Source: Charina bottae (Eukaryota; Chordata; Lepidosauria; Squamata; Charinaidae). Taken from it: a stretch of DNA of 64,000 nucleotides. Where the stretch lies: assembly GCA_023362775.1 (NCBI GenBank), contig JALMGJ010000062.1, forward strand, positions 372,001-436,000, read 5' to 3'. This document shows positions 1 to 64,000 of this stretch, piece after piece. Both the position numbers and the translations under genes were made by a program. A model generated the notes under the pieces. The model was not told where the DNA came from and made no database searches. It saw only the letters and a list, made by a program, of their open reading frames with translations. Within the stretch, counting starts at the first letter, position 1, and each line of letters starts with the position of its first letter.

Positions 1-110
1 AGAGTATAGGATAAGATAATAGCAATAGGAAGCACTCACAGGTATGTTTGTAAATTTCACTTTTGCATCTTGGTTTGTTCAAAATAAAACATCTCCCCAA
101 TGTTTTTATA

Positions 111-444
111 AAGGTAAAGGTTCCCCCGGCACATTTGTGCAGTCGTGTCCGACTCCAGGGGCCGGTGCTCATCTCCGTTTCTTAGCCGAAGAGCCAGCGT
201 TGTCCGAAGATGCTTCCGTGGTCATGTGGCCGGCATGACGCGCGCAGAACGCTGTTACCTTCCCACCGAAGTGGTACCTATTCATCTCCTTGCATTTGCA
301 TGCTTTTGAATTGCTAGGTTGGCCAGAGCTGGGGCGAGTGCGGGAGCTCCCTCCGTCACGCGGGGCTAGGGATTCGAACCTCCGAACTTGCGATCTTCCG
401 ATCGACAAGCCTGGCGTCTTACCCACTGAGCCACCACGCCCACT
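111..444 (-). mobile_element. tRNA-derived SINE, full length, with target-site duplication
   Basis: On the minus strand the element begins with a tRNA-like head: A-box-like TGGCTCAGTGGGT and B-box GGTTCGAATCC. It continues through a long body to a tail reading AGTCGGACACGACTGC and then CCTTTACCTTT. A 12-bp direct repeat, AATGTTTTTATA, lies at 99-110 and 445-456 and is the target-site duplication. A second copy runs off the right end of the window (63736-64000), and a tail fragment lies at about 60639-60710. The tail resembles the RTE/BovB 3' end, suggesting mobilisation by BovB-like machinery (inference). Confidence 0.9.
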
Positions 445-456
445 AATGTTTTTATA

Positions 457-2384
457 GGGAGGTATATAAAAAAAGCACCTGTCCAGTGCTTCAGTGGCTT
501 TTTTGAGTCTGGGTCAGTCTAATGGGGTACAGTTTTAAAAAAAAGCCTGTGACAGTTTGCAAAGCCAACCCTAAGTGCCCAACCCTCGGTTGCGGGCTGC
601 AAACGGTCAAGGAAGCTGGGCCCAAAACAGACCTAGATTTGAGAGTCAGGTGGCTCGCCTGGGACCACCGGATGTTTTAAAGGTGGGGCAGACTCTCGGA
701 CTGGGAGGGCCCTGTTCCTCCTATTTCTCCCCAAATGCATTCTCTGGTGACCATCCGGCCTCCCATCGTGCCTGGAAGCTGAGGCAGAAAGGTGTCTCCT
801 GATCATCATTACATCTCACGTCCTCATTTGGAGCTGCTAATGGCCATCATGGCCAATGGGGGATTAATCTCGGGGCAGAAAATGGGGGCAATTGTTTACC
901 AGGAGGCTGACTTCTCCTTTAATAACCCCCAGCCCTTGACGTTCATGGGCTCCCTTCTGGTTTTCCAATTCTGAATTTGTCCCTGTTTTTGCATTTGGAC
1001 GAGGCCCTTTCAGACTGTTGGGCTTGACACAATCGGCTGGACTAGGCTCCAGTTTCGTTGCGGGCTCAGGGAGCCGTCTTGTGGGAGCGCGGATGCTTAA
1101 TTTTTCTTGCTCCCTGTATGAAAGAATTCTGTTTTGTTCACTCGGGGTGCGGAAAGGTTTTGACTGCCTGACTGGCACGCTCTTGCCTCCACCCAGGGAC
1201 GAAAGTGTCTTCAGAACTCGCGCCACATTTGGCTTTGGAGTTGGATTGAAGAATTGGGAAGGGAACGCGAGGATCATTAGTGCAACCCTTTGGTGGTGTG
1301 TGCAGGAAACTTGAGAGAAGGTGATGGCAAACTTCTATATTTTGCCAAGAGACCTGCCCGGACATCCATGAAGGATGCCAAGCTTGAAGCCTTAGAAGAG
1401 ACTTGATGTCTCTGGAGGGGTATTTGTGACTCAAAAAATGGCTGAAAGTGCCTTTAAAAGGTCAGGAGGGGACACACACACACACACACACACACACCCC
1501 TACCTATAGTTACTTGGAAGTCCAGTGTAAAATAACTAAGATTTTGTTGCTGAATAGCTGAGCAAAAGCGTGTTAGGAATTTTCACACCATTTCTCACGG
1601 ATCAAACGGAGATAGAAGTTGCTAACCAAACTCCGACTGCTTTCACACAGCACTCTTAACCAGGTTTCTGAAATAAGTCATTTTCTGGGCTCATGCAGTA
1701 CCTAGAGCCCTAATAAAGAAATTGGTGTTGGTATAATATCCTAAACCTACAAGAAATTTATCTGAGACTAAAAGTAACAAAGTTTAGGCTTCTACGAGTT
1801 GGGTGTTGCGTAAAAACAGCCTGCATAGGTTAACTGTGCACAGACGTAGGTGTCTGTGTCACACCTCACTACTGTTTTGCTAATGGTCACTATCTGTTCG
1901 TAAACCTCATTGTCCCCCCCCCTCTCTTCTTTTCTCATTCCTCTTCTCTCCCACCGCAACTTCAGTTAAACATCTAATTATAACATAATTCTCACTTCTC
2001 CCAAGCATCTGATCAAGTGGGCAGCAATTCGCAAAAAGCGATGCAAAAAAACCAACCTTTGTTGACCTTTGGGGCTTTTGCAGCTAAAGACTAAAACATC
2101 TGCCCCTGCGGGCTGCCTGTGAATCCAGGTGCACCACAACAGCTGGATGGGCCTGGGTTCGGCGTTAGCCCTGTTCGCGTGCGTTTTGATGTGGTTTTTT
2201 CTCTCCGGCGGGGCTGGACGTTGTTTCCACTTTTGAAAGCTCCTCCAGTAAGTTTTAAGTAGGTGTAGGTGATGACCAATATTAGTTCCTTAAGAGCAGC
2301 GGGGAAATGGGACCGTCTGAACCGAGTAAGTATGTGGGGTTAATTCAGTTGAATGTTTTTGAGTTCCAAAGGACAGAAATCAAT
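457..2384. other. Non-coding stretch without recognised gene
   Basis: I found no ORF with a recognisable domain and no splice-linked exon here on either strand. The only clear structure is a (CA)n microsatellite at 1472-1497. By human synteny SMIM1 could be expected on this side of LRRC47, but I could not find its short transmembrane ORF. Confidence 0.5.
1472..1497. repeat. (CA)n microsatellite
   Basis: An uninterrupted run of about 13 CA dinucleotides. Confidence 0.95.
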
Positions 2385-3457
2385 TGTGGAGCCCTTGGTG
2401 CTCTCTGAGCTTGGCGGTTTGCTTGCAGACGTTTCATTACCCAACTAGGGAACGTCATCAGTGCGAGGGAGGGTGGGGTTTTGCTCCCTGTTTATATACA
2501 GTAGCTCGCCCTGCCAGTGTTGGTGGGGTGGTGGTTTTCTCCCTGGTAGTTCCTTGATTGGGGTGTTGTTTTCTGCTTGATTGTTTGTCTGCTTCATTAA
2601 TTGTCCCCTTAGTAGTTCCTTGATTAGATTATTGTTTTCTGCTTGATTGTTTATCTGCTTGATTGTCTCCTTGGTAGTTCCTTGATTAGAATATTGTTTT
2701 CTGCTTGATTGTTTATCTGCTTGATTGTCTCCTTGGTAGTTCCTTGATTAGAATATTGTTTTCTGCTTGATTGTTTATCTGCTTGGTTGATTGTCTCCTT
2801 GGTAGTTCCTTGATTAGAATATTGTTTTCTGCTTGATTGTTTGTCTGCTTGATTAATTGTCTCCTTAGTAGTTCCTTGATTAGAATATTGTTTTCTGCTT
2901 GATTGTTTATCTGCTTGATTGATTGTCTCCTTAGTAGTTCCTTGATTAGAATATTGTTTTCTGCTTGATTGTTTATCTGCTTGATTGATTGTCTCCTTAG
3001 TAGTTCCTTGATTAGAATATTGTTTTCTGCTTGATTGTTTATCTGCTTGGTTGATTGTCTCCTTAGTAGTTCCTTTATGAGAATATTGTTTTCTGCTTGA
3101 TTGTTTGCCTGGCAAGGCCAGAACACATCTTCTCCAGCAACCAACACCCAGATAAACAGGGATTAACACCAGACAAACAATCAAACAGAAAACAATACCC
3201 CAGTCAAGGAACTACCAAACAGGCAAACAATCAAACAGGCAAACAATCAAACAGGCAAACAATCAAGCAGAAAACAATACCCTAATCAAGAAACTACCAG
3301 GGAGAAAACCACTCCGCACCAAAACTGGCAGGGTAAGCTACTGTATATAAACAGGGAGCAAACCCCACCCTCACTGGCACTGATGACGTTCCCTAGTCGG
3401 GTAACGAGGCGTCTGCAAGCCAACCACCAATCTCGGAGAGCACCAAGGGCTCCACAG
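2385..3457. repeat. Fold-back element with 66-bp minisatellite core
   Basis: Two arms of about 170-190 bp are inverted copies of each other (about 2385-2560 and 3285-3457). Shared landmarks are TGTGGAGCCCTTGGTGCTCT at the outer ends, AACGTCATCAGTGC, and CTCCCTGTTTATATACAGTA. Between them the left half (about 2560-3110) is a tandem array of a 66-bp unit, some copies 62 bp. Each unit contains TAGTTCCTTGATTAGAATAT and TTTTCTGCTTGATTGTTTA. The right half (about 3150-3300) has the same unit inverted and degenerate. The whole could form a long hairpin. Both strands give long repetitive ORFs only because 66 is divisible by three. Confidence 0.85.
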
Positions 3458-4932
3458 TTCAACCCTGAGGTCCAGAGATTCTCTTCTATTAGAAATCAAT
3501 TGTTCTGATTGAAAAGCAACAAGATTGTGGTTCGCATTTGGTGGAGCCAAGCCTTTTGTCTTTATGTTTGCCTGATCTTAGCTTTTTTAAAATATGTATT
3601 TGTATAAATGCATAAACACTTCCAAGCTGGAGGCACCGCTTAGCTGAAGTGGCTGGGCATGAAAAGTTACAAAGGGCCTGGCCAGCACACCTGGACGTAA
3701 GGTGAGGGGCACTCGCCTCTTCTCTGTTGCTGGCAAGGAAAGGACGTTGGCTGGAAGACACACTTCCATGAAGTGGCCGGGAGTCTCACATGACACAGGG
3801 GAGGGTTTGCTTTATCCGTCAAGGAAGTCTGGCTTGGTAGGGACCTGGAGGCGTTTGGCACAGAACTTTAGGCGGTACACTCCATGGTTGGGGACGATGG
3901 GAGCTGAAGTTCGGTAGAAGGAGCTCTGTTAGAAAAAAAGGGGCGCCCCATTTCCGCCTCTGAATGCAGGACAGGCCCGAAGCTCAGCCGGCCACAAACG
4001 CACCCCTCAAGATTCGAACACGTTCCCTCCCCCAGCAAGCAAGCGTTGGGAGGGCAAGTGGTGGGGGAATCTCTGCAGATTTCTCAGCTCCGGTTTCCTC
4101 TCTGCATTCCAGGTGGGGAGAGACCTCAGGGGAGGGGAGGAAAGAAGGAAACCCCCCCTGCTGGGGGGGGGGCGAATGTGAAAGGAGACAAAGCAAAGCC
4201 GGCTGGCCCTTCTGAGGGGAGGGCTTGGCTCTGCCAAGATAAACAGGAGGGGAGGCTGGCAGCCGGCCAGGAGTAACAAGGGAGGGGCCCTCTCTGTAGC
4301 CCCCTCCCTGACATGCCAGGCTGGCCTGGCCCGGAGGGGCGGGGGGGGGGGAGGGGGGAGGGAGGCCTGGCCATGCCGCAGGGCTGTGTTTGCAGAGCAT
4401 CCTTTACACAGCTGGAAGTGGGGGGGAGGCAAAGGGCCCCTCCCACTGCAGAGCTTTCCCCCCAGCACAGAAAGAGCGGGTGGTCCTTCCGTCAAAGCAG
4501 ACCCGGGTCTCGGAGGCCCCAACTCAGTCCGGAAGGCTCCAGAGAAGCCTGGGAAAGAGTCTGCTGCCAGCTCCGCGCTTCCTCTGTGGTGCATTCACAC
4601 AACCCAGCTGGCCTGGCGATCCACTCCGGCAGAGGCATTGAGGAAACCCAATGAGTTTGGTTCACGGTCCTCCTCTTGAGGGCTTTTGGTGACTTTGCAT
4701 TCCAGTTGTAGGACAAAACGGGCAGATCCTGCTGTCTTCTGCCATCCCGTAATCATCTGCCTTTCCCTTGGCAGCCGCACCGCCCGGTCTTCGAGACCAG
4801 AAGTTAAAAATAAAGGCTACAATTAAGATTGCAGGTTCCAAAGGGGCTGGAATCTGGTGCAGGTCAGAGGTCCGTCCAGCTGGTCTGACTGGCGGGCATT
4901 GCAATGGCTCTCGTCTGCTGCCTCCGGTGGCT
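3458..4932. other. Non-coding, partly GC-rich stretch
   Basis: No recognisable gene. A purine-rich, G-tract-rich section lies at about 4120-4440, including a long G run at about 4338-4365 with clear G-quadruplex potential. A GATA-type site (AAGATAA) lies near 4237-4243 and an E-box (CAGCTG) near 4409-4414. Several short ORFs on both strands reflect base composition. Confidence 0.4.
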
Positions 4933-5010
4933 CTTCTGGGCTATTGCAAGAGGGCTGCAGCGCCAGGGACAGAAAAGGCTGCCCTCTGGTGGTGTCTTGT
5001 GGCAATTACA
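4933..5010 (-). repeat. Relic solo unit of the 79-bp repeat, inverted
   Basis: GAAAAGGCTGCCCTCTGGTGG at about 4972-4992 is the exact 21-bp reverse complement of the core of the main array unit. The surrounding sequence is only loosely similar. This places a diverged, oppositely oriented unit about 2 kb left of the main array. Confidence 0.7.
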
Positions 5011-5242
5011 GCGGCAAAGGACAGTTTTGGCCTCTTCAACTTGAAAAGGTTACACTTCTAAGTTTGTTACTGTTGTTGTTATGATTGTTGTGCTCTACAG
5101 GCACACAAGGCGCACAACAAACTTGAAAAAAAAGGATATAAATGTTTAAACAGGAACAGGCCATTCTAATTCACAAACCACAGGTCGCATCGAACTATTC
5201 TGGGCTGCTGTACCTGATGTCCACCCCCATTTTCAGGGCACC

Positions 5243-5305
5243 CTTCAATGAATCCATAGGACATACTGCCCCCTGGTGGCTCATTGAGGTATTGCAGTCA
5301 AACTA
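5243..5305 (-). repeat. Second relic inverted unit of the 79-bp repeat
   Basis: The order of blocks matches an inverted array unit: a CAATGAATCCAT-like stretch, then ACTGCCCCCTGGTGGCTCATT, then ATTGCAGTCA. Point differences are numerous. The CTCF-like core is retained on the minus strand. Confidence 0.55.
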
Positions 5306-5425
5306 TGGGAAATAGGGCAATATAATCGCATTTATAGGTGTGAAATAGGGTAATAGAGTCCCCTTCAGGGGAGATGGTGCGGTGATAGAAATTGAAAAAT
5401 AAATAAATAAAAATAAAATAATATA

Positions 5426-5772
5426 CTGCACTGCAGCCTGAGAGGATGTATTAGACCAGAGCTTTCCAAACTTTTCATGTTGGTGACATACTTTTTAGAC
5501 ATGCATCATTTCGCGACACACTCTTACAGCAGGGCATCATTTCGCGACACACTCTTACAGTTGGGCACAAGGCAGGCACTAGGACCTGCACAGAATCCTG
5601 GCAGGGCTCGGAGGCAGCAGCAGCCAGGACACACCCAGACACTGCAGCCGACACACTAACGTGTCCCGACACACAGTTTGGAAAGCTCTGTATTAGACCC
5701 ATCAATAGCAAAGGGCATGAAAAGGCTGTCCTCCGGTGGCTATTTTGGGCACTGCAGCCTCACAGGGACTAG
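5426..5772 (-). repeat. Inverted 79-bp repeat units split by a hAT insertion
   Basis: 5426-5456 (CACTGCAGCCTGAGAGGATG and onward) joins 5691-5772 once the hAT element at 5457-5690 and one copy of its duplication are removed. The join gives about one and a half units in reverse orientation relative to the main array. The left unit is of the variant type that carries GATACATTCTCTCAGG in the forward array. At about 5773 the orientation switches to forward. Confidence 0.8.
5457..5690. mobile_element. Non-autonomous hAT-type transposon
   Basis: The terminal inverted repeats are CAGAGCTTTCCAAACT at the left and AGTTTGGAAAGCTCTG at the right. A perfect 8-bp target-site duplication, TATTAGAC, lies at 5449-5456 and 5691-5698. 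The interior is short and non-coding, with a repeated CATCATTTCGCGACACACTC segment. It sits inside an inverted unit of the 79-bp repeat. Confidence 0.92.
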
Positions 5773-5839
5773 AAGACCACCATAGGGCAGCCTTTTCATG
5801 CCCTATGCTTTTGATGGGTCTAGTAGTCCCTGTGAGGCT
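5773..5839 (+). repeat. First forward unit of the 79-bp repeat, left of BovB
   Basis: The unit has the array signature (ACCATAGGGCAGCCTTTTCA, then TTTTGATGGGTC, then TAGTCCCTGTGAGGCT). It ends exactly at the BovB insertion site. Continuity with the main array is interrupted only by the BovB copy. Confidence 0.85.
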
Positions 5840-6938
5840 TTGTTGTTGTTTATTCGTTCAGTCGCTTCCGACTCTTCGTGACTTCATGGACCAGCCCACG
5901 CCAGAGCTTTCTGTCGGCCATCGCCACCCCCAGCTCCCCCACAGTCGAGTCCGTCCCCTCCAGAATATCATCCATCCATCTTGCCCTTGGTCGGCCCCTC
6001 TTCCTTTTGCCTTCCACTTTCCCCAGCATCAGCTTCTTCTCCAAGGTATCCTGTCTTCTCATTATGTGGCCAAAGTACTTCAGTTTTGCCTTTAATATCA
6101 TTCCCTCCAGTGACCAGTCTGGCTTTATTTCCTGGAGGATGGACTGGTTTGATCTTCTTGCAGTCAGAATTTTCCTCCAACACCACAGTTCAAAAGCATC
6201 TATCTTCCTTCGCTCAGCCTTCCTTATGGTCCAGCTCTCGCAGCCATAGGTTACTACGGGGAATACCATTGCTTTAACTACGTGGACCTTTGTCGTCAGG
6301 GTGATGTCTCTGCTCTTAACTATTTTATCGAGATTTGCCATTGCTCTCCTCCCAAGAAGTAGACGTTCCTGGCTGCAGTCAGCGTCTGCAGTAATCTTTG
6401 CGCCTAGAAATACAAAGTCTGTCACTGCCTCCACTTTTTCTCCCTCTATTTGCCACTTATCAATCAAGGTGGTTGCCATAATCTTGGTTATTTCGAGGTT
6501 TAACTGCAACCCAGCTTTGCACTTGCTTCTTTCACCTTTTTCATAAGGCTCCTCAGCTCCCCCTCACTTTCAGCCATCAAAGTGGTGTCATCTGCATATC
6601 TGAGATTGTTAATGTTTCTTCCAGCGATTTTAACTCCAGCCTCGGATTCCTCAAGCCCAGCACGTCGCATGATGTGTTCTGCGTACAGGTTGAATAGGTA
6701 GGGTGAGAGTATACAACCCTGCCGTACTCCTTTCCCAATCCTAAACCAGTCCGTTGTTCCGTGCTCTGTTCTTACCGTTGCTACTTGGTCGTTATACAGA
6801 TTCCTCAGGAGGCAGACAAGATGACTTGGTATCCCCATACCACCAAGAACTTGCCACAATTTGTTATGATCCACACAGTCAAAGGCTTTAGAATAGTCAA
6901 TAAAACAGAAATAGATGTTTTTCTGAAACTCCAAGGAT
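5840..6938 (-). mobile_element. BovB (RTE) LINE, 5'-truncated, inserted in the 79-bp array
   Basis: On the minus strand the sequence encodes the C-terminal part of an RTE/BovB-type reverse transcriptase. It includes the YADD catalytic box with downstream MAES, the FVFLG..I motif, RDITLTTKV, the VVTYGCESWT block and ALFELWCWRK-like residues. It breaks into two frames (ORFs at about 6500-6960 and 5850-6509), so this copy is dead. The 3' end is a short (AAC)n-type tail at 5840. The 13-bp duplication TCCCTGTGAGGCT at 5827-5839 and 6939-6951 shows insertion into a pre-existing array unit. BovB is known for horizontal spread among squamates and other animals. Confidence 0.93.
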
Positions 6939-9900
6939 TCCCTGTGAGGCTGCAGTGCCCAAAATAGCCACCAGAGGACAGCCTTTTCATGCCCTTTGCT
7001 ATTGATGGTTCCTGTAGTCCGCGTGAGGCAGCAGTGCCCAAAATAGCCACCAGAGGGCAGCCTTTTCATGCCCTTTGCTATTGATGGGTCCTGTAGTCCC
7101 TGTGAGGCTGCAGTGCCCAAAATAGCCAGCAGAGGGCAGGCTTTTCATGCCCTATGCTATTGATGGGTCCTGTAGTCCCTGTGAGGCAGCAGTGCCCAAA
7201 ATAGCCACCAGAGGGCAGCCTTTTCATGCCCTTGGCTATTGATGGGTCCTGTAGTCCCTGTGAGGCAGCAGCGCCCAAAATAGCCACCAGAGGGCAGCCT
7301 TTTCATGCCCTTGGCTATTGATGGGTCTTGTAGTCCCTGTGAGGCTGCAGTGCCCAAAATAGCCAGCAGAGGGCAGGCTTTTCATGCCCTATGCTATTGA
7401 TGGGTCCTGTAGTCCCTGTGAGGCTGCAGTGCCCAAAATAGCCAGCAGAGGGCAGCCTTTTCATGCCCTTGGCTATTGATGGGTCCTGTAGTCCCTGTGA
7501 GGTTGCAGTGCCCGAAACAGCTACCAGAGGGCACCCTTTTCATGCCCTTGGCTATTGATGGATCTTGTAGTCCCTGTGAGGCTGAAGTGCCCAAAATAGC
7601 CACCAGAGGGCAGCCTTTTCATGCCCTTTGCTATTGATGGTTCCAATAGTCCCTGTGAGGCTGCAGTGCCGAAAATAGCCACCAGAGGGCAGCCTTTTCA
7701 TGCCCTTTGACATTGATGGGTCCTGTAGTCCCTGTGAGGCTGTAGTGCCCGAAATAGCCAGCAGAGGGCAGCCTTTTCATGCCCTTTGCTATTGATGGGT
7801 CATGTAGTCCCTGTGAGGCTGCAGTGCCCAAAATAGCCACCGGAGGGCAGCCTTTTCATGCCCTTGGCTATTGATGGATCTTGTAGTCCCTGTGAGGCTG
7901 CAGTGCCCAAAATAGCCACCAGAGGGAAGACTTTTCATGCCCTTTGCTATTGATGGGTCCTGTAATCCCTGTGAGGCTGAAGTGCCCAAAATAGCCACCA
8001 GAGGGCACCCTTTTCATGCCCTTGGCTATTGATGGGTCTTGTAGTCCCTGTGAGGCTGCAGTGCCCAAAATAGCCAGCAGAGGGCAGCCTTTTCAAGCCC
8101 TTGGCTATTGATGGATCTGATACATTCTCTCAGGCTGCAGTGCCCAAAATAGCCAGCAGAGGGCAGCCTTTTCATGCCCTTGGCTATTGATGGGTCCTGT
8201 AGTCCCTGTAAGGCTGCAGTGCCCGAAATAGCCACCAGAGGGCAGCCTTTTCATGCCCTTGGCTATTGATGGTTCCTGTAGTCCCTGTGAGGCTGCAGTG
8301 CCCAAAATAGCCAGCAGAGGGCAGCCTTTTCAAGCCCTTGGCTATTGATGGATCTGATACATTCTCTCAGGCTGCAGTGCCCAAAATAGCCAGCAGAGGG
8401 CAGCCTTTTCATGCCCTTGGCTATTGATGGATCTTGTAGTCCCTGTGAGGCTGCAGTGCCCAAAATAGCCACCAGAGGGCAGGCTTTTCATGCCCTTGGC
8501 TTTTGATGGGTCCTGTAGTCCCCGTGAGGCTGCAGTGCCCAAAATAGCCACCAGAGGGAAGACTTTTCATGCCCTTTGCTATTGATGGTTCCAATAGTCC
8601 CTGAGAGGCTGAAGTGCCCAAAATAGCCACCAGAGGGCACCCTTTTCATGCCCTTGGCTATTGATGGGTCTTGTAGTCCCTGTGAGGCTGCAGTGCCCAA
8701 AATAGCCAGCAGAGGGCAGCCTTTTCATGCCCTTGGCTATTGATGGATCTGATACATTCTCTCAGGCTGCAGTGCCCAAAATAGCCAGCAGAGGGCAGCC
8801 TTTTCATGCCCTTGGCTATTGATGGTTCCTGTAGTCCCTGTGAGGCTGCAGTGCCCAAAATAGCCAGCAGAGGGCAGCATTCTCATGCCCTTGGCTATTG
8901 ATGGGTCTGATACATTCTCTCAGGCTGCAGTGCCCAAAATAGCCAGCAAAGGCCAGCCTTTTCATGCCCTTGGCTATTGATGGGTCCTGTAGTCCCCGTG
9001 AGGCTGCAGTGCCCGAAATAGCCACCAGAGGGCACCCTTTTCATGCCCTTGGCTATTGATGGATCTTGTAGTCCCTGTGAGGCTGCAGTGCCCAAAATAG
9101 CCACCAGAGGGCAGCCTTTTCGTGCCCTTTGCTATTGATGGTTCCAATAGTCCCTGTGAGGCTGCAGTGCCCAAAATAGCCACCGGAGGGCAGCCTTTTC
9201 ATGCCCTTTGCTATTGATGGGTCTTGTAGTCCCTGTGAGGCTGCAGTGCCCAAAATAGCCACCGGAGGGCAGCCTTTTCATGCCCTTTGCTTTTGATGGT
9301 TCCTGTAGTCCGCGTGAGGCAGCAGTGCCCAAAATAGCCACCAGAGGGCAGGCTTTTCATGCCCTTGGCTTTTGATGGGTCCTGTAGTCCCCGTGAGGCT
9401 GCAGTGCCCAAAACAGCCACCAGAGAGCAGCCTTTTCATGCCCTTTGCTATTGATGGGTCCTGTAGTCCCCGTGAGGCTTCAGTGCCCAAAATAGCCAGC
9501 AGAGGGCAGCCTTTTCATGCCCTTTGCTATTGATGGGTCTTGTAGTCCCTGTGAGGCTGCAGTGCCCAAAATAGCCAGCAGAGGGCAGACTTTTCATACG
9601 CTTTGCTATTGATGGGTCCTTTAGTCCCTGTGAGGCTGCAGTGCCCAAAATAGCCAGCAGAGGGCAGCCTTTTCATGCCCTTAGCTATTGATGGGTCTGA
9701 TACATTCTCTCAGGCTGCAGTGCCTAAAATAGCCACCAGAGGGAAGCATTTTCATGCCCTTTGCTATTGATGGTTCCAATAGTCCCTGTGAGGCTGAAGT
9801 GCCCAAAGGAGCCACCAGAGGGAAGCATTTTCATGCCCTTTGCTATTGATGGGTCCTGTAGTCCCTGTGAGGCTGTAGTGCCCAAAATAGCCAGCAGAGG

Positions 9901-12900
9901 GCAGCCTTTTCATGCCCTTTGCTATTGATGGGTCATGTAGTCCCTGTGAGGCTGCAGTGCCCAAAATAGCCACCGGAGGGCTGCCTTTTCATGCCCTTTG
10001 CTATTGATGGGTCTTGTAGTCCCTGTGAGGCTGCAGTGCCCAAAATAGCCACCAGAGGGCAGCCTTTTCATGCCCTTTGCTATTGATGGGTCCTGTAGTC
10101 CCTGTGAGGCTGTAGTGCCCAAAATAGCCACCAGAGGGCACCTTTTCATGCCCTTTGCTATTGATGGTTCCAATAGTCCCTGTGAGGCTGCAGTGCCCAA
10201 AATAGCCACCAGAGGGAAGCCTTTTCATGCCCTTTGCTATTGATGGGTCTTGTAGTCCCTGTGAGGCTGCAGTGCCCAAAATAGCCACCAGAGGGAAGCC
10301 TTTTCTTGCCCTTTGCTATTGATGGGTCCTGTAATCCCTGTGAGGCTGAAGTGCCCAAAATAGCCACCAGAGGGCACCCTTTTCATGCCCTTGGCTATTG
10401 ATGGTTCCAGTAGTCCCTGAGAGGCTGCAATGCCCAAAATAGCCACCAGAGGGAAGCATTTTCATGCCCTTTGCTATTGATGGGTCCTGTAGTCCCTGTG
10501 AGGTTGCAGTGCCCGAAATAGCCACCAGAGGGCACCCTTTTCATGCCCTTGGCTATTGATGGGTCCTGTAGTCCCTGTGAGGCTGCAGTGCCCAAAATAG
10601 CCACCAGAGGGCAGCCTTTTCATGCCCTTTGCTATTGATGGGTCTTGTAGTCCCTGTGAGGCTGCAGTGCCCAAAATAGCCACCAGAGGGAAGCCTTTTC
10701 ATGCCCTTTGCTATTGATGGGTCCTGTAATCCCTGTGAGGCTGAAGTGCCCGAAATAGCCACCAGAGGGCACCCTTTTCATGCCCTTTGCTATTGATGGG
10801 TCCTGTAATCCCTGTGAGGCTGAAGTGCCCAAAATAGCCACCAGAGGGCACCCTTTTCATGCCCTTTGCTATTGATGGTTCCAGTAGTCCCTGAGAGGCT
10901 GCAATGCCCAAAATAGCCACCAGAGGGAAGCATTTTCATGCCCTTTGCTATTGATGGGTCCTGTAGTCCCTGTGAGGTTGCAGTGCCCGAAATAGCCACC
11001 AGAGGGCACCCTTTTCATGCCCTTGGCTATTGATGGGTCCTGTAGTCCCTGTGAGGCTGCAGTGCCGAAAATAGCCAGCAGAGGCCAGCCTTTTCATGCC
11101 CTTTGCTATTGATGGGTCCTGTAGTCCCTGTGAGGCTGCAGTGCCCAAAATAGCCACCAGTGGGCAGCATTTTCATGCCCTTTGCTATTGATGGTTCCAA
11201 TAGTCCCTGAGAGGTTGCAGTGCCCAAAACAGCCAGCAGAGGGCAGCCTTTTCATGCCCTATGCTATTGATGGGTCCTGTAGTCCCTGTGAGGTTGCAGT
11301 GCCCGAAATAGCCACCAGAGGGCACCCTTTTCATGCCCTTGGCTATTGATGGATCTTGTAGTCCCTGTGAGGCTGCAGTGCCCAAAATAGCCACCAGAGG
11401 GCAGCCTTTTCATGCCCTTTGCTATTGATGGTTCCAATAGTCCCTGTGAGGCTGCAGTGCCCAAAACAGCCACCAGAGGGCAGCATTTTCATGCCCTTTG
11501 CTATTGATGGTTCCAATAGTCCCTGTGAGGCTGCAGTGCCCAAAATAGCCACCAGAGGGCAGCATATTCATGCCCTTTGCTATTGATGGTTCCAATAGTC
11601 CCTGTGAGGTTGCAGTGCCCCAAATAGCCACCAGAGGGCAGCATTTTCATGCCCTTTGCTATTGATGGTTCCAATAGTCCCTGTGAGGTTGCAGTGCCCA
11701 AAACAGCCACCAGAGGGCAGCATTTTCATGCCCTTTGCTATCGATGGTTCCAATAGGCCCTGTGAGGTTGCAGTGCCCAAAACAGCCACCAGAGGGCAGC
11801 CTTTTCATGCCCTTTGCTATTGATGGGTCCTGTAGTCCCTGTGAGGCTGTAGTGCCCGAAATAGCCAGCAGAGGGCAGCCTTTTCATGCCCTTTGCTATT
11901 GATGGGTCATGTAGTCCCTGTGAGGCTGCAGTGCCCAAAATAGACACCGGAGGGCAGCCTTTTCATGCCCTTTGCTATTGATGGGTCATGTAGTCCCTGT
12001 GAGGCTGTAGTGCCTGAAATAGCCAGCAGAGGGCAGCCTTTTCATGCCCTTTGCTATTGATGGGTCATGTAGTCCCTGTGAGGCTGCAGTGCCCAAAATA
12101 GTCACCGGAGGGCAGCCTTTTCATGCCCTTTGCTATTGATGGGTCTTGTAGTCCCTGTGAGGCTGCAGTGCCCAAAATAGCCACCAGAGGGAAGACTTTT
12201 CATGCCCTTTGCTATTGATGGGTCCTGTAATCCCTGTGAGGCTGAAGTGCCCAAAATAGCCACCAGAGGGCAGCCTTTTCATGCCCTTGGCTATTGATGG
12301 GTCTTGTAGTCCCTGTGAGGCTGCAGTGCCCAAAATAGCCAACAGAGGGCAGCCTTTTCATGCCCTTGGCTATTGATGGTTCCAATAGTCCCTGTGAGGC
12401 TGCAGTGCCCAAAATAGCCACCGGAGGGCAGCCTTTTCATGCCCTTTGCTGTTGATGGGTCTTGTAGTCCCTGTGAGGCTGCAGTGCCCAAAATAGCCAC
12501 TGGAGGGCAGCCTTTTCATGCCCTTTGCTTTTGATGGTTCCTGTAGTCCGCGTGAGGCAGCAGTGCCCAAAATAGCCACCAGAGGGCAGGCTTTTCATGC
12601 CCTTGGCTTTTGATGGGTCCTGTAGTCCCCGTGAGGCTGCAGTGCCCAAAACAGCCACCAGAGGGCAGCCTTTTCATGCCCTTTGCTATTGATGGGTCCT
12701 GTAGTCCCCGTGAGGCTTCAGTGCCCAAAATAGCCAGCAGAGGGCAGCCTTTTCATGCCCTTTGCTATTGATGGGTCCTTTAGTCCCTGTGAGGCTGCAG
12801 TGCCCAAAATAGCCAGCAGAGGGCAGCCTTTTCATGCCCTTAGCTATTGATGGGTCTGATACATTCTCTCAGGCTGCAGTGCCCAAAATAGCCACCAGAG

Positions 12901-15172
12901 GGAAGCATTTTCATGCCCTTTGCTATTGATGGTTCCAATAGTCCCTGTGAGGCTGAAGTGCCCAAAGGAGCCACCAGAGGGCCTTTTCATGCCCTTTGCT
13001 ATTGATGGTTCCAGTAGTCCCTGAGAGGCTGCAATGCCCAAAATAGCCACCAGAGGGAAGCCTTTTCATGCCCTTTGCTATTGATGGGTCTTGTAGTCCC
13101 TGTGAGGCTGCAGTGCCCAAAATAGCCACCAGAGGGAAGCCTTTTCATGCCCTTTGCTATTGATGGGTCCTGTAATCCCTGTGAGGCTGAAGTGCCCAAA
13201 ATAGCCACCAGAGGGCCTTTTCATGCCCTTGGCTATTGATGGTTCCAGTAGTCCCTGAGAGGCTGCAATGCCCAAAATAGCCACCAGAGGGAAGCCTTTT
13301 CATGCCGTTTGCTATTGATGGGTCCTGTAATCCCTGTGAGGCTGAAGTGCCCAAAATAGCCACCAGAGGGCCTTTTCATGCCCTTGGCTATTGATGGTTC
13401 CAGTAGTCCCTGAGAGGCTGCAATGCCCAAAATAGCCACCAGAGGGAAGCCTTTTCATGCTCTTTGCTATTGATGGGTCCTGTAATCCCTGTGAGGCTGA
13501 AGTGCCCAAAATAGCCACCAGAGGGCCTTTTCATGCCCTTGGCTATTGATGGTTCCAGTAGTCCCTGAGAGGCTCCAATGCCCAAAATAGCCACCAGAGG
13601 GAAACATTTTCATGCCCTTTGCTATTGATGGGTCCTGTAGTCCCTGTGAGGCTGCAGTGCCCAAAATAGCCACCAGTGGGCAGCATTTTCATGCCCTTTG
13701 CTATTGATGGTTCCAATAGTCCCTGAGAGGTTGCAGTGCCCAAAACAGCCAGCAGAGGGCAGCCTTTTCATGCCCTATGCTATTGATGGGTCCTGTAGTC
13801 CCTGTGAGGTTGCAGTGCCCGAAATAGCCACCAGAGGGCACCCTTTTCATGCCCTTGGCTATTGATGGATCTTGTAGTCCCTGGGAGGCTGCAGTGCCCA
13901 AAATAGCCACCAGAGGGCAGCCTTTTCATGCCCTTTGCTATTGATGGTTCCAATAGTCCCTGTGAGGCTGCAGTGCCCAAAATAGCCACCAGAGGGCAGC
14001 ATATTCATGCCCTTTGCTATTGATGGTTCCAATAGTCCCTGTGAGGTTGCAGTGCCCCAAATAGCCACCAGAGGGCAGCATTTTCATGCCCTTTGCTATT
14101 GATGGTTCCAATAGTCCCTGTGAGGCTGCAGTGCCCAAAACAGCCACCAGAGGGCAGCCTTTTCATGCCCTTTGCTATTGATGGTTCCAATAGTCCCTGT
14201 GAGGCTGCAGTGCCCAAAATAGCCACCAGAGGGCAGCATATTCATGCCCTTTGCTATTGATGGTTCCAATAGTCCCTGTGAGGTTGCAGTGCCCCAAATA
14301 GCCACCAGAGGGCAGCATTTTCATGCCCTTTGCTATTGATGGTTCCAATAGTCCGTGTGAGGTTGCAGTGCCCCAAATAGCCACCAGAGGGCAGCATTTT
14401 CATGCCCTTTGCTATTGATGGTTCCAATAGTCCCTGTGAGGTTGCAGTGCCCAAAACAGCCACCAGAGGGCAGCCTTTTCATGCCCTTTGCTATTGATGG
14501 TTCCAATAGTCCCTGAGAGGCTGCAATGCCCAAAATAGCCACCAGAGGGAAGCCTTTTCATGCCCTTTGCTATTGATGGGTCCTGTAGTCCCTGTGAGGC
14601 TGCAGTGCCGAAAATAGCCAGCAGAGGCCAGCGTTTTCATGCCCTTTGCTATTGATGGGTCCTGTAGTCCCTGTGAGGCTGCAGTGCCCAAAATAGCCAC
14701 CAGTGGGAAGCATTTTCATGCCCTTTGCTATTGATGGTTCCAATAGTCCCTGAGAGGCTGCAGTGCCCCAAATAGCCACCAGAGGGCAGCATTTTCATGC
14801 CCTTTGCTATTGATGGTTCCAATAGTCCCTGTGAGGTTGCAGTGCCCAAAACAGCCACCAGAGGGCAGCATTTTCATGCCCTTTGCTATTGATGGTTCCA
14901 ATAGTCCCTGTGAGATTGCAGTGCCCAAAACAGCCACCAGAGGGCAGCATTTTCATGCCCTTTGCTATTGATGGTTCCAATAGTCCCTGTGAGGCTGCAA
15001 TGCCCAAAATAGCCACCAGAGGGAAGCATTTTCATGCCCTTTGCTATTGATGGTCCCAATAGTCCCTGTGAGGCTGCAGTGCCCAAAACAGCCACCAGAG
15101 GGAAGCATTTTCATGCCCTTTGCTATCGATGGTTCCAATAGTCCCTGTGAGGCTGCAATGCCCGGAGTAGCC
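6939..15172 (+). repeat. 79-bp tandem array, about 104 units, each with a CTCF-like core
   Basis: 8.23 kb of head-to-tail units of 79 bp, with a few 76-bp units lacking CAG. Unit landmarks in order are TAGTCCCTGTGAGGCTGCAG, TGCCCAAAATAGCCACCAGA, GGGCAGCCTTTTCATGCCCT, and TTGCTATTGATGGGTCC or a GGTTCCAA variant. The section CCACCAGAGGGCAG or CCAGCAGAGGGCAG fits the vertebrate CTCF core consensus CCASYAGRKGGC, always on the plus strand. Recurrent subtypes differ at fixed positions: GGGAAG or GGGCAC for GGGCAG, CCGGAGGG, and GATACATTCTCTCAGG replacing the CCTGTGAGG part. Because 79 = 3x26+1, each frame shifts every unit, which creates overlapping minus-strand ORFs of about 69 codons that are not genes. 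Binding by CTCF is inferred from motif match only. Confidence 0.95.
13003..13600 (+). repeat. 155-bp dimeric higher-order repeat inside the array
   Basis: Units alternate 79 and 76 bp. One member has CCTGAGAGGCTGCAATGCCC and GGGAAGCC; the other has GTAATCCCTGTGAGGCTGAA and the 3-bp-deleted AGAGGGCCTTTTC. The pair repeats about four times with little divergence, indicating recent local amplification of a dimer. Confidence 0.8.
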
Positions 15173-15190
15173 AACTTTATTCCCCATCTC

Positions 15191-15415
15191 CAGTGGTTCT
15201 CAACCTCTTTGAAACGTGTAAGACTTGGTTCGAGGGGAAGTCAAAAAACGTTTTTTAATACCTGCACTGTAGTGAATGTACAGATTATACAGAATATACA
15301 TAATAGAAACAGAAATATTGAGAAAAATAATAACGTAAGATCAAAATCTTGTGGTAGACTAGAAAGGCGGCCATGGCACGGCTGTGCACCGCAGCATGCT
15401 GGCTGAGAACCGCTG
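15191..15415. mobile_element. hAT/Charlie-like non-autonomous element
   Basis: It begins CAGTGGTTCTCAACC and ends CTGAGAACCGCTG, so the ends are inverted. The interior is AT-rich and non-coding. It lies 18 bp beyond the last array unit. Confidence 0.65.
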
Positions 15416-15627
15416 CCCTGTGCCACGTCCCCCTGTCTCTTCCTTACCAGGTGTGATCCCCAAATCTGCCGCCCCTTCTAACTTGGAGTAACTCCGGGAA
15501 CAGGTCAGCACTGCAGGGCGCCCTCTGCTCCCCTTCACTCTCTGTGGCTGCCTTGCCCAGGCGAAAAAATCCAGCCCGCCCTTTCACTGCCGAAAGAAAG
15601 AAACCAAAATCCAGAGATTTTGACCGC

Positions 15628-15633
15628 TTTATT
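15628..15633 (-). terminator. Candidate LRRC47 poly(A) signal
   Basis: AATAAA on the minus strand, about 835 bp past the stop codon. A second AATAAA at 15681-15686 is an equally good candidate. Confidence 0.4.
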
Positions 15634-16264
15634 CCTTTTTGGGATTATCGGCACCGTAAAAGCCTGAGATTCGGACAGCTTTTATTTCTAACAAAGTTTC
15701 CCCTGCCTTGCTGCTCCCCAACGCCTTACCATCTGGGGGTGTTTTGGGAGGGAGGGGGGTTGGAAACTATATTTAAAAGATGGCCCCTTCTGTTTGTGCT
15801 GTCCTGAAGGAAAGTTTTGTCTCTACTACCCTGGAATGCAGGCGCTGCTCTTTGCTAGCTTCGCGCACGGTGCCCACCAAGAATGTGTGAAACGGAAACG
15901 ATGGCGTGCCCCGTCAGTCCTGGATGTGTTTCGGGAGGGAGGGAGCTTTGCGGCCATTGGGGACACCCTGCCCGAGAGTCACAGGGCACATGCAGCACCC
16001 CACTTCTTCAGGAGAAGCCGCATTAGAGAGAGGGGGAGAGAAATGGACTCCGATCTCCTTCCTCCAGTGATTTATCACTGGGCCCCTTCCCCATAGGATC
16101 TAGAGGAGTCCAGATGCCTGGATGACGATGTCTCTTTCCCAAGGAAGAAACACAGCCACACAGCACAGCAGGGTTATGTCCACAGCACGGGGGTCAATCT
16201 GTGTTAAAGTAACTACACCTGAGCACCTTCATTTGCAAGGGATCCACACTCACCCCAGGTCTGA

Positions 16265-16332
16265 GCAGGGGGGCCAAGCAAGCGGAACCTCTGAATCTCT
16301 CGCGAGACCTCAGAGTCATGCGACTGAAAACA
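16265..16332. repeat. 68-bp direct repeat, copy 1 (LRRC47 3' UTR side)
   Basis: It matches 16718-16785 at about 66 of 68 positions. It contains the palindrome TCTCGCGAGA at 16298-16307, the motif bound by BANP in mammals. The two copies bracket the last coding exon of LRRC47. Confidence 0.85.
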
Positions 16333-16467
16333 GCGCCGAGCTTCCCGCCGTCACTGGCGAAGGAGCAGAGCACTGGGCCTCCCTGCCATTTCGATAAACA
16401 ATAGAAGTTTCCGGGGACACCCACAGCGCAACGTATTTCCCCGTCCGAAGAGGAAAACCGACGGCGC

Positions 16468-22944
<6,477 letters not shown>

Positions 22945-23060
22945 GCTCGTCCGCCGGCCCACACAGAGGCCCGCTTCCGGCGCGTGCGGGTGACGTCCTC
23001 CGGGGAGCGCGGGGGCTGAGTCCGCTGACGTCACGCGGATCCCCGCCCGGCCTCTCCCGC
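22945..23060 (-). promoter_or_regulatory. LRRC47 CpG-rich promoter with CRE sites
   Basis: Dense CpG sequence immediately 5' of the ATG. A perfect CRE, TGACGTCA, lies at 23026-23033, a half CRE (TGACGT) at 22991-22996, and an ETS-type CTTCCGG at about 22973-22979. The start site itself cannot be placed from sequence. Confidence 0.65.
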
Positions 23061-23081
23061 GCAGGGCCCGGGTCGTTGGTG

Positions 23082-23880
23082 TTGGACTGGCCGCCTGAGG
23101 AATTCTGGGAGTTGAAGTCCACCCATCTTCAAGGGGCCAAGGTTGAGAAACACCGTTTTAGGTCTGATACATTTTCTCCATCCATTTGTCCCTTGCTTGG
23201 TCCTTCCAATGGCGACACCCTTGCTGCTGGTTGTCCTCTTCTTGTTCCCACTGATGGATCAGGTGCCATCAAGGCTGTGTTGACTCTAAGCGACCACCTA
23301 GACCAGTGTTTCTCAACCTCGGCAACTTTCAGCTGTGTGGACTTCAACTCCCAGAATTCCCAGCCAGCTGGGGAATTTTAGGAGTTGAAGTCCACACAGC
23401 TGAAAGTTGCCGGGGTTGAGAAACACTGACCTAGACAGACCTTCTCCAGGGTATCTGTCCCTAACCTGGTCCCTCAGGTCTTCCAAGGAGTCTGTCCACC
23501 TTGCTGCTGGTCCTCTTCTTCATTAACTGATTATGTGCCATCCAGTCGGCACTGACTCTAAGGGACCGTATAGACAGGCCTTCTCCAAGATGACTCATCC
23601 CCAAACCAACCCTTCAGGTCTTCCCATCGTCTCCCCCCATCGCCCCTATAACTGAGTCCACCCCCTGTGCTGTTGGTCACCCTCTTCTCCTCCCTCCCAC
23701 CCTTCCCAGCATTATGGACTTCCCCAGCAGACGTTGCCATCGCAGCCACCAACTTTCTAACCCAAGATCCTGAGAATGCTTTAAGACTTCTATCAATGGT
23801 GCAGATTGTTAAGATTGAAACCCCACCATTCTTGCAGGACCTCAAGAACGTAGATGGGGTTAGGGTTAGATCATAAATAA
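23082..23880. repeat. Old RTE-like repeat split by a palindromic hAT MITE
   Basis: 23082-23152 is half of the palindromic MITE family described at 23304. 23155-23303 and 23429-23880 read like degenerate copies of an RTE-type 3' region (GCCATCAAGGCTGTGTTGACTC, GACCTTCTCCA and similar). They are interrupted by the complete MITE. Confidence 0.45.
23304..23428. mobile_element. Palindromic hAT-type MITE with 8-bp duplication
   Basis: CAGTGTTTCTCAACC at the left and GGTTGAGAAACACTG at the right, with a body that is itself largely palindromic around GACTTCAACTCCCAGAATTC. The perfect 8-bp target duplication ACCTAGAC is at 23296-23303 and 23429-23436. Related copies lie at 28945-29079, 37075-37199, 39821-39937, 59066-59181 and 62353-62442. 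Half copies lie at 23082-23152, 25530-25605 and 40862-40926. Confidence 0.9.
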
Positions 23881-24432
23881 GCAGGGAAGCATTGCAGTTA
23901 TTTCTGAGCCCAATTCTTTCCCTCTAAGGACTTGCCAAAACCTGAGCATTTTGGAGCACAACTGGAGGCATTCTGACTGAAATTTGGCCTTGAAAAACTA
24001 CACACTGGAGCACTAAGTAAGCTTAACGCGACTCAGAGAACCTGGATCTGTTCAAGAGGCCATTGAGAAAGGCGTCTCCAGCGGGTCTTGTGAAATTGGA
24101 ACATAGGTAGGATGTCCATAATGAGAAATTCAGTGCACTGACTCTGATCGTCCCCATTGTTCCATCCAAACCTCCTATTTAGGTGGTTCAAGGACAATAG
24201 ACTCTAGGTTAATCTGGGGGCTGTAGCCAATTTTGGATTTCTCCACTTCTGCAGAGGGATCCTGCCCGGGGAATCAGTCTGCTCTGGGATCGTGCCGTTT
24301 TTGCAGGTATTCCTAAACCATTCAGTCCAACGTGCACATCACTTTGCAGTTAAAGAACAAAAACCACTGTGAAAATTCTCACTGAAGTTCTTGTATTTTT
24401 TCCCAAACATCTCTGTATACCCTTTGTCCTAA

Positions 24433-24664
24433 TTTTTTTTTTAGTGCCTTTGAGTCAGTCTTAGCTCCTGGCGACTGTGTGGACTAGTCCCTGCAGTTTT
24501 CTTGGCAAGGTTTTTCGGAAGTGGTTTGCCATTGGCTCCTTCTTAGGGCTGAGAGGGAGTGACTGGCCCAAGGTCACCCAGCTGGCTTCGTGCCCAAGGC
24601 GGGACTAGAACTCACCGTCTCCTGGTTTCTAGCCTGGTGCCTTCACCACTACACCAAACTGGCT
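24433..24664 (-). mobile_element. Sauria SINE, near full length
   Basis: On the minus strand it has the tRNA-related head (GCCAGTTTGGTGTAGTGGTG), the body CCTTGGGCCAGTCACTCCCT and the BovB-like tail ending in an A run. Confidence 0.92.
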
Positions 24665-25602
24665 CTTTGTTCTAAAATACCAGTTTTTAATCATTTTGAG
24701 CCAAGAACTGTGCTGCAAAAAAGACTTGGATGATCAGGAAGATGGTAAGATTGGGACGAACCCCAGGGAGGAGGCATTAAATCCCAAGACATACACGCAT
24801 GAGCAGCAAACACGTTTGCCAAAAGGACTGGTCACCCATCAACTGAAATTCAGACCTTTTATTATCAGCAAATACAAACATGAGCATAACTCAATTCTAA
24901 GTAGCAGAAAATCTGCAGAACTCTGGAATCAGACCTGCTATCCAGCTATTTGCTCTTTAGACTAGACAGTCGGAATACGAACGGCCCCGTCCTGCTCCCC
25001 CCCGAGGTCCCAACGGAGGGCAGCCTAGGACTCCTTTGAGGTCGGACCCCGCTTTGGGATTCCACTTTCACGTTGGAGAATCCAAAGCGGGATGCCTTGC
25101 CCCACCCACCTAAAGGATCTCCCCACAAAAAGATGTTCTTGCAAACCTTGAGACGGGCCAGCAATTTCTACCCAAGGTGCAGATATGATGGGAGGAGGTA
25201 CTTTCTGATTTCCATGCTGTTTCCCATGACCCTCCTTTCCCAGCTGTTTCGTCTTAGAGGGCAGCACGTCTGGCCGCACTCACAGGCCAAGGCTGAGGTG
25301 GCTGAAGGATTCAGCGGCAAGGCGACATTACCACACTTTTGTGGAGGGAGTACTAGGAACAGGGTGGAGGGAAGAAGAGTCGCAAAAGCTTTAAGGCTTC
25401 TGACCACTTAAACGAGTCACTAGGCGTCTGTTTCCTCCTAATCGAGGGGGATATGCGCTGATATCAGGACTGTGCCGCGCTTTGGATCTATCCCTCCAAA
25501 AGTGGCTTTGGAGGGTACAACGCCTTAAAGCAACCTCGCCAACTTTAAAGAGATGTGGACTTCAACTCCCAGAATTCCCCACACACCTTACAGCTGCCAA
25601 GG

Positions 25603-25676
25603 TTTATTTATTTATTATTATTAAATTTCTATGACCGCCCATCTCCCCTGCAAGGAGGGACTCTGGGCGGTTGGGA
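25603..25676 (-). mobile_element. CR1/L2-like LINE 3'-end fragment
   Basis: Complement of the CCGCCCAGAGTCC...GATGGGCGG tail with an (AATA)n end. Confidence 0.7.
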
Positions 25677-26708
25677 AACGCTGCCTTACAGCCCGTCTCT
25701 GAGGCACATGGCCTCTGCGCGCTCGGAGTGAAACCTGACACGCCGCAGTCCTAACCTACGCCTTCTTTTCTACGGAGCTGAAACAGGTTTGACTGTCTTT
25801 ACAATTTAAATTAAAAAAAATACATATTGCAATTTAAAAACGTTCACAAGTGTCTGCTGTGCGTGTTTGTGCATCTACAGATATGGAGTAGACTTAACGC
25901 ATAGTGGAAAGTGCCCACGTTCCTCATGCCTACGTGGAGCACTTGGCCCAAATTGAAGGGGATCAACTGAGCCCCCAAACCAAAATCATAAACCCTGATC
26001 TTCAATGAGTGCCGTTGCTCTTTGAAAAGGATTGCCGATTCCTTTCAACCTGGCTTTTTAATCACGCTTTTAAAATAATATTTTCACCCATCCTAAGCAA
26101 ATTAAGGGAGGATGGGGAGATCAAATGGGAAATGTAAGAAAATGAGACTTGGATATCCGTCAGCAGAGCATTTCTTTCTGTATACTGGAGTTTTAGTGCA
26201 TTTCAGAAACCTTTGCATAGGCCCTGGGTCAAGACATCTCAAAAGAAGAGGCAAATCAGTGTTAAACAAAGATGCATTTTTTTTTAAAAAAAATTTCAAA
26301 TGAGGGCTGGGAGGACAGGACCAAGACCCAATTTTCCCCTACTTGATTAGTATTCCATGACTGATTTCCACTCCCTTGCCCGGTTTAGTTTTCCCACTCT
26401 CTGCATCCCCAAAGGGAACTGCTGGCTGGGCCCCCGAGCGGGCTGGAATCCTGAGCAAACGTGTCCTATCTGGACGGCTTCTGGTGCACTGAAAGCAACC
26501 CACCGAACTCCGCTCGAGGCTAAAAGAGGCACAGGGAAGCCGAAAAGGTGTCTCTGGGAACTGGAGAGCTGCATATATATTTTTTTTGAAGATTTCTCAG
26601 CACAGCCAGTTACCAAGCGTGCTTGGAAAGGTTTTGAGACTTTGCCCATTTACTGCCCCTATTCAGCTCTCCATCTTGTCTTTCTTAGATCCATGTGAGT
26701 GGAGTAAG

Positions 26709-27217
26709 TACAAGTAGTCCTCGCTTAACAACCATTCGTTTAGTGATGGTTCAGAGTTACCACGGTGCTGAAAAAACCGACTTATGACTGGTACTCACAC
26801 TTATGACCGTCGCAGCGTCCCCACGGTCATGGTTTGGGCGCTTGGCAGCCTGTTTGCATTTATTATTTATTATTCAGATTTATCACCGCCCATCTCTACA
26901 GCAGTAGACTCTGGGCGGTTTAAATTAAACAATTTGTTTTTTTAAATTTTCTATCCCTTTATTATTTTTTTATAAATAACTCAAGGTGGCGAACATGCAG
27001 TCCCCCGCGGTTATATGATTGCCATTTTTGACCTTCCTGGCCAGCTTCTGGTCAGCAAAATCGATGGGGAACCGCATCATTCGCTTAACAATCAAGTGGT
27101 TCGCTTAACGACCACCGGAAAAAGGTTGTAAAATCGGTTCCATTCGCTTAATGACCGCTTTGCTTAGCAACTGAAAATCTGGTCCCAATTGTGGTCGTTA
27201 AGCGAGGACTACCTGTA
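26709..27217. mobile_element. TA-flanked MITE carrying a nested LINE tail
   Basis: TA-CAAGTAGTCCTCGCTTAAC at the left and GTTAAGCGAGGACTACCTG-TA at the right. It is interrupted at about 26861-27000 by a CR1/L2-like 3' tail, which dates the MITE before that insertion. Confidence 0.85.
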
Positions 27218-28377
27218 GCATGATCTCCTTTGCTGCTAAGAGGCGGGCTCCTCAGCTTTCTTTTCCTGATCAGGGTACCTGTTGCTGTGCTGAGGAGAGG
27301 GAATCAGAATGTGGCCCCTTGCTCTCCCTTCCACCACCAGTGGCGCCCGGCTGTGCTCAGCCAGCAAGGACATGCTGGTTAGGGGAAAAGGAGACTTGCG
27401 GTCTGATGATCTGGAGGGTGCTGGACTGGGCGAAGGGGAAAATAGGATGCTCAGGGTCAGGAACTGGTTTGCATTGCCGAACTGAGTTGGCAATTCACAC
27501 ATTTAATTTTTACTTTTCAGAACTTGGTTCTGCCTGCCTTTTGGAGCGTCTGTGTGTGTGTGATGAAAAGCCTTTTAACGGTTCCTACCAACAGGGCTTG
27601 CAAACCTTTACAACTTTACTCAGACAGATCTACCTCTAGCTTCTAATCGATCTTCCACCTTTGCCGTAGCTCCTCTCCCAGGGAATATGCTAAGGCCTGA
27701 TGCTCCAGAAAACATTGATGCCCACAGGTGGGACCAAAAAAACCTGTTCAATGGCCAGTTTGGGGTCTTTAAATGCACATTCCCGGCACGTCTCCTTAGA
27801 AATGAGAGAGCTGGTCCTTCCTAGGGGGCTGCTTCAGGGAGCAGATGCCAGGAGTCATTGAAAGCTCAATTCCCTAGGAAGATCTCACCCCAAACACCCA
27901 CAGAAAGCAGCAAATGGGCCATAAGGAGAAAAACCAGTGCCCTTAAATGGGGCATAAATGGGGAGTGTGTCCAGCAATGGCTTTAATCTGCATCGAGAGT
28001 GTCCTTTTTCCCGTCTTCAAAAACTCATCTGAACTGCGGTTAGACAACCCTGGCCAATGACACTAAAACCAGAGCACCAACTTGGTTCGGGGGAGAGAAG
28101 CAGACACGTGAACGTCCTCCCTCCCTGGGTTCTGTGATCCAAGGAAGACTATATTATACCACAGCCCAAAGAAGGCAGGTTGGAGGTTTTGATATATGGC
28201 TTTTCTGCCTCTAAGGGGCTGATGCAATCTTGGAGTAGAGAGAACCCACAGCAATCATAAATGAGGAGGAGTGATTGGCGGAGAATCGGGAGGGCGACTT
28301 GCAGACCGCTGCTCTCCCCCGCAAGCCGTACTGCAGCGAAAAAGCAAGCGGGGCTGACAGGAAAGAAGGGATCCGCG

Positions 28378-31300
28378 TCATCGCTTTGCATACGTTCTGC
28401 CAGTGTTTTTATTCAAGCCTCCTCGAGGGGTGGGGATTTTGCTTCCAACCGTGGGGGACCGCAGCTTCGTTCCCATTGGCCCGGATCGGTTCAGGGCAGT
28501 TCCAGCCACCCGGCCTGCAGAACCAGAAGACAAAGGGGGCTGGGTGAGTTTAGCGCCCGTTTGAGGAAGAGGTGAGAAACCGGGGGGGGGGGGGGCTGCC
28601 AAGTGCTGCTGCCTCCCCCTTTCAGGAGCTCCAGCCAGCGCAGCCCGTTGCGACAGATGGGGTGGCTGCAATCGAGGGCCTGGAGGGCCCCGGTGAGACA
28701 GGGATTCCCGGCTTGCGTTGTGCAGCCCGAACATACAGCCTTGAGAATTATGGGGAGATAGGACGGCACCCCCGTTTTGGAGGGAGGAAAACGTGAGAGG
28801 CTCTGTACCGGTGACTGTCTGCGTTGGCATGCTCTTGTTCAAGGAAAGAGTGCGCCTTGGATTCATGCGGCAGCCATCTTTGCCCATCAGGTGCACCTTC
28901 CAGGCCTGCAGGGGGAGAGAAAAAAAGGCTCAGATGGTTTATAGCTGTGTTGCTGAACCTCGGCCCCTTTAAGATGTGTGGACTCCAACTCCCAGAATTC
29001 CCCAGCCAGCCATGCTGGCTGGGGAATTCTGGGAGTTGGAGTCCACGCACCTTAAAGGGGCCGAGGTTCAGCAACACTGGTCTACAGCGACAACGAAGAG
29101 GGATGAGGCAGATCGCAAGGCGACGGGCTCACAACCCACAGCAGGGTGGTGCTTCAGGGGCAGCAGCCAGACTCCCAATCACAGTCCATTACACACTCTC
29201 ACCTCCTCTCCAGGTGTAAAATTGTCATGGCACAACGGACAACGATTGGCCACTTTTTCAGGTTTGGCAGCTGGAAAGGAGAGAGGAAAATATCAGGTGG
29301 GGGGGGGGGGTCCCGGATGCAAGGAGTCTATACGTACACAACCAAAGTGGGTGTCTTTGCAAACAGGAGCTCTGTCCTTGGGGGCGGTAAAGCGAAAGGA
29401 ACGCTGACTCTGGGGTGTCCCCAAAGAATAATTTTAAGGGTTTCTGCCTCCAGACTTCCACGAGCACGGTGAGATTCCACCCGCATTATAGTTAGGCCCC
29501 TGGATGCTTCAGCTCACCTGGAGCCTCAGTAAGTCGCAGGTAATCCAGGAAAAGGTACAGAACCTTAATGCAGCTGGCAGATGGACTAAGCTTGGTTTAT
29601 TCTGGCCATCAAGGAGCGGCATCCTGAATACACTCGCCCTTGCTCTCCCAAAAGCCATCTTGGCAAATGCGGGTTCCGTGATGCATATTTGCATCATGTG
29701 GGGCCTCTGGTGTAGGAAACACTGAAACATGAGCCCTCAAGTTTTCTCTCTGGCTTATCTGCCTTCATTTTAGCAGTACAGGCGGTCCTTGGTTAACGAC
29801 CACGCATTCAGCAACCATTCGAACTTACGACGGTGCCGAATGGGTGGTACTTATGACCAGTCCTCAAAGTTCCGGCCGCCCGAGTGCCCCCACGATCATC
29901 TGATCATGATCCAGGTGCTCGGCAACTGGCGCGGATTTCCGACCATCGCAGCATCCGCGGTTACGTGATCGCGATTTGAAACCTTCCCTGGTGGCTTCCC
30001 ACAAACAAAGTCAATGGGGAAGCCGGCAGGAAATCAGGGTCACGTTAGGTCCTTGCTTAATAACCTGCAGTGATTCGCTTGATGACGGTAACGGGGTACT
30101 GCCAGAACGGCTGTCGCTAAGTGGTGCAGTCACGTGACATCACACTTTATGACCGCATTGCTTAGCGATGGAAATTCCAGTCCCAATTACCGTCACTAAG
30201 TGAGGACTACCTGTACACAAAGCATCATGAGAGAGCAAGTCTACCTCAGAGCCACCCCCAATGTGAAGGCTCAGAGTCACTTACAATCCCCCCAAAATTA
30301 CTACCCAATTCACATCTAATGCGACAGAAGGGGAAAATGATTAAATACCGAACTGAAAGCATTACGTTGACATTGAAGTAAAACCAAATGAAACCCCATG
30401 CTTTTCTTTAGTCTATTGTTTGGAGCGCAGCCCCCTTCCTGGAAGAAGCTGGGCATTCCTTGGTCGGCGTTTCCGCCTCGTGTGAATGCGCAGGCCGAGG
30501 GAGAGGAGCGCGCCCGCCCCTCCTCCCTGCCCTGCCCACAAGGAAGCCTTGTCCCTCGGGTCAGGAGTACTTACGACTGCAAGCCCTCCCCTTGACGTGT
30601 CGGGGCAGCTCATCCTTCGGCAGGGCCTCGCAACAGCGGGAACACTTGCCAAAGTTGTCCTTCTTTTCACACTCCGTCAGCAAATGCTCCGTCAGGCTGG
30701 CAATCTCGACCACCTGCCCCAGCAGGAAGAGAAGAGTCCCTGGCCTGAGAAGCAGGCCGGCAGGAGAGCGCCTCCCTCCCTGAATCACGCAATGCCCGCG
30801 TGCCCAATGTCTGGGGCACCGCTCAGGAGGTCTCTGCCAGCCACTGGCTTTTACACAGCGTTTGGGAAGTTACTACATCACCTCTTCTTCCCCAAATTCT
30901 TGGAACAGTTTGCAAACATGCTTGATCTTTGAAAAAACGAAGCATACGGCGCTGAAGGAACCTGTAGAGGGCACAGGGAACGGCCTTGACGGACAGGAGG
31001 AAGGGCCGCTACCAAGGCAGCGGTCAGATAAGAGGGGCTTGAGCCCGGGCCAAGAAAGTAAGGCAAGAAAACGTCTCGGATAAGCCCCTCCCTAGTCCAC
31101 GTGAAGAGGGAGGGAGGGAGGGAGGGAGCGGGGAGCGCATTCAGACTTGCAAGGTTCTGTTACTAGAGCCACTTCAATAAAAGTAGTCCTGGCCTATATG
31201 GCATTCAGTTTCTTAGTCTGGTCTACCTTGTTGGGCTGACAGAGCCTGAAGAAAAAGGTTAAAAGTAGGCATTCTGTCTGGGGTTGAGTGTTGGTGGATG

Positions 31301-34300
31301 GCAATCGCCGGAAGTGGTGGATGGAGACATCTGTCTATTGTATCAGAGTTTTGGGATTTCTGGAAGAGGAATAAGAGCAGTGACTGTCATCTGGGGCTGG
31401 GAAAGACCTTGGGGAGACTGAGAAAGTAACGAAAGGGAGTTGGACATAACCAAGAGATAGAGAATACATAGGCTAGTTGTAACCGGCAGCTCAGTCCAGG
31501 CTGCAGATTCTTTGAACAATTTGGACTCGCAAATAAGGAAATTTGGCCGCCATTTTGAAGATTCTGTTCTTCGCCCCTAATCCATACACACCATGCACCC
31601 TCTCCTCGTTTCGCCACCGCAATCCGTCCCTTAAGTCAGAAGTGGAATGGTCGCTAAGCGGAATGGTTGCTAAGCGAACGCGTGACTGAGACCACTGGTT
31701 GCTGCTGTCTCATTCAGATAAAGTTCTCTCGGACAGCGACGCCAGCGTGACTCGCATCCCACGTGCGTTGCTGTCAGGCGCATGAATTTGGCCATAAGCG
31801 TCCGCAGTTGTCGGAAAATGATTTTTTAAAAGATCAGCCGTATTTGGGAACGGTCACTAAACAAGGTGGCCGCTGAATGAGGAGTGGCTGTAGTGAAAGA
31901 GGTATAATGCTTGTTCCGTCTCTCGCTGGGAAGGGCCATGAGGGCAGCAAATAAGGGAGCGCTCACCTGCTTGCAGAAATCACACCTGGTCAGCATGGGG
32001 CAGTGCTTCCAGTAATGCAGGTCCAGCCCTTCCTCGGTGAAGGATTCATCTCGTTCACCACAAAAGATGCAGAGGCTGCCACGGAGGAAGGACAGCAAAA
32101 GCAAAGGTCAGGGCACAGGGGCTGCCGGGGCCCCCGAGGGAGGGTCCTGGGAAAAGAGGGGTCCGCAGCCACAAGACGCCAATTCCGGCATTTCTCGTTT
32201 GCAGGTCCACTTTTTTCTTACTGCCAGGAGGCCAGTTGGGAAAACTGAAGGGGAGCAGGTATAGATTTCGGCGGCAGAATGTGTGCGGCTCCAGCTTTCC
32301 TGCTAGGAGGCGAGGTTTACTACAGCGGGAACTGTGTAATAGCTCAGTCAGTTCAAGCATGGCTGAGCTGGGAAGCTTGAATGGCAACTAAAGGGCTTTG
32401 TCAGGAGGATCAGGGACTGTAGGGCAGGATCCATGGGGGGGTTAAGGGGCAAAATGGGTGCCTGAAGGCAAAGCAAGGCTTAAAGAATCCAGGTAGCTTT
32501 CCAGAACCCTCCCCGAGGGGCCACAGGGCTGGCAAGTGCCTCTTGGGTTGTGCTTCCAACGGGGTTCACAAATCACGCCAAGCGTAAATGTGAAGTGTTG
32601 GGCTTGGACCTGGCATGACGGGTGAGCCCCGCTGACGTCATCCTATCTGAAAACCCCGCCCCCATTAAGTCATGTCTTTGGGGAGGGGACGAATGCTTGC
32701 TGTCCTTCAAGGCAGGCGGTCTGGACTCGCTACCCACCGGCACGCCCCCGGGACCAGCGAGGCACCATCCGCTTTCACACTTACTTGTCCAGGTAATTTG
32801 CGACGGAAGAATGATCGTCGGGAGCGTCCGCCGTGACGGGCTGTGTGGCCTTTTTGGGTGTTTCCGCTTTCAGGAGGAAGAAAAGGTAGACTGTTCAACC
32901 ACTGTATTGGGGAATCTTCACCCATGGGGGGGAGCGAGCCCCACCACCGGGTAAGCCGATGCCCTGCAGGGAGATCTCTCATCCTGCAAACGCTGGAGCT
33001 ACCGTGGATGCCGGGCTTCCATCAATTTCTCCCATGACTACTGAAGGCAAGAGGAGGATGTGAAGGACCTCTGATGTTGTGGCTGGTGGGGGTGGGGGGG
33101 GGGAAGGGCCACGGGGCCGACCAAAAACCCCAGGAAGCAAAGGATTGCGCTGATCTGCATAGCTCTGTCTCCCTTCAGGCCCAACAGAAGCTGAATACAA
33201 TCCAACAACCTTAAAAGCTGCTTCTGGAAGACTCTCCTTCCTGAGCCACCTGGATGAAACCCCAGCACGACCCCTCCCTATTTTTATTAGAAATACGTCA
33301 GAGTTGGGTTTCTGTCACGGCAAATTTAAGAAGCCTGAAAAAAACAAAGGTACCTTGATTCTTGGATTTCTGGAAATCGATTTCTTTTTCCTAAAAAGAA
33401 AGGAAGAAAGTCAAAAGCGAGCCGACGCAACAGGATCGCTAAACCCCAGATCTTCCGTGGAAAAGCCGCAATCTCAGACACCATCCTTTTCTTTGAAGGA
33501 CCTCAGGTCAGAAAAGCCCTTCCTTCAGATCAGAGACCTGTTGCTGTTGGAGAGGTTCTTAATTATTACACTGGAAGCATGTTCTTTTTTCTCATCTTGC
33601 CCACCCCACAGTCATCGCAATTGCAAGATCCCTTAAGAGAGCCATTTGGAGCTGGTGTAACAACCACTGGCCAGAAAAACGTTGCTAGCGCCCGAGGCAG
33701 CTGATTCTGCTGCTCCTTTCGTGAGGAAGTTCATCTTAACATTTAGCCCAGATTTGTTTTCTACCCATTACTGTATTTGTCCTGTTGGAGCGACGGAGAC
33801 TGTCTGTCTCCACGCAACAGTTACATCTATACAGGTAGTCCTTGACTTACGACCACAACTGGGACTGGAATTTCCATTGCTAAGCGAGGTGGTGGTGAAG
33901 TGAGTCACACCCGATTTTATGGCTTTTTGCCGCGGTCATTAAGTGAACCCGGCTTCCCCCATTGACTTCGTTTGTCAGAAGCTGGCTGGGAAGGTTGCCA
34001 ATGGCAATCACGTGACCCCAGACTGTTGCAACCATCCTAAGTGTGAGCTGGTTGCCAAGCGCCTGAAGTTTGATCATGTGACTGCAGGGATGCTGCGACG
34101 GTCATAAGTGCGAGGACTGGCCGAAAGTCACTTTTTCTGGCACTGTCATAACTTCAAACGGTTGCTAAACGAATGGTTGTAAGTCGAGGACTACCTGTAA
34201 GGACCTATCACCATCGCATGTCCTCTGAGCCTCCCACTTCCCAAGCTATGCACCTCCAACTCTGGCCCTGGGTTCCCTTCTGGATGGTCTCCCTTTGGGT

Positions 34301-36996
34301 GAGTTCCGGTTTGGCCACGCAGAAAGGCAAGATCCCCAGGGAGGTGGGCAGGACTGCCCTGTGTCCTGGCACGCTGTTCTCCCTTTACCCTCACAGATCA
34401 GGGATGGAACCGCCTTCAGAGAACCTAGAGCCGGAGCTCCCCACCTCCAAAATGCAGAGTCTTTGCCCCCCCCCCCCGTCAGCAGGCCGGAAAAGGGGGG
34501 CAGCTCCCGGCTCACCGGGTGCGGTGCACTAGAAGCCAGTTGGAGGAGCAGCTGGCAATTTGGTGCTCCTCTGAGTAACAGCAGGAGGCAGGAGCCGGCC
34601 TCCCCAGCCTGACACCCTGCAGATGCGCTGGACGCCAACTCCCGCCACACCTGGCAAGGCCCCTGCTGGCTGGGGGCGATGGGCGTTGCGCCTGGGATGC
34701 CTCCGAGACCCCCGGATACCTTGGCAGCCTGGGCTTCCGCCTGCATCTCCTTCAGACCCGCCAGTTGACCTTGCAGGGCTTTGATCTCCTCTCTCTTTTC
34801 CTTTTCGTCCGTCGCCATCTTCTTCTGGGCCTGTTCGAACAAGCAGCTGACAGCCACCGGAGCCCGGAGCCAGCATCACGCCAGGCCCCGCGGGCTCCTG
34901 CTCCCGGCCCTGGAACGCGACCCCCCACGGCAGGAGGAGGACCCTTGAAGCTTCTAGCTCGCATGGTAAGGCGGATGGCCGTTGGGGCAAATCTTGGAAT
35001 GACCAATGAAAGTAGCTATTCAGTGATAATTTTTATAGACCGCCTGGCTCCCGACGCTGGGTGGTTTACAGCAACTCTGACTGGCGTAATTCAGTGGATT
35101 AGGGAACAGAAGCAGAAGCCGACAGCAAGAGCGATGACCGTCCCTCTCTGCAATGACTTGAAAGGGAAACGGACAATTGATGGCAGGCGTGAAGCAGGAA
35201 GGGGAGATCTCTCCAATTCGTCTTGATTAATGAACTTTCTAGAAGTACAGGTAGTCCTCGACTTACGACCATTTGTTTAGCGACCGAAGTTACACCGCTG
35301 CCGAAAAAAGTGACTTACGACTGGTCCTCACACTTACGACCATTGCAGCGTCCCCGCAGTCACGTGATCAAAATTTGGGCACTTGGCAACCGGCATGCAT
35401 TTACGACGGTTGCAGCGTCCCGGGGTCACGTGATCGCCATTTGCAACCTTCCCAGCCGGCTTCCGACAAGCAGAATCAATGGGGAACTGTGTGATTCACT
35501 TAACGACCACACGATTCACTTAAGGAGCGGGTGATTCGCTTAACGACCAGCACAAAAATGTTGTAAAATGGGGTGTGGTTACGTGATGCCTCGCTTAACG
35601 ACCTCATGACGAATTTCCCGGTCCCTATTGCGGTCGTAAGTCGAGGACTACCTGTATATAGCTAGCTAGAAAAACGGTAGGAAAAGGAAGAGGACGACAG
35701 ATCCTGGCCCCCTGCAGCTCTTCCATCTGACAAACTAAATGCTCTGACCCCAACTGGCCATGGGAAGAGTGTTAAGTTTAAGAACTGGAGTGCCTCTTCT
35801 TCCTCCTACATCCCGAGTTGGGCGAGGAGAAACTAACTCAGACACGCTCTTTGGATGTGCTCCGTACCTGGATTTCTAAATGGTACGTATTGGGTGAAGG
35901 ATGTTCGGAATGGACCGTGCAGAGCCTCAGAACATCCACACAAGCATTACATTTTCTTGGGGTGAAGCGTAGCGTTCTCACCATCGCTCCACACTCACTT
36001 TGAGTTCGGCCTCCGTGAGTCTGCCGTCTATTTTAGCGAACCCGTCAAACAGCGTCTTGTACAGCACGTTCTTGCGCGTGTTCGCGTCGTCAGGGGGAAG
36101 GTAATCCAGGATGTTGTCTCGGTGCTGCCGATACATATCCAAGATGATCCGCAGAGCTGTTTCCCGCACCTCGAACACACGGTGCTCCAGAGCTCCACTT
36201 GCAAACTGGGATGTAAGGAAGATGGAAACGCGTTCAGATCAGGCTCGAATCTGAGAACGCATCATCCTCATCTAGGATCTGGAGTGGCAAGGGAAAGGTT
36301 GTTGTGCAGATACGCACACCTGTGGCCCCACCAAATGCCACAGAAATGTTGTAACTGTCTGAAAAAAGAGGTTTGGTTGAGATGGGATAGAACGTCTGGA
36401 AGTAGGGAGCCGGTGTCGTATTATGACACAGGAAAGTCCTGTATTGGGCTCAAATCTGAGAACGAAAGAGGGGGAACAGTACGGGACCCCTGGATGCCTG
36501 GGTCCTTACTCGCATGACGTTATCGACGGTAAAGCCGGAGTTCTCGGTCCCCAGGTCTCTCAGCAAGCGTCCCGCCAACTCCACCTGGCTCGTGGCAAGG
36601 TGCGCAGGGCAGTGGGGTCTCAGGGGCTGCACCAAATGGGCAGGGATGATCTGAAGAGGCTTCACTTCGTTGCAGAGGGCCATCTCCTGGCAAGGGGAAA
36701 CAAGCAGGGCAGGCTGATTGCTTGGCACGTGGCTTGTGCGAGTCAGGGGGCAGGAAGGTTTTCCTGGACTCATCTGAAGCCTGGAAAGATTTGTATGGAG
36801 CATATACCAAGAGCAGGGAGGGACAACTCCTACATGTGACACCCCCCCCCCACAAGACCCATGTTTGCAGTCCCCTTTGAGAGGAAAACAATGATTTTTA
36901 GTGGTGCAATTGTTGGGGACCTTTTTTTGACAAAATCAACGTTAATAAGCACATTAAGGCATCTTGCTTGCTTCACCCTACAAGTAACTGTAATGC

Positions 36997-37027
<31 letters not shown>

Positions 37028-40000
37028 ACAGCTAGTTGGACATCCTTGGTCCACAAGAGATGTTCCATCTAGAACAGGGTTTCTCAACCTTGGCAAGTTT
37101 AAGATGTGTGGACTTCAACTCCCAGAATTCTGTGCTGGCTGGGGAATTCTGGGCGGTGAAGTCCACACATCTTACACTTGCCAAGGTTGAGAAACCCTGA
37201 TCCGGAACCTTAATCCTCTTAAGGATTCTCCTTAATTCTCTGTGATAGCACCCGCCCTGTGGAATATCTTGCCCCCAGAGGTGAGGCGGGCGCCCTCGCT
37301 GCTGGCCTTCCGGAGGTCTTTAAAGACCTGGTTCTGCCGCCTTGCTTGGGACGATGGAAGTAATAGTTCCTCCTGGGGGTGGTTAGCGTAGCAATATCCT
37401 CCTTTTAAGATCTCACCATCTTCTGGATTTTTTCTATTTATTATTATATTGTATTTTAAGATGTATAGGTTTTTAATTTTAATATTATTATTGTAAACCG
37501 CCCAGAGTCTACTGCTGTAGAGATGGGCGGTGATAAATTTGACAAACAAACAAACAAACAAACTAATAAATCAATCAATCAATCAACACAGTTTCCCTGA
37601 AGGTATATTCACCTGGATGAAGTTGGCAGCTGCCATCCGAAGGCGGGCAGAGGAGTCCCCTGTTCTGGAGAGGAGGTTGGGGAAGGTCCGTTCCACACAG
37701 AAAATGGTCTCCTGCTTCCCCAGTTTGTGCTTGGGGATGTACTGTGTGATGATCATTTTTAGGAGCTTTAAGGAGGCCTGGAAAACCTGCCGTATTAAAA
37801 GAAAAAAAAAAAAAAGCAGTAACACAGAACCACCCAAGGAGCCCAGGCCAGCTGGCGTCAGCAGGACAGAGGGCCGCTGGGAAAAGAGGGAAAGGCTCTG
37901 GGGAACCAGGATGCTCGGATGAGAACCGGGAGTCGCTTTTTCCCCGCCCTCACCCAGGCGGCCGCCCCGCTCCCACCTTTCGGCATCCGCTCACCGAAGA
38001 GACGATGTCTTTGATGGCCCTCACGACGAGGAAGGTGGCCCCCCGAAGCATGTTCTTGAGCTCTTCCTTCGGCGTGCTTGTGGAGGCCTCCGCCATCCTT
38101 TTGTAGATGGCGAGCAGCGAGTCTTCGCGGTAGGACCACGTTTTGGAGTAGGCCCCGGCCACCTGGGGAAAGCGGGCGGGAAGGAGTGGGGCGCGGCCGG
38201 AGACCGGCATCTGCACCGAGCCCCAAAGCTGCCTTTCCCCCCCCCCGGGGGGGAAGAGCAGGTTTGCTCCTGGGTGGCCCCGGGGTCCTCAGAGGCCGAG
38301 GGCAGCCTTGACGCCCGCAAAGGAAACTATCCCACCTCCCCTTTCCACCGGCTTCCACCCTGCCTCCTCCCCTTCAGACGTTTCCCTGGATTTGCTCCTC
38401 TCTCGGCGACTCTCCTCGCCCCCTTCCCTCTCCCTCTGACCCCAAAGTCCGATTGCCGAGGGAAGCCCGAGCCGCCCCTTCCTGGCCGTGCACCCAGCTT
38501 CCCCTCTTTACCAGAACTTCCCCGAAGACGTCGATGGACGTGCTGGCCTCCCGCAGGGCCTTTTCTGTCAGAGGCTCCGGCTCGCCGACCACGCCACTCC
38601 TTGGCGTGTCGCCGGGGTCCTCCTCGCCCGCCTCGGGCTCCGGCGACACAAAGCCTTCCTCCTGCTGCTTGCGGATGGTCGGGAGGGGCCGCTCGTCGTA
38701 CGGCAAGAACTCCACCTGGAAGAGAACGGCCCCGCGGTCGAAGGTGGGTGGCCGGGTCACGCCGCTCAACTTGACGCCCTCCAGGCTGCAGCTCCCAGAA
38801 TCCCCCACCAGCAGCCTCAAGGACTTGGGGGCAAGCTTTGCAACAGAAGCGGGGAGGGGCTGTGTTTGCACAGAGGAGAACGGGGGGGGGGAGTTCGTGT
38901 CTGTGGCTGGAGATGTGAAGGTCAGGACAGATTTGTGAAAAAAGTTCCCCGTGAGAACCTGTTTGGTATTTCTCCTTTCACGTTGCTACAAAAAAGTGCT
39001 CCATGAAGAAAAAGTCAAACATCTATGAGGGAAGGAGGGAGGGAATATTCCATGAACGTTTTTGCCCTTGCCTTCTCATCTCTGGCCACGTCTGCTCACC
39101 GTGTCTCGGGACCTCGGTCTCTTCCCCAGCGTGAATAGTCCGGCCCCGGCTTGTCCTTCCGCCCTCCCCACCAGCCACCCACGCGATCAGAGGGTGCGGG
39201 ACCAAAGCAAGGGACCGGAGAAGCAGGGAAGGGCCCCGCAGGGCGACCCAAACTTACGCTGATCTTTGGGAAAGCCTCCGCAGGCAGGGGGGCTGCCTGG
39301 CCCAGCGGGGGAGAGAAGGACCGAGAGGCGGCCGGCTCGGGCGAGGGGGCTTCGGGGGGCTTCTCTGGCGGCAAAGGCGTGGGGCTCTCCGTTTCCACTT
39401 TCTCCCGCCAGGGGGAAGGCAGCGGCTTCTTTTGCTGGAGGGTAGTTGTGGGGTGAGCCACAGGCTCGAGGGGCACGTCGGGCGGCCGTCGGACCTGAGC
39501 GAATGAGAGGCTCCTTCATTCATTTGTGCAACAACAATAAATAGGCAGCTCTGATCTACATGCTAAGTTCAAGCCGGCTTTTTCCCTTGCTCGTTTCAAC
39601 CGTAATTAATTAAATCGACAAGAAACCCCAACCAGTCCTCTTTGGATAACCAGAGGAAGAGACGGGCCCCGCACAGAGTCCCCGATGGCTCCTCTCTGTC
39701 CGTGGAGCCTTTCGGCTCTTCCTCCGTCCCCAGAATGGTTCCTGGCGCAAAACAAGGCATCCCAGGGTTCAAGCTGGAAAGCAAAAGCAAGCCAGCCTCT
39801 TTGAAACTGTTCATCTAAACCAGTGTGGCTCAGCCTTGGCCACTTTAAGACGTGTGGACTTCAACTCCCAGAATTCCCCAGCCAGCATGGGAGTTGAAGT
39901 CCACACATCTTAAAGTGGCCAAGGTTGAGCCACAGTGATCTACACGAACCACAGACCCCTGAGGGCCCAGAAATATCCCACAAATGCCAACCGCTGGCCA

Positions 40001-43000
40001 GTCTTGGGAGAGAAGAACAGAGTTTTTAATGGGTGTGGCTTTTTAAAGTGGGTGGGGGTTCGCCATGATACTGAGCAACCCGCTTCCAGCAGCAAGGGTG
40101 GACGGAGGCTGAGAGATTCCTTCCCGGGGAATATTATATTCTACAGGTAGTCCTCACTCAATGACCATTCGTTTAGTGACAGTTCAGACTTATGACGGTG
40201 CTGAAAAAAATGACTTACAACCATCGCAGTGTCCCCACGGTCACGTGATCACAATCTGGGCGCTTGGCCACCGGTTTGCATTTATGACCATCGCAGCATC
40301 CCGTGGTCATGTGATTGCCATTTCTGACCTTCCTGGCCGGCTTCCAGAAAGCAAAACCAATGGGGAACTGCGTGATTCGCTTAGCGACCACATGGTTCGC
40401 TTAACGAGCGTGATTTGCTTAAGGACTGCCACAAAAAAGGTCGTAAAATCGGACTGGATTCGTTTAATGACCACTTTGCTTAGCAACCGAAATTCCGGTC
40501 TCAATTGTGGTCGTTAAGCGAGGACTACCTGTACTTACGGTGAGATCTGGGTCCAGGAGGTTGTGCAGCTCCAGCTGCTGGTAGACTTTCAGGCGGTAGT
40601 CCTCCATCTGCTGCTTCTTCTGCTTGGCCAAGTCGTAGTCCTCCCTCTTGACAGCGCAGCGCTTCTCCACCTCGTAGCGCCCCAGCCGCTCCCCAACCTG
40701 AAACAGGGGCCCGGAGGGGTCACGGCCCAGGCCGGGAAGGGTCTCTCGAGCCCCAGAGGAAGAGGAGGAGGGTCCCGAACTTTCCTCTGAAGGGGTGGGA
40801 CCGTTTCGGAGGGGAGGAGCTATGAGGAGCGCACAGACCAAAGGATTCCTGGACTGGGGTGTGGCTGGGGAATTCTGGGAGTTGAAGTCCACACATCTTA
40901 AAGTGGCCAAGGCTGAGAAACGCTCAACATCATATAAAGACTGTGGCCTCCTAGAAATGGCTCCCTGGGGGCCACATGCCCCCCGCTGAGAACTGCTGGT
41001 CCCGATGTTCTCCAAGACCCCTTCCGTCCACAAAAAGGGCCAAGATAGGCATGGAGGAAAATAGGTATTACAGCTGTTTGCAGCTTGGGCGTAGCACTTT
41101 ACATCAATCTTTCGGTTGCAGGTCCCTCAGCAAACATGGCTAAACAGACCGTGATTTAACACAGGGCCAAGCTTTCTGAGGCACGAGCATCGCGGGTGCC
41201 CCCGAGGCCCGGCTCTTGCAGCGCCTGGTGCGCCTGCTGAAAGCCGGAGACTTAACTTTCCTGATATTCTGAGCTGAGAAATACGAAAGAACGGCAGCAT
41301 ACAATAGTTCTAAAAATAGCAACCCCCCCCTCTAAACTCCATCCCACAGAGTGAATGAGAAAATTAATGAGTGATTAAACGAATTAATGAGTTTTGCATC
41401 ACCGCCTCAACCATTCCAAAAAAAATTTAGGCGTAGGCCCAAAGCCATGAATAGCAGCACCCTTGGTTTAGTGAACTGTGTTACTGCAGTCAAACAAGCA
41501 GAACTCCGGATATTCAAAAAGGATCAATCCATGCCCTGAGGGGGAAAAATCCTTCACGTGCTTTGGAATTCCGAGAGGGGGAGGGATGAAGGACCACGAG
41601 GCGGCCATCGGTGTCCGTGTCCCCTTCCGAGTCTCCCCCTGGGACCCCCCCCCCGCCCCCGGCCATTACCTTCTGCAGATCGGCAATGGCCTGCTTGAGC
41701 TTCTTGGCGTGATCGTAGTGCTCCTGGCGCACCGCTTCGTGCTTCTTCTCGTCCAGCTTGCGGATTATCTGGGCCACCTCGGGGTCTTGGTACATGTCGA
41801 AAGCCAGATCGTCCAGTGGGGAAATTGCATCGGCCTTCCTGGAAAGGAGGGGAGAACTGCGTCTGGGAGGGAGCGGGCCCTTGGCAGGCGGGCCTCGGTG
41901 GGCGGGGAAGGAGACCCGCGGGGGGAGGCTTCCCAGGCAGGCTGCTCTCACCCAGGGTAGCTCCCGTCGAAGGCCAAGTCATCCGAACTGCTCCCTAGAT
42001 AATGGTCAATCAGCTTCTCCCTGGAAGACTTTAAAAGAGAACGACGACGGATAGAACCTTTCGCTAGAATTGGCGCAGCGCTGAGGAAGGACATCGAGAC
42101 TTAAAATATACCCAATCAGCCAATTCTCCAGGCGTGTTTAATCAGCTGCCTGATTTGGGGGCGTGGCTCCCAAACGTTCACTGAAAATGTAAGGGCCTCA
42201 AGGATCTTTAGATAGCCTTTCCTAGTACTGCTCTTGATACCAGCACTCGGTCTTGCCAAAGTTTAGTTAAACAAGAGCGCCTCCTGACCAAGCGTGGCAG
42301 ATCTCTGGGCATTTAAAATCCGCTGCTGCCCTGCTCGGAGGCCGATGCTCCCGGGGAGCCTCTTCCAACGCGGATATATTGGGCTTCAACCCCCATGGGT
42401 CACACCAAGCATGGCCAGGTAAAAGGTCTAACGCTGAGGTCTCCAGGTCGGGGAGGGGGGGGGGCTGGCTGGGGCGGTCGAAGCTGGAATCAAAGCTTTC
42501 GGGGAGCAAATCTAAACGGAAGGGGACCGCGCTTGGTGCGGAAGCCGCCCCGACAGAGGTGCCAATGATCTCAAACCACCATTGAAACCGTATGCAGGTC
42601 CAGCACCATCTGCCCTCAGCCACGACAGTCAAAGCTGCTGGGACGCTTCAGCCCACTGCCCTCCCTCTCGCGGTCCAGTCGCATCGGGGCGGTGCCGTGT
42701 CCCGCTCAGTCCCAACCGGTGGCTCTCGGCTGATGGGAGACACCGTCCCGCCACATCCAGAGGGCCAGGCATCCGCCGCGCCTGAGTTTTCACGAAGGGC
42801 CCATCGAGGAGATTCTCAGCATTCCACCCCAATGTCAGGCACACACACACACACCGCCCCCAATCCAGCTGATTGTGGGAACCGTCAGGCGGCCACTTGG
42901 ATCAGAAGTTTAAACGAGACTAAGTCTTCTCTTCACGTAACCAGCAGTGAGCAGGAAGGACCCTTTTTGCGTTTTCCTTCCCCTCCCCGCAATGTCCCAG

Positions 43001-44771
43001 ACTCACCTGGCTATTGTCACTGCTCAGGTCTGCCGGTTCCCCAATGATATTTATTGCCACAAGAGCAACCTGAAAAACGAGAGCGAGAAAGAGATGGCCG
43101 AGTTCCCAGCGGCGTCCTGAGAGGTGCTTTTGTATGTTTTTTTTTTAAAAACACTTTTATTCAAGAAAGCAAGAGAAGAATCCAACGGGCAACTCAAACA
43201 GTAACTGCTACTTTCCAATAATTCTATTTTTAACGATCAGTGTAGGAAAGTCAACTTTTAAATTCTGGGTTAACTATTTAATTGTAATTTTTTTTAAAAC
43301 TATGAAATTAAATTAACTATTTAATTAATTTTTTTTCCAGGCAAGCTTGTGCACCATATAGAAAGGTCTTCTCTGGCCATTCTAAATCCAAATATTTATT
43401 TATTATTCAAATTTATCACCGCCCATCTCCACAACAGTAGACTCTGGGCGGTTTACAACAATAACATTAAAATTAAAAACCTGTACACTTTAAAATAAAA
43501 TATAATAATAAATAGAAAAAATCTAGAGGATAGTGAGATCTTAAAAAGGAGGTATTACGGGGCTAACCACCCCCAGGAGGAACTATTACCTCCTTCGTCC
43601 CAAGCAAGGCGGCAGAACCAGGTCTTTGAAGACCTCCGGAAGGCCAGCAAATATTACTCTATCAACCTCAATAATTTTTATACTATGTTCCCTTCAGCTA
43701 GTGCTTCCAATCAGATGGATTTCTATTTCTACAAACAGTGTCTTTGGCCAGGCTAGCAATGCATCCAGAGACCCAGTTGGATGGGTCTTCTGGGTTTCTG
43801 GAAGAAAACATTCCCGGTTTACCCAACGGTGTCAGAGATTAAACTTCCAACCACGTGTGTGCAAAAGACTTCTGAGAAAAATCTTCATCAGGACCGAGAA
43901 GGTGAGAAAGGGGTTTTAAGGTCGTGATACTCAGCTAGGGAAATATTCTACGTTGTTCCTAAGCGACACACTGGGTTTCCCTGTGCACAGCTCCCTTCTT
44001 CCACTTTCAGGAAAGGAATCCAGAATAAAAATTTCCTTTTTATCCAGGTCTTTCCAACCTGAGTCATTTTAAGAAGAGTTTTAATTTTCCTTCTGAAATT
44101 TCAAGATAAAAAAAAAAAATTGGTAGATGCCTTGACTACCATTTGGGACAGAAGCCACCGAAATACGGTTGCCCAAGTTTGAAAAATTAGCTGGCCTGGC
44201 CACGAAACTGGCATCCGAGCTTTCGTGATGCTGATTTGGGAACAGGGAAAGGCTACTCCCAAAAAGCACCCCACGGTCAGGCAAAGCCCGACAATTCAGG
44301 ACCTTGTTCAAGTGCACAACTGCATTGTAAGAAACAGGAGCCCCGAGAGATGTGCAGCCAAGGAAGGAGGAGGCCTGGTGGAAAAAGACAGCACGGAAGA
44401 TACGTTCCGCAGAGCGCAGGCGCCATCTTGGGGTTGAACTCGTTTTACCTGGCTGTACAGGTTGTACCTATTAACATAGTTTTTGTGGAACGTCAGCTTT
44501 ACATATTGGCCCACCGCATCCACGTAGACCGATTTTAGCTCGCGGGCCCTGTAGCCAGTCTTTTCGTTGTCAGAGAGAGAGACATAACTGCGAGAGACAA
44601 AAAAAGAGGAAGAAACAAGGGTTTCATGCAGATTAACCCTGTGATAAACACATTGTACAAGTATCACAAACCCTTGGGCACCGATGGGCTATCACATGCT
44701 TGCAAGTATCTGAGCTCAACATTTTATATTCCGAGAAAAGGATGCCTGAAATTAATTAGTGAGCTGCCAAT

Positions 44772-44818
<47 letters not shown>

Positions 44819-47800
44819 TTTGATGGGCTCCCACCTTTTCCACACACAAGGTGGTTCTGTACAGCACTGTCAGGGTTCATGTCTATGAATCCTGCCATTA
44901 GAATCTATAATAGCTTAGTGCTTGTATAGTAGTTGGGAGGGGGAATGACAGTTGAGTGTTATGTCTGCTGCTGGAAGCTGGAAGTGTTTATTGGGACGTT
45001 GTTGTTGAGATCATCACAAGCACATTCAGACACGCCAGAGACTTCAAATCCCTGCAGTGAGGCTTCGTCTGCTTGAAATCCTGACCCGTCCCTCGACTCT
45101 CTCAAATCCCCATTAAGCACTCCAGAGCCAGGGAGGCCAAGCTGAGGGTCTGTGGCCATAGGCATTACTCCTATAGATAATACTCCACAAGCATTAAGGA
45201 AGCCCCCTCCCCGAGACACCCCAAAACGACCACGGATTTGGAATTGTTGATTTGACGGAAAGGAGTACACACGGATAAATAACCCCATGGACGATACTTG
45301 CATAACGACAATTCGGTTTAACTTAATCAAATGCGAGGGTCTTTAGGAGGGGGGCGGCGGCTGTCAGTGTCGCTCAAAGGCCAAAGGCGGCCCTTTTCCT
45401 GAAAAACGGGGCCCTCCTTTCTTAGAGGCTCAAGTGGGCTGCGGGGTGCGCCAACAGGGATGGGGGGCTGTATGTTCAACACTCCTCCCATACCGTCCCT
45501 GCTCTTAAAAAACCACCTCGGGGGGGGGAAAGACGCGCTGCCTGGTCTCCCTTCTTCTACGCCAGCGGCACAGAGCGGGGCTGCTCTGCTCTGCGTTCCT
45601 TCCTTCCCGAAGCGGCAAATACACCGAACGAGGGCGAGGGTGTGTTCTGGGCCCCTCCTTGGCGTCTGACGCCCACAGAGCCTAAGCCAGAAGTCCTCCC
45701 AGGGCCCCGATTGATCTACGCAACGTGCAAGCGGAGAACGTCGGCCTCGTCTCCTCCTCACGCCCTCGAGCCGGAAGCCAGCAGGAAGTCCAGATTCCAA
45801 CTCTGGGTTTCAGGTGGGGAACAGGCCCTACATCCTGGCACCCGTGGCATGCTGGACTGGGGAGACCGGAACCTTGGAGGCAGGCTGTGGCCGCCCCAGC
45901 TGGCGCCCCTGTTCAGGCCCCCTCGCCGCTTCCCCTTCTCTGCCAGGATAGTCTCCACTGGCCTCCAGATCCCCTTCCGGGCAGGCAAGAACCCTCCTAG
46001 GAGGCAAGCTTGGGCTACAAGCCTCCCCCCTTTTAAAAAATTGTTAAGAATGCCTTGGGGCCTGTGCACTTGAAAAAGGGACCAGTGTTTCCTCTGCAGC
46101 CTGCTGGTTCCCCATTCATTTATTTCAAAGAATCTAAAATAAAAATCCACGGGGGGCAGGGAGGCCAGTGGGCACTTTGGAAGGTCTTGCCCTGGGCTGG
46201 CACTCCTTGGCAAGGAAGAGCAGCTCAGCTTGGGCACGGCCACTCTTGCCTAATGCTCCTTTGGCAAGGATTCTTGAGTTAAATCCGGACCCTGCCTGTC
46301 TTTCTGGGTCGATAATGTTGTGTTACCCTTCCTGCATTCATACCCCACCTCTCCGCTGAGAGTTCAGCCCCCCCCATTTTATCCCCCATGTGAAGAGTGA
46401 AAAAGAGTGAAAAAGAGTGAAAAAGAGGGACCCAGAGTCATCCCCGAGCTCCCAACACCTGAACAACTACTTCATATTGACGTTATTGTGTTACTATATA
46501 ATACACATAGTCCTCGACTTATGGCCATTCACCTAGCGACCGTTTGAAATTACGACAGCACTGAAAAAAGTGACTTATGACCGGCCCTCACAGTTACGAC
46601 CGTTGCAGCGTCCCGCAGTCACATGATCAAAATTCAGGTGCTTGGCAACTGGCACATATTTACAAGGCTTGCAGCGTCCTGGGTTCACGTGATCGCTCTT
46701 TGCGATCTTCCCAGCCGGCTTTCGACAAGCAAAATCAATGGGGGAGGCCAGATTTGCTTAATGACCACGTGATTCGCTTAACAACCGTGGCAAAAAAGGC
46801 CATAAAAATCAGGCGCAACTCACTTAATGACCGCATCGCTTAGCAAGGGAAGTTCCAGTCCCAATTGTGGTCGTAAGTCAAGGACTACCTGTGGCCTATT
46901 GAGCATGGAGGAAACAGTGTCAACTAGCATTCACAAACATGTCTCTTAGCATCTGTGGCCAGTTATCTGGATTGCGCCAGGCACGCACTCGCTCTTCCAG
47001 TGGGACTGATCTTGAGTCAGCTACAGGGCCAGGCAGTGCCCACTTGCAACATCCCTCTGCCAGGCGACCCCAGGGGAACTCGGGCAGGCATACCGACATG
47101 GCTCAGGAAAGAGAAAGCTTACCCCAGCCTCTGGAATCGCTCCGATTTATAGGGCGCAAAGTAGTCGGGCAGATTTTCGCTGATATAGAACTCAATTTTG
47201 CTGGAGATCATGTATTGGTGAGCCAGGAGCTGCAGTTTTCGAATTCTACATCGTTCTACCATCTGGAGGACTATTTCTTGGGGATACTGACAGAGCCTGA
47301 AAATGAAGAAAAAAGGAGGTCTTCAATTTCCCATGCCTGGGTTGAAAGGAAATGAATATTTTATTACACTCAGCGACCAGTGGAAGGAAGGAAGGAAGGA
47401 AGGAAGGAAGGAAGGAAGGAAGGAAGGAAGGAAGGAAGGAAGGCAATAAAATGTAAGAAACATCCATATCCCTATAACCCTAACCCATTTGTATATAAGT
47501 AAGTCAATAAGTGAATAAATTTGTTGTTTATTCGTTCAGTCGTTTCCGACTCTTCGTGACTTCATGGACCAGTGCACGCCAGAGCTTTCTGTCGGCCGTC
47601 ACCATCCCCAGCTCCCCAATGGTTGAGTCCGTCACCTCCAGAATACCATCCATCCATCTTGCCCTTGGTCGGCCCCTCTTCCTTTTGCCTTCCACTTTCC
47701 CCAGCATCAGCTTCTTCTCCAGGGTATCCTGTCTTCTCATTATGTGGCCAAAGTACTTCAGTTTTGCCTTTAATATCATTCCCTCAAGTGAGCAGTCTGG

Positions 47801-48899
47801 CTTGATTTCCTGGAGTATGGACTGGTTTGATCTTCTTGCAGTCCAAGGCACTCTCAGAATTTTCCTCCAACACCACAGTTCAAAAGCATCTATCTTCCTT
47901 CGCTCAGCCTTCCTTATGGTCCAGCTCTCGCAGCCATAGGTTACTACAGGAAATACCATTGCTTTAACTATGCGGACCTTTGTTGTCAGTGTGATGTCTC
48001 TGCTCTTAAATTTAATGTTAAATAAATTTAACATAACATAAAAATTGTAGCCACAGGACCCACAAAACCTATAAAGCTAAAACGAAACATATAAAGCCTA
48101 TGACCTAGGAAGCTATCTACTTGATTGGCTGCTTTACAATCCTTGATTAGGTGCCCCTAAAAAGATAACTAAGAAAGAATAAGGTAAAGATGGTAAATGA
48201 ACGTTATGACATACAAAAGTTAAGATATGAAAATAACATAAAATACAAATGTTGCTTTTGTCCATATGGCGCTTTTTCACATGGCCTCGGAGAAGAATCT
48301 AGCGATTTGTGCTGAGATTTAGGGACTGTGTCCTTCAACAGTAAACGGAGGCAAAATTCAGCGGGCTGCCCTCGAAACATTCTAGTCAGTGGGGTTATCC
48401 TTTGGCATCTAGCTTGCTCATAAAAGGGGCAGCATATGAGCCACCGATTCTACTTTCTTCTCCCTACATGGACAGCTCTATCTCATTAGGGAATCTTCTT
48501 GTAGCTGCCCTCAGGGCCGCAGAGGAGAAAGCATTGGTGCGTGTCCTCAAAAAGGCCCATCTGTGTTCGTAAAAGGTACAATTATGTAAATACTTATTAT
48601 TATTATTATTATTATTTAAATTTATATGACCGCCCATCTCCCCCAACGGGGGACTCTTATACTTGGCCAAGGCACCATTAGAGACTTCTACCAAGAAAGA
48701 ATAAAATTCTGGGGCTCGAACCAACTCCTTCCCAGACAGAATTGGTTCCTTAATATGTTTCTCATATCACCCAGCAGACAGGTTACCTTGGTGATCTCCA
48801 TCCGTTGACCGTCGGCGCGTGGACCATCAGTTCTTTTGCGCTGAAGCCGTCCTCATGTCCGGATGAACTTATAACAATGAACCCAATTTTGTGTGGCAT
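28378..48899 (-). CDS. CEP104: Centrosomal protein of 104 kDa, 21 coding exons
   Basis: Coding exons in order: 48787-48899, 47123-47296, 44449-44587, 43007-43069, 41952-42028, 41670-41838, 40539-40697, 39258-39494, 38512-38715, 37995-38162, 37613-37786, 36510-36686, 35999-36205, 34720-34830, 33354-33390, 32785-32866, 31967-32075, 30575-30713, 29203-29270, 28809-28905, 28378-28514. Phases agree at every join and give 946 codons (human 925, from memory). Domains in order: an N-terminal jelly-roll fold from MPHKIGFIVISSSGHEDGFS; short coiled coils near 205-290 (KLDEKKHEAVRQEHYDHAKK); a Pro-rich linker; a TOG-type helical array near 435-690; a second coiled coil near 688-724; CxxC-type zinc fingers at about 765-880; and a C-terminal SKIP motif (926-929), the EB1-binding signal. 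CEP104 acts at microtubule plus ends and the ciliary tip, binding tubulin, CP110 and NEK1; human loss causes Joubert syndrome. The first, non-coding exon probably lies in the CpG island near 50.1-50.5 kb (a donor CAG|GTGGGC fits at 50145). Confidence 0.97.
28945..29079. mobile_element. Palindromic hAT-type MITE in CEP104 intron
   Basis: CTGTGTTGCTGAACC at the left and GGTTCAGCAACACTG at the right. A near-perfect inverted body is centred on the two AATTCCCCAGCCAGC arms. Flanks GTTTATAG and GTCTACAG look like a diverged 8-bp duplication. Confidence 0.8.
29777..30215. mobile_element. TA-flanked MITE in CEP104 intron
   Basis: TA-CAGGCGGTCCTTGGTTAAC to AGTGAGGACTACCTG-TA, more diverged than other copies. 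Confidence 0.82.
31600..31895. repeat. Diverged relative of the TA-flanked MITE family
   Basis: It contains TGGTCGCTAAGCGGAATGG, TTGCTAAGCGAACGCGTGAC, GGTCACTAAACAAGG and GGAGTGGCTGTA. These resemble the MITE body and right end, but the ends are too eroded to define. Confidence 0.45.
33830..34199. mobile_element. TA-flanked MITE in CEP104 intron
   Basis: TA-CAGGTAGTCCTTGACTTAC to GTAAGTCGAGGACTACCTG-TA, with inverted ends of at least 17 bp. Confidence 0.9.
35246..35656. mobile_element. TA-flanked MITE in CEP104 intron
   Basis: TA-CAGGTAGTCCTCGACTTAC to GTAAGTCGAGGACTACCTG-TA, perfect terminal inverted repeats of about 19 bp. Confidence 0.92.
36996..37021. repeat. (GT)n microsatellite
   Basis: An uninterrupted GT run in a CEP104 intron. 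Confidence 0.95.
37075..37199. mobile_element. Palindromic hAT-type MITE in CEP104 intron
   Basis: CAGGGTTTCTCAACCTTGG to CCAAGGTTGAGAAACCCTG, perfectly inverted ends, with a largely palindromic body. Confidence 0.88.
37205..37562 (+). mobile_element. CR1/L2-like LINE 3' region
   Basis: The longest tail copy here. A short coding remnant has the form WNILPPEVRRAPSLLAFRRS, typical of the C-terminus of such polymerases. It is followed by CCGCCCAGAGTC...GATGGGCGGTGATAAAT and an (ACAA)n tail. A mirror copy in the minus orientation is at 43389-43650. Confidence 0.75.
39821..39937. mobile_element. Palindromic hAT-type MITE in CEP104 intron
   Basis: CAGTGTGGCTCAGCCTTGGC at the left and GCCAAGGTTGAGCCACAGTG at the right, around inverted GACTTCAACTCCCAGAATTC arms. 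Confidence 0.82.
40142..40533. mobile_element. TA-flanked MITE abutting the CEP104 exon donor
   Basis: TA-CAGGTAGTCCTCACTCAAT to GTTAAGCGAGGACTACCTG-TA. Its right-hand TA occupies intron positions +6 and +7 of the donor after the exon 40539-40697 (minus-strand reading GTAAG then TA). Confidence 0.9.
40862..40926. mobile_element. Half copy of the palindromic hAT-type MITE
   Basis: It has GGCTGGGGAATTCTGGGAGT and TCTTAAAGTGGCCAAGGCTG only; the mirror arm is missing. Confidence 0.7.
43389..43650 (-). mobile_element. CR1/L2-like LINE 3' region
   Basis: Inverted counterpart of 37205-37562: same tail, same AGGTCTTTGAAGACCTCCGG-like coding remnant on the complementary strand. Confidence 0.75.
44774..44818. 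repeat. (GT)n microsatellite
   Basis: A GT run of more than 20 repeats in a CEP104 intron. Confidence 0.95.
46502..46893. mobile_element. TA-flanked MITE in CEP104 intron
   Basis: TA-CACATAGTCCTCGACTTAT to GTAAGTCAAGGACTACCTG; the right-hand TA is mutated. Confidence 0.85.
47382..47443. repeat. (AAGG)n microsatellite
   Basis: About 15 tetranucleotide repeats, about 85 bp upstream (in the transcript sense) of the CEP104 exon at 47123-47296. Confidence 0.95.
47521..48010 (-). mobile_element. BovB (RTE) LINE 3' fragment in CEP104 intron
   Basis: Same 3' end as the copy in the array (ATTCGTTCAGTCG complement). The minus-strand reading encodes the RTE C-terminal region with RDITLTTKV, VVTYGCESWT and RRSNQSILQEI. 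This copy is one continuous frame over about 165 codons, so it is less decayed than the array copy, but it is strongly 5'-truncated. Confidence 0.9.
48011..48780 (-). repeat. Probable decayed LINE, interrupted by a LINE tail
   Basis: The minus strand has short Cys/His-containing ORF pieces that look like an eroded transposon polyprotein end. At about 48597-48657 a (TTA)n plus CCGCCCATCTCCCCC tail fragment is inserted. Family not identified. Confidence 0.35.
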
Positions 48900-49061
48900 C
48901 CTGCCCTCTTGAGCTAACTGGGAAGAAAGAACAAGGTTTTTTTTTGCAAAACGACAGATTTCTCATGATCAAAGGTAGCAGTGTTTCGACCCCATGCTCT
49001 GAATGCAAGCAACTTTCAAGGTAAGTCAAAGGCCCATCTTAAACTTTTGCATTTACTCTAT

Positions 49062-49455
49062 TTTATTTATTTATTTAATCAATTTATACAGCCGCCCATC
49101 TCAACAAGTGACTCTGGGCGGTGAACGACGTTAAAAGTAAAAATAATGACAACGACAAAAATTAAAATGCAGAGGGAAATGCAACAAGCATTAAGGCAAG
49201 TAGGAGATGGGGCCCTTCACGCATTCGGGGGCCCAGGCCTGGGCACAAGTATTTGCATGTATTATATCTGCATGTGTTGCATTTGCATGTAATGAATTTG
49301 CATGTATTGCCATGTATTTGAATGTAGTGTATTTGCATGTAATGTAGTTACCTTTACTATATTATTATTATTATTATTATTGTTATTAACCGCCCAGAGT
49401 CCCTCTTTTTGGGGGGAGATGGGTGGTGGCAAAAATTCGAAAAATAAATAAATTA
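49062..49455. mobile_element. Two CR1/L2-like LINE tail fragments in inverted arrangement
   Basis: 49062-49127 (minus) and 49362-49455 (plus) both have the CCGCCCAGAGTC/GATGGGCGG tail. TTTGCAT-rich satellite lies between them (about 49245-49350). Confidence 0.65.
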
Positions 49456-49459
49456 TATT

Positions 49460-49660
49460 TTTATCCCGCCCTTTTTACATATTTTAGCCAACTTAAGGTG
49501 GCAAACATACCTAATACTCCTGCCTCATATTTTCCCCACAACAACCCTGTGAGGTGAGTTGGGCTGAGAGAGAGGGACTGGCCCAAAGTCTCCCAGCCGG
49601 CTTTCATGCCTAAGGCGGGACTAGAACTCTCCATCTCCTGGTTTCTAGGTCAGCATCTTC
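49460..49660 (-). mobile_element. Sauria-type SINE variant joined to satellite
   Basis: Same variant as at 20923-21118, with CAACCCTGTGAGGTGAGTTG and GACTGGCCCAAAGTCTCCCA. On its head side it changes into ACTTGCATATA and then TTTGCAT-rich satellite. Confidence 0.75.
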
Positions 49661-50112
49661 GCCACTTGCATATATTTAGTAATATATAAATCCAATAAAT
49701 AAATAATTGCATTTATTGTAATTAAATGTGATATATTGGCATGGAGTGTATTGGCATGCAATGTATTTTCATGTACTGTGTTTCCATGGACTAAGTTTGC
49801 ATATACTGGATTGGCATGCAATGAACTGGCATGTATTTGCATCTACTATATTTACATGTAGTTTGTATGGCATTGGCATGTTTTGCATGTAGTGTTGGCA
49901 TGTGATGGACCGGCATGTGTTTACATGTAACGTGCATGTACTGTGTTGGCATGCAAGGGACTGGCATGTGTTTGCATGTACTACATTTTCATGTGATTTG
50001 CATGTACTGGATTGGCATGTTCTGCATGTACTGTGTTGGCACGCGGTGGACTGGCACGTGTTTGCATGTCCCACATTTCCATGCACTGGATCGGCACGTG
50101 TTAGCAGCATGC
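49661..50112. repeat. TTTGCAT-rich degenerate satellite near the CEP104/DFFB CpG island
   Basis: Irregular 20-25 bp units such as TGCATGTACTGTGTTGGCATG and GACTGGCATGTGTTTGCATG, ending where the CpG island starts. The minus-strand Cys/His-rich ORFs here are repeat artefacts. Confidence 0.8.
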
Positions 50113-50119
50113 AGCCCGG

Positions 50120-51180
50120 CGCAGGCCCGGCGCCCCCTGCCCACCTGGAGCCGATCCGTCCGACGCGGCAGGCGGCCTCTTCTGCTCGCGTGTCCTTCAC
50201 CAGCATGAAGACGCCTGCGGGGAGGGGGGCGCAACTCGCCTTTACTGGCTTAATAAGTGCCAGAAATCCCAATGCTACAAAAAATAGTAAGAACGACCCC
50301 GCCCAGCCGTAGCCCCAAGGGCCCTCCCCAATCTTGTGGCGGGCAGTTCCGCCAGCCGCCGTGGCCGCGCGGGGAGGGGACCACACCCCGGGCGAGAACG
50401 CGCCCCCTCCCCCGCCCGAAGGGAGCCCCCCCTCGCCCCGACAGTCGGGGGGAGCCTAGGAAAAGGCGGGGGCCCCTCCGCCCCTCTCTCCTCCCCGGAA
50501 CCCCTTCGCCCCTACTTTATTCCGGCTCCATCACTAGGGCCTCTGTTCTCCTAGCAACCGCTGGGACGTCACTGCGCAGGCGCGAGCGCAGCGGCACAGT
50601 GACAGGCGGCGGGAGGGGAAGGGAAGGCGGGCGAGGCTCGGATGCGTCGACGAATGGGTCGCCTCCCTTGGTCGCGCCCTTTTTCCCGCCGGGAGCATGC
50701 GCGCTCGGGGCGTGCCGTTCCACACGCTGCCGCCGCGGGAGTCCCCTTTCTGCGCGTGCGCCGTCGCGCTGGGAGGCGGGCCCGACGCCGGATGAGCTCC
50801 CCGCCCGGCCAATCAGAGCCCGAGCGAGGCTGCGGTTTCCGGCGCGATGGCGGCCAAGGCGGTCAAGGTGCGGGCCGCGCGCGGCGGCCGCAAATACGGA
50901 CTGGCGGCGAGGAGCCTCCCGGAGCTGCTGCGCAAGGCCTCTCAGCTGGAGGTGCGGGGCGGGGCGGGGCGGGGCGGGGCGGGTCGCCACCGGGTCTCTG
51001 CCCGAGTGCGCGTTCCCTGACGGGGCTCTGCCGCTTCCCCACAGCCGCCTTTCGCCGCGGGCTGCCGGCTGGGTCGCTACGAGGACGGCGGCGAGATCAG
51101 CGAGGCCGGTTTCCGCGCCCTACCCGAGGACACCGAGCTGATCGTGCTGCCCCCCGGGGAGGAGTGGCGCGGCTGTGAGT
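50120..51180. promoter_or_regulatory. CpG island, shared CEP104/DFFB promoter region
   Basis: Very CpG-dense sequence between the CEP104 5' end (minus) and DFFB exon 1 (plus). Visible sites: NRF1-like GCGCAGGCGC (about 50574-50583), GCATGCGCGC (about 50696-50705) and GCGCGTGCGC (about 50752-50761); a CCAAT box CCAATCA at 50809-50815; and a YY1-like GATGGCGGCC over the DFFB start codon. A minus-strand CTCF-like core (GTGGGCAGGGGGCGC) sits at about 50130-50144. A bidirectional promoter is inferred from the divergent gene layout. Confidence 0.75.
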
Positions 51181-54100
51181 GGGGGCGCTGACGGGGGGAC
51201 GGTTGGGTCCCCAAAAGGACACACGCACCCGGCCCCTTCAAATCGGCAACAAATAGGTCAGTTTAGGGAGAAAACGCTGCCCTGATGAGGACTAGCAGCG
51301 TGACAATCTGCAGACGCCGCCCTGAGGACTAGCAACTTGACAAGATCTAGAAACGCTGCCTTGAGGACCAGCAACTTGACAGCCTCTTGGGTTTTGAAAT
51401 ATTCTTTGCTACCGAGCTCCGAGGGGGTTCCCAATGGAGGCAGAGGACCAATGGCGTTCGTTTTCCACCATTCCCAGGGGCTGAATCTTTAAGTCAGCAG
51501 AAAACACTGCTTGGGTTTGATTTTTGCACTTCATGGGGAAAACTTTGGGGAACATTGCCCTGATGAGGACTAGCAATTTAACAATCTCTGCAGATGCCGC
51601 CCTGAGGACTAGTAACTTGAGAATCTCTTGTGATTTTGAAATATTCTTTGCCCAATGAAGGCAGGGGACTAAGGGCATTCATTTTCCACCATTCCCTGGG
51701 GCTGAATCTTTAAATCGGCAGAAAACGGAATGCTTCTCTTCCTCTTCTTGTCCATCTCTTTGCCTTTCCGCATTGTCCTGGTTCTGCTTCTCTTCAGGCC
51801 CATGTTGCATTGTCTACGATGGTGATTTTTTCACTGATGTGCAGCCCTTTAACTCAGGGACGCTTGGATGGAAGTTCCTTCTGGTTTTATTCCCGCCGCA
51901 GCAACTCGGCAAAGCAGGAGGGATGGAGGAGAGAAACCGACCCAGGATCCCTGAACAGCTGCAAGGTGGAGCCCAAACTTGAACCTGCCCAGTGGTTCAT
52001 TCACTAGTCCACACTGCCACGCCCTCCATTTCAGATCTTCTGGGTCTGTCCTTCATTCTTTTCTCATAGGCTTCCGAGTGGGAAGATTGGTGGACATGCC
52101 GTGACATTGCTGCAACTTTTTTTTTTAATCCATTCAATCGTTTCATTCTCAGAGACTGCCTGGACTAGTCCCTGCAGTTTTCCTGGCAAGGTTTTCAGAA
52201 GTGGTTTGTCATTGCCTCCTTCCCAGGGCTGAGAGAAAGTGACTGGCCCAAGGTCACCCAGCTGGCTTTGTGCCCAAGACGGGATTAGATCTCAAGGTCT
52301 CCCAGTTTCTAGCCTGGTGCCTTCACCAAACGGGCTCCCTTGCTGCAACTTATGGCAGTGGAAATGACAGCCAGACAGATCTGCTTTCGAGTTTGCAAAA
52401 CTCAAACTCTTACCCCCAACTACCGGGTAAACTTTTAGATTTTTTTTTTCTGGCCGATTTTTTCCCCCATTCTGGGAAAACCAAAACCAAAAGGTGCAAT
52501 TCTTTTTTCAACTGCTTATGAATAAACTAAGTTATACTCATTTCGTTTCTACACCCCAAACATACACCATTCGCAGCCCCCTCAAAGCCCTTCCCAAAAG
52601 TTGCCCCTGAATTGTAGTTTTTACAGTGGTGGAAGAGGGAAAATATTAAATATATGGGGAGTAAGGAGATTAATGTCTAGGCTTTCTTGGTATAAGTAAA
52701 TGCTGGCTATAAAATGGAGATTATTTATATGAGGTTATTTGTTGTCGATAACAGCTTTGAACGTGTAGTGTTGAAACTAACCATCTGCAAGACTGAATAA
52801 CGATTGGTTTTCTTGCTCCTCTGCCCCTGCAGACGTCAGCGAGATCGAGCGCTTCCTGAATGCTTTTTCCAGCTGTCCCTCTGGCGTCATTCGCGCAGCT
52901 CAGGGGCTTCTGTCAGGCGAGGCAGCTCCTAAAAGGTGCAGGTTGCTGGCTGACCTCATCCAGAATCTCAGTGAAAATATTTCTGCAGAAAGCAGAAAGG
53001 AAGACGAGACGTGGTTCGAAGGTCAGTTTTAAGTTGATTTTTTGTTAGTCTGCCTGGCATCTGGACTGTGATTAGAGTTTGGAGTATTTTTTTACTACTG
53101 AGACTCCAAGAGACTTTTCACCGAAGGCAGAGGACTGACGGCGTTCATTTTCCACCATTCCCAGGGGTTGAATCTCGGTTTAAGACCAAGTCCAGCTACA
53201 TGCGCCATAGTTGTGAGAGCAGAATCCGTGGATACATGAAAGAGGTAACGTGGCTTGTAAACCCCTGTGCCCGGTTTTTATTTTGGCCTTAGATTTTGGG
53301 AGCAAAGTCTGCCTTCACAAATTATGATTTGTTTATACCTGTGTTTGTAAACCATGGCTTATGATTAGTCGGGGTTAGGCATTCAGCAAATGATAATTAA
53401 CACCTTAGCTTGGTGAATGAACCTATTAGCATTTAATATTAAAAAAGAGTTGTTTATTTTTGCACGATTACTTTGTGACTATTCCCATCTCATTTACTGA
53501 AGCAAAAAAACAAAAGAAAACAGCCTTAAAGTTCAAAGTGAACCGCAGCTTATGCAGGGTGTGTGCTCGCTTAACATCTTTAGTTCTATTTTCAATATTC
53601 TGCCGGTTAATTACATGGAAAAGCACAGTGTATTTTTTGTGGACTGCAACCCACGAAGGTTACCTGCTAACGAAGGTGTGAATCTTTAAGCTGCTACGGG
53701 AATGTTTGTTTTATTATATTACCAAGGGAACATCCATAATTCCCCGCATTCTTGCCATCCTATTTCATAGTTAAATTTGGTTTGCTTTTACGATTTGCGC
53801 ACCGCGTTTGAATCAGGATTTAATCTACCGGCTCTCAGCGTGGCTTGTATAAATCACCATGATGTGTTTTTTTTTTGGGGGGGGCGGTCCAATGAGGAAG
53901 GTCAATAACTTTGAATAAAAAAGAAAGACTTGTTTGTTTCTGTCCCTGCAAAGGTTGGGGCTTATGTTTCTGCTGTCCCTCCCGCCCTCCAAATGAAATT
54001 CAACGGGATCGCAGAAGCAATGCTGGGGAAACTGAAGTTGGAGAAATACAATGGCTTCTATTTCGACCGCAGGGAGGAGACGCAGCCCTGCCTTTGCACA

Positions 54101-56148
54101 CCAGAAGGGTGGTTCTCTTGCCAAGTAAGTTTAAAAAAAGATCAGAGCCAATGAACGAATGAAGCAAAGGCATTGAGCATTTTTATTTTCCCCTTCTCTC
54201 TTTCGAGTGGCATTTAAGTAAAGCGGATGCCCTGGTTCACGCTTTCCAAAGACGAACCCTTGGTCAGGCAGGGCGGGCAGCACAGGGGCGCCAAGGGTTT
54301 TCCAGGCTGGTGCCCATGGGCACTTGGTTGCCTACACCGGCTTTACATAGAGGCAGCATCTGCTTGTAGAACCTGGGACGGTCCCAGAGCAAACTGTTCC
54401 TAGTGCTACTCTTTAAAAGATGGTATCTTGGGTCCGTGTAGAAGAATTGCACCCCACCTTGGCAGATGTTTGGAATGCCATGCTACCAGAAATCTAGCGC
54501 ATCAAGGGGGCAGCTGTTAACACAGCCTGAGGAGCTACTTTGCTCCCTGCAAGGGGTATGTGTTAAAATATGGGAGATGGCTGTGAAGATGACATCCACA
54601 ATCTTCTCTGTCTCTCATGTACAGACGCGTGTACAGGTAGTCCTCGACTTACAATCACAATTGGAACTGGAACTTCAGTCGTTAAGGGATGCGGTGGTTA
54701 AGCTAGGCATCACGTGACTGCACCCAACTTCACGACCTTTTTTGCTGCAGTCGTTAAGCGAATCACGTGGTCGTTAAGCGAATCTGGTTTCCCCCATTGA
54801 TTTTGCTTGTTGGAAGCTGGCTGGGAAGGTCGCAAAGAGCAGTCGTGGCCCTGGTATGCTGCAATCGTAAATACAGGCCAGCTGCTAAGCACCTGAAGTT
54901 TGACCACGTGACCGCAGGGATGCTGTGATAGTCGTAAGTGTGAGGACTGGCCACAAGTTACTTTTTTAGTGCTGCTGTAACTTCAGACGGTCACTAAACG
55001 AATGGTCGTAAGTCGAGGACTACCTGTAATAAATATTCAGCTTTGTTTGCCTGTCTGCAGGGCCCTTTTGACACAGAAAACTGCTCCTGGAGACACTCCA
55101 TCAACCCCTACGGGAACAGAGAAAGCCGGATCCTCTTCAGCACGTGGAACCTCGATCACATGTAAGTCCTGGAATAAAAGTCCGTTTGTTTGATAGTTGT
55201 TCTGGGCTCTCCTGATAATTCAAACAACAAATTCCTTGGATTGCGAGCTCCCCGGATCCAGTTACCCAGCTGGGTTTCTTTAGAAAACCCCTTTTTAGAG
55301 GTCTTTGAGACGTACCATTTTTTTTTTGGCGGCGGCGTGAAAGGATGTGGAAGAATTCCAAAAGCGTGGCAGAATTTCCTGAGCGAGGAAAATTAGAAGG
55401 GAGGTTGGCTTCTTGCAGGATCGCAGGAGTTGAGATTGGTCTGAAAAAGCATTGATGCACAGAGCTGCTGGAACCTTCCACAACGTCGTTATTTATTAAA
55501 TTTATAAGCCGCCCGACTCCCAGTGACTTTGGACGGTCTAGAAATGATTTAAAACAGGAAAATAAGCATGACGTGGCAAAGGCTAAGGCTTTTAAAAGAG
55601 GCTAGACAAATCCAAGGAGGGATGTTGAATAGCTCTTGGCGGCTATGGCTGGAAAGGGACTCCACGTGCCAGTGCAGTCTACCTTAGAGGTAATTGGTTT
55701 AGGAGATGGGAAACGGGAGGCTGAGTTACTCGTCACTGAGGGTCTTCCAATCCTGAAACAGCAGCTGGGCCATCCGATGAGAATCCATGCTTTTCTGCAG
55801 CTCCTTTATTCTGAATTTTCCTGGCCTTGCGCAGAACGCATTCAGCCCTGGTCTTTTAAGACACTATAAATACTCTTCTACTTTCAGGGAGTAACATCAA
55901 GGGGGTGAAAAGACTTAATTCCTTTCTCTTTCAGAATTGAGAAGAAACGGGTCATCCTTCCCACGTTAGTAGAGGCCGTTAAAAACTGCGACGGAAAGGA
56001 AATTGACTGGGAATACTTTTACCGGCTCTTGTTCACCGTTGACAATTTGAAGCTCGTGCACATCATCTGCCACAAGAAAACGGTCCACAACCTCAGCTGC
56101 GACAAAGCAAAGGTCTACCGTAAACGGAAACGCCTCCGCAAGGTCTGA
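50847..56148 (+). CDS. DFFB: DNA fragmentation factor 40 kDa subunit (caspase-activated DNase), 7 exons
   Basis: Exons: 50847-50951, 51045-51174, 52833-53021, 53165-53244, 53954-54124, 55061-55161, 55935-56148. All phases match and the join gives 329 codons (human 338, from memory). The N-terminal CIDE-N domain (residues 1 to about 80) pairs with the inhibitor/chaperone DFFA. The nuclease domain keeps the His-Me-type active site: LDH at 256-258 and the HIICHKKTVH block with His301, His305 and His310. The zinc ligands Cys224, Cys233, His237 and Cys304 have the spacing known for mouse CAD (229, 238, 242, 307). The protein ends in a short basic tail, YRKRKRLRKV, consistent with nuclear localisation. 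CAD cuts DNA between nucleosomes after caspase-3 removes DFFA. Intron 5 contains a MITE ending 33 bp before exon 6. The start codon fits the CIDE-N start and a YY1-type initiator context. Confidence 0.97.
52120..52340 (-). mobile_element. Sauria SINE in DFFB intron 2
   Basis: Minus-strand copy with tail ATTCTCAGAGACTGCCTGGA, body GACTGGCCCAAGGTCACCCA and a truncated head (CTTCACCAAACGGGCTCC). Confidence 0.88.
54632..55028. mobile_element. TA-flanked MITE in DFFB intron 5
   Basis: TA-CAGGTAGTCCTCGACTTAC to GTAAGTCGAGGACTACCTG-TA. The DFFB exon 6 acceptor lies 33 bp downstream. Confidence 0.92.
55490..55545 (-). mobile_element. CR1/L2-like LINE tail fragment
   Basis: ATTTATTAAATTTATAAGCC followed by CCCGACTCCCAGTGACTTTG, a diverged tail on the minus strand. 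Confidence 0.5.
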
Positions 56149-57160
56149 AGGGGGGGCAGCCAGTCCCCGAGGCACCGGGTTCGAAACAGATGCGGGACTT
56201 TCCAAGGAATTGGACAGTGCTGTGGGTTTCCCTGGCGTGGAGAGCTCTCTTCTAGGGCCTGTGCCATCTCTCAAATCAAGTCAGATGTTTACTTCTTGGA
56301 AAGCCTGGGGCAGAACCCTGCCCGCTTCTCAAGGTCCGGGTCCTCTTGCATTTAACAGGGCGGAAGGCATTTTGAGAACGTTGAGGCTGCTCCAAGGCAA
56401 CAGAGCTGACCTCGGGCAGGCAGCTGCTTGGGATTACGGACTCGGGAGCTGGGAACCTCTACACATACAGAGTGTGCTCAAGTTGACATAATACAGAACT
56501 TTGCCTGGCCACGGGGCCACTTTTATTACTGAAATGGTGCAAAGGCTCGTTTTTATTCCATTCCGTGTTTTTAAACAACATTAGTTATGGTGAATATCCT
56601 TGCATGCCAGTTTCCCCCTTCCAGTCCTTAAAGGCTGCAATCTGGTAGCCGTTTTTGGAAATCTGTTGAAACCCCACGCAAGCTGGAATCTTGCGCAAAC
56701 TGATTTGATCGCAGGGTCTAATGGATTGTGTGAACCCAGGAAACTGGGTTAATTCAGTAACCAGGTTCAGCAAGTTACAGCCGGTGATACCAATTTGCTC
56801 TGTTGGAGAAGTGCTACCAGGATTCAAACAATAGGTTCCGGTATCATTTCAGCTGGGGAAAATAAGGGCGGGAGGTGTCGGTACTTCATTTAATTTCTTT
56901 AAAAAGGGGATCTTGAGGAGCATCAAGCCCAGTTCTTGAAGATGATCATCCATTTTTGGACCTGCTCCTGGATTGAACTGCTCGTGCATTGGGTCTTCCC
57001 TCTTTAGCCTGCCAGCTAGACGATATTTTATAAATAAATTTTATTTTGTAATTTTGGCACGACTGATCTAGCTGCACCAGCTCAGCCCTCAGGGATTAAA
57101 GCAGTTCCTTTCATTCGTTAGGATTGTTTGGTTTTAATAATAAAGCTTTATTATTGTGGT
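56149..57160 (+). other. Probable DFFB 3' UTR
   Basis: Sequence after the DFFB stop with no other gene. Candidate poly(A) signals on the plus strand are AATAAA near 57034-57040 and near 57137-57142. Confidence 0.5.
57137..57142 (+). terminator. Candidate DFFB poly(A) signal
   Basis: AATAAA within TTTTAATAATAAAGC, about 990 bp past the stop codon; an earlier AATAAA lies about 100 bp upstream. Confidence 0.35.
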
Positions 57161-57986
57161 GGTATCGGGAAGCTAAATAATGTGAAATCTTGTAGCTAAT
57201 AAAAATGTGAATGCTGAGAGCAGAAATACCACGTCTTTAGCTCTGAAATGGATCCCGTCCTTTTGTTCATACTTAGGGGCAGATTTACCCAAACTGGGAG
57301 GGAGGAGGGGGACACACACAAGTGAATCTGCCACCTTGCACCTTTTTTTGACCCCCCCCCCAACATCACTGTTCACACAACATACTAAACTATGTTTTAC
57401 TGTGCAACCCACAGCTACCCAGGCTCACAAACCATAAACCCTGATTTGATGATGATCTTGACTGGTTTCACACACGATGCCAAGCCACATAATTTGGGGG
57501 GGGGCACTCAAGCCATTAGGTCTTCTCTAATACGCTCACATCACTGAACCTAAGTTGATAGGACCAACGGGACAGACTCTGGCTCAAACGTGCGCTAGCA
57601 AGATTTCCCTGTTACTGTTATAAAATGGGCAATATGTAGGCTCTAGTTTAACTTCAAAAAAGCTTTGAATGAACTCAATATGGTCGAGAATGAGCTGCTG
57701 TTGATACATTAGGAGAGGAATGAAACCCACGGGAAGGAGAAAGACATGCAGCTCTCTTGAGTTTTTAAGAGGTCTGGGACTCCCATATTTCTCAACCAAC
57801 CATCATACTGGGGGAAACTCGGCAGCTGCTGTTGAACGTAACGGCGCCCAGTTACGGAAGAGCGGACGGTTTTGTGAAGGGACTGTCCATCTGTTAGCAG
57901 CTAGGCATGGTGGATTGGACCCTCTAAAACAGGAAAAGTGGGATATAAATAATGAGTAAGTACAAATTGCACAGAGGGCATCAACA

Positions 57987-57992
57987 TTTATT
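57987..57992 (-). terminator. Candidate C1orf174 poly(A) signal
   Basis: AATAAA on the minus strand, about 865 bp past the C1orf174 stop codon. With the DFFB signals near 57.1 kb it fits two converging transcripts separated by under 1 kb. Confidence 0.4.
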
Positions 57993-58856
57993 TAAGGGAA
58001 CAGAAGCAGGGATAACGACATATCCTGCTGTATGTCGCTTTGCGAAAAGCAGATGGCTTTGGGATCCTGTAATACTTTTAGTGCTCCGCAGAGATTGCCA
58101 AATGCTCTCCTGGTCCAGGCAACCAGCAGTGGCAAGAGGACTTCAGAAAAAAGTGTCGTTCTTCCTCTTGGGCATCAAGGGCCAAGGGTTCAGAGGCCCC
58201 GAATTAATGCATGGCAGGAGAGGATGCCTTTAGAAAGTGCCACAACCCTTGACGGATGGAGCTAAAGCTTGTTTGAAGCTACCATATTGCCTTGACTGAA
58301 GAACGAGTCGCTCCTATCTGCGACCGTGGTCGTCTTCCACCGAATGCCAGTCTCAGAAGGGATGTCCAACCAGATCGGCTGGATCAACCCAGGGGTGGCA
58401 GATGTCCCAGCCAGATGACCTTCAGGAGGACCTCAAACTTAGAAGGCAACATAGGGTAGTCCTTCCACACACCACAGGTCCCAGCACTGAGCGTGCATCA
58501 GATTGTCATGGCTAATCCCAGACTGAGGGATCAGCAGGTTTCCAAATCTGATCATCCCAAACAAACCCACTGCAACATGGGTGGAGAATTGCCCATGTTT
58601 CTTATCTAATGGGGAGAGTTGTGGCTTGGTCAGGTTTTCTCTAAGACACGGGTGGCCTCATCCGTGGCCCCCAAGCAGGCACCGTGGCCTATGGACCTGG
58701 CCAAAAATGGGCACCTTTGTCTGTGAGTCGCCCAACAGCCATACCATGGTGGTGATTCTTGTTGAAGAACGTACCTCTAGAAGAGGCCACGACGGCAAGG
58801 AACGTTTTTAGTCTTTGTTGCATCCGGAAAACAGACAGTGACCTAAGATTGGTTCT

Positions 58857-61471
<2,615 letters not shown>

Positions 61472-61720
61472 GGAAGAAGCCGCAGGCCCCCGACCAAATC
61501 AAATCCCCCTGACCCCCGTCACCCACTTCCGGCTTCCCGCAGCATCACTTCCGGCTCACGCTGACGCACGATAAAATTGCCCAATTAGAATAAAGAACGG
61601 AGGGACGCCCTCTCTTATCCGTCGCTGGAAACTGTGTTGTTGCCTGGCAACGGAACCTGCCCTTTCCCGACGAGCCTTCGCCCCCCTTGAGCTACGTCGC
61701 CATCTTTCTTTTGGGCACGC
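61472..61720 (-). promoter_or_regulatory. C1orf174 promoter region
   Basis: Immediately 5' of the start codon, with two ETS sites ACTTCCGG (61525-61532 and 61547-61554). A YY1-type AAGATGGCGAC on the minus strand (about 61696-61706) may mark a 5' UTR start. CpG content is moderate. Confidence 0.6.
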
Positions 61721-63160
61721 TGAAATGAGAGCCTCCTCCAAATAAGGCAACTCCTCAGTTGCGAAGCTTCTTTCTTTTTTCATTCCAGTTAAACTCTTAC
61801 ATGCTGAAGGACGAAATTTCGCTGTTGCGTTTCCTTAGAATTTCAAACAGGAGGCCAGGGTTGAGGTAGGAACGGCCATCTTTAGAGAGGGAAAGCCAAC
61901 TTTTCCGCCAAGAAGGAACGTAGATCTATACAACGTGTAGAAGTCTGTGCATGCGTCGAGTTTACGGATTCAAATGCCTCTTTCTTTGTTTTTCCTCTCC
62001 TTTTGCAGAAGTTGGCCAAAATTCCAACATTTTAGACGGCTTAGTCCACTCGAGCTGCTGCAATCGGGGCAACGACGCGATGGCCGCAGAGATTTATATT
62101 TTTCTCAGCACTCTCAAAGTTTTCTCGAAACTTTTGCATCAGAAAAGAGTTTGCTCCTTCTTCCTCTGATTTCGTTTGGAGGGTGTAAGAATCTTGAATC
62201 CTGTTGCAAATTGTAATTAAAAGCAAGTAAGAGTCCAAAGGCAAAATATGTATTAGGATGGAAGTTTTTGCAATTCAGGTTTGCCTGCCTTAAGTCTTTC
62301 CTGAATCGCAAATTGCAAAAAGAATTGCAAAAAGAAAAGGATACAATAAAGGAGTGTTTCTCAACCTTGGCAACTTTAAGATGTCTGGACTTCAACTCCC
62401 AGAATTCCCCAGCTGGCTTCTTGCCATGATTGAGAAACACTGCAATAAAGCCAGCAAAAAATGCTATTCACACAAAGAAGCCACACTGTTGTTAGGAACA
62501 AAAATATACAGAATTACAAGCATGAAAAGCCAACTTCTGCAGTTGGTGCCTTTGGACACTTCATAAAGCTGAACAGCTCTTTTTGACTTATGACTAATCT
62601 TACCAGATGATGTATCATTATTATTACATTAAAAGCACCACACAGCTTGCTATATTTTACGTTTTTAGAGTCTTCTCCTCATTCAAGCTAGACTCCCAAC
62701 GACTTTGGACGCCCTTCTTGGCCGTGTTTGAGAAAAGATTTTTCTAGATTCTCCCCCCCGCCCCCCAATTTCTCAGTCTGGTCCCCAGCAGTGGTGGTTA
62801 TTCAGCATCCGACTTTATTGGCTTTTTTCAAGATCAAGCAAGGTCAGCAAAGCGCTTTGACTAATAAACCCGAATAAATAAACACAATAAATAAATAAGA
62901 CGGACCATAATCAGTTGGTTGATTGCCAGATAGCTATAATCCCTGCGTACTTTTATGAAAATGTACACCGTAATAAACATTAGTTTGTTAGTCTATTTCA
63001 CTCCGTCACCGGTTAACCCTGTTAGTTTTCTGGAAATTTAATTTGGGTTGATTTTAGCAGACTTTTAAAAATGCACCTGGCCCCAGTGATATTTGCGCAG
63101 CTGAGGTCTCCCCTAGAGGAATTATTGGATATTTGTTGCACTGTAAGATGTGCTTTTGAG
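61721..63160. other. Right-hand intergenic stretch
   Basis: No recognised gene. A palindromic hAT-type MITE copy lies at 62353-62442, and an A/T-rich AAATAAAT stretch near 62870-62900 may be another LINE tail. A plausible splice acceptor (TCTCCTTTTGCAG, ending about 62008) on the plus strand could belong to a non-coding transcript divergent from C1orf174, but there is no coding support. Confidence 0.4.
62353..62442. mobile_element. Palindromic hAT-type MITE, partly deleted
   Basis: GTGTTTCTCAACCTTGGCAA at the left and TGATTGAGAAACACTG at the right; the second arm is shortened. Confidence 0.8.
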
Positions 63161-63162
63161 AA

Positions 63163-63375
63163 CCAGTTTGGTGTAGTGGTTAAGGCACCGGGCTAGAAAC
63201 CGAGAGACCATGAGTTCTAGTCCTGCCTTGGGCACGAAGCCAGCTGGGCCAGTCACTCTCTCTCAGCCCTAGGAAGCAGGCAATGGCAAACCACTTCTGA
63301 AAAACCTTGCTAAGAAAACCACTTGTCCAGGCAGTCTCCGAGAATCGGACATGATTGAACAGATTAAAAAAAAAA
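63163..63375 (+). mobile_element. Sauria SINE, full length
   Basis: tRNA-related head GTTTGGTGTAGTGGTTAAGG, then CTAGAAACCGAGAGACC, the body GGGCCAGTCACTCTCTCTCA, and the BovB-like tail GAGAATCGGACATGATTGAA followed by an A run. This SINE family is diagnostic of squamates. Confidence 0.95.
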
Positions 63376-63735
63376 AAAGATTTGCTTTATGTCTGTGCAG
63401 AAGGGTTGGTGGGATAGAAATCCCTGCCTGCTTCTTACAATCCACCACGATGAGGCTGGGTTCATAGAACCACTAAGCAAAACTGGGATTGGGTATTGGC
63501 AGTTCATGGATTGTGAGAATCCAGCCCAAGTTGTGTGAACGCCTCGTATCACCCCGAAGCCATAATATACTTTGTTTGCATGGTACGTGAATAAAACCCA
63601 TGCATCCATAACCAGTCTACCAACTTGCCGTTTGGGGAGTGCTCCACACTGCAGTGTTGTTGTAGGTTCCTCCTTCTAAGACTCAACGCCCACTTTGGGG
63701 AGCGAAGAAGCCTGCCGTTGCCTTGGCAGACTTAA

Positions 63736-64000
63736 AAAGGTAAAGGTACCCCCCCGCACATTTGTGCAGTCGTGTCCGACTCTAGGGGCCGGTGCTCATC
63801 TCCGTTTGTTAGCCAAAGAGCCAGCGTTGTCCGAAGACGCTTCCACGGTCATGTGGCCGCATGACACGCGCGGAACGCTGTTACCTACCCACCGAAGTGG
63901 TACCTATTAATCTACTTGCATTTGCATGCTTTCGAATTGCTAGGTTGGCAAGAGCTGGAGCTAGTGCGGGAGCTCACTCTGCACGCAGGGCTAGGGATTC
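63736..64000 (-). mobile_element. tRNA-derived SINE, cut by the window end
   Basis: Same family as 111-444, about 90% alike by eye. The tRNA head lies beyond the window edge. Confidence 0.9.

Follow-up and report, generated by a model that had tools for sequence, protein, structure and literature searches.

Organization of the Locus

The window analyzed here, a stretch of 64,000 nucleotides of the Charina bottae genome without any N bases, contains a tandem array of 79-bp units lying beside LRRC47 and a CEP104-like gene (Table 1). The placement of the array by the 3' end of LRRC47, already proposed in the original prediction, holds, as three minus-strand frames match the PDB chain of Leucine-rich repeat-containing protein 47. 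The first LRR exon of this gene lies in a CpG-rich stretch (observed/expected ratio, o/e, 0.905 at 22.0-23.2 kb), and the next gene is presumably CEP104, which we take to follow LRRC47 in the human order. No exon of TP73, CCDC27 or SMIM1 was identified in a search that covered a single SMIM1 peptide, for which the window holds nothing reaching 50% identity; the TP73-side flank named in the original prediction is thus putative. A human LRRC47/SMIM1/CTCF boundary was not found in the open-licence literature, where the sole paper naming all three, with LRRC47 and CTCF mentioned once each and SMIM1 4 times, is an ischemic stroke microRNA study.

Table 1. Features of the locus with their positions in the window
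Feature	Position	Strand	Evidence and details
Diverged inverted unit-like sequence	4917..5020	-	CTCF core match 4977-4995, score 18.2
Single extended CTCF site (candidate)	5264..5296	-	TGCAATACC, 5-bp spacer, GAGCCACCAGGGGGCAGTA; highest-scoring match outside the array (21.1)
Inverted-unit piece	5428..5456	-	separated from 5691-5778 by the hAT-like insert
hAT-like insert, 234 bp	5457..5690	.	perfect 16-bp terminal inverted repeats
Inverted unit copy	5696..5778	-	CTCF match at 5724, score 12.9; exact upstream motif at 5 bp
Plus-strand unit copy, severed from the array by the LINE	5763..5839	+	local score 109
Reverse-transcriptase LINE fragment, 1099 bp	5840..6938	-	PF00078, E=4.2e-22, in frame 6503-7144 (-)
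79-bp tandem array	6939..15172	+	TRF, unit alignment, PWM scan; extended CTCF-like site in each full unit
Example of a bipartite site (predicted)	8452..8484	+	upstream TGCAGTGCC 8452-8460, spacer CAAAA 8461-8465, 19-mer core TAGCCACCAGAGGGCAGGC 8466-8484
LRRC47 C-terminal exon	16471..16698	-	PDB 6zxd_k residues 502-575, E=8.4e-10; ~1.3 kb from array end
LRRC47 internal exon, open frame	19952..20446	-	PDB 6zxd_k residues 206-365, E=1e-64
LRRC47 first LRR exon, open frame	22144..23157	-	PDB 6zxd_k residues 3-205, E=1.2e-25; Pfam LRR_8
CEP104-like exon (TOG domain), open frame	36453..36935	-	PF21040, E=1.3e-13

TRF describes the array with a period of 79, 104.3 copies and 91% matches (6939-15163), and the unit cut yields 104 full units, of which 99 measure 79 bp, four 76 bp and one 78 bp, followed by a 31-bp stub at 15142-15172. 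The roughly 104 head-to-tail units reported earlier are thereby reproduced, but the left edge is not, since the LINE fragment splits the array and copies continue beyond it, so that the true start lies to the left of 6939. Minisatellites are built of tandem units of roughly 10-100 bp, and with its 79-bp unit the array belongs to this class. It had been named a macrosatellite, a term that applies to arrays with multi-kilobase units such as DXZ4 (PMC8662614).

The units share a mean pairwise identity of 0.904, with their subtypes intermixed. Local block duplications are evident within the array as exact repeats of up to 277 bp and, some 32 units apart, as near-identical blocks reaching 688 bp. 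The copy number of tandem arrays is often misassembled, and this general experience is what speaks for an assembly artefact in which copies were collapsed or falsely expanded. Such an origin is highly improbable given the differences among the units, the mixed subtypes, a LINE with an in-phase duplication and the lack of N bases; the array itself is very likely real, though its copy number may be off.

Neither a coding nor a structured RNA product was recognized. The longest frame wholly inside the array spans 104 aa (in a list of frames of at least 75 aa), and the 79-bp period is not divisible by three. No Rfam family reached its gathering threshold in the window, and folding of two 79-base array stretches, one of them on both strands, gave z values of -1.14, 0.13 and -0.47, with no sign of structure.

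CTCF Core Motif

The units were scored with counts taken to be those of MA0139.1, a mammalian matrix applied here to a squamate. At p<1e-4, 103 of the 104 full units are matched, and 95 at p<1e-5, all on the plus strand; plus-strand matches in the array number 86 at p<1e-6 and 57 at p<1e-7, while the minus strand of the array contains none. This scoring of every unit, named beforehand as a check on the original prediction, did not refute it with this matrix and bears out the claim of about one hundred same-facing CTCF motifs. Above a score of 14, the array holds 95 matches, compared with a mean of 0.36 (maximum 2) in 50 dinucleotide shuffles. Outside the array, 29 matches occur at p<1e-4 (~11 expected) and 4 at p<1e-5.

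The core CCASYAGRKGGC, said to be free of mismatches in most units, is indeed so in 67 of 104 when the best ungapped match per unit is taken (one mismatch in 33, two in 4) and in 63 under a strict reading by aligned column (one mismatch in 33, two in 8). The best core sits at one constant offset in all 104 units, and its mean score hardly differs between the quarters of the array (19.5, 19.7, 18.9 and 19.3). Since the copies are not independent of each other, the founder unit is the fair place for a test of chance; a core of this strength is expected in a random 79-bp unit with a probability of ~4e-6.

Upstream Motif and the Bipartite Site

Each unit also carries the upstream motif TGCARTRCC, the site of zinc fingers 9-11, which is exact in 79 of the 104 units, has one mismatch in 24 and two in 1. 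It was absent from the original prediction. In unit columns, the upstream motif occupies positions 13-21, the spacer 22-26 and the core 27-45. The distance between motif and core is 5 bp throughout and is altered by no indel in the 104 units; all five indels of the array are confined to columns 40-43, in the 3' part of the CTCF core. Both halves are free of mismatches in only 44 of 104 units. The window contains 101 matches to the 31-mer of upstream motif and core with at most 3 mismatches, 100 of them within the array and one in the inverted copy, and 100 shuffles contain none. At the level of the founder, the chance of such a core with an upstream motif 5 or 6 bp away drops to ~1e-10.

With a core above the usual threshold and an upstream motif at the proper distance, the unit is by sequence an extended (bipartite) CTCF site, to which CTCF is predicted to bind. 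A spacing of 5 bp is the commonest natural one (PMC9004084, PMC12885311), and the measured optimum of the upstream motif is TGCAATACCC (PMC10287918). The upstream motif is present in 13-15% of CTCF sites; in mammals it raises affinity, and an IL3 site needs it for insulator activity (PMC12885311).

Left Flank and Orientation of the Sites

The left flank carries minus-strand sites and nested inserts, all of them features that the original prediction did not mention. The LINE fragment, which we take to be BovB-like by name, is flanked by the 13-bp duplication TCCCTGTGAGGCT (5827-5839 and 6939-6951), which is in phase with the units, and the smaller insert, presumably of the hAT family, by the 8-bp duplication TATTAGAC (5449-5456 and 5691-5698). 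The inverted copy at 5696-5778 and the next copy at 5763-5839 form an inverted junction. For the piece at 5428-5456, similarity to the unit was as good in 1 of 500 controls, and for the diverged sequence at 4917-5020 none of 500 controls, with the motif kept and the rest shuffled, scored as high.

With at most two mismatches per half, three in total and spacers of 4-7 bp, the search for extended sites returned only two outside the array, namely the site at 5264 and the inverted unit; the upstream motif of 4917-5020 fails this search. The 5264 site is near-ideal and lies ~1.6 kb to the left of where TRF places the array start. An origin of this site from the unit is unsupported beyond the motif itself, where 33% of 500 controls show equal similarity.

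The relatives at 4917-5020 and 5428-5839, inverted and diverged, would fit a mobile or satellite family present at many loci, of which the array is just one. We consider this unlikely, as no further copy appears in the rest of the window (local score cut 44); the exact 31-base pattern also has 0 matches in viral contigs, a weak test.

The locus is divergent, with minus-strand sites at 4977, 5264 and 5724 followed by the plus-strand array from 6939. Divergent CTCF motifs are common at TAD boundaries, though not required there. To the right of the array, the window contains no strong convergent CTCF partner, the best minus-strand match being one of score 13.2 at 36675.

CpG Content

The scarcity of CpG in the array is likewise new with respect to the original prediction. 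The o/e ratio is 0.072 in the array compared with 0.534 in the window, only 35 of the 104 units contain any CpG, and none has one at positions 2 and 3 of the core, where methylation matters (PMC10287918; the mapping onto the unit is our own). DXZ4, in contrast, is CpG-rich in primates (PMC3491370) and controlled by methylation there. As the array is CpG-poor, any binding of CTCF to it should be largely independent of methylation.

Sequence Constraint and Turnover

The variability of the core columns does not follow the information content of the CTCF motif (Spearman rho -0.17, p=0.50; equalled at 19 of 79 offsets), and high-information core columns are not significantly less variable than the rest (0.054 vs 0.065, p=0.68). 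The 19 core columns are even slightly more variable than the other 60 (0.071 vs 0.057). The commoner core variants lean toward changes that CTCF tolerates, both when weighted by count (P=0.006) and among the ten variants in at least 3 copies (P=0.048); no significant bias is seen when distinct variants are counted once each (P=0.14) or among the 12 rare ones in fewer than 3 copies (P=0.58). These tests are mostly negative and do not demonstrate selection for CTCF binding; homogenisation by itself accounts for the likeness of the units.

This lack of column constraint is what a neutral minisatellite would display, that is, a real CTCF site that happened to be included when replication slippage or unequal exchange expanded the sequence in tandem; CTCF may then bind some copies while the array adds nothing beyond the single neighbouring site. 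The block duplications likewise resemble ordinary turnover, and both the LINE and the hAT-like insert have invaded the array. Against it stand a core and an upstream motif that stay recognisable over 8.2 kb with indel-free spacing and an even core score in all quarters, but homogenisation could do likewise. We regard a neutral origin as quite possible, at roughly one chance in three.

Comparison with Known CTCF Arrays

DXZ4/Dxz4, together with FIRRE and ICCE, are X-linked and consist, like the array, of tandem copies whose CTCF motifs share one polarity; human DXZ4 has an estimated 10-100 copies and mouse Dxz4 14 (PMC5899087, PMC6985041). The likeness to DXZ4 suggested before survives as this principle of tandem same-facing motifs, but extends neither to CpG richness nor to unit size, which is 3.0 kb in human and 3.8-5.7 kb in mouse, nor to the genomic setting, since DXZ4 is X-linked, transcribed and adjacent to PLS3 (PMC3491370), whereas the array lies beside LRRC47 and a CEP104-like gene.

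The closely spaced motifs also recall the mammalian 2xCTSes bound by CTCF and BORIS, where two motifs separated by a linker of 30-40 bp each leave a DNase footprint (PMC4562119); the earlier objection that a 79-bp spacing is too tight for every site to be bound at once therefore does not stand. By its motifs, with a core period of 79 bp, the array is a candidate clustered CTCF target site (2xCTS), but 2xCTSes comprise two or more motifs per peak and the array about a hundred, in one orientation and at a near-fixed 79 bp. Because clustered CTCF motifs are a preferred target of CTCF-BORIS in mammals (PMC5007689, PMC10832218), the array might instead be a CTCFL/BORIS germline platform whose role, chiefly in the testis, would be that of an alternative start site or a site of histone retention in sperm. 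The basis for this is mammalian data, and enrichment of human 2xCTSes is seen at active promoters (PMC4562119), whereas the array is CpG-poor and at a gene 3' end, which makes such a role distinctly improbable.

Tandem repeats create CTCF sites also in the CTCF/BORIS-bound human VNTRs and in SVA VNTRs, and some human VNTR units are long enough for a single CTCF site (PMC5007689). The dominant human type has a short partial motif with staggered sites across units, unlike the array, whose unit holds the whole extended site. The tRNA VNTR at human 1q23.3 resembles the array, a candidate, in being a tandem repeat that binds CTCF; it is copy-number-variable and a proposed boundary (PMC4041453), but consists of 7.3-kb tRNA repeat units. 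The IL3 and the clustered Pcdh and HOXD insulators, which block enhancers, resemble the array, a candidate boundary, in their upstream-motif sites and in clustered boundaries of mixed orientation (PMC12885311, PMC10703910); they differ in having few sites and, in the accessible parts of these sources, are not described as satellites. PMC8282625 was set aside as a precedent for a CTCF minisatellite, since the minisatellite described there, the INS VNTR, carries a MAZ site. No CTCF tandem repeat of a squamate or lizard was found by title in the open-licence literature.

Proposed Function and Significance

Collectively, we favor, with a probability of about 0.6, the interpretation that the array is a one-way CTCF barrier amplified from a genuine complete site within a divergent boundary at the 3' end of LRRC47; CTCF binding, cohesin arrest and insulation are what we infer from the arrangement. 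The founder would have been a CTCF site, with upstream motif and core, at a CTCF boundary just past the LRRC47 3' end, and its tandem amplification would have produced the minisatellite. CTCF would most likely occupy many units in one direction, with its N-terminus pointing rightward to LRRC47 and CEP104, and the bound array would be a redundant one-way barrier, largely independent of methylation, that stops cohesin coming from the right. Cohesin coming from the left would be halted by the minus-strand sites there (5264, together with 4977 and 5724), which with the array would form the divergent boundary. At Dxz4, inversion of the same-facing motifs redirects contacts (PMC5899087).

Compared with the natural CTCF arrays considered, namely mammalian X-linked macrosatellites, long-unit repeats, VNTRs of short partial motifs and small clusters, what sets the array apart is a unit barely larger than one CTCF site that holds the rarer high-affinity form. 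Only tentatively, and as a rather doubtful extension, the copy number of this CpG-poor minisatellite of about 100 same-facing sites, derived from one complete zinc-finger 3-11 CTCF site, may determine how strongly cohesin is stopped at the LRRC47 boundary, in one direction and independently of methylation; if so, it would be a tunable insulator, expanding and contracting within populations. If bound, the array would offer a natural dose series, largely separated from DNA methylation, for the number of same-facing CTCF sites needed to stop cohesin, and would test whether minisatellite turnover shifts chromatin boundaries between individuals.

Candidate CTCF Sites in the Repeat Units

The tandem array adjoining the 3′ end of LRRC47 is detected by Tandem Repeats Finder as a single tract (6939-15163, period 79, 91% matches) of 104.3 copies, a number that is assembly-dependent. 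Partitioning yields 104 full units, of which 99 measure 79 bp, four 76 bp and one 78 bp, and a closing 31-bp stub. Against the CTCF matrix (MA0139.1 counts; column sums 908-913), the unit consensus reaches 21.4 bits (p 2.7e-8), and the best core, a 19-mer, lies at an identical offset in 104/104 units. The original prediction had proposed scoring every unit in this way; 103 of the 104 pass p<1e-4, with 95 matches at p<1e-5 and 86 at p<1e-6. All are on the plus strand, and the matrix scan gives no minus-strand match at p<1e-4 within the array, which bears out the predicted run of about one hundred same-facing motifs. Above 14 bits, 95 matches are found in the array vs a mean of 0.36 over 50 shuffles. 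Most units also carry the core consensus without mismatch, as had been claimed: CCASYAGRKGGC is mismatch-free in 67/104 units by best ungapped match and in 63/104 under a strict aligned-column reading.

The original prediction overlooked the upstream motif: in each unit, columns 13-21 (TGCAGTGCC) are followed by a 5-bp spacer and the core. TGCARTRCC is exact in 79 units, with one mismatch in 24 and two in 1; both halves are mismatch-free in 44/104. This motif is bound by CTCF fingers 9-11 in two spacing forms, the gap being counted there as 13 or 14 (PMC11472169); counted conventionally, the most common spacing is 5 bp, and 6 bp is frequent too (PMC9004084). Its Spec-seq optimum is TGCAATACCC (PMC10287918). 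It is present in 13-15% of CTCF sites, and its mutation in an IL3 site lowered binding 3-fold and abolished insulator activity (PMC12885311). Because the array copies are not independent, chance was computed for one founding unit, giving ~4e-6 when only the core is considered and ~1e-10 once the upstream motif is included.

Turnover, Constraint and Occupancy

Mean pairwise identity between units, 0.904, hardly changes with distance (neighbours 0.914; range 0.898-0.916 for lags from 1 to 40 units). Local block duplication is also seen: exact repeats reach 277 bp, and near-identical blocks, offset by ~32 units, reach 688 bp. Together, these features are the pattern of a minisatellite whose units are homogenised by ongoing exchange. 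All five indels fall in columns 40-43, and columns 13-39 are free of them.

The strongest rival explanation is neutral expansion around one real CTCF site. Constraint for CTCF binding was sought and mostly not found. Core-column variability does not track matrix information (rho -0.17, p 0.50; 19/79 offsets equally good), high-information columns show no significant drop in variability relative to the others (p 0.68), and overall variability is slightly higher in the core than in the other 60 columns (0.071 vs 0.057). Compared with random substitutions, core variants show no significant bias towards milder changes when counted once each (P 0.14) or when rare (n=12, P 0.58); they are milder only when count-weighted (P 0.006) or present in at least 3 copies (n=10, P 0.048). 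Since several post hoc tests were applied to copies of shared descent, the positive results are taken as a hint only.

The array holds 41 CpGs in 8.2 kb (observed/expected 0.072 vs 0.534 for the window). The bipartite site lacks CpG in 83/104 units and contains it in 21/104; at core position 2-3, by our own position mapping, CpG occurs in 0/104. Methylation matters at this position (PMC10287918). A CpG-free founder unit alone would be enough to explain the scarcity, which is the opposite of the CpG-rich primate DXZ4 (PMC3491370).

The original prediction considered 79 bp too tight for all sites to be bound at once. This is contradicted by mammalian CTCF motif pairs with 30-40 bp linkers, which give double DNase footprints (PMC4562119); neighbouring 19-mers here are separated by 60 bp, so occupancy of all sites at once would in principle be possible. 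At 10.5 bp per turn, neighbours would lie 7.5 turns apart, placing alternate units on the same helix face.

Flanking Sites and Neighbouring Genes

Coordinates of the array and other features of the window
Feature	Position	Strand	Details
SINE-like sequence	110-450		presumably resembling the squamate Sauria SINE
Long inverted repeat	2382-3459		100-bp arms 2382-2481 and 3360-3459, 89% complementary
66-bp tandem array	2538-3106		8.7 copies, enclosed by the long inverted repeat; units complementary to 3170-3314
Diverged unit relative	4917-5020		0/500 controls as good
4977 core	4977	-	18.2 bits
Extended site	5264	-	21.1 bits; TGCAATACC, 5-bp spacer, GAGCCACCAGGGGGCAGTA
hAT-like element	5457-5690		234 bp; perfect 16-bp terminal inverted repeats; 8-bp flanking duplication TATTAGAC; splits an inverted unit copy
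Two 31-bp copies in hAT-like element	5503-5567
Near-palindromic unit junction	5691-5839	-/+	unit copies 5696-5778 (-) and 5763-5839 (+); 49-bp arms, 88% complementary, 37 bp apart
Inverted unit copy	5724	-	12.9 bits
LINE fragment	5840-6938		presumably BovB-like; reverse-transcriptase match PF00078, E 4.2e-22; 13-bp flanking duplications TCCCTGTGAGGCT
79-bp array	6939-15172	+	31-bp stub at end
Sole unit failing p<1e-4	8914 (start)
Weak distant CTCF match	30958	+	13.95 bits
CEP104-like TOG exon	36.5-36.9 kb		beyond LRRC47
Weak distant CTCF match	36675	-	13.2 bits
Perfect (GGAA)15.5 microsatellite	47382-47443
Several degenerate arrays	49249-50069		GCATGTATT-like units, periods 15, 25, 51, 135 bp; end at GC-rich stretch (GC 0.625, 50-52 kb)
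Long imperfect TA tract	61057-61275

Outside the array, 29 CTCF matches are found at p<1e-4 (~11 expected) and 4 at p<1e-5. The top two, the 5264 site and the 4977 core, are both on the minus strand within 2 kb of its left end; the inverted unit copy scores slightly under the two weak distant matches. Outside the array, an extended-site search (at most 2 mismatches per half and 3 in total, spacers of 4-7 bp) returns just two sites, the one at 5264 and the inverted unit copy, and the 4977 core fails it. Motif aside, the 5264 site has no similarity to the unit (33% of 500 controls equally good). With minus-strand sites on the left and a plus-strand array following, the locus is divergent. The near-palindromic junction is possibly a relic of the array's change of direction. 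The LINE duplications are in phase with the unit, so unit copies were present on both flanks at insertion and the array in fact starts left of 6939. The BovB-like LINE and the SINE-like sequence agree with the squamate host named in the original prediction. The long inverted repeat is probably a non-autonomous element or large hairpin; the 66-bp array within it gives no CTCF-like score.

The predicted position at the LRRC47 3′ end is confirmed: three minus-strand open frames match PDB chain 6zxd_k, Leucine-rich repeat-containing protein 47 (E 1.2e-25, 1e-64 and 8.4e-10), making the identification from sequence secure, and the last exon lies ~1.3 kb from the array. The left flank is presumed to be the TP73 side from human gene order; no exon of SMIM1, CCDC27 or TP73 was identified there, the search covering one SMIM1 peptide.

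Proposed Mechanism

Beyond the sequence itself, we infer as the best reading that a genuine CTCF boundary site, complete with its upstream motif, gave rise to the minisatellite by amplification. CTCF would bind many units with its N-terminal side rightward; the array would halt cohesin coming from the LRRC47/CEP104 side, and the left minus-strand sites would halt cohesin coming from the opposite side. Same-facing arrays produce directional contacts at Dxz4 (PMC5899087; PMC6985041), and Pcdh and HOXD have clustered boundaries of mixed orientation (PMC10703910). Among the open-licence papers searched, no title on reptile CTCF satellites was found. In its way of working, the array would resemble clustered CTCF sites, CTCF/BORIS-bound VNTRs (PMC5007689) and DXZ4-type arrays; the comparison with the last, made in the original prediction, stands to this extent, but membership is rejected on unit size, CpG and location. 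The array is thus a variant among the known tandem and clustered CTCF systems rather than a DXZ4 member.
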